From: Melioribacteraceae bacterium
Lineage (GTDB): Bacteria > Bacteroidota > Ignavibacteria > Ignavibacteriales > Melioribacteraceae
Length of the DNA stretch: 64,000 nt
Assembly: GCA_027030245.1 (NCBI GenBank)
Contig: JALVFE010000016.1
Span: 558,001 to 622,000 of the forward strand
Direction of reading: 5' to 3'
Shown here: piece by piece, positions 1-64,000 of the stretch
Layout: each line of letters begins with the position of its first letter
How positions within the stretch are numbered: the first letter of the stretch is position 1
Made by a program: the position numbers and the translations under genes
Notes under the pieces: generated by a model
Database searches by the model: none
Seen by the model: only the letters and a program-made list of their open reading frames with translations
What the model was told of the DNA's origin: nothing

Positions 1-417
1 AATCATCTCTTTACTGGCGGGAACGCTTTTATCGTTTACTCTTACAAACACTTCGGATGAATTTAAATCGAGCTCTTCCAAATAATCTTGTATTCTGTGC
101 GGCTTGTTCTCCGATTCGAAAATCTCAGCAATTACTATTTCCTTTTCATCCAGATTAATGAAATGAATTTTGTATTCTACCGGCGGTTCGCAATACTTTT
201 CCGCCGTAATACGAACCAGTTCCGCTTCACCTTTTTCGCTTTCAACTCCGTAGACCGATTTATTATCATCGATTCCGAAAAGCACATATCCGCCACGGGT
301 ATTTGCAAACGCAATAAACTCTTTCGCTATTTTTTCGTAAGTTGAGAAACGTTGCTTGAATTCAACATTCAAGCCTTCGCCCTCTTCAATCAATTCAAGA
401 AGTTTTCTGCGGTTCAT
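1..417 (-). CDS. AlbA_2 (Schlafen-like) putative DNA-binding domain protein, partial
   Basis: The reading frame begins with ATG at 417 and stays open to the edge of the window, giving the first 139 residues; the C-terminus is missing. Residues about 10-135 match the AlbA_2 domain: an early 'NVEFKQRFS' strand, then 'FIAFANTRGGYVLFGIDD', where the conserved N-x-x-GG-x-x-x-xG pattern is clear. This domain occurs in proteins annotated as putative transcriptional regulators or RecG-like ATP-binding proteins, and its biochemical role is poorly defined. The gene starts 17 bp after the stop of the upstream TPR lipoprotein gene on the same strand, so it is probably the last visible member of the secA-PII-TPR transcription unit. 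Domain assignment is firm; function is not. Confidence 0.8.
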   Translation of the reverse strand, partial: MNRRKLLELIEEGEGLNVEFKQRFSTYEKIAKEFIAFANTRGGYVLFGIDDNKSVYGVESEKGEAELVRITAEKYCEPPVEYKIHFINLDEKEIVIAEIFESENKPHRIQDYLEELDLNSSEVFVRVNDKSVPASKEMI

Positions 418-434
418 ATTTCCGAAGTAAAAAT

Positions 435-2510
435 TTATTTCCCAGCCGGTTTAACGGTTTGTATTTTGTTCTCTGCCGGTATGTTTTTCTTCGTTTTATT
501 TTCGTCCGAATTTCCGGTTTCTTTTTTAAGCTTATCCGTAACGGGCTTTACCTTGGCAGAGTCTGCGGCGGCTTTCTTTTTAGCCAATTCTTTTTTGTAA
601 AAATATATTTTCGTTTTAATCTTTTTGGCATACGCCGAGTTAGTAAATTTAGTGTTGAGCAAATCATAATATTCTGCAGCGGAATCGGGTTCTTCCAATT
701 TATTTTCGAAAAGCCACCCGAGCGCATAGAGCGATTTTGCGGCATAAGTGGATTTCGGATAAGTTTTGTAAATTGATTTCAATTCGGGTATCGCATCGGA
801 GAATTTATTTTTGTCGATTAAACTTTCGGCTTTCAAGTATTGTTGTTCCGCGGGTCCGGTCTGACTTTTAACTTCCGGAAGGTTAAGTTTTTCGGCAACC
901 TTGTTAACTATTTCGTTTCCTTTATAATTCTCGTAAATTACCTCGTAAATGCTGTCGGCTTTAACCGTGTCGCCGCTCAATTCGTAATAACTTCCCAACG
1001 CGTAAAGTATTTGGGGCTTCTGCGGATTGTTTTCGTTGTCTTCCAACGATTTCGTATAATAATAGAAAGCAGAATCCGGAACATTAAATTCCGTAAAGAA
1101 AATATTTGCAAGCTCGAATTCGGTATTACTTATTAAAGTGTTTAACGAATCCACTGAAATTTTTGGTCTTCTTGGTTTTACCGGACCTTTCTTCTTTTTC
1201 TTATTATTTCTATTTGAAGAATATTTTTGTCTGCCCCGTTTAAACCTGTTATTTTCCCCTTCGTTTTGTTTGCCTGTTTCGGTTTTTACCGTATCTTTTC
1301 TTAACGCTTCCTCATAAGCCAGAGAATCGAGAATAAACGCATCTTCGTCCGTTAAATATAGAAGTTGCTTTTGCTGTCTTCTTAACTTTTTCAATAGTCT
1401 GGAATATTTGTTAATCAAAAAAGATTCGTTTCGCGCTTCCGATTTAATTTCGAACGGAGCTTTGGAATTTAACGTTTTATCAAAATAAATTTTTGCACTG
1501 TCGTATAAACGGTAATCATTCATTAAAATGTTACCGAGATAATAACTTGCAATCCCTCCGGTTTCAACTTGCGAATAAACAGAATCGACCGCTTCGTATT
1601 GGGCAAACGCATCTTCAATTAATCCTTTTTCATAATAAATCTGACCTATTTCCAAATCAATTTTATCCGAAAATTCTTGGAATTTATTTTCGTTTTTCAA
1701 TTCTTCCAAAAGTTTCAAGCTTTCGTCAACTTTACCCAACTTGCGGTAAATTTTAGCTATTTCCAATTTACTGTTAAATTCCGTAGTAAAATCGGGATTA
1801 AATTTTTCAACGGATTGAAATGCGGCAACAGCTTCATCCAAGTTATTCAGTTCAAGCTGTAATTTACCCAAGTGGAAAGACGTTTGTGCATTCAGAATAT
1901 CGTCATCCGAAACATTTAAAAATTGGTTACAAAGTTCTATTGCTTCGGGAATTCTTTCACGATAAGTGAGAAAAGATATTTCCGTTATATAAGCATCTTT
2001 TAATATTTCGTTTTCTTCGCTCTTCTTTGCGGAATCAATCACACCGTTTAATGTTTCCATCCCTTTATCGAATTCGCGCAATTGTAATTGGGTTTTCCCT
2101 ATCCAAAGCAATGTTTCAAGATTATAATCGGGAAGATTGAGCGAAAGTAATTCATTAAATTTCCGCAAAGCTTTGGAAAAATCTTGCTGATAATAAAACG
2201 CTTTTCCGGTCAATAACAATGCATCGGGAAAATACGAAGATTCGCTTTGGAACTGTAAAATCTTTGAAGTTTTCTCTATAACTTTTTTCAGTTTTTTCTT
2301 TTCTTGTCCCTTTAAGTTTTGAAGTTTAAATTCAAAAATATCTTTCCGGTTTTTCAGAATTTGGGTTTCAACTTCCTCGAAGAGCTTGGAAGCGTTATAA
2401 TAACGGTTAAAATAAGTGGTGAAGTCCGTCCAAAAACCGCACCCGTATAAATAAACAAGTGCGGCAATTATAATAAATGCTTTAATATTTTTAATTTTTC
2501 TTAAATTCAT
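435..2510 (-). CDS. TPR-rich outer/periplasmic lipoprotein, PorW/SprE-like
   Basis: A 691-residue lipoprotein: an N-terminal hydrophobic signal ends in the lipobox L21-Y22-G23-C24, so Cys24 should be lipidated. The mature part begins 'FWTDFTTYFNRYYNA', which resembles the start of T9SS-associated PorW/SprE lipoproteins. It is followed by serial tetratricopeptide repeats (about residues 70-340 and 460-640) separated by a very basic linker (about 415-450, with five lysines in a row). The C-terminal 50 residues are rich in K, A and E and look disordered. T9SS cargo is present in this window, which fits a role in that secretion machine, but the PorW link is a resemblance only; a generic TPR lipoprotein is the alternative. 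The gene lies 6 bp after the PII gene. Confidence 0.75.
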   Translation of the reverse strand: MNLRKIKNIKAFIIIAALVYLYGCGFWTDFTTYFNRYYNASKLFEEVETQILKNRKDIFEFKLQNLKGQEKKKLKKVIEKTSKILQFQSESSYFPDALLLTGKAFYYQQDFSKALRKFNELLSLNLPDYNLETLLWIGKTQLQLREFDKGMETLNGVIDSAKKSEENEILKDAYITEISFLTYRERIPEAIELCNQFLNVSDDDILNAQTSFHLGKLQLELNNLDEAVAAFQSVEKFNPDFTTEFNSKLEIAKIYRKLGKVDESLKLLEELKNENKFQEFSDKIDLEIGQIYYEKGLIEDAFAQYEAVDSVYSQVETGGIASYYLGNILMNDYRLYDSAKIYFDKTLNSKAPFEIKSEARNESFLINKYSRLLKKLRRQQKQLLYLTDEDAFILDSLAYEEALRKDTVKTETGKQNEGENNRFKRGRQKYSSNRNNKKKKKGPVKPRRPKISVDSLNTLISNTEFELANIFFTEFNVPDSAFYYYTKSLEDNENNPQKPQILYALGSYYELSGDTVKADSIYEVIYENYKGNEIVNKVAEKLNLPEVKSQTGPAEQQYLKAESLIDKNKFSDAIPELKSIYKTYPKSTYAAKSLYALGWLFENKLEEPDSAAEYYDLLNTKFTNSAYAKKIKTKIYFYKKELAKKKAAADSAKVKPVTDKLKKETGNSDENKTKKNIPAENKIQTVKPAGK

Positions 2511-2516
2511 TCTTTT

Positions 2517-2876
<360 letters not shown>

Positions 2877-5800
2877 CTAAACGTTTTTTCCGTGACAATG
2901 TTTATACTTTTTACCGCTACCGCAAGGACACGGATCGTTTCTTCCTATTTTGGCTTCAACGCGTATCGGTTGTTGCTTACCGCGTTTGGCTCCTTCGTCG
3001 GTTTGTTGCGAACCGGAACGGATTCCCATATTCGAAGAATCGGCTTTTACGGTTCTTATTCTTTGCGGTCGTCTTATTTTGCGTTCTTGAACCTCTTCGG
3101 GAATCTGCGGGAAGAATTTAAAGCTGAACGAAACGACTTCGTTTCTGATTTCAACCAACAAATCGACGAACAATTTATATGCTTCCGTTTTATACTCAAT
3201 CAGCGGATCTTTCTGTCCGTATGCCCTAAGTCCGATACCTTCCTTCAGATCGTCCATATCGCGCAAATGCTCTTTCCATTTATCGTCGATAACGCTAAGC
3301 ATCGCAAAACGTTCGAGCCTTGCCATTAATTCCGAGCCGAGCATTTCTTCTTTCTTTTCGTAGAAATCTTTAGCGGCTTTAAGTAATTTTTCTTTCAGTC
3401 CGTCCCTACCGAGCTTTTCAAACTCTTCCGGCTCCAATTTAACTTCCACCAGAAGATTATTCAGCATTTTTTCACGTATTTGTTCGGCTTCAACATTCTC
3501 GAAATGTTCATCCAAAAGATCATCGATAAACTCTTCGAGAAATTCATAAATTTCGGTTTTCAGCCTTTCCCCTTCAAGCGCCCTTTTTCTTCTTGTATAA
3601 ATCACTTCACGTTGTTGATTCATTACATCGTCGTATTCAAGGAGTCTTTTACGAATTGCGAAGTTATTCTCCTCAACTTTTTTCTGGGCGCGTTCAACGG
3701 ATTTGGTAATCATCGGATGCTGCAACGCTTCGCCTTCCTCAATTCCAATACGCTGCATCACGTTTGTTACACGGTCTCCGCCGAATAACCTCATTAAATC
3801 GTCTTCGAGTGAAATGAAAAACTTGGAAGTTCCCGGATCCCCTTGGCGGCCGGCACGACCTCTTAACTGCCTGTCGATTCGTCTCGATTCATGACGCTCC
3901 GTTCCCAAAATATACAAACCGCCTTTTTCCACGACGCCTTCGCCCAATTTAATATCGGTACCGCGACCCGCCATGTTTGTGGCAATTGTAACTGCTCCGG
4001 GCTGACCGGCAAACGCAACTATTTCAGCTTCGCGTTGATGGTGTTTTGCGTTCAATACATTGTGGGGAATTCCCTGCCGTTTTAGCATTCTGCTTATGGT
4101 TTCCGAAGCTTCCACGGTTGTTGTTCCCACAAGCACCGGTCGTCTTTCGGCGTGCAATTCTTTAATTTTTTCCACAATTGCGTTAAGTTTTTCGCGCTTT
4201 GTTCTGTAAATCGCATCGTCTTCGTCAATACGCGCAACCGGTTTGTTGGTTGGAATTACCACCACTTGCAAACCGTAAATTTCTTCGAATTCCGCTTCTT
4301 CCGTTTCCGCAGTACCCGTCATACCTGCAAGTTTTTTATAGAGTCTGAAATAATTTTGAAGCGTAATAGTCGCAAGCGTTTGCGTATCTTTTTCAACTTT
4401 AACGTTTTCTTTTGCCTCTATTGCTTGGTGAAGTCCGTCGGAATATCTTCTGCCGGGCAGAATTCTACCGGTAAACTCATCCACTATTGCTACTTTTCCG
4501 TCTTCGGTAATTACATATTCATCGTCTTTAGCAAATAAAGCGTAAGCCTTAAGCAGTTGGTTAATCGTGTGAATTCTATCGCTCCGTTCGCTGTAAAGAT
4601 GATAAAGTTCATCTTTTTTCTTGAGTTTTTCTTCCGGTGAAAGATCGGGATTATTTTCTATTTCGTGAATTTCAGTTCCCAAATCGGGCAATACGAAAAA
4701 TTCTTTACCTTCAGGCGAACCTTGTGCCAATTCTTCCCTTCCCTTGTCGGTCAAGTTAATCGAATTATTTTTTTCGTCAATGGCAAAATAAAGTTCTTCG
4801 TCAATTTCGGGCATCCGTTTTTCTTTTTCTTTCAGAAATTCAAGCTCGGTTCTTTGCAATAGTTTTTTATTTTCCGGTTCGCTTAAAATTTTCAATAGCT
4901 TTTTGTTTTTCGGAAAACCGCGGAAAGCTCTTAATAAAAGAATTCCGGTTTCTTCATCGTACTTTCCTTCCGCTAAACGTTTCTCAGCTTCTTGAACTAT
5001 TTTGGCAACAAGGTTGGATTGTTTACGGAACAATCTTTCTACCGGCGGTTTCATTTCGTAAAATTTATGTTCCGAAGCTTCCACGGGACCTGAAATTATC
5101 AACGGCGTTCTCGCTTCGTCTATCAATACGGAATCGACCTCATCGACGATTGCATAGTTGTGTCCGCGTTGAACAACGTTTTCTTTGGATATTGCCATAT
5201 TATCGCGGAGATAATCGAAACCGAATTCATTATTTGTTCCGTAAGTTATATCGCAATTGTACATTTTTTTTCGCTGTTCGGGATCCATCGTGTTCAGAAT
5301 AACTCCAACGGTTAATCCGTGAAATTTAAATATTTCACCCATCCATTCGCTATCGCGTTTTGCGAGATAGTCGTTAACCGTAACCAAATGAACGCCACGG
5401 CCGGTCAATGCATTCAAATAAATCGGTAAAGTTGCCACCAGGGTTTTACCTTCACCGGTTGCCATCTCTGCAATTTTCCCTTGATGCAAAACTATTCCGC
5501 CGAGCAACTGAACATCGTAAGGAATCATATCCCAAGTAATTTTATTCCCCGCAACCTCCCAGGATTTGCCAACCAGCGCTTTGCAAGTAGCTTTTACAAC
5601 TGCAAAGGCTTCGGGTAATATCTCATTTAATATTTCCTCGTATTTAGCATCGAGTTGTTCTTCCAGTTCGGCAAGCTCTTCATGGATTTCTTCGTAATCT
5701 TCGTCGAATTCATCCGATTGCAATTTGTTGTTTAATTCATCGATTCTTTCCCTTAGCTCTTTGGTTTCATTTTGCAATCTTTCCTTAAACTCTGCGGTTT

Positions 5801-5936
5801 TAGCGCGCAGTTGGTCATCCGAGTAATCTTTAATTTTTTCATACTCTTCATTTATTTGGTCAACAATCGGCCAAAGTTCTTTCAGCGCTTTAGTATTTTT
5901 GTCTCCGAAAACTTTTTTGAGTAAACCTTGTAACAT
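2877..5936 (-). CDS. secA: Preprotein translocase ATPase SecA
   Basis: The ATPase motor of the Sec export pathway, 1019 residues from the ATG at 5936. A TTG codon lies directly before it, but the AGGAGA ribosome site six bases upstream favours the ATG. Walker A is 'ATGEGKT' at 159-165, and the DEAD-type '[17 protein letters not shown]' segment follows. The second nucleotide-binding domain shows '[14 protein letters not shown]' and '[12 protein letters not shown]'. The extreme C-terminus is the zinc-binding, SecB/ribosome-contacting tail '[13 protein letters not shown]'. Residues about 55-100 form an acidic charged insertion near the N-terminus that lengthens the protein relative to the ~900-residue E. 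coli SecA; such insertions are usual in Bacteroidota-type SecA. The gene heads the unit secA-PII-TPR-AlbA_2. Confidence 0.98.
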
Positions 5937-6186
5937 CAAAATCTCCTAAATATTTAATTAAATAAAATTAACCAAAGACCTTTTGAAAAGCAATGAACTT
6001 AGCTCTGCCCTTAGTCAATTCCCCTTGTTTTCTAATTTATTCTTATAAAATCATTATAACGTTTTGTTTCACAATGAATAAAATTATATTTGGGTTCTTC
6101 ATTAAAACAGCTTCATGCGGTTTACGGGATTTATATTTTTGTTAGAATTTATATAATTCCAAGCTTTTATTTATTTTAGCGGTAAG

Positions 6187-8979
6187 ATGTCTCCGGAAAA
6201 TTTGAAATACAAACCGAGTGAAGATTTTTATAAGTTTCTTGTCGATTCTTGCGAAGGTGCATTATCACCGCGGGAAATCGAGATTTTGTACAACCTCTTC
6301 GTTAACGAAGCAAGTAAACATTTTTTCACTTCGTCTTCGGAAGCAAATTTGATTAGAATAATAAATTCCCAATTCGATAGGAGAGCGTTTTTAACCGAAA
6401 GCTTAACGTATAATCATCACATTGAAATTATTGTCGCAATTGCCTCAAACAGTAATTATCTGACCGATATATTAGTCCGCAATCCCGGCTACTTGTATCA
6501 AATTTTTGATAACGATTACTTATCAACCGGTATTAAATACGAAAACCTGGCAAATGAAATAAATACGGGACTGACAAAATATAAACGCTTTGAGACTAAA
6601 GTTAATTTTCTCAAAAATATCAAACAAAGATACCTTTTGAAAATTGCAGTTAACGACCTCAACGGTGAATCACTTGTTAAAACTACAGACGGGCTCTCTA
6701 TCCTGGCAAAAGCGATTAATTCTGCTTTGTTCGAGTTATGTTACACGGAAATATTAAATAAGTACGAAATTAAAAGTACGAAAAGAAAATATTGCCTCAT
6801 CGCTTTGGGAAAGCTGGGCGGTAACGAATTGAATTACAGTTCCGATATTGATTTAATGTTATTTTTCGACAAAAACGGGAAAATAGGAAATTCACGTAAA
6901 GAATATTACGAAATTCTCGAAGAAGCTACACAACTGTTTATCAAATCAGCTACCCAATTCACCTCGAAAGGATATTTATACAGAGTGGATTTCCGCTTAC
7001 GTCCGGACGGACGGCATTCACCGCTTGCAAGAACACTGCACGATACAATTACATATTATGAAACCAAAGGTGAAGATTGGGAAAAACAAATGTTGATAAA
7101 ATCGGGTTACGTTTGCGGAAGCGAAAAACTGTATGAAGAATTTCAGAATTTCCTTCAACCGTTTATTTATTCTCAAGCATTAAACGGAAACCCCGCCAAA
7201 GCGATTTTACGAATGAAAAAAAATATCGAAAGCAGAAGTTCGGATGCCAACGTTAAACTGTTTCAAGGCGGCATAAGGGATATCGAATTCAGCGTTCAGG
7301 CTTTACAATTAATTAACGGTAAGCGCATTCCCCAATTGCGAACCCCGAATACTTTAAATGCAATAAATATTCTGGAACAGCATAAATTATTAACCGGAGA
7401 AGAAGCCGAAACATTTCGAACCGCATATATCTTTTACAGAAAGATAGAACACTTTTTGCAACTGATGAATGATAAACAAACGCATACGCTTCCGGACAAT
7501 GAAGAACTCTTTTCGAAAATGGTGTACTTTCTCGGTTTCAAAAATAAAAATGAATTCTTAACAAAACTCGAATCATTCCGGGCAAGCGTAAGGGAAATAT
7601 TTCTATCGATAACCCAAACGGATAACAAGGAAACCGGAAAATCGAATGGAATTGAATCCGTAAAATTTTCCGACATTAATAGAAGTCGCAGATATTTTTC
7701 ATTTTTGCAAAACGGTACGGGCTTATTAAACCAAAAACAATTCGACAGAAAAACGATTGAACTTTTTTCCGAAATAGAAAACTCATTAATCGACTACTTG
7801 AACTCGGCATTTCTTCCGGATAAAACAATCGAGAATTTTGCGAAGGTCATAGAACACGTTAAATTCCCTTCGATTTGGTACGGCGAATTTAAGAACGAAA
7901 AATTTTTCCGGGATTTTCTTGAAATTTGCCAATTTTCACAACAGACCGTCGATATTCTTACATCAAATATAAATTTAGGTGAACTTCTTCTTAACAAATT
8001 TGCCTTTCTTCCGGTTGAGCGGGAAGAACTAAACAAAATAACTTTACAAAGACTGTTATTGATTCTTAGCATTCAATTCACTTTAGGGAAAATTGATCGC
8101 GAAACTTTTTCCCAATTGCTTACCGAATATTTTCATTCGGAAATCTCCAAATTAATCGAATCTCTTAATTTGAATTACGATTTGTTTATAGCCGGTTTGG
8201 GAAGTTTCGGAATAAAAGAAATGACATTCAATTCGGATATAGATTTGATTGTTGTTGCTAAAGATGTAAGAAAAATCCCGGAAGTTCAAAATATTTTTCA
8301 AGTGATTCTTTCGGAAATGGTTCAATTATTTAAGCCTTTCAAAGTTGATTTCCGTTTGCGTCCCGAAGGTGAAGGTTCGCCTCTTGTTTGGGATATTGAA
8401 GGTTATACCAAATATTTGCAAAACAGGGCAAGGGTTTGGGAATTTCAAGCCCTTACAAAACTGGATTTTATTTGGGGAAACAGAAAACTTTACGAAAGAT
8501 TTAAAAATGAAGTGAGCAAATCGCTAAAAAATTTCCCGAAAGAAAAAATTCTTTCCGAAACCAAAGAGATGTATAATACTTTGAGCAAACAAAGCTCCGG
8601 ACTGTCCGGTTCCACAACAGATGTTAAGAAAAGCAAAGGTACTCTTATTACCCTTGATTTTATTGTACAATACTTGTTATTGAAAAATTACTGGGATTAT
8701 AAAAATTCGGGAATGAATTTTACCGGGCGGATAAATTTTCTAAAAACCAATAAATTAATATCCGCCGAAGATGCGAAGGCCTTTCTTAACAATTATTTGT
8801 TTTTAAAATATTTAGAATTAAGTATTCAAAATATATTCAAAACCCGCCGTTCAGTTTTACCGGTAAAGGAAAATAAAACCCGCGCGCTCGAACATTTCTT
8901 AAATGTTTCCGATATAAAAAACAAGCTGAATAAAGTTATATTGGAAAACGTAAAATTACACGAAAAATATATCCGCTAA
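6187..8979 (+). CDS. glnE: Glutamine synthetase adenylyltransferase/adenylyl-removing enzyme GlnE
   Basis: A 930-residue bifunctional enzyme that attaches AMP to glutamine synthetase and removes it again, under PII control. Two nucleotidyltransferase domains are visible. The N-terminal one has 'GKLGGNELNYSSDID' (208-222, metal-binding Asp220 and Asp222), followed by the family signature 'VDFRLRPDGRHSPLARTL'. The C-terminal one has 'GLGSFGIKEM' and the Asp684/Asp686 pair, followed by 'VDFRLRPEGEGSPLVW'. Length is close to E. coli GlnE (946). The gene is transcribed divergently from secA with 250 bp between them. The PII gene lies on the other side of secA, so regulator and target are close neighbours but not in one operon. 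Confidence 0.96.
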   Translation: MSPENLKYKPSEDFYKFLVDSCEGALSPREIEILYNLFVNEASKHFFTSSSEANLIRIINSQFDRRAFLTESLTYNHHIEIIVAIASNSNYLTDILVRNPGYLYQIFDNDYLSTGIKYENLANEINTGLTKYKRFETKVNFLKNIKQRYLLKIAVNDLNGESLVKTTDGLSILAKAINSALFELCYTEILNKYEIKSTKRKYCLIALGKLGGNELNYSSDIDLMLFFDKNGKIGNSRKEYYEILEEATQLFIKSATQFTSKGYLYRVDFRLRPDGRHSPLARTLHDTITYYETKGEDWEKQMLIKSGYVCGSEKLYEEFQNFLQPFIYSQALNGNPAKAILRMKKNIESRSSDANVKLFQGGIRDIEFSVQALQLINGKRIPQLRTPNTLNAINILEQHKLLTGEEAETFRTAYIFYRKIEHFLQLMNDKQTHTLPDNEELFSKMVYFLGFKNKNEFLTKLESFRASVREIFLSITQTDNKETGKSNGIESVKFSDINRSRRYFSFLQNGTGLLNQKQFDRKTIELFSEIENSLIDYLNSAFLPDKTIENFAKVIEHVKFPSIWYGEFKNEKFFRDFLEICQFSQQTVDILTSNINLGELLLNKFAFLPVEREELNKITLQRLLLILSIQFTLGKIDRETFSQLLTEYFHSEISKLIESLNLNYDLFIAGLGSFGIKEMTFNSDIDLIVVAKDVRKIPEVQNIFQVILSEMVQLFKPFKVDFRLRPEGEGSPLVWDIEGYTKYLQNRARVWEFQALTKLDFIWGNRKLYERFKNEVSKSLKNFPKEKILSETKEMYNTLSKQSSGLSGSTTDVKKSKGTLITLDFIVQYLLLKNYWDYKNSGMNFTGRINFLKTNKLISAEDAKAFLNNYLFLKYLELSIQNIFKTRRSVLPVKENKTRALEHFLNVSDIKNKLNKVILENVKLHEKYIR

Positions 8980-9073
8980 AACTTTTTATTGGCAATGGAT
9001 ATAAAAAATTAATTAATTTTAATTTCTAATTTTTCGTTAGAGATAAAACATCATTCACAATTTACGGAACATT

Positions 9074-10453
9074 ATGAATTTCAAAGAAAAGTTCGCACCG
9101 TTTCGCGAAAAAATGGAAAAAGAAAATTTACCGGACGTGGTAATAAAATCATTCGAATTTTATTATTCGCAATTGCTAAACGGGGAAACCGGAATAATTA
9201 GAGAATCGGAAATCCAGCCCGTTGAAGATTTGCCCGATTTGGAAAAATTGGACAGCGAATTTGAAAGTTACGGAAACAAATTTTTAAGGAACACCGTTGT
9301 TATTAAGTTAAACGGCGGACTCGGAACAAGCATGGGATTGAATAAGGCAAAATCTTTGTTGGAAATAAAAAACGGGCTTACGTTTTTGGACATTATCGCC
9401 AAACAATCTATAAACACGAATGTTCCCTTGATTTTAATGAACAGTTTCAATACACGTAACGATTCGTTGGAACTTTTGGAAAAATATCCTGAACTTCAAA
9501 ACGATTTACCGCGCGATTTTCAACAACACAAAATTCCCAAAATTTTAAAAGATGATTTTACTCCCGTTTCCTGGGAAGAAAATCCGCATCTTGAATGGTG
9601 CCCGCCCGGACACGGAGAAGTTTATTTGGCTCTTGTAACAAGTGGAATTCTGGAAGAATTAATCGGAAAAAATATTCATTATGCATTTATCTCAAATTCC
9701 GATAACCTCGGAGCTTATTTGGACACAAAGATTTTGGGATATTTTGTTAAAAACAATTTGCCTTTTTTAATGGAAGTGGCAGACCGGACGGAAGCCGATA
9801 AAAAAGGCGGGCATTTGGCTATACTAAATAACGGGCGAATGGTTCTCCGCGAAACGGCACAATGCGCCGAAAACGATATTACAGAATTTCAAAATGTGGA
9901 AAAGCACAAATATTTCAACACGAATAATATTTGGATAAATCTTGAACGCCTCAAAGAAATTATGGAAGAGAAGCAAAGCATTCTCGGTTTGCCGATGATA
10001 CGTAACGAAAAAAACGTGGATCCGCGGAATCCGTCATCGCCAAAGGTTTATCAATTGGAAACGGCAATGGGTTCTGCAATTTCTGTATTTGAAGGCGCCG
10101 GTGCAATCAGAGTTCCGCGAACGCGTTTTGCTCCGGTTAAAACAACAAACGATCTCCTTGTTATCCGTTCGGATGCTTATGTTATGACGGAAGATTTCAG
10201 ATTAATTCCGAATCCGCAAAGAAAGAGAAGTAAATTATTGGTTTCATTGGATGATAAATTTTATAAAAAGGTGGATGATTTCGAAAACAGATTTCCAAAC
10301 GGGGTTCCTTCATTAATCGATTGCGAATATTTTGAAGTAAAGGGTGATTTTAAATTCGGTAAAAATGTAACGGTGAAGGGAGAAGTAAGCATTGTTAACG
10401 AAGAAGAAACACAAAAAACCGTTCCCGACGGCGAAGTATTAAGTGGAAAGTAA
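9074..10453 (+). CDS. UTP--glucose-1-phosphate uridylyltransferase, UDPGP (eukaryote-type) family
   Basis: A 459-residue nucleotide-sugar pyrophosphorylase making UDP-glucose from glucose-1-phosphate and UTP. The UTP-binding loop 'KLNGGLGTSMGL' sits at 78-89, with the conserved Lys of 'NKAKSLLEI' shortly after. Further family blocks are 'WCPPGHGEVYLAL' and 'FISNSDNLGA'. The C-terminal beta-helix ends near 'GKNVTVKGEVSIV'. This is the UDPGP family found in eukaryotes and some Bacteroidota-group bacteria, not the GalU family. It lies 94 bp after glnE on the same strand and may be co-transcribed. UDP-glucose supply would feed glycogen or cell-surface glycans; the exact sugar specificity is inferred from family membership. 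Confidence 0.9.
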   Translation: MNFKEKFAPFREKMEKENLPDVVIKSFEFYYSQLLNGETGIIRESEIQPVEDLPDLEKLDSEFESYGNKFLRNTVVIKLNGGLGTSMGLNKAKSLLEIKNGLTFLDIIAKQSINTNVPLILMNSFNTRNDSLELLEKYPELQNDLPRDFQQHKIPKILKDDFTPVSWEENPHLEWCPPGHGEVYLALVTSGILEELIGKNIHYAFISNSDNLGAYLDTKILGYFVKNNLPFLMEVADRTEADKKGGHLAILNNGRMVLRETAQCAENDITEFQNVEKHKYFNTNNIWINLERLKEIMEEKQSILGLPMIRNEKNVDPRNPSSPKVYQLETAMGSAISVFEGAGAIRVPRTRFAPVKTTNDLLVIRSDAYVMTEDFRLIPNPQRKRSKLLVSLDDKFYKKVDDFENRFPNGVPSLIDCEYFEVKGDFKFGKNVTVKGEVSIVNEEETQKTVPDGEVLSGK

Positions 10454-10484
10454 ATTGGGAAATATTACAAATGACAAATCCCAA

Positions 10485-10547
10485 ACGCAAGACGTAAGAC
10501 GTAAAACGTAAGACGTAAGACGTAAAACGTAAGACGCAAGACGTAAA
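10485..10547. repeat. Tandem heptamer repeat, nine units of ACGTAAG/ACGTAAA
   Basis: Nine consecutive 7-bp units vary between ACGTAAG, ACGTAAA and ACGCAAG, starting 31 bp after the UGPase stop codon. There are no unique spacers, so this is a simple tandem repeat and not a CRISPR array. It opens a 966-bp gene-free stretch. Confidence 0.85.
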
Positions 10548-10639
10548 ACGTTGAGACGTAGGGGACGCATACCTTGCGTCCCTAATATTATTTTTTATTT
10601 GTGAATTAGCGGCAGTTCTCAAACATCAATAACGACCGA

Positions 10640-10802
10640 ACCCCGTAGGGGTGGAATATTTATAATAATTGTAATCCCCATCAACGTTAAAACCCCAGCG
10701 GGGTGACACCTTAAATTTGTGTCGTGTCTTTGTGTCACTCCGATGGAGTTTTGTTTTTGTGGTTGAAAACTTGTTCTATAAATATGCCACGCCATACGGC
10801 GT
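10640..10802. repeat. Cluster of four small palindromic (REP-like) hairpins
   Basis: Four miniature inverted repeats share one design: a 5-bp stem of the form A-N4/N4-T and a 3-4-base loop. They are ACCCC/GGGGT at 640-652, ACCCC/GGGGT at 692-704, ACTCC/GGAGT at 737-749 and ACGCC/GGCGT at 789-802 (all +10000). They are joined by AT-rich linkers containing 'ATATTTATAA'-like and 'CTATAAATATG' words. This layout matches repeat families common in Bacteroidota-type genomes. No reading frame is supported here. Confidence 0.7.
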
Positions 10803-10833
10803 TTGCTGGTTTGAATAAAGAGTTCCTTTTAGA

Positions 10834-11180
10834 TTCCGAATCCAGTTCGGAATGACATGTTTATTTCAGATCCCGAAACTATCCGCCTACGGCGGACGGG
10901 ATGACACGTTTTATTATTTGTCATGCTGAATTCATTTCAGCATCTAAATTAAAATCTCTTTTTAGATTCCGGAATAATTAGCCGATTATGGACGGTATGA
11001 CGAGTCCTTCTTAATTGTTATGGTGCCACATTATCATTGAACATCTTGAATGTCATGCTGAACTTGTTTCAGCATCTGGTTTTCTTACTTACTTAGACCC
11101 CGAAACCATCCGCCTACGGCGGACGGGATGACATGGTAACAAACAATCCGCCGATTGTGGACGGGATGACAGACAAAAAA
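10834..11180. repeat. Mosaic of palindromic repeats ending in 'GGGATGACA' or 'AATGACA'
   Basis: At least six degenerate palindromes lie here: TTCCGAA/TTCGGAA at 10834-10852; TCCGCC/GGCGGA at about 10882-10896 and again at about 11109-11123; ATGCTGAA/TTCAGCAT at 10923-10943 and 11055-11075; and decayed copies near 10980 and 11150. Most are followed on the plus strand by ATGACA. The two TCCGCC copies share about 25 bp exactly. The rest, to 11419, is AT-rich with no gene. I read the whole 10454-11419 interval as a repeat-laden spacer between convergent genes. Confidence 0.7.
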
Positions 11181-11419
11181 ATTACAAGTGATTAATGACA
11201 AATGACGATTGACCGATGACCAATTATTCTTTGAAAATCTGCGTTTAATCTGTGGTAATCCTCCTTCGGCGGACAGGTCCGTGGTTCTTCTTTTTTAACC
11301 ACAATGAACACAAAGGGAAAATCTTAAAGAACACAGAGTAAAAAAAATTCACATTACACAAATAACAAATTCCAAATCACAAGGATAAGGTTTTATAATC
11401 TCTATAAAACAAAACTGTT

Positions 11420-12517
11420 TTAATCCTCTAACGCTTCAAGAATTTCTTTTTTCAATTCGGGATCCAATTCTTTTTCGGTTCGGAAAGAATGTAACATTAC
11501 ATCGACTTGTTGAATTAACCCTTTCTTTTCATATTTCGGTGCAAAAATGGAACCGTCGAGCATATAAATTCTACCGGAATCCTCGTCGTAGAAAGTGTAA
11601 TTAATCATCGGTCCTCCGCCGCTTCTATCGTTAAACCGCCATAAACCCTGTACCATAAGCGCATACCGGTTATTGAAATTAACTTCGGTAACGGTTCTGT
11701 ACTCGCTTTCTAGCTCAACATAAGCTGTATCGTCTGCCGTCCTGTAATATTTTTTAGTTATTCTGTTTCTTTCGTTAATAATTGAATCGGGGTCTAAAAA
11801 CGAAGGTGAAGCATTTTCAATCCAATGGACAAAAATCCATCTTTCCATATCCGAATTAGGGGCGCGCCTCAGCCAAACAAAATTATCTTCCGGTTTATCC
11901 AAAGCAAGCAGATAATCGGCTTGTACGTAAATTGTCCATCCGTAATTTTTAAGTAATTTTGCTTCAATGTCCTTTTTCTCGAACCGGGAATTATACAAAG
12001 CCCGAGATAATCTCTGATTAGAAGCATCACGGAAATAGAAAAGCAAATCGTCTCCGTGTTTAAGAATATTTTTATGAAGTTTTTCGATATCGGGCGCGGT
12101 TAAAATCATCACCAACTGGTCTTTATACCAAAGGTCGTGTTTATTTACAACGAATGCGCTGTCTTGCATTACCATTGCTTTTGCGGTCGAATCCAAAATA
12201 CTGTTAACATATTTCCCAACCGGAAAGTCTGAATCGAGAGGGGCAAGTATTATAATGTTTTTTCTTCTTTTCGCATTTTCCAAATCGGAAAATTTCACAC
12301 GTTTCAGTTCAAAAAGATTTTCGGGTTGCGGTGTATAAATAATTTTTCCGAAAACCATTTTTAAAGCGCCTTCTACCCGTGCATAATCGCCGGAGTCGGC
12401 AACAACGTATATTTCGTCTTCCTCACCGATTGCCTTTTTCTGCGATTCGCAAGAATTTATTAAGGAAAGGATAACGAGGGAGGAAATTAAAAAAGTAACT
12501 ATCTTTTTCATACGCAT
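11420..12517 (-). CDS. DUF4837 family lipoprotein
   Basis: A 365-residue protein with an N-terminal signal and lipobox ('LSLINSC'), so it is probably a lipoprotein of the cell envelope. The body matches DUF4837, a family of unknown function found mainly in Bacteroidota and relatives: 'IYVVADSGDYARVEGALKMV' near the start and a later run 'YGWTIYVQADYLLALDKPED'. Conserved tryptophans ('RWIFVHWIENASPSFLDPD') are typical of it. Two in-frame ATGs two codons apart are possible starts. The gene is transcribed away from the DGK1-like/ftsH block (66-bp gap) and could be its last member. No function is proposed. Confidence 0.8.
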   Translation of the reverse strand: MRMKKIVTFLISSLVILSLINSCESQKKAIGEEDEIYVVADSGDYARVEGALKMVFGKIIYTPQPENLFELKRVKFSDLENAKRRKNIIILAPLDSDFPVGKYVNSILDSTAKAMVMQDSAFVVNKHDLWYKDQLVMILTAPDIEKLHKNILKHGDDLLFYFRDASNQRLSRALYNSRFEKKDIEAKLLKNYGWTIYVQADYLLALDKPEDNFVWLRRAPNSDMERWIFVHWIENASPSFLDPDSIINERNRITKKYYRTADDTAYVELESEYRTVTEVNFNNRYALMVQGLWRFNDRSGGGPMINYTFYDEDSGRIYMLDGSIFAPKYEKKGLIQQVDVMLHSFRTEKELDPELKKEILEALED

Positions 12518-12583
12518 TCATTTTAAATTAGTTGGTGAAAAACATTTTTTATACACTGATTAACTAAATATGTTTCAATTTCA

Positions 12584-13252
12584 TCACAATGGCACATTGG
12601 CAAGAACCAAATTAAAATCCGGTAAAAACAAATAATAAAGAAGCCAAAGTGTAAATCCCACCGAAAGCGGAATCATAAAATTATCGTCCGCCCAACCATA
12701 AGAAATATTTTCGGCGATTGCCCCAACTGCCACAGCAAAAAATCCGATAAAATATTCGGCGGGATCGTAATTAATTTTGGGGGTAAGCAGAACAACAATG
12801 CAGCCGGTAATAAAAAATGCCAGAGTGCCCTCCAAGCTTTTCGCTAAAAATTTATGTCTGCCGTATTTTCTGCCTACAAGCGCCGCTGCAATGTCGCTTA
12901 AAATCAAAACAGAAAAGGCTGTGATGAAAAATATTTTGGGGAAAATAATTACTCCAACTGTTGCGGAAATAAGCACATAGGTTGCGCCGCTCAAATTTTT
13001 CTTCACTTCGTCTCTTTCGTGCTCGCGCATCATAAAGCCGAATGTTTTGTTGAAGAAATTTTTAAGAGCCGGAATGTAATAGCGACCGAAATCGAGGAAT
13101 AAAGAAAAAAGAGTTAACGGTACCAAAATCGATAACGCCAACTCTTTTGTTACAAAATAATAGATAACAGGAATTGAAAGTGAGAACAGGTGAATCAGTT
13201 TTCTCAGAACTTCACTTTTATAGTCGATACTTCCTTTATCAATTTCCGTCAT
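12584..13252 (-). CDS. SEC59/DGK1/VTE5 family membrane kinase (CTP-dependent lipid or phytol kinase-like)
   Basis: A 222-residue integral membrane protein with about six to seven hydrophobic segments. The family signature is visible as '[19 protein letters not shown]' at the N-terminus, '[14 protein letters not shown]' and '[13 protein letters not shown]'. The D-x-x-A-x-x-x-G-R-x-x-G-R and K-S-x-E-G motifs are the ones shared by CTP-dependent dolichol, diacylglycerol and phytol kinases and by CDP-diglyceride synthases. The substrate cannot be read from the sequence. The gene overlaps the end of ftsH by 14 bp, so the two are translationally coupled. Confidence 0.78.
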
Positions 13253-15344
13253 TTCCGCTATCTGTTTGCTTATCAGAATCCGCCGATCTTTTGCGTTTTT
13301 CTTCCATTAATTTTCTTACATGTTCCGGGATGTCATCTTCGGCAGTAGCGGCGCTAAATTTATTATTTTTACCGTTACCTTTATTGACAGCCGGCAGTTC
13401 CTCACCGTTCATAATTTTTCTGATTTCTTCGGCGTCCAAAATTTCTCTTTCGAGTAATTCTTTAGACAATTTGTGCAAAAGATCTATATTCTCCCTTAAA
13501 ATTCTTTCCGCTCTTTCCATTCCTTTGTAAACAATACGTTTTATTTCATCGTCTATTTCTTGAGCGGTTTTTTCGCTGTATTCATCATGTTTGGTTATTT
13601 CCCTTCCCAAGAAAAGCTCTTCTTCTTTTTTGCCCAATGCAACGGGTCCGAGTTTCTCGCTCATGCCCCATTCACAAACCATTTTACGGGCAATGGAAGT
13701 AGCTTTTTCTATATCGTTTCCCGCGCCGGTGGTTAAACGGTTGAAAACTATCAACTCTGCAGCTCTTCCTCCAAGCGCATAAGCGATTGTAGCTTCCAAA
13801 TAATCTTTGGAGTATGTGTGCTTTTCGTCAACCGGGAGATAAGTTGTAACACCAAGCGCCCTACCGCGCGGTATAATTGTAACTTTATGAACCGGATCGG
13901 CTTCGGGAATCATAAGTGCAACGAGAACGTGTCCGATTTCGTGGTAAGCCGTTAATTTTTTCTCTTCCTCCGAAATTATCATGCTCTTGCGTTCCATTCC
14001 CATCATCACTTTATCTTTGGCTTCTTCAAAATCCTCCATTGTAACTTTATCGCGGTTTTTTCTTGCCGCGAGCAATGCGGCTTCGTTAACCAGATTTGCC
14101 AATTCCGCACCGGCTAAACCCGGCGTTCCCTTTGCCAATACTTTCAAATCCACCGATTCATCCAAAGGAATGTTGCGGGTATGAACTTTCAATATTCCTT
14201 CCCGTCCTTTTACGTCGGGTCTATCTACAACAACTTGCCTATCGAAACGTCCGGGACGAAGTAGAGCCGGGTCCAAAACATCCGGTCTGTTTGTAGCGGC
14301 AATTATAATAACGCCGCTGTTTTGCTCAAATCCGTCCATTTCAACGAGCAAGGCGTTAAGCGTTTGTTCGCGTTCGTCGTGACCGCCGCCCAAACCTGCT
14401 CCGCGGTGTCTTCCCACCGCATCAATTTCGTCGATAAAAATTATACAAGGGGCATTTTTCTTTCCTTGTTCGAAAAGGTCTCTTACACGGCTGGCGCCTA
14501 CACCGACGAACATTTCAACGAAATCGGCACCGCTGATAGAGAAAAACGGCACGCCGGCTTCGCCCGCAACAGCACGCGCCATAAGGGTTTTACCGGTTCC
14601 CGGAGGTCCTAAAAGCAAAACTCCGCGCGGAATTTTTCCGCCCAACTTTTGGAATTTGGTCGGTTCCCGTAAGAATTCTATAATCTCTTCCAATTCTTGT
14701 TTTGCTTCGTCCGCACCGGCAACATCTTTAAATGTTACTTTAATTTGGGATTCCGATATCAATTTAGCGCGGCTTTTTCCGAAGTTGAAAATTCCCTTTT
14801 GTCCTCCGGCTCCGCCTTGCATTCTTCGCATAAACAAAATCCAAATACCGATAATTAAAACCCACGGAAGAAAACTTATCAGAAGCGTAAGCCATTCGTT
14901 CGAATCGATTATAAAATCGTAAACGATGCCTTTTGAATCCCAGACTTTTTGCTCGCCTTCGATCACTTTATCGATAATCGGCACGCTTATTCTTTTTACC
15001 TTACGCGTAGATTTTCCTATTTTAACCGGTTCTTCTTGTTTTAACGTAACTTCAAGACTATAGTTGTTAACATCTGTCTTTACTACATCAATTTTTTCCA
15101 CTTTGTCTTCGTTAAGAAGTTTTTTGTAGGTATTGTAACCTACTTCCACAAAATTAGCCCGGCTTGAATTCATAAACTGCATAACAATTACGGCGGCAAT
15201 AATTACCGCGCCCCAGCTGAAAACCGTTTTCAGAATTTTTGACCAATCGAAATCATCATTGGGCTTTTGCGGACTTCCCTTTTTCTTTTGGAAATCGTTT
15301 TTGTTTTGATTATCCGACATATTCATTTTTCTATTTGGTAACAT
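13239..15344 (-). CDS. ftsH: ATP-dependent zinc metalloprotease FtsH
   Basis: A 701-residue membrane-anchored AAA+ protease that degrades damaged membrane proteins and short-lived regulators. Transmembrane helix 1 is about 40-57 and helix 2 about 151-172, with a periplasmic domain between them. The AAA module has Walker A 'GPPGTGKT' (246-253), Walker B '[10 protein letters not shown]' and the second region of homology '[20 protein letters not shown]'. The zinc site is H468-E-I-G-H472. The tail beyond residue 640 is charged and low-complexity. The start at 15344 is preceded by AGGAA; two further ATGs within nine codons are alternatives. It lies 9 bp after hpt in a tilS-hpt-ftsH order that is conserved in many bacteria. 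Confidence 0.98.
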
Positions 15345-15353
15345 AATTTTTTC

Positions 15354-15923
15354 CTATTCCTCACTTAAAACATAAATTGAGTTAAGATTTCTATATTTTT
15401 GTGCGTAATCCAACCCGTAACCGATAACAAATTTATCGGGAATTTCAAACCCAATATAATTAATTTCAACATTATATTTCAGGCTATTCGGTTTCACCAA
15501 AAGAGATACTACTTTCATGCTTGCCGGATTGAAATTACTGATTAATTTTTCGATATAATCGATAGAAAGACCGCTATCGACAATGTCTTCCACAATAATT
15601 ATATGGCGGTCGTTTATATCCGCATTAAGTTCTTTGAGTAATTTTACTTTTCCCGACGAAATTTTTTGCTCGCCGTAACTCGATAATTTGAAAAAATCTA
15701 TTTCACAATTTATCGTAACATTTTTAATCAAATCCGATAAAAATATAAACGAACCGTTCAGAATCCCAATAAATATGGGAAGTTTTCCTTTATAATCTTT
15801 TGAAATCTGTTCGCCTAATTCTTTAACTCTTTTTTCTATTTGTTCTTTTGTAATTAAAGGAACAAACTTTTCGCTCCCAACGTGAATCACGTCTTTAATT
15901 TTTTGATCGCTTAATTCAACCAT
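15354..15923 (-). CDS. hpt: Hypoxanthine phosphoribosyltransferase
   Basis: A 189-residue purine-salvage enzyme converting hypoxanthine or guanine plus PRPP into IMP or GMP. The PRPP-binding loop 'IIIVEDIVDSGLS' is intact, and 'GSFIFLSDLI' supplies the substrate loop. Length is normal for the family. The first 13 bp overlap the end of tilS, suggesting coupled translation, and ftsH follows directly; tilS-hpt-ftsH is a widely conserved gene order. Confidence 0.94.
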   Translation of the reverse strand: MVELSDQKIKDVIHVGSEKFVPLITKEQIEKRVKELGEQISKDYKGKLPIFIGILNGSFIFLSDLIKNVTINCEIDFFKLSSYGEQKISSGKVKLLKELNADINDRHIIIVEDIVDSGLSIDYIEKLISNFNPASMKVVSLLVKPNSLKYNVEINYIGFEIPDKFVIGYGLDYAQKYRNLNSIYVLSEE

Positions 15924-17287
15924 AATTCAAGAATCCTTTTTGTATTCGGTAAAATTTTATATCTGTCGTCTATTCTCTGTCCGATAACCCACACAATATT
16001 ATTGTTATTGACTAAAACAAGTTGCTCTTTTTTGCGGAATGCGGGTATTTTAATTTCGGTTAAAAAATCGGAAATTTTTTTGAAATTATTCATCCCCAGC
16101 GGTTTGAATTTATCGCCGTTTTGCCACTTTCTAACGATAAATTCTTCGGATACATTATCGCCCGAAATATATTCCTTGTTTTTATCGTTTCCAAATTGGA
16201 TTTTGCTTCTATCCGATTCCGAAATTTTTAATTCTTTATCATCGATACGGATTGACGACCCGATTCGTATTCTGCCAAGTTCGATAGTGTTTTCTTTTTC
16301 TATCTTTTTAAATATAAGCTTGCTTCTGTCTTTTACACAAATTAAGTCCTTGCTTAGTTCAATTTTTCTACCCGTTTGGTTTGCGATTACGGATTTTACT
16401 TTTTCCCAATCATCAAAATCGAAATCAAAGCCGAATTTATCCTTCAAAACTTTTTTACAAATTTCTGGAATTGCTTCGATGCCGTATTTTCCGGTTACGC
16501 TTAAATTAATTTCTATCTGCCCTTCCCCGTAATTTACGTAATTGCTAATTACTTCATTAAGCATACGGGAAAGCAAGGCTTTCGTATTACGTAAAATTCT
16601 GCTGTTCCGGAAAACCGCTTTTTCGAAGGACGGATTAATTTTGCTTTTGATTAATGGTACCACCTCGTTACGTAAAAAGTTTCGTTCGAAATCCGATTCC
16701 AAATTTGTGCTGTCCGTCCGGTATTCCAAATTCTTTTTTTTCAGATAAAAGAGAATTTCATCTTTCGTTAAACAAAGAAAAGGTCTGATTATTTTTCCCC
16801 GTTTTACCGGGATGCCTGTCAATCCCGAAATACCCGTTCCTTTCAAAAAGTTGAGCAGAACCGTTTCGGCGTTATCGTTCATGTTATGCGCGGTAATAAT
16901 TTTACCGGCACCAACTTTACCGGCGAATTTTTCGAGTTCTTCATACCGGAGAATTCGCGCGGCTTCTTCAATCGACTTGTTTTTATCAGTAGAGAATTTT
17001 TTAACGTCGATTTTTACGGAGTTGAACTCTACATTTAATCTTTCACACAAATTTTTACAGAATTTTTCGTCATCTTCACTTTCTTCGTTCCTTAATCCGT
17101 GATTAACGTGTAAAGCGAACAACTCTATTTTGTATTTATGCCGGAACTTATGTAAAAAATGTAATGCAAAAACCGAATCGGGCCCTCCGCTTAAACCAAG
17201 CAATACTTTTTCATTTTTATCGAGAAGGTTATTCCGCTCGATAAACAGTATAACTTTTTCTTCAATATTTTTAACGGATAACGGCAT
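15911..17287 (-). CDS. tilS: tRNA(Ile)-lysidine synthase TilS
   Basis: A 458-residue enzyme that attaches lysine to the wobble cytidine of tRNA-Ile(CAU), so that it reads AUA codons. The ATP-pyrophosphatase P-loop is 'SGGPDS' at 33-38, followed by 'HVNHGLR' and 'ITAHNMNDNAETVLLNFLKGTG'. The C-terminal part ('VRKWQNGDKFKPLGM') is the TilS substrate-binding domain. The gene leads the tilS-hpt-ftsH-DGK1-like block, which begins 57 bp downstream of the greA stop and behind a terminator hairpin. Confidence 0.95.
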   Translation of the reverse strand: MPLSVKNIEEKVILFIERNNLLDKNEKVLLGLSGGPDSVFALHFLHKFRHKYKIELFALHVNHGLRNEESEDDEKFCKNLCERLNVEFNSVKIDVKKFSTDKNKSIEEAARILRYEELEKFAGKVGAGKIITAHNMNDNAETVLLNFLKGTGISGLTGIPVKRGKIIRPFLCLTKDEILFYLKKKNLEYRTDSTNLESDFERNFLRNEVVPLIKSKINPSFEKAVFRNSRILRNTKALLSRMLNEVISNYVNYGEGQIEINLSVTGKYGIEAIPEICKKVLKDKFGFDFDFDDWEKVKSVIANQTGRKIELSKDLICVKDRSKLIFKKIEKENTIELGRIRIGSSIRIDDKELKISESDRSKIQFGNDKNKEYISGDNVSEEFIVRKWQNGDKFKPLGMNNFKKISDFLTEIKIPAFRKKEQLVLVNNNNIVWVIGQRIDDRYKILPNTKRILELWLN

Positions 17288-17305
17288 AAAAATTTTCGGA
17301 TAAGA

Positions 17306-17332
17306 AATAAAAAGCGGAAGTGTTTCCGCTTT
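17306..17332 (-). terminator. Rho-independent terminator after greA
   Basis: A perfect 9-bp stem AAAGCGGAA/TTCCGCTTT (17311-17319 and 17324-17332) with a 4-base loop. On the minus strand the 3' arm runs into TTTTTATTT. It lies 12 bp past the greA stop and just before tilS starts. Confidence 0.75.
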
Positions 17333-17343
17333 AGAAAAAGAAT

Positions 17344-17814
17344 TTATTTTATATCAAGGATTTCGAATTTGATAACCCCGGCCGGAACTTTAGCATCCAC
17401 AATTTCGCCTTTACTTCTATTCATTAAAGCTTGTCCTACCGGCGAAGTTATGGAGATTTTCCCTTCTTCCAAATTCGCTTCTTCGGCGGAAACAAGAGTA
17501 TATTCGTATGTTTTGTTGTTCTTCATATTTTTAACTACAACGGTCGACAGAATATGCGTTTTATCTTTCGGCATATTCGAAGTATCGATAATCTTCGCTT
17601 TAGCGAGCATTTCTTCCATTTTACTGATTTTCAATTCGAGAAGGCCTTGCGCTTCCTTTGCTGCATCGTATTCGGCGTTTTCCGATAAATCGCCGTAAGA
17701 CCTTGCTTCGGCAATTCTCTGCGCCATTTGCTTACGTCCGTTTGTTTTCAGTTCTTTTAACTGTTGCTCAAGTTCGATTAATCTTTCTCTACTTAGATAT
17801 ACAAAGTTAGACAC
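17344..17814 (-). CDS. greA: Transcription elongation factor GreA
   Basis: A 156-residue protein of standard GreA length. The N-terminal antiparallel coiled coil includes 'MAQRIAEARSYGDLSENAEYDAAKE', carrying the acidic D-x-x-E tip that activates transcript cleavage in RNA polymerase. The C-terminal FKBP-like domain ends 'GEIVDAKVPAGVIKFEILDI'. The start codon is GTG, ten bases after an AGGAGG ribosome site. Terminator hairpins lie both upstream (17846-17874) and downstream (17306-17332), so greA is probably a single-gene unit. Confidence 0.96.
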   Translation of the reverse strand: MSNFVYLSRERLIELEQQLKELKTNGRKQMAQRIAEARSYGDLSENAEYDAAKEAQGLLELKISKMEEMLAKAKIIDTSNMPKDKTHILSTVVVKNMKNNKTYEYTLVSAEEANLEEGKISITSPVGQALMNRSKGEIVDAKVPAGVIKFEILDIK

Positions 17815-17845
17815 TTAAGGCTTTCCTCCTTTTTTTGTGAAACAT

Positions 17846-17874
17846 AAAAAAAATACCACTGCTGTTTGCAGTGG
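17846..17874 (-). terminator. Rho-independent terminator after the AddB-like gene
   Basis: A 7-bp stem CCACTGC/GCAGTGG (17856-17862 and 17868-17874) with a 5-base loop. On the minus strand it is followed by TATTTTTTTTATG. It separates the AddB-like gene (stop at 17918) from greA. Confidence 0.75.
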
Positions 17875-17917
17875 CTTTACCAAATGTAAAAAAATCTTGG
17901 AAAGAATTCAAGAATAT

Positions 17918-20900
17918 TTAGTTAAGTGCTTCCTGAATTCTGCAAATTGTTTTGAAATTGCAATATTTACAAGCATTTTTTTCCGGGTCTTCGCGCAAAG
18001 TGAGATTAAATTTCCCTTCAGATATGTTTTTTATATACTCTTTAATCTTTTCCTTTGCGATATCCTTTAATTTTAGATGCTCGTCTATCAATTTGGACTC
18101 GTCTGCGTTTCTGATTTTTACGGCGGGCATATATCCGAAATAGTCCGCTTGATATTTCAGTGAGAAAATTATCATACCGGCAGGAGAAAATTCCTTTCCG
18201 AAATGTTCCGATAAAATATTTCCGGCAGCTATTAAATAAACGGGCAATTGTAAAGAATATCCGCCCAATAAATCTTTCTTCGCGGGTTTACCTTTTTCAC
18301 TTAATTTGTAATCGAGAATTCTAAAAGTTAGTTTACCGGGATTCAAGTCAATCCGGTCGATTTTACCGCGCAATTTAATTTCATCGATTGTCACGGCTTT
18401 ATTCGTTGATAAAATTTTATCTGTGTTTTTACGGTTTACCGAACCGAACCCTACTTCGAAGAAAGACGGCACGAAACCGTTTCGTTTATTTTGTTCCTCC
18501 AAAAGAAACCGGTAAAGAATTGAGTCTTCCTTTTTTCCGTTCACTCCGAAAATTTTTTCTTTTTCGTAAAAGCTTAAAGGCGAATCGAAATCAAACCGCT
18601 CGTATTTTTTTTCTGCAATTCCGGTTAAAATTTTATGAAGTCCGGATAAACTTTCGGAAGATGTATCGATTTTGTTTTCCCGGATAAACGTGTAATAATC
18701 GTAAAAAATTTCGTGCATTAAATTTCCAAGTTCAACCGCTTCTATTTCTTCGGTCGGTTCTTTTACTTCCTCAATTTTCAAAACCCTTTCAAGGAAAAAC
18801 TTATACGGGCAGTTTGCGTAAACCTCCAGTTGGGAAACGGAAAATTCCCTTTCTACAAATTTTTTTAATTTTTTCCCGGCGTCTTCGCTTAACTTTCCGG
18901 CTCCGTTTGCGGTTGAAAAGAGAAAACCCGTATAAGGTGTTGGCGCAAACGGTTCTTCGTTCCTCAGTTTATCAACTTCAAGTGTAATATTCAATTTGGT
19001 TTTGTTAAAATCGATTTTAAACTTTTCTTCCAGCAGATTTAATTTTCCCGAACCCCAATAAATACCGAGCGTTTTATCCAATTCCTCTTTACTTAAAACA
19101 TAATTGTCATACTCCGTATCTTTTCTTTCCGTAACCTCAAAAACTTTTTTAAAATCATTTATGAAGGAAGATTGAACCAACTCATTTTCTTCCTCGTATT
19201 TAGCATAAGTTAAATACAAACCTTTTCGCCAAAAATTAAGAGCTTGATAAAAGTGAAATTTTTCTTCGAGAAGATGGCGCGCGGAATCTTTGGCGAACGA
19301 ACCGCTGTGAAATATTTCGGGATTGTAACGAGTTGGAAATTCCCCGTCGTTCATTCCGCAAATAAACAGGTAATCGAATTTAAGTCCGCGTATTTCGTTG
19401 ATCGTAGTTACAAGCACGCCGTAATCCGAGCGTTCCTTAATATTGAACCTTGCCCATCCGCTTGCGGTTCGCAGTTGGTCGAGATAAAATTTAAGATTAA
19501 ACCGTTTTTCTTTTCCGAATTCTTTTGTCAACAAATCGAAAATTTCATCCGTAGTTTCAAATAATGTTCTTACCGCTTTAATATTAATCTCAGCATCTTC
19601 TTTCCCGCCGGTTAATATTTTTTCGAAAATTCCCAAATCGAAAGCAAGAACTTTTAATTTATTCTGAAACTCGGGGATAGTTAATTCTTCGCGAAAGGGT
19701 TTAAGTAATCCGTCAATAAAATTAATACTCTGGAGAGCTTTTTCCAGTTGTTCCCTTTCGTCATTATCTTCTTCAAAAATCTCTTCACCGGTTTGATTAA
19801 AACTAATAGCGTTTTTTATTTTGCTTATCCAATTTGTTTTTCCGCCTACAATCTTTAGCTTTGCAGCGACTTTAATCAATACATCCAAGTCCACTTGGTC
19901 ACTATTAACATAAACGTTACCGAAAGCTCTGAATATATCTTTATAGAAAAAGTCGTTTTCCAAAATTTCAAGAACCGTAATCAACGCAGTTACGGGAAGG
20001 GCTTTATCCAATGAATATCTGTCGGTTATGTTTACCGGAATTCCGTAAAGCTTAAAAATATCTCTTACAACCGGAGTGTAGTTTTGAATTAAATTAAATG
20101 CCACACAGATATTATGCGGTTCGGCTTTTTCTTCGGTCAGCTTCCGTTTAATTTCCTTGGCAACGAATTTTACTTCATTGATTTTATTTAACGATTCGAC
20201 AACGGAAATTTTTTCTTTGTAAGAATTATTAACCCGCTGCTTTTTGTTTGCGAACAGATACCGTCTGGTGTCTTGGAGAAACTTATCTGACGAATCGGGT
20301 GTTAAATCCTTAATTTGATAAAACTCTTTCTTTTTTAACTTTAAGTATGCTTCGTCCAGATGGGAAAAGAGTTGCGGATTTTTTTCGTAATAATCGAAAG
20401 CAATTATCAAATCTACGGTGTCGTTAATTTTCAAATAATCGAGAATTTCAATTTCGAGCTGGAAAAATTCATCGAATCCGGTAACAATAATTTGTTCAAC
20501 ATGCGGAAAGAGCTTCCGGAAAGCCCGGGAAAATTTATCCTTTCCGCCTTTTACAATTTCTTCGTAAATATCACCCGTTTCCAACGCCGAAAGGTTATAA
20601 CATTTTTCTTTATACGTTTCATAAATGTTAGCAATATCAACGGCTTTTCTGCTTTCAAGATCATCTAATTTTTTAGCTTCTTCCCTTAGTAAATTAGGAT
20701 TGATACCGTGTTTTTTATATTCGGAAATTACATTTTTTATTCTGTCAAGCGTTCCGTGCGGAATTTCATTTTTGTAAACATTCAGATATTGTAAAGGAAT
20801 TTCATTTGCGCTTTGTTTTATCAGAACCGTGGAAGCCGCTTCGCTCAACTTTACGAAATGTCTTGATACCCCTAAAATTTTTTCGGTTAATGTTCCGAGC

Positions 20901-21085
20901 GTTTCCAAATTAATCACGTCGGCAGTTTTGCCGGGCGAATGATTTATAATATCTTTTTTAAGATGACGCAGTTTACGATTGGTTGGAACTACAATAAGTA
21001 TTTTTTCGAGCTCGGAGTTTTCAATTCTAACGCGAACCAATTCATCGACGTTCAAAGCATTTAGCTTTTTATTACTCAGAAGCAT
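17918..21085 (-). CDS. AddB-like PD-(D/E)XK exonuclease subunit with iron-sulfur cysteines
   Basis: A 1055-residue protein with the layout of AddB, the nuclease partner in AddAB-type double-strand break processing. The N-terminal half is helicase-fold-like, but the expected Walker A position reads 'VVPTNRKLRHLKKDI' with no G-x-x-G-x-GK loop, so ATPase activity is unlikely. The C-terminal RecB-type nuclease has 'GKIDRIDL' and Asp925-Tyr926-Lys927. It is flanked by the four cysteines of an AddB 4Fe-4S cluster: Cys759 ('YANCPYKFFLERVL'), Cys1039, Cys1042 and Cys1048. No AddA/UvrD-like helicase is adjacent (the next gene upstream is a DUF192 protein), so the partner must be elsewhere. A stand-alone PD-(D/E)XK protein is the alternative. 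Confidence 0.82.
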   Translation of the reverse strand: MLLSNKKLNALNVDELVRVRIENSELEKILIVVPTNRKLRHLKKDIINHSPGKTADVINLETLGTLTEKILGVSRHFVKLSEAASTVLIKQSANEIPLQYLNVYKNEIPHGTLDRIKNVISEYKKHGINPNLLREEAKKLDDLESRKAVDIANIYETYKEKCYNLSALETGDIYEEIVKGGKDKFSRAFRKLFPHVEQIIVTGFDEFFQLEIEILDYLKINDTVDLIIAFDYYEKNPQLFSHLDEAYLKLKKKEFYQIKDLTPDSSDKFLQDTRRYLFANKKQRVNNSYKEKISVVESLNKINEVKFVAKEIKRKLTEEKAEPHNICVAFNLIQNYTPVVRDIFKLYGIPVNITDRYSLDKALPVTALITVLEILENDFFYKDIFRAFGNVYVNSDQVDLDVLIKVAAKLKIVGGKTNWISKIKNAISFNQTGEEIFEEDNDEREQLEKALQSINFIDGLLKPFREELTIPEFQNKLKVLAFDLGIFEKILTGGKEDAEINIKAVRTLFETTDEIFDLLTKEFGKEKRFNLKFYLDQLRTASGWARFNIKERSDYGVLVTTINEIRGLKFDYLFICGMNDGEFPTRYNPEIFHSGSFAKDSARHLLEEKFHFYQALNFWRKGLYLTYAKYEEENELVQSSFINDFKKVFEVTERKDTEYDNYVLSKEELDKTLGIYWGSGKLNLLEEKFKIDFNKTKLNITLEVDKLRNEEPFAPTPYTGFLFSTANGAGKLSEDAGKKLKKFVEREFSVSQLEVYANCPYKFFLERVLKIEEVKEPTEEIEAVELGNLMHEIFYDYYTFIRENKIDTSSESLSGLHKILTGIAEKKYERFDFDSPLSFYEKEKIFGVNGKKEDSILYRFLLEEQNKRNGFVPSFFEVGFGSVNRKNTDKILSTNKAVTIDEIKLRGKIDRIDLNPGKLTFRILDYKLSEKGKPAKKDLLGGYSLQLPVYLIAAGNILSEHFGKEFSPAGMIIFSLKYQADYFGYMPAVKIRNADESKLIDEHLKLKDIAKEKIKEYIKNISEGKFNLTLREDPEKNACKYCNFKTICRIQEALN

Positions 21086-21098
21086 ATTGATTCATAAA

Positions 21099-21686
21099 TT
21101 AATTTCTTCTCCAAACAATTTTATCGCCGACTTCAATATTGTATTTATCGGTGAATCCGGCGTTAACTTCTATAACGTATTTCGCGGGTTTATCTGAAGG
21201 ATACGATTTAAGCGAATAAGGAACAGTGTTTTTATGTATCGTAACAATTTCCTTCCGTGAATTCACAAAAATCATATCGAGTGGAATTACGGTATCCTTC
21301 ATCCAAAAAGATTGATAATCGTCTTTGGGAAAAATAAAAAGCATTCCTTGGTTTTCTTCCATTTTGCTTCTGTACATTAAACCTCTGGTGCGGGTTTCGT
21401 CCGTGTTTGCAATTTCAATATCTATTTTTGTAATAAATGTTCCGTCCTTTTTTAAAAAAGAAAGCTCGCCGTGTTTGGTAAACGTGAAAGCGGAATTATC
21501 CAAATGCATTGATTTATCACTTACTTTCTTAACTTTATTAGTTTTGGAAGGCAATGCGAAAAAAATTATAATTCCCAACACCACCAAAACTCCAACGTAA
21601 ATAAACTTCTTCATCCGAGAATTTTGTTCGGGCACATTGTCTTTCGTATCTTTTTCTTTTCGGGATTTGTTTTTTTTCTTAGGCAT
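21099..21686 (-). CDS. Membrane-anchored DUF192 protein
   Basis: A 195-residue protein. It has a very basic first 25 residues, one transmembrane anchor (about 28-46, 'IYVGVLVVLGIIIFFAL'), then a DUF192 domain from about 70 to the end. Typical DUF192 blocks are 'RGLMYRSKMEENQGMLFIF', 'FWMKDTVIPLDMIFV' and the closing 'VIEVNAGFTDKYNIEVGD'. The family is widespread and its function is unknown. It is 13 bp upstream of the AddB-like gene and divergent from the hydrolase gene at 21769. Confidence 0.88.
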   Translation of the reverse strand: MPKKKNKSRKEKDTKDNVPEQNSRMKKFIYVGVLVVLGIIIFFALPSKTNKVKKVSDKSMHLDNSAFTFTKHGELSFLKKDGTFITKIDIEIANTDETRTRGLMYRSKMEENQGMLFIFPKDDYQSFWMKDTVIPLDMIFVNSRKEIVTIHKNTVPYSLKSYPSDKPAKYVIEVNAGFTDKYNIEVGDKIVWRRN

Positions 21687-21768
21687 AATCTTACTAATTT
21701 TTGTGACGGTAAATTTTCAATAATTATATTTAATAATAACAAATTTCAAAACAATAAACGAGACGGAT

Positions 21769-22638
21769 TTGTTGATAGATACTGAAAAATTAAATTTAAC
21801 ACAATCACAATTAAATTTAATTAAGAGCGGTTGGGGCTCCGAATCGGTTGATAATGTAGAAGTTAATAAAATCACATATCTTTCCGACGGACTAAAAGTA
21901 AAAGGTTATGTTGCTTATCCGGTTTCCACAAATGAAAAATTCCCTTGCATCATTTGGTGCCGGGGCGGTTACGCAAATGCCGGAGCTTTGGATGATTTTA
22001 ACGCGCAAGGGATATTGGGACAATTAGCAAGCTGGGGCTATTTCGTTTTGGAAACACAATACAGAGGTAACGACGGCGGGGAAGGGCAAGACGAATTCGG
22101 TGGAAAAGACGTGAACGATATCTTAAATCTTTTTGACGTTGCTAAAGAATACAAAAATGCGGATACTACCGTCTGGGGAATAGAAGGTTGGAGCAGGGGC
22201 GGAATGATGACATATTTAAGTTTGACAAAAACTGATAAATTCCAAGCTGCGATTGTAAATGCCGGAATTACTAATCTCTCATGCAACATCAACGAAAGCA
22301 AATTTATGAAACATCTATACGAAACTGCGTATAACAAACTTGAAAACGAAAGCTTTAACGAATTTTGCGAAATGCGATCGATAATAAACTTTACGGATAA
22401 ACTTCCCAAAAACACTCCGTTGCTTTTATTACACGGCACAGCGGATAAAAGAGTTCTACCCCACGATTCCATCGATTTGGCTTACAAACTGTTGGAAAAG
22501 GAATTACCGTTCAGACTTGTTTTGTTTGAAAACGGGGATCATTTTCTTAAACCACATAAAAAAGAAGCGGACGAACTAAGAAAAAATTGGTTTGCGAAAT
22601 ATTTAAAAAGTAAAAAGAAAGGAGCTGACAATGGCTAA
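21769..22638 (+). CDS. Alpha/beta hydrolase, prolyl-oligopeptidase-like (S9) family
   Basis: A 289-residue, apparently cytoplasmic alpha/beta hydrolase with no signal peptide. The nucleophile elbow is 'GWSRGGM', the acid Asp is in 'LLLHGTADKRV' and the catalytic His is in 'FENGDHFLKPH', so the triad is complete. The segment 'ETQYRGNDGGEGQDEFGG' is characteristic of S9-type peptidases, but no beta-propeller domain precedes it, so the substrate could be an ester or a small peptide. The start is TTG (two consecutive TTG codons at 21769 and 21772, no nearby ATG). It overlaps the EVE gene by 8 bp, implying coupling. Confidence 0.8.
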   Translation: MLIDTEKLNLTQSQLNLIKSGWGSESVDNVEVNKITYLSDGLKVKGYVAYPVSTNEKFPCIIWCRGGYANAGALDDFNAQGILGQLASWGYFVLETQYRGNDGGEGQDEFGGKDVNDILNLFDVAKEYKNADTTVWGIEGWSRGGMMTYLSLTKTDKFQAAIVNAGITNLSCNINESKFMKHLYETAYNKLENESFNEFCEMRSIINFTDKLPKNTPLLLLHGTADKRVLPHDSIDLAYKLLEKELPFRLVLFENGDHFLKPHKKEADELRKNWFAKYLKSKKKGADNG

Positions 22639-23101
22639 AAAATATTGGTTAATGAAATCCGAACCTTCTACATTCTCTATAGATGATTTGGCAAAAAGCA
22701 AAAACAAAACAACGTATTGGGACGGAGTGCGAAATTATCAAGCAAGAAATTTTATGCGCGACGAAATGAAAAAAGGCGATATGGTTCTTTTCTATCACAG
22801 TAACGCCAAACCAACTGCAGTTGTTGGGGTTTGCGAAGTTGTTAAAGAAGGATATCCCGATTTCACGGCATTTGATCCCGAAGATAAACACTACGATCCC
22901 AAAAGTAAAAAAGATAAACCCACATGGTATATGGTCGATATTAAATTGAAAGAAAAATTTAAAAATCCCGTTACCTTGGAAGAAATAAAAGCCAATCCAA
23001 AATTAAGAAACATGAAATTGGTTCAACGAGGAAACCGCTTATCCGTAATGCCGGTAACGAAACAAGAATTCGAAGAAATTGTAAAGATGAGTAAAAAATA
23101 A
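22631..23101 (+). CDS. EVE domain protein (Thy28-like)
   Basis: A 156-residue single-domain protein. It begins 'YWLMKSEPSTFSIDDL' and contains 'WDGVRNYQARNFMRDEMKKG' and 'LFYHSNAKPTAVVGVCEV', the standard EVE signature. EVE domains are PUA-like folds thought to recognise modified bases in DNA or RNA. Conserved tryptophans and the 'HSN' loop are present. The gene overlaps the hydrolase gene by 8 bp. Its target here is unknown. Confidence 0.93.
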   Translation: MAKKYWLMKSEPSTFSIDDLAKSKNKTTYWDGVRNYQARNFMRDEMKKGDMVLFYHSNAKPTAVVGVCEVVKEGYPDFTAFDPEDKHYDPKSKKDKPTWYMVDIKLKEKFKNPVTLEEIKANPKLRNMKLVQRGNRLSVMPVTKQEFEEIVKMSKK

Positions 23102-23185
23102 TCGGGATTTTCCGCCTTATACTATTGACAATCACCGGTAATTAAATTATAATGCGGTAAAACCGGATAATGAAAGTAGGAAAGT

Positions 23186-24655
23186 ATGAAATATCATAGT
23201 TGTATTTTTTTAAACTTAATATTGTTGTTCGCCGGAGGCACGAGTCCCGAAGTAAAAGCGCAATTGAGGATTGTGAATGCATTTCCGGAATTGAACTTCG
23301 ATGCACCCGTGGATATTCAAACAGCGAACGACGGAACAAACAGAATGTTTGTCGTTGAACAGAGAGGTGTGATTTCCGTTTTTCAAAATGACAGTAACGT
23401 GACCGCTAAAGCAACTTTCCTCGATATTTCGGATAAGGTATTATACGGCGGCGAACAAGGTTTACTTGGTCTGGCATTTCATCCGCAATATAAACAGAAC
23501 GGTTATTTCTTTGTCAATTACACCGCAAGTAACCCGAGACGTACGGTTATTGCAAGATATAAAGTAAGCGAAAATAATCCCGATAAAGCTGATCCGCAAA
23601 GCGAATTAATCTTTTTGGAAGTAGAGCAACCTTACAGCAATCATAACGGCGGACAAATTTCATTCGGTCCCGACGGATTTCTTTATAATTCGTTTGGAGA
23701 CGGAGGTTCCGGCGGCGACCCCGGCGGCAACGGACAAAACTTAAACACACTCTTGGGTAGTATTATCCGCATTGACGTAAACACACCCACAAACACAAAA
23801 CAATATTCGATTCCACAAGACAATCCTTTTGTTAATACTCAAAACGCCAAACCGGAAATATACGCGTACGGATTAAGAAATGTTTGGAGGTTTAGTTTCG
23901 ATAAAGTTACCGGAAAACTATGGGCGGCGGACGTTGGTCAAAATTTATGGGAAGAAATTGATATCATTGAAAAAGGTAAAAACTACGGATGGAACATTAT
24001 GGAGGGTTTTCACTGTTATAATTCCCAACAGTGCAATCAAGAAGGTTTGGAACCGCCTGTTTGGGAATACGGGCACAATTCTGCAGGCGGCTATTCGATT
24101 ACCGGCGGTTTTGTTTACCGGGGAATAAACGCAGAGGAGATTTACGGTAAATACATCTTCGCCGATTTCGTTTCCGGAAAAATTTGGGCTCTCACGCAGT
24201 CCGGTAACGGCATCTCTAACGAATTGATTTTCGAAACGAACTACAGTATTTCCACTTTCGGTATTGATGAATCGAATGATTTATATTTTGCCGATTACAA
24301 CAGCGGTAAAATATTTAAAATCATTGGCGAAAAAACAACTTCAGTAGGAAAACTAGAAATACCTGATTTTGAATTAAAACAAAATTATCCGAATCCGTTC
24401 AACCCAACCACAACAATTAAATATTCAATTGCAACCTCCTCCCCTTTTGCAAAGGGGAGGACCGAACAGGGGTTTGTGACATTGAAAATTTACGATGTTT
24501 TGGGGCGAGAAATTACAACGTTGGTTAACAAAAACCAACCACCAGGGAAATACGAAGTGATATTCGATGCCGGCAATCTGCCGAGCGGAACTTATTTTTA
24601 CAGACTTTCCGCCCTCAATTTTATCTCAGGCAAGAAAATGGTTTTACTTAAATAA
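23186..24655 (+). CDS. Secreted PQQ-dependent sugar (glucose/sorbosone) dehydrogenase-like protein with T9SS sorting domain
   Basis: A 489-residue protein: a signal peptide (about 1-25, ending 'VKAQ'), a six-bladed beta-propeller of the glucose/sorbosone dehydrogenase family (about 28-375), and a C-terminal T9SS type A sorting domain from 'FELKQNYPNPFNPTTTIKY' to the end. Family marks include 'GGEQGLLGLAFHP', 'NHNGGQISFGPDG', 'LRNVWRFSFD' and 'NYGWNIMEG'. Such enzymes oxidise sugars or aldoses in the periplasm or outside the cell using PQQ; the substrate here is unknown. The sorting domain is interrupted in frame by a palindromic repeat ('ATSSPFAKGRTEQGFV'). Confidence 0.88.
   Translation: MKYHSCIFLNLILLFAGGTSPEVKAQLRIVNAFPELNFDAPVDIQTANDGTNRMFVVEQRGVISVFQNDSNVTAKATFLDISDKVLYGGEQGLLGLAFHPQYKQNGYFFVNYTASNPRRTVIARYKVSENNPDKADPQSELIFLEVEQPYSNHNGGQISFGPDGFLYNSFGDGGSGGDPGGNGQNLNTLLGSIIRIDVNTPTNTKQYSIPQDNPFVNTQNAKPEIYAYGLRNVWRFSFDKVTGKLWAADVGQNLWEEIDIIEKGKNYGWNIMEGFHCYNSQQCNQEGLEPPVWEYGHNSAGGYSITGGFVYRGINAEEIYGKYIFADFVSGKIWALTQSGNGISNELIFETNYSISTFGIDESNDLYFADYNSGKIFKIIGEKTTSVGKLEIPDFELKQNYPNPFNPTTTIKYSIATSSPFAKGRTEQGFVTLKIYDVLGREITTLVNKNQPPGKYEVIFDAGNLPSGTYFYRLSALNFISGKKMVLLK
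24438..24460. repeat. In-frame palindromic repeat inside a T9SS sorting domain
   Basis: A 23-bp perfect inverted repeat (10-bp arms CCTCCCCTTT/AAAGGGGAGG, 3-base centre) lies within the dehydrogenase coding sequence. It encodes part of the linker between 'IKYSI' and 'LKIYDVLG'. The same unit, with flanking bases, recurs at 30680-30702 in the amylase gene. Confidence 0.85.
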
Positions 24656-24670
24656 TTTGGATTTACTTTA

Positions 24671-25189
24671 ATGAAAACATTTAAATATCCCATAACCGCT
24701 CAATTTGTTTATCGTTTTGCAAATATCCCGGTAACACTTTTATTATTGGTTCACCTTTTATTGTTACTGTGGGGAGCAACATACGATTGGAAATATTTAT
24801 TACCGGCACTGCTTAACATAATTATTATTTACATTCTAAACCGTTTCTATTTTAAAATGTACAAAACGTTTCCATATAAAATAGAAGCGGATGACAGTAA
24901 AATCGTTTTTTCCGATTTCTTTTTTCAAAAAAAAATAATAACAATGAAGTATGATGATATTGCGGATATTAAAGGCGGAATCTTTTCCGGTAAGCCTGCA
25001 AAGCCGATATACATCTTGGATAAAAACGAAAACATAGTTGGGATAAATCAACACTTAAAAGATTTCAATACATTTCTTACAATATTATTAAGTCGGATAC
25101 CCCAAAATTTATATGTAAAAGTATTGAAAGACATGGAACAATTGAAGGATAAAAGATTTGCCAATTTACTTAAGAAAAAACTAAAATAA
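24671..25189 (+). CDS. Unknown membrane protein with two N-terminal helices and a PH-like cytoplasmic domain
   Basis: A 172-residue protein I do not recognise by name. Two adjacent hydrophobic helices (about 15-38 and 40-60) are followed by a soluble region of about 105 residues. That region has alternating strands ('PYKIEADDSKIVFSDFFF', 'TMKYDDIADIKGG', 'PIYILDKNENIVGIN') and a final amphipathic helix, as in bacterial PH-domain (YdbT/DUF304-type) membrane proteins. The PH assignment rests on layout only. It begins 15 bp after the dehydrogenase gene and is followed by a terminator. Confidence 0.65.
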   Translation: MKTFKYPITAQFVYRFANIPVTLLLLVHLLLLLWGATYDWKYLLPALLNIIIIYILNRFYFKMYKTFPYKIEADDSKIVFSDFFFQKKIITMKYDDIADIKGGIFSGKPAKPIYILDKNENIVGINQHLKDFNTFLTILLSRIPQNLYVKVLKDMEQLKDKRFANLLKKKLK

Positions 25190-25210
25190 ATTTTTTATAC
25201 CTTACCAAAT

Positions 25211-25232
25211 AAAAAAGCCCGCTATTGCGGGC
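25211..25232. terminator. Bidirectional rho-independent terminator
   Basis: GCCCGC/GCGGGC stem (25217-25222 and 25227-25232) with loop TATT, between two convergent genes. On the minus strand it is followed by TTTTTTATTT and on the plus strand by TTCTTC, so it is strongest for the HU-like gene. Confidence 0.85.
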
Positions 25233-25264
25233 TTCTTCATATTCCTATAATAAAATACCTTGCT

Positions 25265-25714
25265 CTATTGTACTGCATCATGGAGAGCTTTGGCTACTTT
25301 AAATTTAGCTCTCTTTTTAGCAGGTATAACAATAGATTCGCCAGTAGCAGGATTTCTTCCTTTTCTTTTCTTTGTTCTAACTGCATATACCTTTCCTAAA
25401 CCGGGGAGAACAAAGCCTTTCTTGGCGTTTTTGTATACCAGTTGATTTAATTCATCTAAAAATCCGGTGGCCATTTTTTTCGTAGTGTTCAATGCCGCTG
25501 CAAGATGATCAACTATTTGAGCTTTGGTCATCGGACCGGTTGCCTTAACAGCTCTTTTAACAGTAGTCTTTTTAGCAGCTGCTTTTTTAGCCGTTGTTTT
25601 TTTAGCTGCCGCTTTTTTGGGAGCTGCTTTTCTTGTTGCTTTTTTAGCAGTAGTTTTTTTAGCTGCTTTTTTAGCCGTTGTTTTCTTGGCTGCTGCCTTT
25701 TTAGCTTTTGCCAT
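25265..25714 (-). CDS. HU-family DNA-binding protein with N-terminal Lys/Ala-rich (histone H1-like) tail
   Basis: 149 residues in two parts. Residues 1 to about 58 are almost entirely K, A and T in repeats of the form AKKTTAKKAAAKK, like the tails of histone H1 and of AlgP. Residues about 60-149 are an HU/IHF fold: 'MTKAQIVDHLAAALNTTKK', 'GFVLPGLGKVYAVRTKKRKG' and the DNA-minor-groove arm 'RNPATGESIVIPAKKRAKF'. The expected role is nucleoid compaction. In actinobacterial HupB the basic tail is C-terminal; here it is N-terminal. Tail codons are themselves repetitive (25550-25710), so the length may vary between strains. Upstream (25740-25810) is a very AT-rich stretch suited to an UP element. 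Confidence 0.9.
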   Translation of the reverse strand: MAKAKKAAAKKTTAKKAAKKTTAKKATRKAAPKKAAAKKTTAKKAAAKKTTVKRAVKATGPMTKAQIVDHLAAALNTTKKMATGFLDELNQLVYKNAKKGFVLPGLGKVYAVRTKKRKGRNPATGESIVIPAKKRAKFKVAKALHDAVQ

Positions 25715-25958
25715 GTTTTTTCCTTTAGATTTGTTTTTGAATGCACATAAAAAATAAATAATTTTTTATATAAAAAAAAATAATTTTTTCATTTTTTATA
25801 AAAAAAACTTCTGAATAGCCTTATATTCCTTATATTTGAGAGAATTAAAAATTATGACGGTCATTTTCTTCAATTATTTCAGTAGTTTGAGAACTTCGTT
25901 GATTAACTCATTAAACATAATTTTGTTTTGGCACTTCAAAATTTTAAGCTAGCGCCGG

Positions 25959-28001
25959 ATGAAAATATATTTAATCATACTGATTTTATTACTCAATTCC
26001 ATTTGTGCTACGGGATACAAGGTTCATTCCCTTGATTTTATTGGCTTTGAGGGGATTCAAGATTCCATTTCTAATGCTACATCCGTTCAACCGGACGATT
26101 CCACAGAAAAGAAAACAGTATCCCAACCTTTTATTTTGCATAAAGATTTCTCGGCGTACAATCCGGACTTGAATTTTATCGATGCAAAAATCAAACAATT
26201 TAAAGATTATAGATTTGCCGGTGATTTATTAAACTATTTACCGTTCGGCTTTCTAACGGATTTGGGTTGGCTAGGTCAACCTGCTGAAGTAAAATTTTAT
26301 AATCTCGGATTTAATAATGTTACATATTTGAATAACGGAATAAATTACAATAACAGATTAACGAATTCTCTTGATGTAAACTTTTTACAAACCGAAAACC
26401 TTGATTTTATTGGTGTTTCTCCTTTACCCCGCGGATTTTTATTCGGGAATTTTAATAATCCCGTATCGGTTATCTTAAAATCCAAAGAGTCTACGGTTTC
26501 CAAACCTTATTCCAAAATACGGTTTTATCAAGCAAAGAACGAAGAAGCTTATATTAACGGCGTTTTTAAAACAAGAATTTTCCGCAAGTTATACGGCTCT
26601 TTCGAATTCACAAACAATGCTATTGATAATGGTTTTAAGAATACCGGGTTTTCCTCGTGGATGGTAACCGGTGCCTTAAAATATTTAATTTTAAAATACT
26701 TAAATTTTACATTGCGTTATAATCATGTCCGTTCTTATACCGGACTTTTCGGCGGAGTAAATTACGATAGCATAAAATCAACAACCGGAATCACTAATCC
26801 CGAAGATGTTCTTTACAACAGAATATTGGCTCCGGTTGAGTTTGATACCCGTTATAAAAAAAATACCGCCCATAATTTTGAGTTGGAAACATTGTTAAAA
26901 CTTTCGCAGAATTCTCTTACCGATTTTAATCTTTACTATCAGTACCGTTCGGTTAAATTCAGACAAAACGAAAAAGGAAAAGAGAAAGCTGTAAAAACAA
27001 TTTTCAATGATGATAATTATAACACTTACGGATTAAATTTTTCACACCGGCAATTGTTCGGTAAGTTCTCCGCTTACTTTTTTGCCAACTACGAAAAAAT
27101 CAAAAACAACATTACGGATTTTATTAAAGACAGTTCGGATTTTAACAAGTATTCGTTTCTCTCTTACGGCGCCGTTCTTTCTGCCGATTTACTCGACGGT
27201 TATTTCGCGCCTTCGGTTTTTGTCAAACAACTTCATTCTGATTTAACGGGGAAAAACTATTTTGGTTTCGGCGCGGATGCGAATTTCAACTTAGGGAAAC
27301 ATTCCACAATATATTTGGGTTATTCCAATTACGCAAAACCTCTTCATGTCTTTGCAACATTGCTTAAAGACAATGCGACCGTAAATAATTTTGAAGTGAA
27401 GTATATTTTCAAAACCACAGATGTAAAGGTTAGCGCAGGTTATTTCAGTTATTCTTATTCCAAAAAAATCTCTCCTCTTCTAATTTCAGATGATAATTCC
27501 TTAAAAACCGTTGAAACTATTGGCTATAATATTAATTCGCATAGTTCTAACAGCGGTGTTCATTTACTTTTAAATTATCATACGTGGAAAGTTTTAACGG
27601 AACTCAATGCTAATTATTATTTCGGGAATGATAAACCAGATTCACGGTTTACGTTATTCTCAGGTTTATATTATGTTGATACTTTGTTTCAAAGTAATCT
27701 GCATCTTAAGGCTGGAGTTAATTTCAAGCTATTTAATATCTCGCCGGATGTTATTTACGACTTTGAAAAATCCACTTCCGCACCGTATTATTATTCCGGA
27801 AATAATTTGCCGGGCACACCAGATGTTGAAACCAAACTATCGTATCAAACAGATATATTCGTTGCCGGTGAAATTCAAGAAGCCGCAACGGTTTATTTCG
27901 TTTTGGAAAATGTATTCGATACTAAATATTACCTTATCAAATATTACCCCAAACAAGAGATGACTTTCCGTTTCGGATTTTCTTGGGAATTCTTAAATTA
28001 A
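25959..28001 (+). CDS. Outer-membrane beta-barrel protein, TonB-dependent-receptor-like
   Basis: A 680-residue exported protein (signal peptide about 1-19). Residues about 75-170 resemble a reduced receptor plug: 'FLTDLGWLGQPAEVKFYNLG' followed by a 'NGINYNNR' segment. The rest is alternating amphipathic strands with frequent aromatic ends, closing with 'YFVLENVFDTKYYLIKYYP' and a terminal 'FRFGFSWEFLN', as in TonB-dependent receptors. No TonB box is evident and the barrel is short for the family, so a non-TonB barrel is possible. The amylase gene follows after 69 bp, which hints at, but does not prove, a role in glycan handling. Confidence 0.68.
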   Translation: MKIYLIILILLLNSICATGYKVHSLDFIGFEGIQDSISNATSVQPDDSTEKKTVSQPFILHKDFSAYNPDLNFIDAKIKQFKDYRFAGDLLNYLPFGFLTDLGWLGQPAEVKFYNLGFNNVTYLNNGINYNNRLTNSLDVNFLQTENLDFIGVSPLPRGFLFGNFNNPVSVILKSKESTVSKPYSKIRFYQAKNEEAYINGVFKTRIFRKLYGSFEFTNNAIDNGFKNTGFSSWMVTGALKYLILKYLNFTLRYNHVRSYTGLFGGVNYDSIKSTTGITNPEDVLYNRILAPVEFDTRYKKNTAHNFELETLLKLSQNSLTDFNLYYQYRSVKFRQNEKGKEKAVKTIFNDDNYNTYGLNFSHRQLFGKFSAYFFANYEKIKNNITDFIKDSSDFNKYSFLSYGAVLSADLLDGYFAPSVFVKQLHSDLTGKNYFGFGADANFNLGKHSTIYLGYSNYAKPLHVFATLLKDNATVNNFEVKYIFKTTDVKVSAGYFSYSYSKKISPLLISDDNSLKTVETIGYNINSHSSNSGVHLLLNYHTWKVLTELNANYYFGNDKPDSRFTLFSGLYYVDTLFQSNLHLKAGVNFKLFNISPDVIYDFEKSTSAPYYYSGNNLPGTPDVETKLSYQTDIFVAGEIQEAATVYFVLENVFDTKYYLIKYYPKQEMTFRFGFSWEFLN

Positions 28002-28070
28002 CTTCATTACTTTTGGCATTGTAGTTTTAATAAACGAACGCTAACTTAAATTTTAAAAACCGGAATACAA

Positions 28071-30908
28071 ATGAAAATACTTATCTTTATTATTATTGTT
28101 TTGCAAACGCAAATTTTTTCTCAAGTTATTTCTTCGGTACCTTCATTCCCGACGGAATATGATTCCATAACAATATTTTTCGATGCCACACAAGCTCAAC
28201 GAACCGAATTGGTAGGTTACAGCGGTACCGTATATATACATACCGGAGTTTACACAAATTTCGATAATGCCAATTGGCAACACGTTATCGGCAATTGGGG
28301 TGATAACAATGTTCAACCGGCACTTACAAGAATAAGCGATAATCTTTATAAATTGGATATCGGATATCCGAGAGATTTTTATAATGTAACAAATCCCGCC
28401 GAACATATTACATCGTTGAATTTCGTCTTCAGAAGCGCCGACGCATCGAAACAGACAGAAGATATATTTCTTGAATTAGGCAACGGTTTGAAAATTGTTC
28501 AGCCTGAAGATGATTTAATTTTTACAAATTTAAGTGATACTATTACCGTTCTTGCCATAGCTCATTCCTCTGTTGATTCATTACAATTATTTATTGACAA
28601 CGTCAAACAATTTTCCGTTGCGAACGATACTCTGGAATATAATATTATAACTACCGCTTACGGAAAATCAACGGTAACGATTTTCGCATATGTTGATTCT
28701 TCAATCACAGCTTCGGATTCGTTTCAATATGTTGTAAATCTTCCTGTTGTGCATGAAGCATTACCTCCGGGTGTTACGGAGGGAATAAACTATATTGACG
28801 ATAATTCCGTAATACTCAGCTTGTTTGCTCCGAATAAGCAATTCGTTTATGTCATCGGCGATTTTAACGATTGGCAGATTGATACAAGTTATTATATGAA
28901 AAGAACCCCAAATGATTCCACTTATTGGATTAGACTTAACGGACTTACCCCAAAACAAGAGTATGCTTTTCAATATTTCGTAGACGGTAAAATTAAAATT
29001 GCCGATCCTTACACCGAAAAAGTTTTGGACCCTTGGAACGACAAATACATTACCGGGGACATTTATCCGAATTTGAAACCTTACCCCGAAGGAAAAACAA
29101 CGGAAATTGTTTCGGTTTTGGAAACTGGTAAAGACCAATACGTTTGGCAGGCAAATGATTATCAAAGACCCGCAAAATCAAATTTGATTATTTACGAACT
29201 GTGGATTGCGAATTTTCTTCAAGATCATACTTTTTCAACCTTAATTGATACGTTAGATTACCTCGATAGTTTGGGAATAAACGCAATTGAGTTAATGCCT
29301 GTAACCGAATTCGAAGGAAACGAAAGTTGGGGATATAATCCGTCATTTTATTTTGCGGTTGATAAGTATTACGGTCCGGCGGAAGACCTTAAAAAATTTA
29401 TAGACGAATGCCACAAGCGGGGTATAGCCGTTATACTTGATATGGTTTTAAATCACTCGTTCGGTCAATCACCTTTTGTAAGATTATATGCATCCGGTAA
29501 TTACGGTCCGCCTACAAGCGAAAATCCTTGGTACAATGTAACGCCGCGTCATCCTTTTAATGTAGGCTATGATTTTAATCACGAAAGCAAACAAACCCAA
29601 AAGTTAGTTGACCGTATAAATAAGTTCTGGCTTACGGAATACAAGGTTGACGGCTTCCGCTACGACCTTTCGAAAGGGTTTACTCAGAAATACACAGGCA
29701 ACGACGTTAATGCATGGAATCAATATGATCAATCACGTATAGATATTTTAAAAAGAATGGCAGACAAACTTTGGGAAACAGATTCCACGGCTTATGTTAT
29801 TTTAGAGCACTTTGCGGTAAATTCCGAAGAAAAAGTTTTATCGGAATACGGAATGATGCTCTGGGGAAATCTGAATTATAATTATAACGAAGCGACAATG
29901 GGATATAACTCAAACGGTAAATCGGATTTTAGCGATATATCTTATTTGAAACGCGGTTGGGAACATCCCAATTTGGTCGGCTACATGGAAAGTCACGATG
30001 AAGAACGGCTGATGTATAAAAATCTTCAGTATGGTAACTCGACCAATGATTATAATATTAAAGATTTAAACATCGCGCTTAACCGGATTAAATTAGCTGC
30101 GGCTTTTTTCCTTACCGTACCGGGTCCGAAAATGATTTGGCAGTTCGGGGAACTGGGTTACGATTACTCTATTAATTACCCCAACAATTGCCGTTTATGC
30201 CTGAAACCGTTCAGATGGGATTATTTAGATGATCCGGCTAGATTAAATTTATACAAAACCTTTAAGGCTTTGACTTTCTTAAAAAATAACTATTTCGTAT
30301 TTAGCAGTCCGGACTTCTCCATCAATGCCAGCGGTGCGTTAAAAACCATTCACATCTCGGATTCATCAATGAACGTAACGATAATCGGGAACTTCGATAT
30401 AATACCGAAACTAATAACTCCGTATTTTCAAAACACCGGACAATGGTTCGATTATTTTTCCGGCGATACAATTTTTGTCTCCGATTCCCTTGCGGGCATC
30501 AGATTGGAACCCGGTGAATTTCATATTTACACAACTGTCAAATTGCCCGAACCGGAAAAAGATATTTTAAGCGACGTGGAAAGAATCCCTTCGGAACTGC
30601 CTGTTGATTTTGAATTATATCAAAACTATCCTAATCCGTTTAACCCGACAACTAAAATTAAATTTTCAATTGCAACCTCCTCCCCTTTGGCAATGGGGAG
30701 GACCGGGGAGGGGTTTGTGACCTTGAAAATTTACGATGTTTTGGGACGTGAAATTGCAACACTTGTAAACGGAAAACAAAAACCCGGAAATTATGAAGTA
30801 ACATTTAACGCAAAGTCCGCTGCAGGCGGATTGGTCAGCGGAGTTTATTATTATCAACTGAAAGTAGGAAATTTTATTCAAACCAAGAAGATGATTCTTT
30901 TAAAATAG
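28071..30908 (+). CDS. Secreted GH13 alpha-amylase-family glycoside hydrolase with T9SS sorting domain
   Basis: A 945-residue enzyme: signal peptide about 1-18; two beta-rich modules (about 20-225); a CBM48-like early-set domain (about 230-330, 'FVYVIGDFNDWQID'); a GH13 catalytic barrel (about 365-760); and a T9SS type A sorting domain (about 847-945). Catalytic residues fit GH13: nucleophile Asp532 in 'VDGFRYD', acid/base Glu579 in 'VILEHF' and the third carboxylate Asp643 in 'MESHDEE'; 'ILDMVLNHS' is region I. It should cleave alpha-1,4 or alpha-1,6 glucans outside the cell. The sorting domain carries an in-frame palindromic insertion like that of the dehydrogenase upstream, plus a smaller one near its end. 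Confidence 0.92.
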   Translation: MKILIFIIIVLQTQIFSQVISSVPSFPTEYDSITIFFDATQAQRTELVGYSGTVYIHTGVYTNFDNANWQHVIGNWGDNNVQPALTRISDNLYKLDIGYPRDFYNVTNPAEHITSLNFVFRSADASKQTEDIFLELGNGLKIVQPEDDLIFTNLSDTITVLAIAHSSVDSLQLFIDNVKQFSVANDTLEYNIITTAYGKSTVTIFAYVDSSITASDSFQYVVNLPVVHEALPPGVTEGINYIDDNSVILSLFAPNKQFVYVIGDFNDWQIDTSYYMKRTPNDSTYWIRLNGLTPKQEYAFQYFVDGKIKIADPYTEKVLDPWNDKYITGDIYPNLKPYPEGKTTEIVSVLETGKDQYVWQANDYQRPAKSNLIIYELWIANFLQDHTFSTLIDTLDYLDSLGINAIELMPVTEFEGNESWGYNPSFYFAVDKYYGPAEDLKKFIDECHKRGIAVILDMVLNHSFGQSPFVRLYASGNYGPPTSENPWYNVTPRHPFNVGYDFNHESKQTQKLVDRINKFWLTEYKVDGFRYDLSKGFTQKYTGNDVNAWNQYDQSRIDILKRMADKLWETDSTAYVILEHFAVNSEEKVLSEYGMMLWGNLNYNYNEATMGYNSNGKSDFSDISYLKRGWEHPNLVGYMESHDEERLMYKNLQYGNSTNDYNIKDLNIALNRIKLAAAFFLTVPGPKMIWQFGELGYDYSINYPNNCRLCLKPFRWDYLDDPARLNLYKTFKALTFLKNNYFVFSSPDFSINASGALKTIHISDSSMNVTIIGNFDIIPKLITPYFQNTGQWFDYFSGDTIFVSDSLAGIRLEPGEFHIYTTVKLPEPEKDILSDVERIPSELPVDFELYQNYPNPFNPTTKIKFSIATSSPLAMGRTGEGFVTLKIYDVLGREIATLVNGKQKPGNYEVTFNAKSAAGGLVSGVYYYQLKVGNFIQTKKMILLK
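30680..30702. repeat. In-frame palindromic repeat inside the amylase T9SS sorting domain
   Basis: A 23-bp inverted repeat with arms CCTCCCC/GGGGAGG, matching the copy at 24438-24460 in sequence, reading frame and position within the sorting domain. It encodes 'ATSSPLAMGRTGEGFV' with its flanks. Confidence 0.85.
30816..30830. repeat. Short palindrome inserted in the amylase sorting-domain C-terminus
   Basis: TCCGC/GCGGA with centre TGCAG encodes the unusual 'SAAGG' within 'NAKSAAGGLVSGVYYY'. The arms resemble the TCCGCC/GGCGGA repeats of the 10.9-11.1 kb spacer. Confidence 0.5.
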
Positions 30909-30950
30909 AGTTTATGTATCATCAACAACGAAAGAGAGTGAAAGATATTT

Positions 30951-31736
30951 TTAATCTTTTGTCAACTCGGCTAAAATTACAGCCGATGCGGAAGCAACAT
31001 TAAGAGATTCAATTCTTCCTAAACGGGGAATTGTAATAACTTTATCCGAAATATTTTTTAATTCCTCGGAAGGACCGTTCGCTTCGTTGGAAAATACAAT
31101 TATAATTTTCTCCGGGGCATTGAATTTGAAAATGCTCTCCCCTTTCAAATCCGTATAGACTATTGAATAGCTATTGTTACGGAAAATTTTAAGCTCGTCA
31201 TAAAATTTTTTACTTACGGAAATGTTCAAGTGAAATACCGCTCCCATGCTTGCACGCAATACTTTCGGATTATAGATTTCCGCTGAGTTTTCGCTCAACA
31301 GAACTTCTTCCACGCCGAACCATGCGCAATTACGCAAAACGGTACCCAAGTTACCCGGATCGGAAATATTTTCCAGAGCTACGATTTTGTCTCCGCTGAA
31401 TTCAGTTTGGGAATATAAAGGTTGGGAACAAAAAACCGCTGCAATACCCTGCGGATTTTTGGTATCCGTAATTTTCCCAAAACTCTTTACGTCCGTAACC
31501 CTAACGTTTTCGGTAAGAATGTTTAACAAATCGGTAAAACCGGGATGTTTATTTATAAATTCCGGAGTAGCGATTATCATTTCGCATTGATAATTACTTT
31601 CTAATCCTTCTTTGACAAGTCGCAAACCTTCCGCAATAAACTTTCTCTCCTCTTTTCTTCCCTTTTTTGTTTTGAGAAAAGAAATTTTCTTCAACCTATT
31701 TTTTGATACAACGGGTAATTTGTTAATTTTGATCAT
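30951..31736 (-). CDS. TrmH/SpoU-family RNA 2'-O-ribose methyltransferase
   Basis: A 261-residue SPOUT methyltransferase. The N-terminal substrate-binding domain contains 'KKGRKEERKFIAEGLRLVKE'. The C-terminal SpoU domain has motif 1 'ALENISDPGNLGTVLRNCAWFG', motif 2 'VFSNEANGPSEEL' and motif 3 'IPRLGRIESLNVASASAVIL', which form the AdoMet-binding knot. It methylates a ribose in rRNA or tRNA; which nucleotide cannot be told from this family alone. It is convergent with the amylase gene. Confidence 0.92.
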   Translation of the reverse strand: MIKINKLPVVSKNRLKKISFLKTKKGRKEERKFIAEGLRLVKEGLESNYQCEMIIATPEFINKHPGFTDLLNILTENVRVTDVKSFGKITDTKNPQGIAAVFCSQPLYSQTEFSGDKIVALENISDPGNLGTVLRNCAWFGVEEVLLSENSAEIYNPKVLRASMGAVFHLNISVSKKFYDELKIFRNNSYSIVYTDLKGESIFKFNAPEKIIIVFSNEANGPSEELKNISDKVITIPRLGRIESLNVASASAVILAELTKD

Positions 31737-31791
31737 TTTTTCTTATTCCGAAAACAAGATAAAATCCATTTTGAAATGTAAGAATATACTA

Positions 31792-31820
31792 TTGCATCGT
31801 AAAGTAAAAAATATTAGATT
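31792..31820 (+). promoter_or_regulatory. Possible sigma-70-type promoter for tRNA-Thr
   Basis: TTGCAT at 31792-31797 and TAGATT at 31815-31820 are 17 bp apart and would start transcription about 35 bases before the tRNA. The match is moderate and found by eye. Confidence 0.35.
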
Positions 31821-31860
31821 TGATGACTCAAAAAATGAAGTTTATTGAAAGATTGAAATT

Positions 31861-31933
31861 GCTGGCGTAGCTCAGCTGGTAGAGCAGCTGATTTGTAATC
31901 AGCCGGTCGGCGGTTCGAGTCCGTCCGCCAGCT
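31861..31933 (+). tRNA. tRNA-Thr (anticodon TGT)
   Basis: A full cloverleaf is present. The 7-bp acceptor stem is GCTGGCG/CGCCAGC. The D-arm stem is GCTC/GAGC. The anticodon stem is GCTGA/TCAGC with loop TTTGTAA, so positions 34-36 are TGT. The T-arm is GGCGG/CCGTC with one G-U pair and loop TTCGAGT. The discriminator is T and CCA is not encoded. The 3' half (from 31891) doubles as the attachment site of the element that follows. Confidence 0.97.
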
Positions 31934-31937
31934 CAAA
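31891..31937 (+). other. attL (47-bp tRNA-Thr 3' half plus CTCAAA)
   Basis: Identical over 47 bp to 43303-43349. It covers the anticodon loop to the acceptor end, so insertion leaves an intact tRNA gene. Confidence 0.92.
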
Positions 31938-32072
31938 AAAACCCTTCTTTTAGAGCATTTTCGAGCTTTTTAAAAACCTTCATTTAGTCCTGCTGATTAA
32001 ATCTTCAGGGACTTCCCTATGGACTCCCTGGTTTCTCCGGGCCATTAAATAAAAGATCAATTAAACAAAATG

Positions 32073-32134
32073 AAAAAAGCCGACTTGGAAAAGCAAGGGA
32101 GTTCACGCCCTATTAAAACCAAATCAGCTTTTTT
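32073..32134 (-). ncRNA. Structured RNA A: 16-bp stem terminator-like hairpin at the element's left end
   Basis: On the minus strand, arms 32134-32119 and 32088-32073 pair over 16 bases with only two G-U wobbles; on the plus strand those are C-A mismatches, so the minus strand is the sense strand. The 30-base loop holds a small AGGG/CCCT hairpin. The 3' arm ends in U6. It would stop minus-strand transcripts of the element before they reach the tRNA-Thr gene. Independent small-RNA function is unproven. Confidence 0.6.
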
Positions 32135-32693
32135 CAATATAAAATTTTTATTAACCATGTGAACTTTTGCTTTATTAATTAAATATAACATTTCTGATTT
32201 TTTTAAACAAGTTTTTCCATTTTTTTCTTCCCCCTCTGCCCTTTCTTACTTTCTTATTATTTATATAATATATATATAATATAAAAAATTGTAAAAAATA
32301 AGCTAAAAGCAAAAGACAAGGAAAAACAATATTAAGAAAAAAAACATCTTATTAAGAACTTAATAAACGAAACGAAATACTATAATTATAGAGTAGAAAT
32401 AATACGTTTTCTGCGCTCGCGTCGCGTTCGCATAAAAAAAACCTGGAAAGGACCCATTGACTTAAACCAGCGGATCATTTAACATGCGGAGAATAATTTA
32501 GATGACGGCAAAGAAGATGTAATTACAAAATATTAAAAAAAATAAATTAGCATCAGATTCTTCTTAATATCTTATTATTGTATCGTGATATTGAAAAATG
32601 ACGAAAACACGGTAAAAACAAAAGAATTTACTAATTGTAATTAAGATAATACTATTCTTAATTAAGCCTTAATTTTCTTAATATTGTTATTTG
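32135..32693. other. AT-rich gene-free left end of the element (possible replication or control region)
   Basis: About 560 bp without a supported gene. It holds a pyrimidine tract (32220-32255) running into a stretch of TATATA repeats (about 32260-32290), a lone GC-rich interrupted palindrome of 21 bp (32412-32432, TGCG-CGCG-CGCG-CGCA pattern), and several TTAAGA/TCTTAA words (32330-32370, 32555-32570, 32641-32690). TCTTAATTAAG at 32656-32666 is the core of a 12-bp palindrome found whole at 42046-42057. An origin is a guess. Confidence 0.4.
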
Positions 32694-33245
32694 CTATTCT
32701 GCATCAACAACCAAATTTGTATTTCCTTCCTCATTCAATTTTATTCTTTTGTTATTTAAATAAAGACCTTTTTCTTTAGCAAAAAGCAAATTGTAATATC
32801 GCCAACTTAAATTGCCGGCAATATGTTCAATCTCATTAATTGATAGTGTTTTTTTATGCAAAAGCTTAGCTCTCTTTACAATTTCAAAATTAATTTGTTT
32901 ATACTTTTCGTAAAAAATTATTTTGCCCGCATAAATCGGAATTTCTACATCTAACCCTTTAGGTATAACGAAGTAAAACCTATTTGTTCTTTTACCTCTT
33001 TTTATTTCATCATGCTTGGTAGCACCATTTATCGTTTTTCTACTCTGCCAATCGTAATAATCCCGCTGTTTATTAAAATCTGCTTTAAAATCACTTTTTG
33101 TTAACTTTATCTCGTATTCAGTGGTATATAATTTTTTGCTTACAACTAATACATCACATTCAAAACCTTGATAATAATAGTTTGGTATAACTACTAAATT
33201 TGAGCTATTCATCAAATATTGTTGCAGTTCAAAATAAATATTCAT
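32694..33245 (-). CDS. PD-(D/E)XK-type nuclease-like protein
   Basis: 183 residues. The core 'FECDVLVVSKKLYTTEYEIK' gives the PD-(D/E)XK pattern with Asp31 and Glu45-x-Lys47 on adjacent strands. It is followed by 'LTKSDFKADFNKQRDYYDW' and 'RTNRFYFVIPKGL', as in small phage-borne endonuclease-like proteins. Substrate and role are unknown; DNA processing during the element's replication or packaging is plausible. It is the last gene before the left-end noncoding region. The final 30 residues are polar and poorly structured. Confidence 0.6.
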   Translation of the reverse strand: MNIYFELQQYLMNSSNLVVIPNYYYQGFECDVLVVSKKLYTTEYEIKLTKSDFKADFNKQRDYYDWQSRKTINGATKHDEIKRGKRTNRFYFVIPKGLDVEIPIYAGKIIFYEKYKQINFEIVKRAKLLHKKTLSINEIEHIAGNLSWRYYNLLFAKEKGLYLNNKRIKLNEEGNTNLVVDAE

Positions 33246-33395
33246 AATTACCCGTATATAACAAGCTTTTTCATATGCTTATCCAAATGACAAGGTTCCC
33301 ACTGCGCTATTTTTTTTACGCGTTTAAGCCCGTTATTTCGAATTGTTCTGCTATTTAAATTTTTAACAAATTATTTGTTTTATTTTACTAACCGG

Positions 33396-33490
33396 TTAGC
33401 TTTTGAAGTGGCATATAAAAAAAATACCGTTATATCCTTTTATTTTTTTCCACAATCCAAACAACTGTAAATTAGCCTTAGCCGATACAT
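33396..33490 (-). pseudogene. Possible small zinc-finger-like ORF with a shift at an A7 run
   Basis: From ATG at 33490 the frame reads 16 codons, including 'SCLDCGKK', then stops within a run of seven A. One extra A would extend it through 'IKGYNGIFFICHFKS' to a stop at 33396, giving a C-x2-C...C-H pattern. It could be a broken small gene, a slippage site, a sequencing error or chance. It begins 13 bp after the 84-residue gene. Confidence 0.22.
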
Positions 33491-33502
33491 ATTCTTGAAA
33501 CA

Positions 33503-33757
33503 TCATGAACCATGCTTATTTACTATGTAAGCTATTATTTCGTATTGCTCTTTAACATAAGAATCATCGTATCGTTTCAATAATTCACTCATTTCATAGC
33601 CGTTCTTTTCCGCAAAATCTATTACTATGTATTTCGTTAACATCTCGACTTTAGCGGTTAACTCGATAAGTAAATCAATAAGAACATCATTTATCTTATC
33701 TTTGTTAATGTTTAGATCGACCGTATCGATTTTCTTTCTCATTTTTCCCATTTCCAA
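33503..33757 (-). CDS. Unknown small helical protein
   Basis: 84 residues, not recognised. It is mostly charged and helical, with a likely amphipathic or coiled segment ('INDVLIDLLIELTAKVEMLTK', about residues 24-44) and no membrane helix or metal motif. It begins 13 bp after the tape-measure gene, so the two are probably translated from one message; in phages the gene after the tape measure usually encodes a tail-tip protein, but this one is far too short for that. A start at the third ATG (residue 6) is possible. Confidence 0.55.
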   Translation of the reverse strand: MEMGKMRKKIDTVDLNINKDKINDVLIDLLIELTAKVEMLTKYIVIDFAEKNGYEMSELLKRYDDSYVKEQYEIIAYIVNKHGS

Positions 33758-33770
33758 TAAAATTTATACG

Positions 33771-35672
33771 TCAAACTCCATCGGCTATTGCACGCCGAAT
33801 CGCCGGAACTATTTCCCTTGCAATCTCGTCTTTATCTTGATAAGATGTTTGAATAATGATATTTTCTATCACTACATTTCTGTTTTGATTATAATTATTA
33901 ACTGTGTTATTACTTGCCTGACCATGCGGAACCGGCGGAGAACTAACACCGGAACCACGAGCACCCGGACGCATAGATTCAATTTGTCTAATTTGAGCTA
34001 AACCGAAAGCAGTTGCAGCAGCAGCGGCCGCAACAGCCAAACCGGGACCGACAACCGGAATACCAACTAAACTCTTATACGCTTCTACCGCAGCTTGATA
34101 AGTAGCAATTGCCGTCTGTGCAATTGCGAAGGCTTTATAAAGTTCAAATGCAGTTTTATTTTTTTCTTCACTGCTTTCGTAAAATAATTGCGCTGCGTTA
34201 GCCATATCGGAAAACATATTTACCGTTCCTTGCTGTCTCAAAGCCAAATTAGCCAATTCAAAAGCTGTAACAGAAGCAATTTGTTCCTTCTGCATATCGT
34301 AAAAACTTGTATCAATATTCAACGGTTTTAATGTTACCGGAATTTCCATAACATTAAAATCCGGTAATTCATAGTCAAACGATTCAAAATTACTTAAAGC
34401 ATTCCGCATCGATAAAGCCCAATCCCCGATCAAATCTCTTTGACCAAACTTCGAATAAAGAGATTCAACGCGTTTATCTATTTGATAAAATTGAAATGCA
34501 ATCTGACTTAAATTATTTTTCGCAATTTCGTTTTCCAATTGTGTTTTAATTGCGGTCCATTGCCTTTCTAACCTTTCAGCCTCAAACCTTGCCCTTTTTT
34601 CCGCAATCGTAAAATCATTCATCATTGCTTTTGAATTATCATCGATTATTTTAATCTTTTTGATTTTACCCGTAGAATCAACTACCAACCTAACATTGTC
34701 GTTTAATTCCCCAAGCTCTTTGTTTGTTGCTCTAATTGATTCTTTAGGAATTTTCATATCAAAACCTTCCATTAAGAATGCGTTTATATTTTCCAAAGTT
34801 GGATTATTCAACAGATAAATAAGAACACGCAATTCTTTTATTGTGCCTCTAACAAATTCAGCTACCGCACCTTTGTTTTCTAACAGCCAATCGGTAAAAT
34901 CGTTTAATATCGGAAGCATTTCCACCGTTATTGTATTTACCAAACCGCTTAATGCACTTTCAAGCCTCAATGTGTCATCCTTAAACTCCGCGGCCGATTT
35001 TGCTGTATTTGTTGAAACTTCCAACCCTAATTCCCTTGCTTCTTGCTGCATTTTATTCAATGCCTCTGAACCACCGTTTAACATTGGAATAAGATCAGCA
35101 CCGGCACGTCCAAATATTTTTAGCGCCAAGGCTGTTTTTTTCGTTCCATCTTCCATTAATCCGAATTTATCGGCAACCTCTTTCAAAATAGTTTCCGCAT
35201 CTTTTAATTTACCGTTAGCCCCAATCACATCGATTCCAAGTTGTTCAAATGCTATTTTGCCTTCACCTATTCCACGCGAAGCATCATCCATATTACGCGA
35301 AAGCCTTTGAATAGCTTTTTCGAACACCGCAATGTCGGTTCCGCTCAATTGTGCTGCATAACTCAATGTGCTTAATGCTTCAACAGATACACCGACTCTT
35401 TGGCTCATTTTCTCAAGATGTTCGGCGGTATCTATAGAGTTTTTAACCATAATACCAAAACCGGCAACCATACCGGAAACTGCAGCACCCATAGCAACCG
35501 GCAAATTGCTTAATACCCCGCCAATACTGCCTATGGTGCCGGAAATCCCTTTGCCGAAACCTTTAATTTGCCTTTCGGCTGATCCCATTTTCCGCGCTAC
35601 ACCGTCAATCGCTGCCAACGCGCTTTTGTTTTCGCCGGTAATTATTAATTTTGATTTGTTTACTTTAGGCAT
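33771..35672 (-). CDS. Phage tail tape-measure protein, apparently without other structural genes
   Basis: 633 residues with the hallmarks of siphophage tape-measure proteins. An N-terminal segment of repeated small-residue helices ('VARKMGSAERQIKGFGKGI') leads to a hydrophobic stretch (about 45-75). The widely conserved 'EKMSQRVGVSVEALSTL' block follows, then 'FEQLGIDV' and 'ADLIPMLNGGSEALNKM'. The C-terminal part contains 'IAQTAIATYQAAVEAYKSL', a second Ala/Gly-rich hydrophobic stretch (about 545-570) and 'GLAQIRQIESM'. Tape-measure proteins set tail length and sit in the tail lumen; this length would suit a short tail. The frame is intact end to end. No tail tube, chaperone, portal or capsid gene is nearby. 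Confidence 0.87.
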   Translation of the reverse strand: MPKVNKSKLIITGENKSALAAIDGVARKMGSAERQIKGFGKGISGTIGSIGGVLSNLPVAMGAAVSGMVAGFGIMVKNSIDTAEHLEKMSQRVGVSVEALSTLSYAAQLSGTDIAVFEKAIQRLSRNMDDASRGIGEGKIAFEQLGIDVIGANGKLKDAETILKEVADKFGLMEDGTKKTALALKIFGRAGADLIPMLNGGSEALNKMQQEARELGLEVSTNTAKSAAEFKDDTLRLESALSGLVNTITVEMLPILNDFTDWLLENKGAVAEFVRGTIKELRVLIYLLNNPTLENINAFLMEGFDMKIPKESIRATNKELGELNDNVRLVVDSTGKIKKIKIIDDNSKAMMNDFTIAEKRARFEAERLERQWTAIKTQLENEIAKNNLSQIAFQFYQIDKRVESLYSKFGQRDLIGDWALSMRNALSNFESFDYELPDFNVMEIPVTLKPLNIDTSFYDMQKEQIASVTAFELANLALRQQGTVNMFSDMANAAQLFYESSEEKNKTAFELYKAFAIAQTAIATYQAAVEAYKSLVGIPVVGPGLAVAAAAAATAFGLAQIRQIESMRPGARGSGVSSPPVPHGQASNNTVNNYNQNRNVVIENIIIQTSYQDKDEIAREIVPAIRRAIADGV

Positions 35673-35706
35673 GACTTCCCCTTAAATTTAGTATGAAAAT
35701 TTCAAT

Positions 35707-37053
35707 TTATTTAATAAGCAAATAAAACCTCGTGCTCTTACCGCCTTCAACCCTTTCTTTTATTTCTTGAATTTTTTCTTTTTCAATCAAATTGCCTAAA
35801 ATTTCATCCAATTCTTTAGCCTTGTAAGGCACTGAATTAAGTAAATTCGTTCGCGATATTTTACCGCCTTTTAATTTGAGCTTGCGTAATATATTTTCTT
35901 CCTTCCGGGCAAATTCGTCTTTTGTCAATTCATTATTTAATAATTGTTCAACCGTCAACTTATAATAATTTGTGATATGAATAGCATCTTGCATATCCGA
36001 AAGAGTTACAATACTTCTACCTTCCGTAAGCGCAATAATGCCGGCAAACTTCAAACAATAGATTAAAAGCCTTGCTTTGAAGCTTAATTCGTTATCATTT
36101 TCGGAATTCAATAATTCCTTAAAACTTTGAATATCATAATTTATGTGTAATTCAGATGCTTCTTCTGTTATTTCTAACTCTGTTTCATTTAAATCGATTA
36201 AGTGTTCATAAACTGAACGAATATCAAAATAAAATTCCGATCTTTTAGTCAACGATTTTAATTTTAAAAGCGGTATGAATTCTTTATCCGGCACGTTACG
36301 AATAGCATACAAAAACCGGGCAAAAAAACCAGACCTAAGATCAACATCAGTAGAATTTTCCCTTACCCAATCGATTGTAGAAGCGCCCAAAATGCTAATA
36401 AAAGGACGCACCAAAATAGTGTTTTCCCTTGTGGTCCGGCTTATCTCGTAAGACAGTGGATTATCATAAAGATTGGTTAAAAACTGTTTCGCATCGCCGG
36501 AATATCCTCTATTCAGTTGTTGCAGAAAGGAACCAAACTCCGAATGGAGAAGCAATCCCCGTTTAGATTCGGATAATATTTGCGCAAGGCTTTCCACCGT
36601 GGAATCCGAAGGAAATAAAAAGTAGGATCTTTTAGGTTTCACCGCCTTTTTCTTTTCCTCTTTGCTCATGTTTTCGTATTCTTCCAAGGCACGCAAATAG
36701 CGGTTATAGTTTTTTGTATGTATCCTTTGCAAATCTTCCGTTACAAGATTTAACGCCGTCGTTTTGCGCATAATTGTTGATCTTCCGATCAAAACCGCCC
36801 AAATATTCAAATAAACCTTCATTGAGCTTGTAATTGGAAAATAAACACTTTTCCCAATTGCGCCGGAAAGTGCAGCCAACGTTCCGGTTAACAAATACTC
36901 GACCGGTGAAATAGAAATCGAATCGTAATATTGAACCATGCGTTTAAAATTTGACGCATTCAGCTTGGTGATATCAAACCTAATTTCGCCATCCTTCGCA
37001 GTCCCAAGTTCTCGAATTTCAACATCACTATTTTTTAACAAAACATCACTCAT
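35707..37053 (-). CDS. DUF3987 protein (primase-associated, NTPase-like)
   Basis: 448 residues matching DUF3987, a family common beside primases in phages and integrative elements. A Walker-A-like loop 'GRSTIMRKTTAL' lies near residue 90, and 'LLLHSEFGSFLQQLNRGYSG' and 'ISILGASTIDWVRE' follow. The C-terminal 80 residues look like a winged helix ('GGKISRTNLLNSVPYKAKEL'). It is presumed to act with the primase in the element's DNA replication, perhaps as a helicase-like or initiator protein; that role is inferred. It overlaps the primase gene by 8 bp. Confidence 0.8.
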   Translation of the reverse strand: MSDVLLKNSDVEIRELGTAKDGEIRFDITKLNASNFKRMVQYYDSISISPVEYLLTGTLAALSGAIGKSVYFPITSSMKVYLNIWAVLIGRSTIMRKTTALNLVTEDLQRIHTKNYNRYLRALEEYENMSKEEKKKAVKPKRSYFLFPSDSTVESLAQILSESKRGLLLHSEFGSFLQQLNRGYSGDAKQFLTNLYDNPLSYEISRTTRENTILVRPFISILGASTIDWVRENSTDVDLRSGFFARFLYAIRNVPDKEFIPLLKLKSLTKRSEFYFDIRSVYEHLIDLNETELEITEEASELHINYDIQSFKELLNSENDNELSFKARLLIYCLKFAGIIALTEGRSIVTLSDMQDAIHITNYYKLTVEQLLNNELTKDEFARKEENILRKLKLKGGKISRTNLLNSVPYKAKELDEILGNLIEKEKIQEIKERVEGGKSTRFYLLIK

Positions 37054-38197
37054 TTAACAACTCCGTAACATCTTTGTGAGACTTCAACTTTAATACTTTC
37101 ACCGGTTTATCGAATAGCTCTGAAATTTCAATCACAGCCTTTTCTCCAGCTGCATCATTATCAAAAGCCAAATGAACATTGTAGTGCTGCAACAAATTGA
37201 CTTGATCTTTAGGAAAATTTGTTACACCCGGAATACCGATTGCATTATAATTGCTTTGAATAACCACCATGCAATCAAATTCGCCTTCGGTGATAATCAA
37301 TAAAGCAAACGGAACTAACCGGTTCAAAACATCCAGATTAAAAAAACGTTTAGGTGATAAAGTTTGGCTCCAGTTATTCAGCCCGATGTATTTGCCGAAA
37401 TTTTCCGGCTCGAAATTCCCCTTATAAAAATACCTTCCGCGCAAATAAACTACTCGCTCGTTTTCAATGTAGGGAATAATCAATCGATGTTTGGTGAAAA
37501 GGAAATATTTATTTTTAAATAATCCAGCTATCAGCACCTCATCCTTCGGAAAAGTATCGCGTAAAAATTCAATATTTTCTTTAACGCTGTTAATAGAGAA
37601 AAGCTTAAATTTGTTAATGGTTTCATCCGTCAAGCCCCGTTTCGGTCCGGTTAAATATCTATGAATATCCTCATTAATTCCTTTGCTTATATTAAATTTA
37701 TATAAAGATTCAAATATTTTAATTTGTGTTAATTTTCTTTGGTGTAAAATATAACTGTATGCAATATTTTTAGCTGTCTCAACCTTAATCGTTGTATCTT
37801 CAAGAATTATGCCTACGCGTTCTTCAAAAATTTCTTTTTCACTTTTTAATAGGCTGTATTTCGGTTTAAAAGTTTTTCTAATTCGCGCTAACGACTTCGG
37901 TTTATTCGGGATAGATTCTTTAAGTCCAACAGCAGAAATATTTAAGCGTTCCGCTAATTCTTTTACTGCGGTTTTCGTATTAATTCTGTAAAAATCTTGA
38001 TAAAATGTAATAACATCACCGCCCTTGCCGGTTGCGAAACAGTGGTAAGAGTTTGTAGCCGGATAAATTTTTAAAGACGGTGTTTTCTCATCTTTATAAA
38101 TGCTGAATATAAAACCGGAACCGTTCGGTTGTAAATTCAACCAGCTAAGAAGCTCCAGAATTGAAAGTTTATTTTTTATTTCGGAAATTAAATCCAT
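37046..38197 (-). CDS. DnaG-like primase (CHC2-like and TOPRIM domains) with degenerate zinc site
   Basis: 383 residues. The N-terminus aligns with the CHC2 zinc ribbon of DnaG ('YKDEKTPSLKIYP' and 'YHCFATGKGGDVITFYQ'), but only one of the usual four zinc ligands (the Cys in 'YHCF') remains. The TOPRIM core is intact: catalytic Glu in 'LIITEGEFDC' and the D-x-D pair in 'LAFDNDAAGEKA'. It should make RNA primers for the element's replication. The start codon touches the end of the upstream 69-residue gene at 38197, and the 3' end overlaps the DUF3987 gene, so the module is tightly coupled. No fused helicase is present. Confidence 0.85.
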   Translation of the reverse strand: MDLISEIKNKLSILELLSWLNLQPNGSGFIFSIYKDEKTPSLKIYPATNSYHCFATGKGGDVITFYQDFYRINTKTAVKELAERLNISAVGLKESIPNKPKSLARIRKTFKPKYSLLKSEKEIFEERVGIILEDTTIKVETAKNIAYSYILHQRKLTQIKIFESLYKFNISKGINEDIHRYLTGPKRGLTDETINKFKLFSINSVKENIEFLRDTFPKDEVLIAGLFKNKYFLFTKHRLIIPYIENERVVYLRGRYFYKGNFEPENFGKYIGLNNWSQTLSPKRFFNLDVLNRLVPFALLIITEGEFDCMVVIQSNYNAIGIPGVTNFPKDQVNLLQHYNVHLAFDNDAAGEKAVIEISELFDKPVKVLKLKSHKDVTELLNE

Positions 38198-38406
38198 TAA
38201 TAAAACCCTTCAAATATCATTTCCACCCTACCACATTTTGAACATGTAGCATTCGGCTGCTTTTTCAAGCCCCTAACTTCGTTTATTTCTATAGTTTCAT
38301 CTGCTTTTACAAAACGTCCACATTTCGAGCAAACCGGTATAAAATAGGCAGCTCCGTATTCTTCAAATCTGTAAACAACCCTTCGAACATTTTCATATTC
38401 ATACAT
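38197..38406 (-). CDS. Small zinc-ribbon protein
   Basis: 69 residues with two C-x-x-C pairs ('VCSKCGRF' and 'TCSKCGRVE') about 24 residues apart, a classic treble-clef or zinc-ribbon spacing. Function is unknown; in this position between the recombinase and primase genes it may assist replication or act as a regulator. The gene overlaps its upstream neighbour by 8 bp and shares its terminal base with the primase start. Confidence 0.6.
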   Translation of the reverse strand: MYEYENVRRVVYRFEEYGAAYFIPVCSKCGRFVKADETIEINEVRGLKKQPNATCSKCGRVEMIFEGFY

Positions 38407-38686
38407 TGCGCATTAACCCTTTCGCATCGGCTAATAACCGGATAACAAGGAACAATCGCTTAGTATTGATCCATGGCCTATTAGCTAATCGATAAATCGT
38501 TTTAATTATATCAGCTTTTGTTTCTATATCTGCCAACCATATTTCGTATGGTATATTTGAAAAATTCAAGATCATCTTGTTATCCTTAAAAACGATCTTA
38601 TTAAAGTCATTGTAGAATTCCGCAAATTCTTTAAAAAATTTCTCAATAGCCCCGCGATCTATGTATAATGTTTTTCTTTCCTTCAT
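38399..38686 (-). CDS. Unknown protein
   Basis: 95 residues, not recognised. It is mixed charged and aromatic, with no signal, membrane helix or metal motif; 'FSNIPYEIWLADIETKADI' suggests a small folded domain. It sits 2 bp after the second recombinase gene and overlaps the zinc-ribbon gene by 8 bp, so expression is coupled within the replication operon. Confidence 0.55.
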   Translation of the reverse strand: MKERKTLYIDRGAIEKFFKEFAEFYNDFNKIVFKDNKMILNFSNIPYEIWLADIETKADIIKTIYRLANRPWINTKRLFLVIRLLADAKGLMRNV

Positions 38687-38688
38687 TT

Positions 38689-39678
38689 CTACCCTTCGTT
38701 TTGTTTTACATCAAAAACCGGATTATCTAATTTAGAAACAGCATCCCTTAAAGCTTCAATATTTAAAAATGCATAATACCTTTGTGTAGTGCTCGGATTG
38801 CTGTGTCCGAGAATTTGTTGAACTTGAAATAATGAAACACCTTTTCGCACCAATTCCGAACCGAACGAAATTCGCAAACTGTGAAAATGGAGTTGTTCAT
38901 TTAATCCGGCTTTTCTACAAGCTCTTTTAAAAGATTTAGAAACGTAATCACTGCTAAACTGCATTCCATCATCTTTGCAGAAAACAAAATTATTTCCATC
39001 TACCGAATAAACTTTCGGAATATATTTTCGTAAAATTCGTTTTGCTTTTTCGCTCAACGGAACAATCCTTACCTTTTTAACCTTTGTCATAAAATTCGAA
39101 GAGCCTATTGTTATTGAGCTTTCTGTTAAATCGACGTAATTCCATTTTAAGTTGACTACTTCGCCTAATCGGAGACCAGTTAACGAAACGAAAACCACAA
39201 TATCAAAAATTTTAGGTCGCAAAAATTTTTTAAGTGAATTTATTTCTTCCCGGGAAATTATTGCCGGTTTATTTTTCTGTTTTTTGGGCGGTTTTAAAAT
39301 ATTAAAATAATTAATTTTTAAATATTTAAGTTCAATGGCTCGATTAAGCGACGCCCGAATGGTACGCCAATAAACCAAGTTTTCAACTTTTGAAAATAGG
39401 AAGGAACGGAACTCCGCAACCATTTCTTTGTCAATCTCATGTAAATAAATGTCCCCGAAAAACTCGGAGAAATATTTGAAACTTGTTCGAATACTTCGCA
39501 ATGACGAAGGCGAAAGATTAGATTTATTTAATTTAATATCTTTTTCTATCCATTTTGATATTTTAATTTGTTTTATATTTGCCGGACTCTGAACGTTTAG
39601 ATTTGCAGCTATTTCATTTAGCAGTGCAATTGCTTCCGGCGTTAATCTTGATAATATTTCAGAATTCTTATTCATCAA
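38689..39678 (-). CDS. Second tyrosine recombinase (phage integrase family)
   Basis: 329 residues. An N-terminal SAM-like core-binding domain spans about 40-125 and the catalytic domain about 140-310. The active-site set is readable: first Arg in 'TGLRLGEVVNLKW', His-x-x-Arg in 'HSLRISFGSELVRKG', His in 'QQILGHSNPSTT' and the Tyr nucleophile in 'QRYYAFL'. The residue after the second Arg is Ile where His is usual, which is not expected to abolish activity. It is embedded in the middle of the replication operon, not at an element end, so dimer resolution or excision control is more likely than integration. It overlaps the 106-residue gene by 11 bp. Confidence 0.88.
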   Translation of the reverse strand: MMNKNSEILSRLTPEAIALLNEIAANLNVQSPANIKQIKISKWIEKDIKLNKSNLSPSSLRSIRTSFKYFSEFFGDIYLHEIDKEMVAEFRSFLFSKVENLVYWRTIRASLNRAIELKYLKINYFNILKPPKKQKNKPAIISREEINSLKKFLRPKIFDIVVFVSLTGLRLGEVVNLKWNYVDLTESSITIGSSNFMTKVKKVRIVPLSEKAKRILRKYIPKVYSVDGNNFVFCKDDGMQFSSDYVSKSFKRACRKAGLNEQLHFHSLRISFGSELVRKGVSLFQVQQILGHSNPSTTQRYYAFLNIEALRDAVSKLDNPVFDVKQNEG

Positions 39679-39988
39679 TTTCCGGTAAACCTATATTAGT
39701 CAAATCCAGATCGATGTTTGGGAAATCGCTGATATCATCTCCAATAGCCCCTATTTCCCATCCCAAAATATTTTTTGTATTCTCACCATTCAGAAACGCC
39801 TCAAAATCTCTGAATAAGTCATCTGCCCTTTCAATCATAGTTAATAATTCCAATTGCAACTCTCTTAAAACCGTTTTAAATATCCGTTCTTCTTTAGATT
39901 CCTTACCGGTTAGTCGCACTACAGCCGGTAACTGATCGGCAGCACTGTCAAAACCTTCTTTCACTTTTTTTAGTTCTTCGAGTGTCAT
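39668..39988 (-). CDS. Unknown acidic protein
   Basis: 106 residues, not recognised. The first 80 residues are predicted helical and charged ('EELKKVKEGFDSAADQL'), and the last 25 are very acidic ('IGDDISDFPNIDLDLTNIG'). An AAGGGA ribosome site lies eight bases before the ATG, just downstream of structured RNA B, whose U-run ends about 15 bases earlier. Read-through or refolding of that RNA would therefore decide whether this gene and the operon after it are expressed. Confidence 0.55.
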   Translation of the reverse strand: MTLEELKKVKEGFDSAADQLPAVVRLTGKESKEERIFKTVLRELQLELLTMIERADDLFRDFEAFLNGENTKNILGWEIGAIGDDISDFPNIDLDLTNIGLPEIDE

Positions 39989-40009
39989 TTTAATTTTCCC
40001 TTAAATAAA

Positions 40010-40069
40010 AAAAGCCGGTTGCGATTTGAGAGAGACGATCAAGAACTCTACAAACTGCAACCAGCTTTT
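40010..40069 (-). ncRNA. Structured RNA B: 13-bp stem terminator-like hairpin with a loop complementary to a nearby start site
   Basis: On the minus strand, 40069-40057 pairs with 40022-40010 over 13 bases (one U-G wobble, a C-A mismatch on the other strand), followed by a U7 run. The 34-base loop contains UUGAUCGUC (plus coordinates 40034-40042). Its complement GACGAUCAA occurs twice on the same strand: just upstream (40090-40098) and immediately before the start codon of the 326-residue gene (41289-41297). It therefore looks like a terminator or attenuator with a built-in pairing partner. Confidence 0.6.
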
Positions 40070-40182
40070 GCCCGTGTAAATTTGATTGTTTGATCGTCTT
40101 TTTCAAAAAATCAAAAAACAGCAGTTAATTCGTTAACTTCTACAATCAAAATATAAGGCAAGGTTTTTGATATAAAAATTGC

Positions 40183-40204
40183 AAAAAGTTGGTAAAAAGT
40201 TGGT
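40183..40204. repeat. Two tandem copies of an 11-bp word (AAAAAGTTGGT)
   Basis: Exact back-to-back copies at 40183-40193 and 40194-40204, in the 319-bp gap between the 326- and 106-residue genes. It could be an iteron-like or protein-binding site. Apart from RNA B nothing else is supported in that gap. Confidence 0.6.
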
Positions 40205-40307
40205 AGGATTTGATAAGAGTTAACTTATAGTAAAATCAAATTTTAAATAATGATTTAATTCAAATTTCTTTACGCGATTATCAAATAGATAAACACGTTT
40301 AATGCTT

Positions 40308-41288
40308 CTATTCAGAATTTACATCCATGCATGGAATAACTACGCGTTCAACTTCATCTTTTGCCTTTATACTAAGAGTAGTAAATGACTTATAAATCTT
40401 TTCATATTCTTTAGGTGCATCTTTAAAAACGCTTTCATTTAATAAGGCAATCTTTTTTTTGAAAAAATCCATTCTATTATATACCAGACCTTCGTCCATC
40501 TTGTTGTTTTTAATACTTTCAAATTCTTTATTATATACTCTCTCACGAAAAGCCTCTAAAATTATACCTAAGCGTTTTTGTGTAATTCTTTTTTTCCCTC
40601 TACCTCTCTTTTCTACGTATTCTTTTTTCACTTTTTCTATTAAACACTTATCTAATTCTTCCTCTGAAATATTATTTTCACTTTTATCTTTAATCTCAGT
40701 ATTTTTTCTTTCAATTACATTCGAATTTTCACTTAAACCTCTTAATATATTAGCCTTTTGCAGCTCGAAATATTTTTCATCTTCAAACTTTTGTTTATTA
40801 ATTTCTATTAACCTACCAATTTCATTTAAATCCATATTAACCAAATAAGATAGTCTCTCATAATCATCAATAAATTTATCGCGAAGCTTTTCCTTCTTTT
40901 TGATTATTCCCGAAATCTCTTTTTCCTTATCTTCGTTTTCTTGCATGCGTTTTTCCCATAATTCTCTTTCTTCTTTCCATTTTTTCAATAAAGCATTATC
41001 ACATCTTCCGTATTTATCAAATATTTCCAATTTTATACCTTCAGAATTATAATAAGCTGGTAAATATTTTTTATTTCTTGCACTCGGATATTTTCCGCGG
41101 TTAGTTACACCGGTTTTTACCCAATTAGTATAATTGTATAAAGGATTATTATCAGCTTTATTCACTTTACGCGGTTCTTTATCACGCAATTCATTTCGTT
41201 CTTTTACAATTAGCATCCTTTTCTCTCTAAGTTCAGCTAATTCTTCATCGATTTTACCAATTGCTTTTTCTAAATCTCTAACATTCAT
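40308..41288 (-). CDS. Unknown coiled-coil, highly charged protein
   Basis: 326 residues, not recognised. Long stretches of K and E with heptad spacing (about 1-45 and 105-215) indicate coiled coils around a small tryptophan- and tyrosine-containing patch ('NYTNWVKTGVTNRGKYP'). A basic segment 'EKRGRGKKRITQKRLGIIL' (about 225-245) could contact nucleic acid. The start codon is preceded directly by AAAAAGACGAUCAA, the sequence complementary to the loop of RNA B. Structured RNA C ends 23 bases upstream. An element-specific replication or regulatory protein is possible but unsupported by homology that I can see. Confidence 0.6.
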   Translation of the reverse strand: MNVRDLEKAIGKIDEELAELREKRMLIVKERNELRDKEPRKVNKADNNPLYNYTNWVKTGVTNRGKYPSARNKKYLPAYYNSEGIKLEIFDKYGRCDNALLKKWKEERELWEKRMQENEDKEKEISGIIKKKEKLRDKFIDDYERLSYLVNMDLNEIGRLIEINKQKFEDEKYFELQKANILRGLSENSNVIERKNTEIKDKSENNISEEELDKCLIEKVKKEYVEKRGRGKKRITQKRLGIILEAFRERVYNKEFESIKNNKMDEGLVYNRMDFFKKKIALLNESVFKDAPKEYEKIYKSFTTLSIKAKDEVERVVIPCMDVNSE

Positions 41289-41310
41289 TTGATCGTCTTT
41301 TTAATAAAAA

Positions 41311-41384
41311 AGTCCTTTCAGAATGCTACCAAACTCGTGTCCGAACGAGCATCCGGTTAATTACCGGAACATTCCAAAAGGACT
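41311..41384 (-). ncRNA. Structured RNA C: three-way junction with a 15-bp closing stem
   Basis: On the minus strand, 41384-41370 pairs with 41325-41311 over 15 bases, with two G-U wobbles that are mismatches on the plus strand. The enclosed 44 bases form two further hairpins, CCGGT/ACCGG (41353-41367) and CTCGT/ACGAG (41334-41349). A U-run follows, then 15-20 bases later the start of the 326-residue gene. It may be a terminator/attenuator or a regulatory leader. Confidence 0.6.
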
Positions 41385-41542
41385 AAAACTTATTCTATCG
41401 TTTTCGGACAATCTATTTGGTATTTATCTTTTTTTTAAAAAATTATTAAAATTCCGTTAAAATTCAAAGTATAATTTTTTCAAATTATTTACTTTTCATC
41501 TATTAAATTAATTTGATGAAAATATTTATTACTTACAAAATT

Positions 41543-41989
41543 CTACTTACTTAAAGATTCCAAATATTTCAGCTGTTTTTGAATCTCTTTCCTACTCGAT
41601 TCCGCTAATTGTATAATTAATTCAAATAAATTTTCCGCGTTCATCAGCTCCAATTCTTCTTTTTCCGTAAGTTTATCAAACACATTCAACTCCATTTCAT
41701 TACCCAAAATATTTAGCAAGGTTAAAATTTTATTAATATTATGTGCCAAATCCTTTCCGTTTCCTTTTTCAAGCGGTTTAATTTTGTTTATTTTAAAAAT
41801 ATTTTGCGAAACCGAAAAATTTTCTTTCAAATCTTTTCGTTTTTTGTAAAAATTTTCCGTTAACTTAACTTCGAACTCATCTTCACTCAACATCATTTCA
41901 ATAGGAAAACCCTTTTTGTTTAATACTTCTGCAGCATATCTTTTTTCAAATAATTTTTTATTATTGTTTTTTATTGATATAGTTTCCAT
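41543..41989 (-). CDS. Unknown protein
   Basis: 148 residues, not recognised. It is Lys/Glu/Asn-rich and probably helical in its second half ('AHNINKILTLLNILGNEM' and 'ENLFELIIQLAESSRKEIQ'). An AGGAGTTAAAG ribosome site precedes the ATG. It is the first gene after the integrase, at the point where element regulators are often found, but no helix-turn-helix is evident. Upstream (42000-42182) lie TCTTAATTAAGA-type palindromes. Confidence 0.55.
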   Translation of the reverse strand: METISIKNNNKKLFEKRYAAEVLNKKGFPIEMMLSEDEFEVKLTENFYKKRKDLKENFSVSQNIFKINKIKPLEKGNGKDLAHNINKILTLLNILGNEMELNVFDKLTEKEELELMNAENLFELIIQLAESSRKEIQKQLKYLESLSK

Positions 41990-42045
41990 CTTTAACTCCT
42001 TTATGTGTTTTAATGAATTAAAATAATTTTTTATTTACTGAATTT

Positions 42046-42057
42046 TCTTAATTAAGA
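42046..42057. promoter_or_regulatory. Palindrome TCTTAATTAAGA upstream of the first element operon gene
   Basis: A perfect 12-bp palindrome. An 11-base version occurs at 32656-32666 at the other end of the element, and related TTAAGA/TCTTAA words lie at 42080-42085 and 42147-42157. This makes it a candidate binding site for an element-encoded regulator; the protein is unknown. Confidence 0.35.
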
Positions 42058-42182
42058 TAAAAATAAGATAGCCGTTTTCTTAATCAGAACAATGTAAATC
42101 TTTTGATTTTAACTCGTTTTCGCATATTTTTGCTCCGTAAAATGAATATTAAGAAAATAAGATAAATAAGTGAGTCCTTTTC

Positions 42183-43217
42183 TTATTTATTATTTACCGT
42201 CCCAATCTTTTGAACCGCATCAAATAAATTTTGCGGTTGCAAATGGCTATATATTTGACTGGTTTTATAATCAGCATGGCCCAAAAGCTGTTGAACCACA
42301 TAAATATTTACTCCGCGCTGAACCAATTGTGAAGCGAAGCTATGGCGGAGAGAATGTAATTTAATATTGTCATTTAATTTAACCAGCCGGACCGCTTTCT
42401 TAAATTTTTTACTCACGTAATCCACTGTCAACTTAACCCCTTTGATCCGGTAAAACACATAATCGCGTTCAGAATTCAAAGTTCTAATTTTCGGCACCCG
42501 CCGTTTTAAGACAAAATACAAAGTATCATTAATCGGTATAATACGTTCTTTTTTACTCTTTGTAGTAAACTCGGCCGTATTTTTAACCGTAATAATCCTC
42601 TCGGATAAATTCACCGCATTCCATTCCAAATTACAAAGCTCACCGGCACGCATCCCGGTATGAAAAGCAGTTATATAAAAATCCCGCAAAAATTCTTCTT
42701 TTACAGCATTGAGTATTAAATTGAATTCGTCATTAGTGATAAATACCGGATTTTTTGTTTTGACCTTTGGAACGTTAACTTTATTGAATGGATTAATTTT
42801 TATGTATTCCCAATCGATAGCCTTATTGAACGCAGCTTTTAAGGTCCGGTAATATAAGAGCGCAGCAGATTCAGAACGCTTGAATGTGTTTGTTATAAAC
42901 TGATCAATTAATTTAGGTGAAATTTGAGTTAATAATAAATTTCCGGTGAATTTAATAAGCATTCTGAAAGATAATCTAACTGAGCGCAGATAAGAATCCG
43001 TCTTTGTTCTACTTAAATAACCGCAGTATTCTTTCTCAAAAGAAGAAAGAGAAATCTTTTTGAACTTTATCTCCGATTCTAAAAGTTTTTGAAACTCCGA
43101 AAGCACTTTTAGTGCTTCGGATTTTAATTTTTTCTTAGTCGATTTTGTTGTCAACTTGCCGTTTTTCAGATATACGATTTGATAGAAAGGCGACTTAGAA
43201 TTTTTAGTTAAATACAT
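42183..43217 (-). CDS. int: Tyrosine recombinase/integrase of the tRNA-Thr element
   Basis: 344 residues from the ATG at 43217, which has GGAGA six bases upstream; an ATG four codons earlier (43229) has no ribosome site. An N-terminal core-binding domain is followed by the catalytic domain: first Arg in 'TGMRAGELCNLEW', His-x-x-Arg in 'HSLRHSFASQLVQRG', His in 'QQLLGHADYKTS' and the Tyr nucleophile in 'QIYSHL'. It lies 86 bp from attR, the usual place for the integrase that acts on the tRNA site. It is about 30% similar by eye to the second recombinase, so the two are not a recent duplication. Confidence 0.94.
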   Translation of the reverse strand: MYLTKNSKSPFYQIVYLKNGKLTTKSTKKKLKSEALKVLSEFQKLLESEIKFKKISLSSFEKEYCGYLSRTKTDSYLRSVRLSFRMLIKFTGNLLLTQISPKLIDQFITNTFKRSESAALLYYRTLKAAFNKAIDWEYIKINPFNKVNVPKVKTKNPVFITNDEFNLILNAVKEEFLRDFYITAFHTGMRAGELCNLEWNAVNLSERIITVKNTAEFTTKSKKERIIPINDTLYFVLKRRVPKIRTLNSERDYVFYRIKGVKLTVDYVSKKFKKAVRLVKLNDNIKLHSLRHSFASQLVQRGVNIYVVQQLLGHADYKTSQIYSHLQPQNLFDAVQKIGTVNNK

Positions 43218-43221
43218 GATT

Positions 43222-43244
43222 TTCTCCATAATTTTTATGGAGAA
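43222..43244 (-). promoter_or_regulatory. Hairpin masking the integrase ribosome binding site
   Basis: A perfect 10-bp inverted repeat TTCTCCATAA/TTATGGAGAA with a 3-base loop. On the integrase message the 3' arm contains GGAG, the Shine-Dalgarno, and the start codon follows four bases later, so the folded hairpin should block initiation. Confidence 0.65.
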
Positions 43245-43302
43245 TCCAATGGAGTTGAAGGAAAGTATAGTTTTTGAAAGTGTTTTTAAAACAATCCTGT
43301 TT

Positions 43303-43349
43303 ATTTGTAATCAGCCGGTCGGCGGTTCGAGTCCGTCCGCCAGCTCAAA
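43303..43349 (+). other. attR (47-bp direct repeat of tRNA-Thr 3' half)
   Basis: Exact copy of 31891-31937. It is followed at once by a terminator hairpin, as expected for the displaced natural 3' end of the tRNA-Thr transcription unit. Confidence 0.92.
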
Positions 43350-43352
43350 TTA

Positions 43353-43378
43353 ACCCGATGTTTTGCATCGGGTTTTTT
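43353..43378 (+). terminator. Terminator of the original tRNA-Thr unit, displaced by the element
   Basis: ACCCGATG/CATCGGGT stem (43353-43360 and 43366-43373) followed by TTTTT, four bases after attR. Confidence 0.85.
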
Positions 43379-43463
43379 GTTTTTGTTCTGATCACAAATT
43401 TATATGTAACCTGCATATTTGCCCTCGTATCATTTAATAATTCCGGGAATTATTTTGTTTTAT

Positions 43464-43491
43464 GTAGGGAACAACCATGGTTGTTCCCTAC
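43464..43491. repeat. 28-bp perfect palindrome (REP, GTAGGG...CCCTAC type)
   Basis: Starts GTAGGGAACAACC and is fully self-complementary. The 22 bases before it (from 43442) recur before the near-identical copy at 44208-44235. It lies 16 bp from the end of the RayT gene. Confidence 0.88.
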
Positions 43492-43507
43492 AATTTATAA
43501 ATCAATA

Positions 43508-44017
43508 TTATATTTCCAAATTCTCAACGTTGTCTTCCAATTCCCATTTCATTGGATTTTCGATTATGTATTTCCGGATATAATATAATTCCTTTTCGTT
43601 TCTGATTATCCTATCGTAAAACGAACGCTGCCATTGGAAATTTTTGTTTTTGTGATCATGGGCGTATTTGCTGACAGCCGCTTTAAATGACCCGACAATA
43701 TTGCTTAATGTTCGACTCTCCCGATGTAGGGTCGAGGCATGCCTCGACCCTACGGTGTTATTTTTTTCTGTGATAATTATTATTCCGTGAATATGATTTG
43801 GCATTATTATGTATTCATCCAGCTTAACGCATGAATAATGCAAAGGTATTTCTTCCCAACATTTATTTACATGTTTTCCCAGTTTATTCAATTTCATTTT
43901 ACCGTTTTTTATCCTTCCGAAAAACGGTACATGTTTTTTTACGCATATTGTTATATAATACCAACCGGCAATGGAATAATCATATTCTTTTAAGCGCGTT
44001 GGCTTTCTGGTTTTCAT
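43508..44017 (-). CDS. REP-associated tyrosine transposase (RayT, IS200-like HUH family)
   Basis: A 169-residue single-strand transposase-like protein. The HUH metal site is 'MPNHIHGIII' (His75, His77), and the Tyr nucleophile is Tyr134 in 'RSFYDRIIRN', with 'YIRKYIIENPMKW' after it; all catalytic parts are intact. RayT proteins act on repetitive extragenic palindromes. Residues 89-98 ('VGSRHASTLH') are encoded by a perfect 28-bp palindrome of the GTAGGG...CCCTAC type, so the gene carries a REP within its own frame, in a region that is variable in the family. Two further REPs flank the gene. It sits between attR and an older tRNA 3'-end copy. Confidence 0.9.
   Translation of the reverse strand: MKTRKPTRLKEYDYSIAGWYYITICVKKHVPFFGRIKNGKMKLNKLGKHVNKCWEEIPLHYSCVKLDEYIIMPNHIHGIIIITEKNNTVGSRHASTLHRESRTLSNIVGSFKAAVSKYAHDHKNKNFQWQRSFYDRIIRNEKELYYIRKYIIENPMKWELEDNVENLEI
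43726..43753. repeat. 28-bp perfect palindrome inside the RayT coding sequence
   Basis: Begins GTAGGGTCGAGGC and ends CCCTAC. It shares its outer six bases and total length with the REPs at 43464 and 44208 but has a different inner arm. It is in frame with no stop codon. Confidence 0.88.
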
Positions 44018-44047
44018 AATGGTAATAGATAAACAGATACAAATAAA

Positions 44048-44108
44048 TAATCAGCCGGTCGGCGGTTCTTCCACTGGAATCCCTTCGGGAGAGTCCGTCC
44101 GCCAGCTC
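44048..44108 (+). other. Interrupted copy of the tRNA-Thr 3' end (old attachment-site remnant)
   Basis: 44048-44068 and 44091-44108 match the tRNA 3' half exactly. Between them, at the T-loop, 22 bases are inserted that form two tandem 11-base mini-hairpins (TTCC-ACT-GGAA and TCCC-TTC-GGGA). It is not a functional tRNA. Confidence 0.85.
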
Positions 44109-44112
44109 GCAT

Positions 44113-44143
44113 AAGCTCGATGTTTCTCTCATCGAGCTTTTTT
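44113..44143 (+). terminator. Second copy of the tRNA-type terminator
   Basis: AAGCTCGATG/CATCGAGCTT stem (44113-44122 and 44130-44139) followed by a T-run. It takes the same position after the att remnant as the terminator after attR. Confidence 0.85.
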
Positions 44144-44207
44144 TATTTTTCCCATCCTTTGATTACTGAGATAATTTATTTCTTCTCCGGGAATTATTTT
44201 GTTTTAT

Positions 44208-44235
44208 GTAGGGAACAACCATGGTTGTTCCTTAC
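44208..44235. repeat. REP palindrome, second copy (one mismatch)
   Basis: Same 28-base unit as 43464-43491 with one C-to-T change in the last arm, and the same 22-base upstream flank from 44186. The stretch 44144-44340 holds nothing else that I can support. Confidence 0.85.
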
Positions 44236-44346
44236 CACAACATATTATCAAATTTATATTAAATTTCAATCAATATCCGCTCCTTTTTTAACCAAATCTT
44301 TTTGAATTACTAAAACAAATTTTTGTACATAACAACTTGACCTCTG

Positions 44347-44382
44347 TTGACAAATTAACTATATTTCGTTAAATAACGAAAT
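44347..44382 (+). promoter_or_regulatory. ars promoter and ArsR operator
   Basis: TTGACA (44347-44352) and TAAATA (44370-44375) are separated by 17 bp. A perfect inverted repeat ATTTCGTTA-AA-TAACGAAAT (44363-44382) covers the -10 box and runs into the first possible start codon, so bound ArsR would block RNA polymerase. Confidence 0.75.
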
Positions 44383-44392
44383 GAGATTTGCA

Positions 44393-44740
44393 ATGTTAAA
44401 TGAAAAAATAAAATTATTCAAGGCTTTATCTGATCCCAACCGGCTGAGAATACTAAAAATGCTTCAATACAAACCACTCTGCGTTTGCGAAGTGACTTCA
44501 TTACTGAATCTTGCTACATCCACTGTTTCCAAACACTTGCATATCTTGAAAGAAGCCGGTTTTATTATAGAGAAGAAAGACGGGAAATGGGTTTACTATT
44601 TTATTAATAACAATCCCGATGATAAAAGGGTAACCAGAATTTTAATGGAATTGGACTTTTGGATTTCGGATAATCAACAAATTGTATCGGATTTGAGAAA
44701 AATAGAAGATTTGGATAAACAACTCGCATGTACACCTTAA
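44393..44740 (+). CDS. arsR: Arsenic-responsive repressor ArsR (ArsR/SmtB family)
   Basis: 115 residues from the ATG at 44393; an in-frame ATG at 44381 lies inside the operator and upstream of the likely transcript start, so it is less probable. The winged helix is complete ('LLNLATSTVSKHLHILKEAG' is the recognition region). The As(III)-binding pair is in 'PLCVCEV' at the DNA-binding helix, as in the classical ELCVCDL motif. With arsenite bound the protein should release the inverted repeat at 44363-44382 and derepress the locus. A third Cys near the C-terminus ('LACTP') might be an extra ligand. Confidence 0.93.
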   Translation: MLNEKIKLFKALSDPNRLRILKMLQYKPLCVCEVTSLLNLATSTVSKHLHILKEAGFIIEKKDGKWVYYFINNNPDDKRVTRILMELDFWISDNQQIVSDLRKIEDLDKQLACTP

Positions 44741-44750
44741 CAAATATTTC

Positions 44751-44769
44751 ATTTCGTTAATTATGAAAT
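44751..44769 (+). promoter_or_regulatory. Possible second ArsR operator between arsR and arsM
   Basis: ATTTCGTTAATTATGAAAT shares its left arm exactly with the operator before arsR, but the right arm is imperfect. It could give separate arsenic control of arsM. Confidence 0.45.
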
Positions 44770-44825
44770 TATAATTTGCAGAATATTCCGTTTTTCTAAA
44801 TGAATACAAGAGAAAGGAAAATCTT

Positions 44826-45623
44826 ATGAACACACAAGATAAATTAAAGCAAATCGTAAAAGATAAATACGGTAAAATTGCCCTTAGCAATAATTCGGGT
44901 TGTTGCGGCTCTTCCGGTGAACCCGACTATTCAATTTTCAACGACGATTATTCCAAACTGGATGGTTATACAGTCGAAGCCGATTTGAATTTGGGCTGCG
45001 GTATTCCCACAGAATTCGCCGGTATTAAAGAAGGCAATACGGTTCTTGACTTAGGCTGCGGCGCGGGTAACGACGTTTTTGTGGCAAGACAATTAGTCGG
45101 TGACTCCGGTAAAGTAATCGGATTGGATTTTACGGAAGAAATGATTGCCAAAGCTAAAGCAAATAACCAAAAATTGGGTTATGACAATGTTGAATTTTAC
45201 CTTGGCGATATTGAAGAAATGCCGTTTGAGCAAAATTCAATTGACGTGATAATCAGTAACTGCGTTCTGAATTTGGTCCCCAACAAACAAAAAGCATTCG
45301 CTGAAATTTACCGGACGCTTACACCGGGCGGTCATTTTTGCGTATCCGATATTGTAATTAAAGGAGAAATAAGTGATGAATTGAGAGCTTCGGCTGAATT
45401 ATATGCCGGATGCGTTACCGGTGCAATGAACGAAGACGAATACATCGGGTTAATTAAAGAAACCGGTTTTGTTGAAGTTGAAATTAAAAAAAGTAAAGAA
45501 ATTGTAATTCCCGACTCCATGTTAGAGAGTATTTTATCCGAACAAGAAATAGATATTTTCAAAAACAGTTTTAACGGAATATTCAGCATTACAGTTGTGG
45601 GAAAGAAAAATTCATTAAAATAA
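44826..45623 (+). CDS. arsM: Arsenite S-adenosylmethionine methyltransferase ArsM
   Basis: 265 residues. The AdoMet-binding motif 'VLDLGCGAGNDVF' and 'VIGLDFTEEMI' define a class I methyltransferase. Four arsenic-related cysteines occupy the expected places: in 'NSGCCGSSG', in 'NLGCGIPTEFA', in 'ISNCVLNLVP' and in 'YAGCVTGAM'. The enzyme methylates As(III) stepwise to volatile or exportable species. It follows arsR by 85 bp with a candidate operator between, and an AGAAAGGA ribosome site precedes the ATG. Confidence 0.95.
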   Translation: MNTQDKLKQIVKDKYGKIALSNNSGCCGSSGEPDYSIFNDDYSKLDGYTVEADLNLGCGIPTEFAGIKEGNTVLDLGCGAGNDVFVARQLVGDSGKVIGLDFTEEMIAKAKANNQKLGYDNVEFYLGDIEEMPFEQNSIDVIISNCVLNLVPNKQKAFAEIYRTLTPGGHFCVSDIVIKGEISDELRASAELYAGCVTGAMNEDEYIGLIKETGFVEVEIKKSKEIVIPDSMLESILSEQEIDIFKNSFNGIFSITVVGKKNSLK

Positions 45624-45709
45624 TTTCTTAACCAACTTTAAAATAAAATCGCAGTTTCGTTTTTAAAAAATAAAAAATCAACAATGCGCTTTTCAGCGTT
45701 ACGTAATCT

Positions 45710-47014
45710 ATGGATTGGAAAGAACAATACAAATCGTTTTTATGGATAACGGGGTTTTTCTTATTTGCATATTTTATGCCCCTTGGCAATCCGGCTTTTA
45801 ATGCGGCAATTTACGATGCTCTCGAACTTACAAAATGGTATGCGCAAGAACACGTGTTGCTCTGTTTGGTGCCGGCGTTTTTTATTGCCGGTACAATTGC
45901 AGTATTTGTAAGTCAAGCTTCAGTAATAAAATACTTTGGTGCTAAAGCAAAAAAATGGCTTGCTTATCTTGTGGCTTCGGTATCGGGTTCCATTCTTGCA
46001 GTTTGCTCTTGTACCGTACTGCCTTTATTTACCAGTATTCACAAACGCGGTGCGGGATTGGGTCCCGCTATTACGTTCCTTTATTCCGGACCCGCAATAA
46101 ATATTCTCGCAATAATATTAACCGCTAGAATTCTTGGATTTGAATTGGGAATAGCAAGAGTAATAGGAGCGGTTGTTTTCAGCATCGTAATCGGTTTAAT
46201 AATGGCTTTTATTTACAGAAAAGAGGAAGAAGAAAAAGCCAAAGCCCAAATAGCCATGCCGGATATACCGGAAGAAAGACCGATGTGGCAAACCGCAACG
46301 CACTTTTTTATTTTAGTCGCAATTTTGGTTTTTGCCACTTGGGGAAAACCTGATACGAACGAAGGGCTTTTTTACATGATTGCAAAATATAAGTGGTTGA
46401 TTACAGGCTTGTTCGGAATTGCTTTATCGCTTTCGTTAATGTTTATTTTAAAGTTAAATAAAATTTGGACTTCATTAGGAACCTTACTTGTCATTTTGCT
46501 GGCAATATTTTACGGCGAACAGCCGCTAATTCCATACACTGCGGCAATTATTGTAATAACTTTGCTGTTAACTTTTGCCAAGGATGAACCGAATCAATGG
46601 CTTGGTGAAAGTTGGGACTTGGCAAAGCAAATATTGCCTTTACTTGGCGCGGGAGTTTTGGTTGCCGGATTTTTATTGGGCAGACCCGGAGGCGGTCATG
46701 GTATTGTTCCCCAAGAATGGATATCCGCCATGGTTGGCGGCAATTCATTATTTGCCAATTTTTTCGCTTCCATCGTTGCCGCATTTATGTATTTTGCCAC
46801 ACTTACGGAAGTCCCGATTTTACAAGGCTTAATTCATAGCGGAATGGGTCAAGGTCCGGCCTTGGCTTTACTATTAGCCGGTCCGGCGCTTTCCCTTCCG
46901 AATATGTTAGTAATCAGAAAAGTAATTGGAACGCAAAAAACCGTTGTTTACGTAACGCTTGTTGTAATTATGGCAACAATAAGCGGAATGACGTACGGAG
47001 CTTTTTATCAATAA
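45710..47014 (+). CDS. ArsP-type permease (DUF318/PF03773 family)
   Basis: 434 residues with about ten transmembrane helices in two related halves and a short cytoplasmic loop (about residues 165-190, 'KEEEEKAKAQ'). The family signature 'AVCSCTVLPLFTSIHKRGAG' contains the C-S-C motif near helix 3, matched in the second half by 'ATLTEVPILQGLIHSGMG'. Relatives include ArsP, which exports trivalent methylated or aromatic arsenicals; placement directly after arsM supports that. Other members of the family handle other metals, so the substrate is inferred. arsC follows after 15 bp. Confidence 0.85.
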   Translation: MDWKEQYKSFLWITGFFLFAYFMPLGNPAFNAAIYDALELTKWYAQEHVLLCLVPAFFIAGTIAVFVSQASVIKYFGAKAKKWLAYLVASVSGSILAVCSCTVLPLFTSIHKRGAGLGPAITFLYSGPAINILAIILTARILGFELGIARVIGAVVFSIVIGLIMAFIYRKEEEEKAKAQIAMPDIPEERPMWQTATHFFILVAILVFATWGKPDTNEGLFYMIAKYKWLITGLFGIALSLSLMFILKLNKIWTSLGTLLVILLAIFYGEQPLIPYTAAIIVITLLLTFAKDEPNQWLGESWDLAKQILPLLGAGVLVAGFLLGRPGGGHGIVPQEWISAMVGGNSLFANFFASIVAAFMYFATLTEVPILQGLIHSGMGQGPALALLLAGPALSLPNMLVIRKVIGTQKTVVYVTLVVIMATISGMTYGAFYQ

Positions 47015-47029
47015 TTATAAAAGGGGTTT

Positions 47030-47446
47030 ATGAAAATTTTAATTCTTTGTACAGGAAACAGTTGCCGCAGTCAAATGGCAGAAGGTTTTTTGAAATCGTT
47101 CGACCCGGAACTGGAGGCTTATTCGGCGGGAACAAATCCGTCCGGCGCAGTTCATCCGAAAGCTATACAAGTAATGAAAGAGGTTGGCATCGATATTAGC
47201 AGAGGGTACCCTAAAAATGTCGACCAATTTCTCGATCAATCTTTCGATTACGTTATTACCGTTTGCGACAATGCGAAGGAAACTTGTCCTGTTTTTATGG
47301 GTAATGTTAAAGAGCAATTGCATATCGGGTTTGAAGATCCGGCGGAAGCAACCGGAACAGAGGAAGAAATTTTAAACGAGTTCAGAAAAATTAGAGATGA
47401 AATCAAAAGGGATTTCTTTGAGTTTTATAAAAGTAAGTTAAAGTGA
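47030..47446 (+). CDS. arsC: Arsenate reductase ArsC, thioredoxin-coupled (low-molecular-weight phosphatase fold)
   Basis: 138 residues. The phosphatase-like loop is 'CTGNSCRS' (Cys7 nucleophile, Cys12). The redox relay cysteines are Cys79 and Cys86 in 'VCDNAKETCPVF', corresponding to the Cys10/82/89 set of Staphylococcus ArsC. It reduces arsenate to arsenite with electrons from thioredoxin; a small thioredoxin gene lies 56 bp downstream. Arsenite is then methylated by ArsM or exported by Acr3. Confidence 0.94.
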   Translation: MKILILCTGNSCRSQMAEGFLKSFDPELEAYSAGTNPSGAVHPKAIQVMKEVGIDISRGYPKNVDQFLDQSFDYVITVCDNAKETCPVFMGNVKEQLHIGFEDPAEATGTEEEILNEFRKIRDEIKRDFFEFYKSKLK

Positions 47447-47502
47447 ATTTTATGTTCTCTGTGCTAGACAATGCTATCAAGTTTAATTATGGAGATTAAA
47501 TC

Positions 47503-47748
47503 ATGTTGTCGATAAAAGTTGTAGGACCAAATTGCGTTAATTGCAATAAACTTTATCAAATGTGTAATGAAGTTATCGAAGAAAATAATCTTGATGCGGA
47601 GATCGAAAAAATTGATAATCCCGATAAATTTGTTGAACTGGGAGTTTGGATTACCCCGGCGCTTATTGTCAACGGTCAACTTTTACTCCAAGGCAAATTG
47701 CCTACAAAATCAACATTAACACATTGGCTGGAAAGAGGCGGAAGATGA
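47503..47748 (+). CDS. Small thioredoxin-fold redox protein (thioredoxin_3 family)
   Basis: 81 residues with the active-site pair Cys11-V-N-Cys14, preceded by 'IKVVGPN', and the cis-proline segment '[15 protein letters not shown]'. This compact family is often encoded beside arsenic or metal permeases; it may deliver electrons to ArsC or thiols to the transporter, which is inference from position. Its stop codon overlaps the acr3 start (ATGA), so the two are translationally coupled. Confidence 0.88.
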
Positions 47749-48812
47749 ATACGGTTACCAAAAGATTAAAACTTATCGACAGATTTTTAACGCTCTGGAT
47801 ATTTATTGCAATGTTTGCGGGTGTTTTTTCCGGTTATTTATTTCCAAAGATTACCGATTTCTGGAATTTGTTTCAGTCCGGCACGACCAATATCCCGATT
47901 GCAATCGGACTAATTCTAATGATGTATCCGCCGCTTGCAAAAGTAAAATACGAAGAACTTGGCGATGTATTTAGAAATACAAAAATTTTATCCGTTTCAT
48001 TAATTCAAAATTGGGTTATAGGACCAATACTAATGTTTGCGTTGGCGGTTTTGTTACTGCACGACTATCCTGAATATATGGCAGGACTAATAATGATTGG
48101 TTTGGCAAGATGTATTGCAATGGTAATCGTTTGGAACGATCTTGCAAACGGAGACCGCGAATATGCCGCGGGACTTGTAGCGTTTAATTCCATTTTCCAA
48201 GTTTTGTTCTACTCGGTTTATGCTTATATATTTTTAACTCTTATTCCCGAATGGTTGGGAATTGCTTCATTCAAAGTTGATGTTACAATAGGACAAATTG
48301 CGGAAAGCGTGCTTATTTATCTCGGCATTCCTTTCTTCGGAGGAATTTTAACAAGATATTTTTTGATTAAGAAAAAAGGTAAATCATGGTATAACCGTAA
48401 GTTCATTCCCAAAATAAGTCCGCTAACCTTGTACGCATTACTTTTTACAATTTTTGTAATGTTTTCATTAAAGGGCGAGTATATAGTAAAAATTCCCTTA
48501 GACGTTGTGCGAATTGCAATTCCGTTAATACTATACTTTATAATAATGTTTTTTATTTCGTTCTATATGGGTAAAAAAGTCGGAGCAAATTACCCGGTGA
48601 CCACAACTTTAAGTTTTACTGCCGCAAGTAACAATTTCGAATTGGCAATTGCTGTAGCCATAGCCGTTTTCGGAATCAACAGTGGAGAAGCCTTTGCGGC
48701 GGTTATCGGTCCCCTGGTTGAAGTTCCGGTTCTAATAACATTGGTAAACGTTGCATTAAAGTTCAGGGAAAAATATTTCGCAGACAAATTAGTTGAAGAG
48801 CTAAATATCTAA
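47745..48812 (+). CDS. acr3: Arsenite efflux transporter Acr3
   Basis: 355 residues with ten predicted transmembrane helices. The conserved, functionally required cysteine is Cys123 in '[16 protein letters not shown]', followed by '[12 protein letters not shown]'. The second half has '[20 protein letters not shown]'. I use the ATG at 47745, which overlaps the thioredoxin stop; the frame is open further upstream, but that extension lies inside the thioredoxin gene and has no hydrophobic or Acr3-like sequence. It exports As(OH)3 driven by the proton motive force. Confidence 0.95.
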
Positions 48813-48829
48813 ATTAAACAAGAGGAAAT

Positions 48830-49065
48830 ATGAAAATCAAAATATTAGGTACACATTGTAAAAAATGCATGGCGCTTCACAAAAAAATAAATGAACTGGT
48901 TGAAAAGCACAATATTGACGCAGATGTTGAATTTATTGAGATATCAACGAAATGATGAATTATGGAATTATGATGACTCCCGGACTGGTAATCAATGAAG
49001 AAGTTAAAAGTTTCGGTATTGTTCCGAAAGAAGCGCAACTTTTACAATGGTTACAGGGAAGTTAA
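48830..49065 (+). pseudogene. Frameshifted second thioredoxin_3-family gene
   Basis: The first frame encodes 'MKIKILGTHCKKCMALHKK' with the C-K-K-C active site, then stops at a TGA near 48953. A one-base deletion near 48938 (GAGATATC where GAAGATATC is expected) accounts for this. In the next frame the protein continues 'NEMMNYGIMMTPGLVINEE' to 'WLQGS' and a stop at 49063-49065. The repaired product of about 78 residues matches the small thioredoxin upstream in layout. A recent mutation or an assembly error are equally possible. Confidence 0.8.
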
Positions 49066-49146
49066 ATTCCAACATTTACATGACAATTTACTTCATTAAT
49101 TTCCTCAAAACAGACATAAGTTGCGTATTTTAAAATTTTACCCGTT

Positions 49147-49692
49147 TCAACCCGATATTTGCTTCATACCGTAAGCCACCGAAATAATAGCGATGCCGTC
49201 GAAAACAAGACTAATTCCAACAAAAAGTCCGACCAACCAAATAGAACTAAGCGGCCAACCTGTTAAAAAGACAACAGCCAATAAAATCGACAATATTGCA
49301 TTAAACAACATCCATCCCCAACCTTTTAACGGATAAAATTCCAATGCAAACATAATACCCGCAAAACCATCGAATAAAAAATATATTATTAATAACAATC
49401 CGACCGATACAATACCGGTTAAAGGATAAAGTAAAATCAATATTCCGATGGTTAATAAAATTAAAGGTTTGAACCATGCAATCCATTTTGTGTTATAACT
49501 TTTAAAGATATGATAAGCCGAAATTGTGCCGCCAATTACAAGTAACCAACCTATAAAATAAGAAAGCGTTAATGCCGTTACATCAGGCAATAGAATTCCG
49601 ATTATTCCGGCTATTAGTAATAAACCTCCGGCAACATACGAATGGATTTTAAATTGTTTTAAGATTTCCTCTGTATTAAAATATTCATGCAT
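49147..49692 (-). CDS. HdeD-family (DUF308) membrane protein
   Basis: 181 residues with six evenly spaced hydrophobic helices in three pairs, each resembling 'AGGLLLIAGIIGILLP', the HdeD/DUF308 repeat. In E. coli HdeD is linked to acid resistance at high cell density; the molecular function is unknown. It is the last gene of the second SPW operon, 25 bp after the CBM48 protein gene. Confidence 0.88.
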   Translation of the reverse strand: MHEYFNTEEILKQFKIHSYVAGGLLLIAGIIGILLPDVTALTLSYFIGWLLVIGGTISAYHIFKSYNTKWIAWFKPLILLTIGILILLYPLTGIVSVGLLLIIYFLFDGFAGIMFALEFYPLKGWGWMLFNAILSILLAVVFLTGWPLSSIWLVGLFVGISLVFDGIAIISVAYGMKQISG

Positions 49693-49717
49693 TTTACCTC
49701 CGTCAATAGTTAAAACA

Positions 49718-50032
49718 TTAGTCCAAAATTATAACGCAATCTATCGCATCCCCGAAATGGCTCTGGATAAAATCATCTGCTTGATCATCGTTAATCCATT
49801 GCACTCCGTCTAACAAATATCTGAACTTAAATTTGTTTTTTGCAGGCAAGTTAATAGTAATAGTAAACTCACCGCTTTTTTTATTCTTTTTCATTACATG
49901 TTTGTTTGGATCCCACATATTAAAATCACCCACAATGCTTGCCGTGTTAAACTCCTTGGAAATCTCGGCCGGTAAAGTAAATTTAACTTTATATTCATCC
50001 TTTGTTTTAAGTTTCCTTTTCTGAATAGCCAT
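49718..50032 (-). CDS. Stand-alone CBM48/AMPK-type glycogen-binding domain protein
   Basis: 104 residues made almost wholly of an isoamylase early-set/CBM48 domain: 'VKFTLPAEIS', then 'ASIVGDFNMWDPNKHVM', then 'KFKFRYLLDGVQWINDDQAD'. The aromatic residues used for alpha-glucan binding (W in 'FNMWDP', W in 'VQWIND') are present. There is no enzyme domain and no signal peptide. Why it sits between two membrane stress proteins is unknown; anchoring to glycogen or sensing energy reserve are guesses. An AAAGGAGGAT ribosome site precedes the start. Confidence 0.85.
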   Translation of the reverse strand: MAIQKRKLKTKDEYKVKFTLPAEISKEFNTASIVGDFNMWDPNKHVMKKNKKSGEFTITINLPAKNKFKFRYLLDGVQWINDDQADDFIQSHFGDAIDCVIILD

Positions 50033-50050
50033 TTTATCCTCCTTTCAATT

Positions 50051-50082
50051 AAAAAGGAAGTTGATCATTACAATCAACTTCC
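50051..50082 (-). terminator. Strong hairpin with U-run between SPW and CBM48 genes
   Basis: A perfect 10-bp stem GGAAGTTGAT/ATCAACTTCC (50056-50065 and 50073-50082), followed on the minus strand by TTTTT and, 13 bases on, by the CBM48 ribosome site. It is either a terminator limiting read-through or an mRNA-stabilising hairpin. Confidence 0.7.
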
Positions 50083-50132
50083 CTCAACGTTTTAGCTATC
50101 TTGCATCATGCATTCAACAGCAATTAAAAGAA

Positions 50133-50468
50133 TTAATGAGAATGCGCCGGTGTATGTGTAGTAGGAGTAGATTCACCCAAAGCACCGAATCCTCCAACCA
50201 TCAACAAAATACCGGTGATAATAGCATTCCATTCGTTACCAACACCAACCACCAAGCTAGGAATGAACGCTGCTATGATTAACCAAATTCCTACAAGTCC
50301 GGTTAACCAACCTTGCCATGGTTTTTCTTTTACCATTGCAAAGCCTGCTACTGCAGCTACAACGCCAACTATGATGTCATTCCACATATTACCCGTGGAA
50401 GAAAAATTCAGAAAAGCAGCAATAAACATCCAAATTCCGATTATTCCGTTTGTCCAACCTTGCCACAT
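50133..50468 (-). CDS. SPW-repeat membrane protein, copy 2
   Basis: 111 residues with four hydrophobic helices in two repeats, each beginning with a 'WQGWTNGIIGIWM'-type motif (the second is 'WQGWLTGLVGIWLI'), and a His-rich tail 'HTPAHSH'. The SPW family has no known function. It is about 70% identical by eye to the copy at 58345-58680, including the leader GGAGG...ATGTGGCAAGGTTGG. It heads the operon SPW-CBM48-HdeD, behind a sigma-54-like promoter. Confidence 0.87.
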   Translation of the reverse strand: MWQGWTNGIIGIWMFIAAFLNFSSTGNMWNDIIVGVVAAVAGFAMVKEKPWQGWLTGLVGIWLIIAAFIPSLVVGVGNEWNAIITGILLMVGGFGALGESTPTTHTPAHSH

Positions 50469-50520
50469 TTTAACCTCCCTCCGATTTTGTTATTGATTTC
50501 GTTAATTACACTTTATAAAA

Positions 50521-50536
50521 GTCAATCATTGTGCCA
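50521..50536 (-). promoter_or_regulatory. Sigma-54-like promoter upstream of SPW copy 2
   Basis: On the minus strand TGGCACAATGATTGAC: a perfect -24 element (TGGCAC), with the -12 element TTGA in place of TTGC at the correct spacing. It ends 53 bp before the SPW start codon, close to the 47 bp seen for copy 1. Confidence 0.45.
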
Positions 50537-50673
50537 ATGATTGCAGAATCTGTAACTTCTTATATTTCAATAACTTACAGCAACCCCTTTTAATGAGTGA
50601 TTTTTAATGGGAAATTAAATTTCCTAGACTTATTAAAAATTGTTGGAAATTAGCGGAATTAACGGATTTAATT

Positions 50674-50692
50674 TGTGAAATCAAATTTCACA
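50674..50692. promoter_or_regulatory. Candidate enhancer palindrome for the second SPW operon
   Basis: TGTGAAAT-CAA-ATTTCACA, a perfect 8-bp inverted repeat about 140 bp upstream of the promoter. It shares TTTCACA with the palindrome at 58804-58822. The spacing does not fit the CRP/FNR site. Confidence 0.45.
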
Positions 50693-50714
50693 CATTGCAG
50701 AATGGTTGGGTAAA

Positions 50715-52007
50715 CTATTTTTTCTTTCTGAAAATAAATAAAATTCTTCTTTCACTGAAAAGCAGTTCGGCAATAATCACCGCCGCATAAAAACCGCCAA
50801 GCCAAATAAACCCATCGTTGTTGTTTTTCCACAGATAAATAATTAATATCAACCAAGATGCAAAACTTAAAATAAGCCCTGCAATTGGATAAATAATATT
50901 GATTCCTATTTCTTTACGGAGTTTAAAGGCTGAAAAATTAATGAACACGAAAATTAACAGAAATGTGGAACTTGCAAACGAAGAAATAAGAGTAAGATCG
51001 GCAATGTTTACAAAAACCAAAGTTAAAACCGAAATTACAGTTAAACTGACCCACGGAATATTTTTAGTTCTTTCTTTAAATGAGAATATTTTAGGAAGGT
51101 CTTTTTCTTGAGCCATAACCATTCCCAATCTGGCGGTTCCGAACAATGTGGCATTAATTGCAGATGCCGTTGAAAGTATGGCACCAAGACTTATTAATAC
51201 AAATCCTGTTTTACCAAGAAACGGTTTTGCGGCTTCCGCTAATGCGTATTCCTTATACTCCGCAATTTTATCGGGAGTTAAATTGCCCACGGCAACAAAC
51301 GAAACTAACAAATAAATAAATATTGTAATTAAAATAGATATTGTTATGCTTTTAGGCAGATTTCTATCGGGGTTTTTCATTTCATTGACAGCATTGGGAA
51401 TTAACTCAAAACCCTCGTAGGCTACAAAAATTAGAGCGGCGCCCATAAAAAGATTGGATGCATTTTTATCGAAAACCGGAAAGATGTAATTTTCTTTAAC
51501 AAAGAAGATTCCTACACCCGCAAATAAAAAAAGAATAATTACCTTAGTAATAACAATTAACAATTCGGTGCTTCCCGCGGCTTTTATACCGTAAAGGTTA
51601 ATTCCCAAAAACAACAGAATCACAAAACTTTCAAGGAAATGTTGTATTTCAATCGAATATCCCGAGTTACCCGCCATAGCGCTGGCATAAACACCAAAAG
51701 TATAAGAATATAAAGATAGTGTTCCGATATAACCGACAAACAACAGCCAACCGCCTATTGCCGCAATATTACGGTTCTTAACACTTTTCTCCATGTATGT
51801 AAAACTTCCGCCATCCGAACGGAATTTTAAACCCAATTTTGAATATGAGTATCCGGTTAATAAAGCAATTATCCCGCCGATTAAAAACGCAACGGGAGCC
51901 GCATGCCCGGCTAAACCTACTGATAATCCGAGAACAGAAAAAATTCCTCCACCTACCATTCCGCCAACACCCATGGCGATTAATTCTTTAAGATCTAATT
52001 TTTCCAT
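50715..52007 (-). CDS. APC-superfamily amino acid/polyamine permease
   Basis: 430 residues with about twelve transmembrane helices. The APC signature is at the N-terminus ('GVGGMVGGGIFSVLGLSVGL', the unwound helix 1 glycine motif), with 'ALIFVAYEGFELIPNAVNEM' in helix 6 and 'GTARLGMVMAQEKDLPKIF' after helix 8. The substrate is unknown. It lies 15 bp after a paralogous permease. As the last gene of the H+-ATPase operon it may use the proton gradient to import amino acids or exchange them in acid resistance. Confidence 0.85.
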   Translation of the reverse strand: MEKLDLKELIAMGVGGMVGGGIFSVLGLSVGLAGHAAPVAFLIGGIIALLTGYSYSKLGLKFRSDGGSFTYMEKSVKNRNIAAIGGWLLFVGYIGTLSLYSYTFGVYASAMAGNSGYSIEIQHFLESFVILLFLGINLYGIKAAGSTELLIVITKVIILFLFAGVGIFFVKENYIFPVFDKNASNLFMGAALIFVAYEGFELIPNAVNEMKNPDRNLPKSITISILITIFIYLLVSFVAVGNLTPDKIAEYKEYALAEAAKPFLGKTGFVLISLGAILSTASAINATLFGTARLGMVMAQEKDLPKIFSFKERTKNIPWVSLTVISVLTLVFVNIADLTLISSFASSTFLLIFVFINFSAFKLRKEIGINIIYPIAGLILSFASWLILIIYLWKNNNDGFIWLGGFYAAVIIAELLFSERRILFIFRKKK

Positions 52008-52022
52008 ATAAATAATTCTCTG

Positions 52023-53354
52023 TTATTTTTTACCTACAGTTAATTTTTCACGGAATTTAATATCCGTAAAGTCACGGGATTGGATTTTTCGGTATAAAAA
52101 TTCTACTATAAACGAAACCAGAAATGTAATCACGGTTCCATAAAACACATTGCGCTGAGACTCCCATTGATAGTACATCAACAAAAGAAATACTATAGAG
52201 ATGATGAAAAGATTAATTGCCACTACCACTCTGTTTCCGCCTACCTCGTTAATTATTTTCAAGTGAGAAATAAGCACAAATACATATATAACCGTAAAAA
52301 CCGAACTTGTGATGGCAGCGATGCCCCCGATATTGAATAGTAAGGCAAAAAGTATTCCCAAGCCGGCGGTAATGTATAATCCTTCGGGAGCACCAAACCA
52401 TTCCTTTCTCTCGAAAAATTCGGGCAGCTCACCTTCTTTGGCAAATGAGTAAGCTATGTTAGCGCCTCCGTAAAGCGTTGCGTTCAGCGCCGATGAAATT
52501 GAAAATAATGCCCCTATTGAAATTAACAGAAATCCGAAATTACCAAGAAAAGGTTTTGCCGCAACAGCAAGAGCATTTTCCTCGGAAGCTATTAATTTTT
52601 CAAGCGGTAAATTACCTACGGCAACAAGCGAAACAGAAACATAAACAAATGCAACTATCAGAATACTTATTATTATTGCCTTGGGAACGTTTTTCTGTGG
52701 ATTATCCATATTCTCCGAAATGTTGGTAACAAGACCGAACCCCATGTACGAAAGGAAAAATATCACCGAAGCGTGAATTAATCCGCCTACGTGTGCGGAA
52801 TCGAAAGAAGGAACTATTAATTCCGGCTTAATGGTAAAAAAACCGAATAAAATAAAAACCCCGAGTATAGTTAACTTTACCAGAACAATATAGAATTCCG
52901 CTTTTCCCACCGCTTTTGAACCGAAAAAATTCAGAACCATAAAAAATAAAACAACTGAAGTTGTAGTAATCCCGATTGAATAGGGAGACAAGGCAAAACC
53001 GAATAGCGGCAGAAAATAACCCGCAAAGCCTTTGGCAAAAAGAGCAATTGAAACTACATAACTTAACCAAAGTAATATGCTCAGTGTTCCGGTAATTACC
53101 GTATTACCGAAACCTTTTAATATAAACGCAATCGGCCCGGCATTCGAAACAATTCTGCTTCCCATTTTGGTATAGGAATAAGCAACGGCATAGGCATAAA
53201 ATGCCGATAAAATAAAAGCCTCCGGTAGATCTTGCTTGGCGATTTGAGTCCCCACCCCAAAAATGGAGAATATACTTGCGCCAATCATTGTGCCCACGGC
53301 AATCGAAACCGCCTCGACAATACTGATTTTCTTGTTTTTATTTATGTTTACCAT
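52023..53354 (-). CDS. APC-superfamily permease (paralogue)
   Basis: 443 residues, about twelve transmembrane helices. Matching marks are 'AVGTMIGASIFSIFGVGTQI' (helix 1), 'YMGFGLVTNISENMDNPQKN' (helix 6) and 'GGANIAYSFAKEGELPEFFE'. It is clearly related to the permease that follows but diverged (about 35-40% by eye), so this is an old duplication. The first helix motif G-x-x-x-G-A-S-I-F is complete. Substrate unknown. Confidence 0.85.
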   Translation of the reverse strand: MVNINKNKKISIVEAVSIAVGTMIGASIFSIFGVGTQIAKQDLPEAFILSAFYAYAVAYSYTKMGSRIVSNAGPIAFILKGFGNTVITGTLSILLWLSYVVSIALFAKGFAGYFLPLFGFALSPYSIGITTTSVVLFFMVLNFFGSKAVGKAEFYIVLVKLTILGVFILFGFFTIKPELIVPSFDSAHVGGLIHASVIFFLSYMGFGLVTNISENMDNPQKNVPKAIIISILIVAFVYVSVSLVAVGNLPLEKLIASEENALAVAAKPFLGNFGFLLISIGALFSISSALNATLYGGANIAYSFAKEGELPEFFERKEWFGAPEGLYITAGLGILFALLFNIGGIAAITSSVFTVIYVFVLISHLKIINEVGGNRVVVAINLFIISIVFLLLMYYQWESQRNVFYGTVITFLVSFIVEFLYRKIQSRDFTDIKFREKLTVGKK

Positions 53355-53390
53355 AAAACTCCTGTTATTAACCGGTTGATGCGTAAAGAT

Positions 53391-53828
53391 TTATTTTATT
53401 AAAATAACAGGAATTTTAGATTTACGAAGAACTTTTTCCGCCGTACTACCGAGTAATAATCTGTCTATCGGATTTAACCCTTTTTCACCGATAATTATTG
53501 CGGTTGCATTTTCCTTTTCGGAGTAAATTAATATTTCTTCGAACGGTTTTCCTTTTACAACATCCACTTTAGTATTTATTCCGTTCGCTTCAAATTTCTC
53601 TTTAACTTTTTCCAATTTTTGGTACGCTTTATCAATTGCCCTCTCCTCAACGTACATATCGTTAATGATAATTTGACCGGTAACAGGAGATTTGGAAAGC
53701 AACTTGGGTTCAACAACATGTAGCAGGATTAACGTTTCGATACCGCAGTTCGCAAGTTTAATGATTTCATCATTTATTTTTTCCGATGTTTCCGAGAAAT
53801 CAATCGAATATAATAATTTACTTAACAT
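53391..53828 (-). CDS. Universal stress protein (UspA family, ATP-binding type)
   Basis: 145 residues, one Usp domain. The nucleotide-binding pattern G-x2-G-x9-G-S is complete in 'GEKGLNPIDRLLLGS', and the protein ends 'RKSKIPVILIK'. It is nearly the same length as, and closely similar to, the next Usp upstream. Usp proteins bind ATP and modulate stress survival by unclear means. It lies between that Usp and the permease genes in the H+-ATPase operon. Confidence 0.9.
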   Translation of the reverse strand: MLSKLLYSIDFSETSEKINDEIIKLANCGIETLILLHVVEPKLLSKSPVTGQIIINDMYVEERAIDKAYQKLEKVKEKFEANGINTKVDVVKGKPFEEILIYSEKENATAIIIGEKGLNPIDRLLLGSTAEKVLRKSKIPVILIK

Positions 53829-53849
53829 TTCACACCTCTCTTTTTTACA

Positions 53850-54287
53850 TTAACGAATTAATATAACCGGAACGTTCGCTTTTCTCATTACTTTTTCGGC
53901 GGTACTTCCAAGCAGCATCCGTTCAACAGCGCCAACCCCTTTGTGCCCCAAGATAATGGAAGTTACCTTTTCCTCTTCCGCATAGTTTAATATTTCGTTA
54001 AAGGGAATACCTTCTCTCACAACGGTTTTAACATTAAAACCCTCTCTGGTCAGTTCAGCTTTCCATTCGTCAAGGGATTTCTGAATTCCTTTAACAATTT
54101 CACCTTCTTGTTCAAAATTTTGAATTTCTATTACTTCCATCATTGTGAAATAAGTAAAAGTCCTAACGTCGAGAACGTTTAACAGTATTATTTCTTTCAC
54201 ATTACATTTTTTTAGTTTTAATAATTCATTTTTTGCTTTTACAGAATATTCCGAAAAGTCGGTTGGGAAAAGAATTTTTTCTAACAT
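53850..54287 (-). CDS. Universal stress protein (UspA family, ATP-binding type)
   Basis: 145 residues from the ATG at 54287, which has GGAG six bases upstream; the ATG four codons earlier contains that ribosome site and is unlikely to be used. The ATP motif is complete ('GHKGVGAVERMLLGS'). It begins 24 bp after the P-type ATPase gene. Alignment with the neighbouring 145-residue Usp supports the shorter start. Confidence 0.9.
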   Translation of the reverse strand: MLEKILFPTDFSEYSVKAKNELLKLKKCNVKEIILLNVLDVRTFTYFTMMEVIEIQNFEQEGEIVKGIQKSLDEWKAELTREGFNVKTVVREGIPFNEILNYAEEEKVTSIILGHKGVGAVERMLLGSTAEKVMRKANVPVILIR

Positions 54288-54311
54288 TTTTATCTCCATT
54301 TCATTTATTGT

Positions 54312-56978
54312 TTAATTATTTATTTGCAAATGTCCGTAATGTTTTCTGTAATTGTAAAATAATTTTTTGAATAACGAATTACCTTTAATGAGATGACGGT
54401 AGAAATAAACTTTGACGATATCGTTGAAAACAAACCACGTTAAAGCGTAAGCCCAAACAATACCGCCCCAAGTCCATCCTACTGCAGGCACAAATATACC
54501 GTAAACTGCCATTAAAGTTCCCAGCACACGGGTTGAAAATGTTGCTCCGAACAAAAGCCAGGAAGGATAGGGCTTTTTGAAAAACCAATCCGTTGTTCTG
54601 GTATTGTAGATTGTTCCGTGTCCTGCAACAACCATTTTGGCAAAAATAATCGCTTGTATCATTTCCTTTGAGTAATTGGTATAAGTTTCCAACAAGAAAA
54701 AGATGAGAAAAGACGAAATAACACCGGCAATTCCCAAAAGTGTTGAGAGTCCGAATAATTCCCCGTTATTCCATCTTACCGGTTTGTCATCTATTTTCGT
54801 ATTATCATAAGCGATAGCCAAAATAGGAATATCGTTTAACAAAGCTAAAATAATTATCATCAATGCGGTTAACGGATAAAAGTCGAATACCACAATGGAA
54901 AGCGTCATAAATAAAATCACTCTAATCGTTTCCGCTATTCTGAATATCGAATAACTTTTCATGCGTTCGAAAATTATTCTTGCCATTTTAATCGCATCGA
55001 TAATAACTGATATTCCGGGTGTAAGAAGAACCAAATCGGCAGCGGCTCTAGCCGCATCCGTCGCACCGGAGACAGCGATTCCGGCATCAGCTTTTTTAAG
55101 CGCAGGCGCATCGTTTACGCCGTCTCCCGTCATCCCAACAATATGGTTTGCTTTCTGTAGTTTTTCCACTATTAGATATTTATCTTCCGGAAATACTTGA
55201 GCAAATCCGCTCGCCTCTTCGATTATCTTTATAATGTCAGATTCGTGTTTATCCAAGTGAGAATTTTTTATTCCGCTCAAATCAAACTCTTTCTCCAGCT
55301 CCTCCGCTATTTCATTCGCAAATTTTTTCGCTTCACTTTCCGGCAATCCGGGATTTAATTTTTGATGAATAATTTTTGCAAGGTATTCACTCATCTTTAT
55401 AAATTCACTGCCGGATTTTCTTTTAAGTTCACCCGCTTCCAATATTTTCGGTTCCAAACCCAACTTAATTGCAATTTGATTTGCTATTGCAACGTTATCT
55501 CCGGTAACCATTTTAATATCCAAACCCAAATTCTTTGCTTCTTCAATTGTTTGTTTGGCATCTTCCCTCGGTGGATCGTAAAGCGGGATAAGTCCGACAA
55601 ACTTAAAGTTACTTTCATTTGCCTCTTTTACTGCAACACCTAAAGTTCTATAACCTTTTTCGGCAAAAAGATTAACATCTTTTTTAACTTTATCTTCATC
55701 AGCCGAGTTTTTACAAAGTTTCAAAATAACTTGCGGCGCTCCTTTCGTAACCGTAAACTTGTGAATACCTTGAGCAATTACCGCTTCGGTTCTTTTGCTT
55801 ACCGGATCGAACGGTTTGAAATTAAGTTGTTTAAATTCCTTTAGTTTATCATCAAGGTTCATCTTTGTTAAGTAGGAAAAAATCGGTTGTTCAATCGGAT
55901 CGTTATTTTCTTTCTTTGAAGCAAGCGCCGCATATATCATTAAATGTTTTTCGGTGAAATTTCCGTACAGCACAGGTTTATCGGTAGTCATTTTGTTTTT
56001 AGTGAGAGTTCCGGTTTTATCCGAACAAAGGACATCTATACCAGCTAATTCTTCTATTGCCGCAAGTTTACTTACAACAGCTTGCTTTTTAGCCAAACTC
56101 ATTGCGCCTACTGCCATGGTTACGGTCAATACTGCAGGCAGTGCAACGGGTATTGCCGCAACAGTCAGAACAAGAGTAAACCTAAGTATTTCCAACATGT
56201 TTTCGTCATGGTAAATCGCATTCAGCAATATAATTACCGCCATAATGATGGTGGTAACGATAAGATAATTTCCAACTTTAATTACCATTTTTTGAAAATG
56301 GCTTTTTTCTTCCTTCTCCGCTTTTGCCACCAGTGAAACGGTTTTACCGAAATATGTATTAATTGCCGTTGCAGTTACAACCGCCAGCATTTCGCCTTGT
56401 TTTACAATAGAATTGGCAAACGCAATATCGTTTGCATGTTTAGTTACGGGTAGTGATTCACCCGTTAATGCCGATTGATCAATTTGCAGATAATCACCGT
56501 CAATTAATTTTACGTCAGCAGGAATTACCTCCCCGATTTTTAATTTTATTATATCACCTGGCACCAAAAATTTTGCATCGATTGTGGAGAATTTACCGTC
56601 TCTTAAAACAGTAGCTTTTCTTGCAAGTTTATTTTTCAATACTTTCAGAACATTTATGGCTTTGCTTTCTTGCCATAATTCCATTCCGGCATTTACCAGC
56701 AACAGTGTTGTTATTATTCCGAAGTCTTCCCATTTTTGTACAAGCGCCGAAAGTATTGCGGCTACTTCAATCATCCATGGAATAGGTCCCCAGAATTTTT
56801 TGAAAATCCGTTGAAGCGTTGTTTCTTCTTTCTCTTTTATTTCGTTATAACCGTATTTATCAAGAATCTCTTTTGCCGCCTTTTCGCTTAAGCCGGTATT
56901 TTTATCCGTGTTCAGAGCTTTTAATGTTTCTTCAATAGAAAGTTTACCAAAATCAATTTCATTATTTTTCGTTTTCAT
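54312..56978 (-). CDS. Plasma-membrane proton-pumping P-type ATPase (type IIIA)
   Basis: 888 residues. The cation-ATPase N-terminal domain is about 10-70. The actuator loop has T172-G-E-S175, helix 4 has 'PVALPAVLTVTMAVGAM' (Pro277), the phosphorylated Asp is Asp320 in 'CSDKTGTLT', and the hinge is 'MTGDGVNDAPALKKADAGIA'. About ten transmembrane helices are predicted. P-V-A-L-P in helix 4 and the overall length fit the fungal/plant/archaeal H+-ATPase group. It would export protons at the cost of ATP, useful in acid or when respiration fails. Partners in the operon are CBS and Usp proteins. The region about 535-600 between the catalytic Asp and the hinge carries a charged insertion ('ESEAKKFANEIAEELEKEF'). 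Confidence 0.92.
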   Translation of the reverse strand: MKTKNNEIDFGKLSIEETLKALNTDKNTGLSEKAAKEILDKYGYNEIKEKEETTLQRIFKKFWGPIPWMIEVAAILSALVQKWEDFGIITTLLLVNAGMELWQESKAINVLKVLKNKLARKATVLRDGKFSTIDAKFLVPGDIIKLKIGEVIPADVKLIDGDYLQIDQSALTGESLPVTKHANDIAFANSIVKQGEMLAVVTATAINTYFGKTVSLVAKAEKEEKSHFQKMVIKVGNYLIVTTIIMAVIILLNAIYHDENMLEILRFTLVLTVAAIPVALPAVLTVTMAVGAMSLAKKQAVVSKLAAIEELAGIDVLCSDKTGTLTKNKMTTDKPVLYGNFTEKHLMIYAALASKKENNDPIEQPIFSYLTKMNLDDKLKEFKQLNFKPFDPVSKRTEAVIAQGIHKFTVTKGAPQVILKLCKNSADEDKVKKDVNLFAEKGYRTLGVAVKEANESNFKFVGLIPLYDPPREDAKQTIEEAKNLGLDIKMVTGDNVAIANQIAIKLGLEPKILEAGELKRKSGSEFIKMSEYLAKIIHQKLNPGLPESEAKKFANEIAEELEKEFDLSGIKNSHLDKHESDIIKIIEEASGFAQVFPEDKYLIVEKLQKANHIVGMTGDGVNDAPALKKADAGIAVSGATDAARAAADLVLLTPGISVIIDAIKMARIIFERMKSYSIFRIAETIRVILFMTLSIVVFDFYPLTALMIIILALLNDIPILAIAYDNTKIDDKPVRWNNGELFGLSTLLGIAGVISSFLIFFLLETYTNYSKEMIQAIIFAKMVVAGHGTIYNTRTTDWFFKKPYPSWLLFGATFSTRVLGTLMAVYGIFVPAVGWTWGGIVWAYALTWFVFNDIVKVYFYRHLIKGNSLFKKLFYNYRKHYGHLQINN

Positions 56979-56979
56979 T

Positions 56980-57471
56980 TTATACGTTACTCCTCTCCTG
57001 ATAAGTTTTTTTGTCAGTACCTAAGAACTTACAATTTCTCATTAAAAAGCCCCATGTAATATCGTAATGGGAAATTATGCCAACCAGTTTTCCGTTTTCA
57101 ACAACGGGAAGTTGTTTCACTCTATGAGCAATCATCTTTGCACCCGCTTCTACTACAGGCAAATCGGGACTAACGACTTCCGGTTCCCTCGTCATCACCT
57201 CGGAAATTCTTTTTTCGGAAACATTCGCCATTCTCTCTTCTATCGATTGCGGATCAAGAAAGTATTCTTCATTTTCGAACAATTCCGAATAGTTGGGAAG
57301 AATTTGTCTGAATAAATCGCTGTACGTAATTATGCCTACAACTTCATTGTCGTCCGAGACAACAATGAGATTCCTTAAATTTCTTTTATGCATAAGAGCA
57401 TTAACAGTTTTTATTGTTGAGTTAACATTAACCGTTGCAGGATGCTCCGTCATTAAATCTCTGACTAACAT
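56980..57471 (-). CDS. CBS-domain pair protein
   Basis: 163 residues: CBS domain 1 at about 1-65 ('MTEHPATVNVNSTIKTVNAL') and CBS domain 2 at about 88-150 ('VMTREPEVVSPDLPVVEAG'), forming one Bateman module. Such modules bind adenine nucleotides and often tune transporters or enzymes. One base separates its stop from the ATPase start, so a regulatory role for the proton pump is an attractive inference. Confidence 0.92.
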   Translation of the reverse strand: MLVRDLMTEHPATVNVNSTIKTVNALMHKRNLRNLIVVSDDNEVVGIITYSDLFRQILPNYSELFENEEYFLDPQSIEERMANVSEKRISEVMTREPEVVSPDLPVVEAGAKMIAHRVKQLPVVENGKLVGIISHYDITWGFLMRNCKFLGTDKKTYQERSNV

Positions 57472-57485
57472 TTTGTCCTCCTGTT

Positions 57486-58316
57486 TTATAAACCGATAAA
57501 AACAGGTTTTTTGTTTTTATTGATTAAATAATTTGTTACACTACCGGTGAAAAATTCCTTTATCGCATTTTTCGAATGTGCTCCGATTACAAAAAGATCA
57601 TTTTTTTCATATTCATTATTGTCCAAAACATCCAAGATATTTTTGTCGGTATGAACAAACCGGACATTCTTTACTTTATAAGCTTCGAAATATTCCAAAA
57701 TATTTTTCCGGATAAATTCCGCCTCTTTTTCGTCATCGGATGAATTTACAATATCGATATTAAATTCCGATACTCTTGCCAAATGAATAAAGCCGTGAAC
57801 AGCTTTTGTAGCTTGCATTGAACCGTCATAAGCTATCAATACATTCTTAATTTCCGAATAATTGGTCGGTACTAAAAGTACCGGCACTTCAGAATGTGTG
57901 AGAACTTCTTTAACAGTCTTACCTTCTTTGTTTTTCTCATTATATTCATAAAACGTTCTTAATCCCATAACTACCAAATCGTGAAATTTGGCTTTTTTAA
58001 GTATCCACGAAGAAGGAATTCCTTTATCTTCTTCCAAAGTATATTTGACATTATTCATTGAACATTGTTCTATAAAGTTAGCCTCGATTCCAAGCAATTT
58101 TTGCCTAAGCTCGTAAACCCTCTGGTTTTCCAGTTTCATCGCCCAGTACATGCTTCCTACCGGTACCGAACCTATCGAAGATTCGATTCCTAGTATATCG
58201 AGCACGGTCATACCGGAAATAGTAGCATCATGTTTCTTTGCTATTGTAATGGCATACTGTATTGCGCTATCGGTGTATGATGAATCGTCCAGTGTTACTA
58301 AGATTCTCTTAATCAT
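57486..58316 (-). CDS. Tandem universal stress protein (two Usp domains)
   Basis: 276 residues with two Usp folds (about 1-150 and 155-276). The first starts 'IKRILVTLDDSSYTDSAIQY' but lacks the glycine-rich ATP loop. The second has a partial one ('GAHSKNAIKEFFTGSVTNYL'). So this protein may not bind ATP like the two small Usp proteins of the same operon. It begins 28 bp after SPW copy 1. Confidence 0.9.
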   Translation of the reverse strand: MIKRILVTLDDSSYTDSAIQYAITIAKKHDATISGMTVLDILGIESSIGSVPVGSMYWAMKLENQRVYELRQKLLGIEANFIEQCSMNNVKYTLEEDKGIPSSWILKKAKFHDLVVMGLRTFYEYNEKNKEGKTVKEVLTHSEVPVLLVPTNYSEIKNVLIAYDGSMQATKAVHGFIHLARVSEFNIDIVNSSDDEKEAEFIRKNILEYFEAYKVKNVRFVHTDKNILDVLDNNEYEKNDLFVIGAHSKNAIKEFFTGSVTNYLINKNKKPVFIGL

Positions 58317-58344
58317 TTTTAACTCCTTCCCTTTTGATTTCCGT

Positions 58345-58680
58345 TCAATGTAAGTGCGGATTTAAATTGTAATTTTTAGGAGTTTTGTTTATTGCACCGA
58401 ACCCTCCGGCCATTAATAATATTCCGCTGATAATTGCATTCCATTCATAGCCTGCATGCGTCAATAAACTTGGAATAAATGCAGAGACGATTAACCAAAA
58501 ACCTGTTATACCTGTCAACCATCCTTGCCAAGGTTTATCTTCTGCCATTGCAAGACCGAAAATGGCGGTAAGTACACCAATGATAATATATGTCCACATG
58601 TCAACTGTGCCTGAAAAATTGAAGAAAGCCGTTAGAAATAACCAAGCTCCTAAAATACCGTTCATCCAACCTTGCCACAT
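58345..58680 (-). CDS. SPW-repeat membrane protein, copy 1
   Basis: 111 residues from the ATG at 58680, chosen because GGAGG stands seven bases upstream and because its paralogue starts identically ('MWQGW'). The frame is open further upstream, but that part would lie before the predicted promoter. It has four helices in two SPW repeats ('WQGWMNGILGAWLF' and 'WQGWLTGITGFWLIV') and a tail ending 'NPHLH'. Function is unknown. It heads the eight-gene operon with the proton ATPase. Confidence 0.88.
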   Translation of the reverse strand: MWQGWMNGILGAWLFLTAFFNFSGTVDMWTYIIIGVLTAIFGLAMAEDKPWQGWLTGITGFWLIVSAFIPSLLTHAGYEWNAIISGILLMAGGFGAINKTPKNYNLNPHLH

Positions 58681-58726
58681 TTTAACCTCCATAAATTTTA
58701 ATTTGAATGATATTTGCAAATAAAAG

Positions 58727-58742
58727 TGCAAAAGGGATGCCA
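58727..58742 (-). promoter_or_regulatory. Sigma-54 promoter of the SPW/H+-ATPase operon
   Basis: On the minus strand TGGCATCCCTTTTGCA matches the -24/-12 consensus with the required GG-N10-GC spacing. It lies 47 bp before the SPW start codon and just downstream of the gene for an NtrC-class activator. Confidence 0.75.
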
Positions 58743-58803
58743 ATGTTTTGCGGTATGTTAAGTTATTGTAAAATAAAGGATTAGTGAAAACATAAATTTC
58801 TAA

Positions 58804-58889
58804 TGCGAAAAAGGTTTTCACACCGTGCGGGAAAAAAGCTTTGTTTTGTGCGAAATGATAAAGATGATACGGGAAACGCTGTTTCGCAC
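58804..58889. promoter_or_regulatory. Candidate enhancer sites for the NtrC-class regulator
   Basis: Repeated GTGCGAAA-type half-sites lie 60-150 bp upstream of the sigma-54 promoter: a palindrome TGCGAAAA-AGG-TTTTCACA (58804-58822, one mismatch), GTGCGGGAA at 58825, and GTGCGAAA (58848-58855) facing TTTCGCAC (58882-58889), the last reaching the regulator's stop codon. Confidence 0.55.
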
Positions 58890-60298
58890 TAACGGAATAT
58901 ATTCGGGTCTATAGAATACTTCTTAATTAAATTTTGTAATTGCCGCCTATCGTATCCGCTGATATCGGCTGCTTTGGAAATATTGCCTTTGGTCTTTTTA
59001 AGTAGCGTAAGTAAAAACTTTTTCTCGATACGGGAAATTATTTTTTCCGTTTTAATTTTCCTCAGTTCGTGCAATTCATCTTTTGTTAACGGAATTTCCT
59101 CATCGTCTTCCGACGTATAATTCTCAACAATTTCCTCCGGTAATTGTTTTTCTGTAATTCTTCCGTCTTTAGAAAAAATTATTGCTTGTTGAATTACATT
59201 TTCCAATTCCCTGATATTACCAGGCCAACTGTAATTTTCCAAAATTTTTAACGCCTTTTCGGAAACGGTCAGAAGTTCACCGTGTTTCAGGTCTTTATAC
59301 TTTTTGAGAAAATGTTCAACTAATAACGGTATATCTTCCTTTCTTTCCCGGAGCGGCGGAATTTTTAAATACACGACTTTCAAACGGAAGTACAGATCCT
59401 GCCTGAAATTATTTTTTTCGACTTCCTCTTTAAGATTTTTATTAGTAGCAGCAACTATGCGCGCATTTGTAGTTAGGAATTTTGTTCCTCCCACTCTTGT
59501 AAATTTTTGTTTTTCCAAAACGTGTAGAAGCTTAACTTGCAAATCCAAAGGCAATTCACCGATTTCATCCAGGAATAATGTTCCCCCGTCTGCCAATTCG
59601 AATTTACCTTTTTTAGTTGCAACCGCTCCGGTAAAAGCGCCGCGCTCGTGCCCAAACAATTCGCTTTCCAAAAGATCATGCGGAATTGCACCGCAATTAA
59701 TCTCAACGAAAGGCCCATCGGCTCTGTTGCTAAAGTAATGAATTGCATTTGCGAAAAGCATTTTACCGGTTCCCGATTCTCCTTCAATCAAAATATTAGC
59801 AGGTGTATCCGCAACTTGAGCGATTAGTTCCATAATTTTTTTCATTTCGGGATTTATGGTGATAATCTCGTTAAAGCCTTCGTATTTTTTTATTTTCTCT
59901 TTAAGCTTTAAGTTTTCCTCTAAAAGTTTTCCGTAATTCAACGATTTTTCGATGAGCCTTTCCAATTCTTCAACATTAATCGGTTTGGTTATATAATCTA
60001 GTGCTCCCATTTTCATTGCCTCTACGGCATTTTCAATTGAGCCGAACGCAGTAATTAATATCACGGGAATGTTCTTATAATATTTTTGAATCCGTTTCAA
60101 TAATTCCAGACCGTCCATGCGCGGCATTTTCATATCGGTTAAAACCAAGTGAACTTTATTCTTCTCAATCAAATCAACCGCTTCTTCTCCGTTACCGGCT
60201 TCCAAAACTTCATACTTATTTTTCAAGTTCAGAGCCAATACTTTTCTTTCTTTTACTTCGTCGTCTGCAATCAGAATTGTGGGTCTGAAATTATCCAT
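58889..60298 (-). CDS. Sigma-54-dependent response regulator (NtrC class)
   Basis: 469 residues in the standard three parts. The receiver domain (1-120) has phosphoacceptor Asp55 in 'LVLTDMKMPRMDG' and Lys in 'YITKP'. The AAA+ domain (about 145-380) has Walker A 'GESGTGK' (173-179) and the sigma-54 contact loop 'GAFTGA' (220-225). The Fis-type helix-turn-helix ends 'NISKAADISGYDRRQLQNLI'. All catalytic parts are intact, so it should open sigma-54 promoters when phosphorylated. It overlaps the kinase gene by 8 bp. The promoters at 58727 and 50521 are likely targets. Confidence 0.96.
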   Translation of the reverse strand: MDNFRPTILIADDEVKERKVLALNLKNKYEVLEAGNGEEAVDLIEKNKVHLVLTDMKMPRMDGLELLKRIQKYYKNIPVILITAFGSIENAVEAMKMGALDYITKPINVEELERLIEKSLNYGKLLEENLKLKEKIKKYEGFNEIITINPEMKKIMELIAQVADTPANILIEGESGTGKMLFANAIHYFSNRADGPFVEINCGAIPHDLLESELFGHERGAFTGAVATKKGKFELADGGTLFLDEIGELPLDLQVKLLHVLEKQKFTRVGGTKFLTTNARIVAATNKNLKEEVEKNNFRQDLYFRLKVVYLKIPPLRERKEDIPLLVEHFLKKYKDLKHGELLTVSEKALKILENYSWPGNIRELENVIQQAIIFSKDGRITEKQLPEEIVENYTSEDDEEIPLTKDELHELRKIKTEKIISRIEKKFLLTLLKKTKGNISKAADISGYDRRQLQNLIKKYSIDPNIFR

Positions 60299-62426
60299 TG
60301 TTTTCCCCGCTATCGATTTTATGTTTTATAATAAATTCGGTATTACCAAATTCAGATTTGAAATCGATGCTTCCACCGATTATTTCGACAATATTGTTTA
60401 CTATCGCCAACCCAAGTCCGGTTCCTTCTTCCTTTGTTGTGAAAAAAGGATCAAAAACTTTTTCTTTATGTTCTTCAGCAATACCGACACCATTATCTTT
60501 AACTATTATTTTATAAAATTCTTTGTCTTTATCAAAAGTAAATGTTAGTCTGCCATCGTTGCAGTTAAAAGAATCATCGTTTTGGCACCTTTCGTTTATT
60601 GCATCAAGCGCGTTAATTCCCAAATTAAGTAATGTTTGATATAATATATCCGCATCCGTAAAAATCACGGAATTGTTTGCTTTAACATTCATTTCTATTT
60701 GAATATTGTTTTTATTTTTCGATTGTAATGCTAACGCAACCCTTTCGAATAGTTCGTTGATATCCGTGCGTGTAAAATTAACTTCATGTTTTTTGGAGAG
60801 TTTAAGAAAATCCTGCAAAATACGTTCGAGCCTGTTTATTTCTTCATCAATGTAATTCAACAATTCTTTTTTATCTTCCTCGCTGAGATTTTTGTTCTTT
60901 ATGGTTTGGACGGACATCGAAATGGTGTTGAGCGGATTTCTAATTTCATGTGCAATGCCGGCAGTCATTTGACCGATAGAAGCTAATTTTTCGAGCCTAT
61001 ATCTTTCTTTTAGTTTACGTTGCAATTCCTCAAACATTTTATTCCGGTGCAAGGCAAGAGAGACTTCATTTGACATAATCGTTAAACGTTCTATTTCCTC
61101 TTCGGTAAAACGATCTGCATATTTTTTCTTTGCTATAAAAATAACAGCTAAAAGTTTATCGTTATATATAAACGGCACAACAATTTGAATATTGTGCTTT
61201 TCAAAATACTCCAATAAAAACTTACTTATACGATCAAAGTTGAATTCGTAAATTTCAACTGCCCTGTTTAACTCTTTTAATCTTTTTATAAAATATTTAT
61301 ATTCTTTTGCCTCTAAAACTTCCTCGGGAGAATCCTCGTTATAAAAAATATCTTTCCTTTCGTCATATACAAAAAGTATCGTTTTGCCGGTGAAAAAATT
61401 TTTGTCGATAAACGACTTAACAAACTCGAAAAATTCGTCTAAAGGTTTGTATTCTTGTATTTGGTTTGTAAACTTCGAAAAGTTATGCCGGTACTTAACA
61501 ATATCTTTCCGTAAATAAGTATCAATTCTATTTTGAAGTAATCTTTCCAAAGGACGCATAAGGAAAACCAAAATAATTATCAAAAAAGCGGTGAAAAAGA
61601 AAGAGTTAATTTTAAAATATTCGCTTACCGATTGGCTTAATCCTTGAATAACCAATACATAAACGGCTAACACAATACTGGAAAGGGTTGAATAAACTAT
61701 TCCGCTTTGTATGATCTTTGAAATCTTAAATATTTTGTAGTGTAGAATTACGTAAAGGAAAAAAATACTTATCAGAAACGTTAATGACGTGGAAAGGAAA
61801 TAAAACGAAACGGCTTCTTCAAGAATTGGTCTGAATACATTTATAATTATGAACAAAAGAAAAATTGTTAAGAATCCGCTTAAGAAAAAGAGAGTTTGGT
61901 TTCTTTGTCTTATTGTTTTTAGCTTAGGTAACTTTCTAAGAAGAACTACAATTCCCCATGCAAAGTAAATTATGGAAATTATAATTTGAGTGAAGAATTT
62001 TAAATCGACATTATAACTTAATCTGTAGTAAAAAGTGTTTTCCGCCGAACCGAATTTGATTAGTTGAATTTGAAAGTCGGGAAAAGACAGAATTAATAAA
62101 ACAACAGGGAAACCGAAAACCAAAACATAGAATATTAATTTATTGGCAAGACTGTTAAATGATTTTGGAAACTTATATGCGATAACCACAAAAAAAGCCG
62201 GAACCAAAAAGATTATTCTGTAGAGAACCTGAGCCCCCACCATTGCATTGCCAAGAGTATGGGAATTAAGTATTAATATTTCTGAAAGGTTCCACATTGC
62301 AAACATTGCAACAAAAGCGGAAAACCATCTGTTCAAGTTAGCCTTAGGATTATCCAATATTATTATTAGCGCAATACTAATATTGATAGTAAAAGATATT
62401 AGCGCCGGTAAGGAATAAATATTCAT
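60291..62426 (-). CDS. Sensor histidine kinase with N-terminal multi-helix membrane domain and GAF domain
   Basis: 711 residues. About eight hydrophobic helices fill residues 1-290, probably a membrane sensor of the 7TM-kinase type. A GAF domain follows (about 325-460), then a dimerisation/phosphoacceptor domain with His493 in 'GIAHEIRNPLN' and an ATPase domain with 'LLNLGINALDAI', 'IVKDNGVGI' and 'GTGLGLAIV'. The layout recalls PrsK, the kinase paired with PrsR in PEP-CTERM systems. The signal is unknown; membrane state or redox could be read by the helices or the GAF domain. It is co-transcribed with its regulator. Confidence 0.93.
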   Translation of the reverse strand: MNIYSLPALISFTINISIALIIILDNPKANLNRWFSAFVAMFAMWNLSEILILNSHTLGNAMVGAQVLYRIIFLVPAFFVVIAYKFPKSFNSLANKLIFYVLVFGFPVVLLILSFPDFQIQLIKFGSAENTFYYRLSYNVDLKFFTQIIISIIYFAWGIVVLLRKLPKLKTIRQRNQTLFFLSGFLTIFLLFIIINVFRPILEEAVSFYFLSTSLTFLISIFFLYVILHYKIFKISKIIQSGIVYSTLSSIVLAVYVLVIQGLSQSVSEYFKINSFFFTAFLIIILVFLMRPLERLLQNRIDTYLRKDIVKYRHNFSKFTNQIQEYKPLDEFFEFVKSFIDKNFFTGKTILFVYDERKDIFYNEDSPEEVLEAKEYKYFIKRLKELNRAVEIYEFNFDRISKFLLEYFEKHNIQIVVPFIYNDKLLAVIFIAKKKYADRFTEEEIERLTIMSNEVSLALHRNKMFEELQRKLKERYRLEKLASIGQMTAGIAHEIRNPLNTISMSVQTIKNKNLSEEDKKELLNYIDEEINRLERILQDFLKLSKKHEVNFTRTDINELFERVALALQSKNKNNIQIEMNVKANNSVIFTDADILYQTLLNLGINALDAINERCQNDDSFNCNDGRLTFTFDKDKEFYKIIVKDNGVGIAEEHKEKVFDPFFTTKEEGTGLGLAIVNNIVEIIGGSIDFKSEFGNTEFIIKHKIDSGENNG

Positions 62427-62560
62427 AATACCACTGGTATTTGATTAAAAAATATCGATTCGGTTTTCCCCTTTTGCTGTATATTCAACTTACCATTCAA
62501 TTTTGAAATTTTCAATACTGCAACACGTCAAAATTGCTTTTAATTATATGAGATTATATT

Positions 62561-62582
62561 AAAAACCCCGCTCAATGCGGGG
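62561..62582 (-). terminator. Rho-independent terminator after the FmdE-family gene
   Basis: CCCCGC/GCGGGG stem (62566-62571 and 62577-62582), 5-base loop, followed on the minus strand by TTTTT. It isolates the porin-FmdE unit from the kinase gene. Confidence 0.85.
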
Positions 62583-62592
62583 CTTAATTAAA

Positions 62593-63195
62593 TTAATTCC
62601 CGGCGCAATCGATACATACTTTTTTATCGCCTTTCACTCTGCCGTATTTTTCAACAACCATTTCTCCGCATTCTTCGCAAACAAAACCGTCGAAACTATG
62701 CGGAGGCTCTACCCAAACATATTCAAATACATCGGAAACATTCATAATCATTTCTTCGGGAGCCGACATTACTTTTTGCACCAACGGTTCTACTACTTCA
62801 TCAGGTACTTGGGTTGGCGGAACACCTTTTTCGCGGTAGTTTTTGAAAAAGTCGGTGTTCTTATTCGCCAACATTGCTTCCGCTTTAGGAGTAACTCTTA
62901 CAGCTCTATTTGTTTTTTTATCTACCAATGTTAAAGCCCATTTTCCTTTATGTGTTTTTTTGATGTTCCCTTTTCCCAAAGTGCATCCGGTTATTACTTG
63001 TACGCCATCGGCAAAGCAAGTTGCACAATGATCTTCTCCAAGATCCAAAATAGCTACGAGATTCGAGTCGCCTGTTCTTTCAACACCCAAAGCATTCATT
63101 GCCGCGGCTCCAACTCTTAAACCATTAGGCATAGCGGGGCATTTGTGTCCGTGAAATTTTTGTCCGAACTCCAACCAATCATTTGGGTTTGTCAT
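62593..63195 (-). CDS. FmdE-family protein with C-terminal TraR/DksA-like zinc ribbon
   Basis: 200 residues. Residues about 5-135 match the FmdE family (formylmethanofuran dehydrogenase subunit E-like): 'FHGHKCPAMPNGLRVG' and 'EDHCATCFADGVQVITGCTLGKGN', with His and Cys ligands for a metal. The C-terminal 35 residues form a four-cysteine ribbon ('FVCEECGEM' and 'VCIDCAGN'). In non-methanogens the function is unknown; metal or cofactor handling is usual speculation. It starts 18 bp after the porin gene and ends at a terminator. Confidence 0.87.
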   Translation of the reverse strand: MTNPNDWLEFGQKFHGHKCPAMPNGLRVGAAAMNALGVERTGDSNLVAILDLGEDHCATCFADGVQVITGCTLGKGNIKKTHKGKWALTLVDKKTNRAVRVTPKAEAMLANKNTDFFKNYREKGVPPTQVPDEVVEPLVQKVMSAPEEMIMNVSDVFEYVWVEPPHSFDGFVCEECGEMVVEKYGRVKGDKKVCIDCAGN

Positions 63196-63213
63196 TTTAC
63201 TTCTCCTTTTTGG

Positions 63214-64000
63214 TTAATTAAAGAAATATTGTAATTGAGTAATGAAATAAAATTCGTTATGAAACTGCGTTCCCCCATGAACCATTAATTTTAATTTGTG
63301 ACTTTCAAACAACCGATTGTATCCTACTTTCAGCCATTGATAATCTTGCATGTTTGTATTCAAATCATTTAGTATTTCCGTTGATATTACAAATTGATCT
63401 TTCGGTGTTGCGTTAAAGCTTATCAGCGCATAGTAACCGTCAACCTTATAATCTCCAAAAATAGCTTTGAGATACTCTGCTTGTATTTGAACTTTATCCA
63501 ACTTCAACAATGTTTCTATCCCATATCTGAAATCTTTACCGGTATAAATTGTCCCTTTGCCAAGTATTGTTGAAAAATCGGCATTCTTTACTTTTCTATA
63601 CATTGCCGAAGCACCCAAATGCAAATAGGTTTTGTCAGTAATATTAAAAACAAAAAAGCTTCTTAAATTGTATAAAAAATCTGCCGAGTTATGATTCTTT
63701 AAGTTCGCACCGTTTCCGTTAAACACACCTGCAGCTACATTAATTCTTTTATTAGAGAAAGCTAAATGTGTTTGAATTCCAATATCCCTTGCACTTGTTT
63801 GTGCGGCGGGAATTAATTTATTAACGGATTCAGCGCGTTCAATTACCGGAATTTTCCAATCAGGCTGAAGTCTTTGAAGACTGAATTCGGGAATTTGTTG
63901 TCCCAATCTCACGTATCCGAAACCGAAATTATATGTAGCATAAACATCCAACAATCCGAAGTACCCGGTTTTATTATACTTAAAGATTCCCATAACTTTA
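63214..64000 (-). CDS. Outer-membrane porin, C-terminal part (partial)
   Basis: The frame is open across the right edge of the window, so only about the last 262 residues are seen, and the internal Met at 63993 need not be the start. The sequence is alternating beta strands with polar loops, 'FGFGYVRLGQQIPEFSLQRL' near the left and a C-terminal 'YFITQLQYFFN' ending in Phe-Asn, typical of barrel proteins. It resembles phosphate-selective porin O/P-like proteins. It is co-directional with the FmdE-family gene, 18 bp away. Confidence 0.72.
   Translation of the reverse strand, partial: KVMGIFKYNKTGYFGLLDVYATYNFGFGYVRLGQQIPEFSLQRLQPDWKIPVIERAESVNKLIPAAQTSARDIGIQTHLAFSNKRINVAAGVFNGNGANLKNHNSADFLYNLRSFFVFNITDKTYLHLGASAMYRKVKNADFSTILGKGTIYTGKDFRYGIETLLKLDKVQIQAEYLKAIFGDYKVDGYYALISFNATPKDQFVISTEILNDLNTNMQDYQWLKVGYNRLFESHKLKLMVHGGTQFHNEFYFITQLQYFFN

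Follow-up and report, generated by a model that had tools for sequence, protein, structure and literature searches.

The Psp system, run by PspF and sigma-54, responds when membrane integrity or PMF is lost, and a DNA-bending site lies between its enhancers and the promoter. The DosR dormancy regulon of Mycobacterium brings universal stress protein (Usp), CBS and P-type ATPase genes under a two-component system, whose regulator is of the NarL type. In Myxococcus xanthus, a report on NmpRSTU describes an NtrC-like response regulator acting on sigma-54 promoters via paired dyad sites; its regulon is proposed to follow oxygen or energy status, and genes for Usp, CBS-domain proteins and a P-type ATPase belong to it (PMC11841059). 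The SPW family (PF03779) has units of two TM helices and has been modelled as a structure, with neither function nor regulation given in the portion of that paper available to us (PMC8078820). A literature search with subscription papers mostly outside its coverage returned neither a function for SPW nor a description of the system presented here, in which a sensor histidine kinase (HK) and a response regulator (RR) accompany SPW (HK-RR-SPW).

The locus lies in a stretch of 64,000 nt, the window, whose coordinates are used throughout; all genes and sites given are on the minus strand. HK (nt 60291–62426) has a 7TM N-terminus with HisKA and HATPase_c domains in Pfam searches. RR (nt 58889–60298) carries REC, an AAA+ domain with GAFTGA and a Fis-type HTH with the recognition helix SGYDRRQLQN. 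Its receiver Asp region and GAFTGA are readable and the HisKA kinase adjoins, placing it in the NtrC class. Downstream lies the membrane protein gene SPW1 (nt 58345–58680; PF03779, 52 bits, cut-off 31.5). The ORF list gives an upstream GTG for it, and the leader and the relatives point to the ATG at 58680 as the start. The genes that follow encode a double-domain Usp (nt 57486–58316), a two-CBS-domain protein (nt 56980–57471), a plasma-membrane-type H+ P-type ATPase (nt 54312–56978; TIGR01647 equivalog, 941 bits, cut-off 615.5; aligned to Pma1), two further Usp (nt 53850–54299 and 53391–53828) and two APC amino-acid permeases (nt 52023–53354 and 50715–52007), the Usp, CBS and APC assignments being from Pfam. 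A second SPW gene, SPW2 (nt 50133–50468; PF03779, 54.5 bits, cut-off 31.5), precedes a CBM48, glycogen-binding-like protein (nt 49718–50032; PF02922, 24.6 bits, cut-off 22.4), which stays below the gathering score of the AMPK-type glycogen-binding domain PF16561 (24.5 versus 26.8), and an HdeD-like DUF308 membrane protein (nt 49147–49692; PF03729, 54.6 bits). The Pfam and TIGR searches thus confirm the gene order proposed in the initial annotation. By a PF03779 search the genome has two SPW genes; both lie in this locus, each heading one operon.

Comparison with described systems places this locus near several of them. The kinase and NtrC-class RR architecture is that of PrsK/PrsR (PEP-CTERM systems), ZraSR and AtoSC, and HK and RR fall under the equivalog cut-offs of all three; for PrsK/PrsR the scores are 108 versus 300 bits (TIGR02916) and 400 versus 502.6 bits (TIGR02915). 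In logic the system resembles Psp and NmpR. Unlike PspF, the activator here combines a receiver domain with a kinase encoded next to it, and the output is SPW rather than PspA; RR scores below the PspF equivalog (274 versus 443.55 bits), and none of the genes classified in the locus is a pspA-type effector. The locus shares with DosR the combination of Usp, CBS and P-type ATPase genes under a two-component system, and differs in that DosR uses its NarL-type regulator and is not known to involve sigma-54 or SPW. With NmpRSTU it shares the NtrC-type RR, sigma-54, paired dyads and the CBS, Usp and P-type ATPase targets (PMC11841059). However, the NmpRSTU site is GCGCA-N5-TGCGC in pairs mostly 14–15 bp apart, in contrast to GYGAAAT-N3-ATTTCRC at 66 bp here, and the SPW promoters do not show the NmpRSTU-type site and spacing. 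NmpRSTU signals through a phosphorelay that includes a hybrid kinase and a kinase dependent on heme. Its ATPase, beside a cbb3 oxidase, is discussed as a pump for copper, and the term SPW is absent from the text (PMC11841059). The proposal that no described system has this composition needs to be toned down, since NmpRSTU is a described NtrC-type, sigma-54 regulon that likewise controls CBS, Usp and P-type ATPase genes.

The operon 1 promoter has a perfect -24/-12 box, TGGCATCCCTTTTGCA (nt 58727–58742, score 17.1). No other sigma-54-like site in the window scores as high; with the weights used, the expectation for 64 kb is about 0.3 sites scoring over 16. The 147 bp reported between the RR gene and this box agree with the RR stop at 58889 and the box at 58742. 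The operon 2 box, TGGCACAATGATTGAC (nt 50521–50536), scores 11.5, where chance gives 12.5 sites above 10 and 4.3 above 12 per 64 kb. It is poor at -12, reading TTGA without the final C, and thus alone is no better than chance. The -12 C is absent from most SPW-promoter boxes, that of SPW2 included. What makes box 2 credible is its conserved position, with a palindrome pair and a further dyad at places matching those at box 1 and in relatives. The leaders of the two SPW genes, around GGAGGTTAAAATGTGGCAAGGTTGG, are nearly identical, as had been noted. The same annotation had named a lack of rpoN as refuting its proposal, and the genome carries this gene (C2:24839-25312, E 9.3e-62). Of 28 other genomes that have palindromes or HK, 27 carry it too, and the remaining one is 77% complete.

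Both SPW promoters of the window contain two 7-3-7 palindromes, GYGAAAT-NNN-ATTTCRC, 66 bp apart. At SPW1 the distal copy GCGAAACAGCGTTTCCC (nt 58871–58887), a predicted RR enhancer, is followed by the proximal copy GTGAAAACCTTTTTCGC (nt 58805–58821), 79 bp from the -24 box. At SPW2 the distal copy is GTGAAATTTGATTTCAC (nt 50675–50691) and the proximal copy AGGAAATTTAATTTCCC (nt 50609–50625), 89 bp from the -24 box. A scan of the genome with up to 2 mismatches gave 67 matches versus 25 in the reversed control, palindromes being partly counted twice because both strands were taken. Among the stretches scanned, the palindrome occurs together with a box only at the two SPW promoters.

The layout recurs in other genomes. 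Palindrome and box precede SPW in 17 of 18 loci outside the motif derivation set, from several phyla, compared with none of 22 further SPW loci that have no RR beside them, none of 527 other ORFs and one of 900 shuffles; the division into 18 and 22 loci and the thresholds were set after the upstream sequences had been viewed. The split by RR position is less exposed to this, and gives 12/12 loci with RR directly upstream versus 5/28 otherwise (Fisher p 1e-6). No palindrome of 15 bits or more was found at 26 other SPW loci of the phylum search. In 34 promoters (17 of the order set and 17 new, many related and one box placed by eye), the proximal palindrome lies 79–81 bp (2 promoters), 88–94 bp (21) or 99–106 bp (11) from the box and never between these classes, which step by about one helical turn. 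A second palindrome is found in 9 of the 17 order promoters at 55–66 bp (at least 10 bits; five have only one) and in 14 of the 17 new ones at 63–71 bp. An order-wide search with the promoter model scored 25 candidates per genome and may have missed further targets. It gave weak matches in all 146 genomes, mostly to the AT-rich dyad part by model position, and these were left out of regulon membership.

The proteins show a corresponding conservation. HK orthologues occur in 12 of the 146 order genomes; SPW is found in 17, which include all 12 (p 5e-14), a co-occurrence that adjacent genes may show merely by travelling together. The RR recognition helix [ST]GY[DN]RRQ[IL]QN is conserved across phyla, in each of the 21 orthologous RRs whose C-terminus can be read. 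HK is absent from 25 of the 29 SPW genomes of the phylum search. Genome G485 has HK and an RR with the conserved helix, on a contig that ends inside RR; the sole SPW found there lies on another contig and is without the palindrome. Genome G299 has a 31% HK homologue, a different RR helix and no SPW found; no palindrome follows its RR, the one match (13.8 bits) lying inside another gene.

A third dyad (IR2) lies closer to the boxes, as the degenerate copy TAATCCTTTATTTTACAATAACTTA (nt 58759–58783), 16 bp above the SPW1 -24 box, and as TAAGTTATTGAAATATAAGAAGTTA (nt 50553–50577) above the operon 2 box. It also marks hsp20 and dps promoters. Perfect boxes TGGCAYNNNNNTTGCW number 11 in the genome; the reversed control has 6, so chance may account for about half of the 11. 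At the 10 other perfect boxes the dyad is absent (best score 1.2 versus 18.4 and 27.2 at the SPW promoters), and at least 3 of these boxes fall within ORFs, where they need not act as promoters. The dyad probably adds a general-stress or DNA-bending input, and it points to a class of sigma-54-linked heat and oxidative stress promoters. IHF has no support from sequence as its binder, the E. coli consensus (PMC7962754) being unlike TAACTTATT-N7-AATAAGTTA, though it may still act there functionally.

Conservation of the gene set in other phyla had been named as a check. The particular set is not conserved; the constant part across loci is HK-RR-SPW, and 11 of 29 loci have no same-strand gene within 500 bp after SPW (one of them, L124, is cut by the contig end). 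The cargo (H+-ATPase, Usp, CBS, FtsH, CFA synthase, RND pump and activase genes) is exchangeable. A membrane and energy theme is shared by the H+-ATPase, Usp, CBS, FtsH, CFA synthase, RND pump, BI-1, M50 protease and HdeD-like genes, which makes it reasonable to regard HK-RR-SPW, from its gene families, as a membrane or energy-stress response. SPW has four predicted TM helices and a four-helix structure model (pLDDT 84, pTM 0.72), for which Foldseek returned no match with an E of 0.001 or below and thus no functional lead.

The phased, RR-tied, cross-phylum palindromes strongly support, at the level of sequence, the earlier proposal that both SPW operons depend on sigma-54 and are run by the adjacent two-component system. 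We put at roughly 0.7 the probability that HK-RR, with SPW as the conserved output, switches both operons as a membrane or energy-stress response. We infer RR binding and phosphorylation, sigma-54 dependence, the signal and the role of SPW as follows. The 7TM kinase would sense the signal and lead to phosphorylation of RR, which would bind TGYGAAAT-NNN-ATTTCRCA palindromes lying upstream of each SPW gene at distances in phase with the DNA helix. The bound RR would assemble its AAA+ ring and remodel sigma-54 RNA polymerase at the -24/-12 box, turning on SPW-Usp-CBS-H+-ATPase-Usp-Usp-APC-APC and SPW-CBM48-HdeD-like. SPW may be the core membrane effector, and the cargo, varying by lineage, would restore or monitor the membrane or energy state through proton export, nucleotide-binding Usp and CBS proteins and a link to glycogen.

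The same sigma-54 and RR control could instead answer a specific chemical, such as a sulfur oxyanion or a metal handled by FmdE-TauE-porin genes. In this genome and in four other order loci, HK is preceded on its own strand by genes for FmdE, TauE/SafE and Porin_O_P; in G485 the cluster lies beside HK in divergent orientation. SPW of other phyla adjoins a gene of the ArsR family, whose members often sense small inorganic ligands. However, the cluster is found in only 5 of 25 HK loci (two loci are duplicates and at least three start at a contig end), the CVC metal motif is in none of 13 ArsR-like proteins examined (11 have one Cys at that place), and the cargo is unlike the detoxification of one ion. 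We consider such a signal unlikely.

Resistance to acid in particular, with the proton pump and the HdeD-like protein of operon 2 countering low pH, would fit the Pma1-type ATPase, whose alignment extends through the region that contains the M6 aspartate, and the presence of a DUF308/HdeD-like protein. Yet H+-ATPase follows SPW in only one of 29 loci besides this window, an HdeD-like gene likewise in one of 29, and the HdeD-like protein is far under the HdeD equivalog cut-off (NF007577, 72.4 versus 189 bits). We judge this quite improbable; of the regulon for membrane state or acid and energy stress first proposed, the membrane and energy theme is retained, and the gene set varies and holds nothing specific to acid.

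Also improbable is a reading in which some other DNA-binding protein, such as a global regulator or a repressor, uses the palindromes and the neighbouring RR acts elsewhere. Palindrome and box are retained in 5 of 6 new palindrome-type SPW loci without an adjacent RR, and genome G088 has one such promoter though neither HK nor SPW was found there. Against this stand the 12/12 new loci with an adjacent RR versus 0/22 in the other SPW group, palindrome-to-box distances that match NtrC-type enhancers, and G299, where a different RR helix goes with no palindrome after RR; locus L119, which shares its contig with the RR locus L111, also counts against it. That a general Usp and H+-ATPase stress island lies near the two-component genes by chance, with coincidental boxes and other promoters in use, is very improbable, since the commonplace clustering of Usp, CBS and P-type ATPase genes in anaerobes and the chance-level score of box 2 alone are opposed by a layout found at both SPW promoters, at no other place among the stretches scanned in this genome, and at almost none of the control ORFs and shuffles.

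The membrane and energy-stress reading can be extended, tentatively and at odds we put below even. HK-RR-SPW might be a mobile switch for membrane stress, self-contained and present in several phyla. In function it would correspond to Psp, with a two-component system in control, SPW as the central effector and repair genes that can be exchanged as cargo. The promoters of this switch might be two-input gates, where the RR enhancers carry the specific signal and the third dyad an input common to an unrecognised sigma-54 general-stress regulon of Ignavibacteria (hsp20, dnaK, dps).

The comparison delimits a regulon by sequence alone, and does so in lineages for which metagenome assemblies are the main source of knowledge. 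The enhancers at three helically related positions offer a natural test of NtrC-type enhancer geometry. SPW now has a regulatory setting, and both its regulator and the exact site to which that regulator would bind are predicted, which opens its function to experiment, and the system suggests a membrane or energy stress response that has not been described.

In the window (G000:C16:558001–622000) a 7TM sensor histidine kinase (HK, 60291–62426), an NtrC-class response regulator (RR, 58889–60298) and then two operons occupy the minus strand, which confirms the gene order of the initial annotation. Operon 1 (minus strand) encodes SPW1, most likely starting at ATG 58680, a double Usp, a two-CBS protein, an H+-ATPase, Usp, Usp and two APC permeases; operon 2 (minus strand) encodes SPW2 (50133–50468), CBM48 and a HdeD-like DUF308 protein. 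SPW1 and SPW2 are the sole SPW genes found by a PF03779 search of this 3.8 Mb, 97.7% complete genome (G000). The proposed sigma-54 control hinged on rpoN, and the genome carries it. The two -24/-12 boxes fared unequally: box 1 is perfect, but box 2 has TGGCAC followed by TTGA and, taken alone, is at chance level. A perfect inverted repeat at 50523–50543, CAATCATTG-TGC-CAATGATTG, overlaps box 2, is followed by a short T run on the minus strand and might also be a weak terminator of operon 1. Many SPW proteins of such modules, SPW2 included, have a His-rich C-terminal tail (HTPAHSH or similar), which suggests metal binding.

Upstream of the HK lies a cluster (62593–63993, continued beyond the window at L248 203–2243) encoding FmdE with a zinc ribbon, Porin_O_P, TauE/SafE, a second FmdE and TetR. 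Similar FmdE-type clusters are upstream of the HK in four other loci of the order and divergent beside it in genome G485. Convergent with operon 2 is an arsenic-type cluster (44381–49065) of ArsR, methyltransferase, ArsP_1 permease, LMWPc, thioredoxin-like protein and SBF-family transporter. The 169-residue protein at 43508–44017, a candidate REP-associated/IS200-like transposase, of which its MPNHIHG motif is presumably a mark, matches no Pfam family at 1e-5.

Among 146 Ignavibacteriales genomes, 17 contain SPW, with 25 matches. A 7-3-7 palindrome (GYGAAAT-NNN-ATTTCRC), the predicted RR enhancer, stands with a TGGCAY-N5-TTGN type box upstream of 17 of the 25 (the L026 box, TGGTAC, was positioned by eye). 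L004, L014, L017, L019, L021, L023, L024 and L025 have neither a palindrome above 9 bits nor a box of this type. Both window promoters have two palindromes spaced exactly 66 bp apart; in the order, a second palindrome (at least 10 bits) occurs at 55–66 bp in 9/17 promoters, at exactly 66 in six, and 5/17 have a single one. The proximal palindrome is 88–91 bp from TGGC in 14/17 and 79 (SPW1), 99 and 101 bp in the others. In 17 new promoters, from loci outside the set used to derive the motif, this distance is 81 (1), 88–94 (7) or 100–106 bp (9) within a search range of 74–109, and a second palindrome follows 63–71 bp further up in 14. The 34 pooled promoters, many of which share kinship and are not independent events, form three distance clusters about one helical turn apart, as would be expected of NtrC-type enhancers kept to one face of the helix.

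The link between palindromes and RR was examined in 52 SPW loci fetched from named genomes, 12 of which were already in the motif set and were set aside (L104–L108, L116, L118, L123, L128, L137, L139, L152). The remaining 40 were grouped, after the sequences had been viewed, by the presence (18 loci) or absence (22 loci) of candidate sites, the latter group including L115 (HK on another contig) and L155 (SPW ORF not clearly found). Palindrome plus box was present in 17/18 vs 0/22, in 0/527 other ORFs from 51 loci (at least 120 residues, which leaves out second copies of SPW and one CBM48 gene bearing its own site, L152/L041), and in 1/900 shuffled upstream regions. Because those groups were formed after viewing, the loci were also divided by RR adjacency: 12/12 with the RR directly upstream had palindrome plus box, vs 5/28 without (Fisher p 1e-6), and one of the five, L119, is on the same contig as an RR locus. 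In 26 SPW loci from a phylum-wide search there was no palindrome of at least 15 bits. Where the C-terminus of the RR could be read, 21/21 orthologues keep the recognition helix [ST]GY[DN]RRQ[IL]QN; they come from records of Ignavibacteria, Calditrichota, KSB1, delta and Bacteroidales. Genome G299, which lacks SPW, has an RR helix reading LDMDRRLLQN and no palindrome downstream of that RR. Genome G088 has palindrome plus box, and searches found neither SPW nor HK in it.

At E 1e-40 or better, 12/146 order genomes match HK, every one among the 17 with SPW (p 5e-14, uncorrected for physical linkage). Across 395 phylum genomes SPW is in 29, HK in 5 and both in 4; the exceptions are G299, whose HK is a 31% homologue, and G485, whose SPW is on another contig without palindrome. 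Of 28 further genomes having palindromes or HK, 27 have rpoN, the miss being G135, 77% complete.

The gene set of the initial annotation did not generalize. Cargo, counted as same-strand genes after SPW with families verified on representatives, varies across 29 loci grouped as palindrome-bearing (among them L121, which failed the stricter palindrome plus box test), and the window's H+-ATPase and HdeD-like gene each occur in only one. A BcrAD_BadFG/DUF2229 activase (1400 residues) gave four clear cases and a weak 81-residue match in L110; FtsH occurs in 2, an OEP-MFP-RND trio, radical SAM, CFA synthase and CBM48 in 3 each, and BI-1 and M50 protease were also seen. No same-strand gene lies within 500 bp downstream of SPW in 11/29. 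The activase repeatedly follows the SPW gene (L119, L114, L117, L120, L046, L160–L162); in L160–L162 the SPW-like genes are diverged, with their own palindrome and dyad, and the L160 protein matches no Pfam family at 1e-5. In L159, where SPW is absent, the RR is followed by palindrome, TGGTAC box and Usp-CBS-FtsH-H+-ATPase. In L157 and L158, palindrome and box precede a small protein of outer-membrane type, which scores under the family cut-off in L157 and matches no family in L158; an alpha-glucan phosphorylase follows in L158, strengthening the glycogen link hinted at by CBM48. The cargo suggests a theme of membrane integrity and energy state, acid being one of several possibilities.

Just above the -24 box lies a third dyad, IR2 (25 bp, TAACTTATT-N7-AATAAGTTA), seen with variable quality in 16 aligned order promoters. 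In the new loci, from other phyla, the best IR2 match is 15–18 bp above the box in 13/17 and beats shuffles (p < 0.05) in 10/17, one at a different distance. IR2 plus TGGCA gave 31 matches in 26/146 genomes vs 3 in the control. At 30 loci examined, with gene names given by eye, the downstream gene is Hsp20-like in 12, Dps-like in 2 and SPW in 1; others are small secreted-type or unassigned proteins, and about 8 loci lack a suitable start. IR2 about 16 bp above TGGCAC-N5-TTGN precedes Hsp20-like genes in L156 (G000:C40:111273–111355, with dnaK), L166, L176, L178, L180, L182, L183, L186, L191, L198, L200, L204 and L205, and Dps-like genes in L193 and L197, a possible sigma-54 general-stress promoter class across the order. 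Family scans confirmed HSP20 and HSP70 only in L156, the G000 locus, and a ferritin-like domain only in L164. Besides box 1, G000 has ten perfect sigma-54 boxes, some within ORFs, and IR2 is absent at all of them.

In 21 listed SPW loci without palindromes the RR is beside SPW in none, and an ArsR-like gene adjoins it in 13 (one ORF away in L145), from Thermotogae, Aminicenantes, Latescibacteria, WOR-3 and an Acidobacteria record; in L136, L140–L143, L148–L151 and L153 this ArsR-like regulator, with Cys at the CV[SG] place, replaces the two-component system. The three such neighbours scanned all match HTH_5, and 2/3 Thermotogae genomes searched gave no rpoN match over the cut-off. Thus SPW is repeatedly set beside dedicated, though different, regulators. 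A Bacteroidales record has four SPW genes in tandem (L130 9986–11688).

In the RR tree the Melioribacteraceae RR of L123 groups with two delta records (100/99), apart from its own family, which suggests that the module passed between lineages by transfer; MAG binning errors may instead account for the placement. Psp is the nearest known system in logic. In the parts of the literature compared, NmpRSTU (PMC11841059) is the nearest in function, with different sites and kinases; SPW appears by accession only in PMC8078820, as a structural model, and 'SPW repeat' was found nowhere in that search. Comparison among genomes bears out the promoter layout, its link to the RR, rpoN and the co-occurrence; RR binding, its phosphorylation, the signal and an effector role of SPW are inferred. 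In the favoured reading, a membrane or energy disturbance would trigger the switch, the phosphorylated RR would act at phased enhancers on sigma-54 promoters, and the output would be SPW and its cargo.
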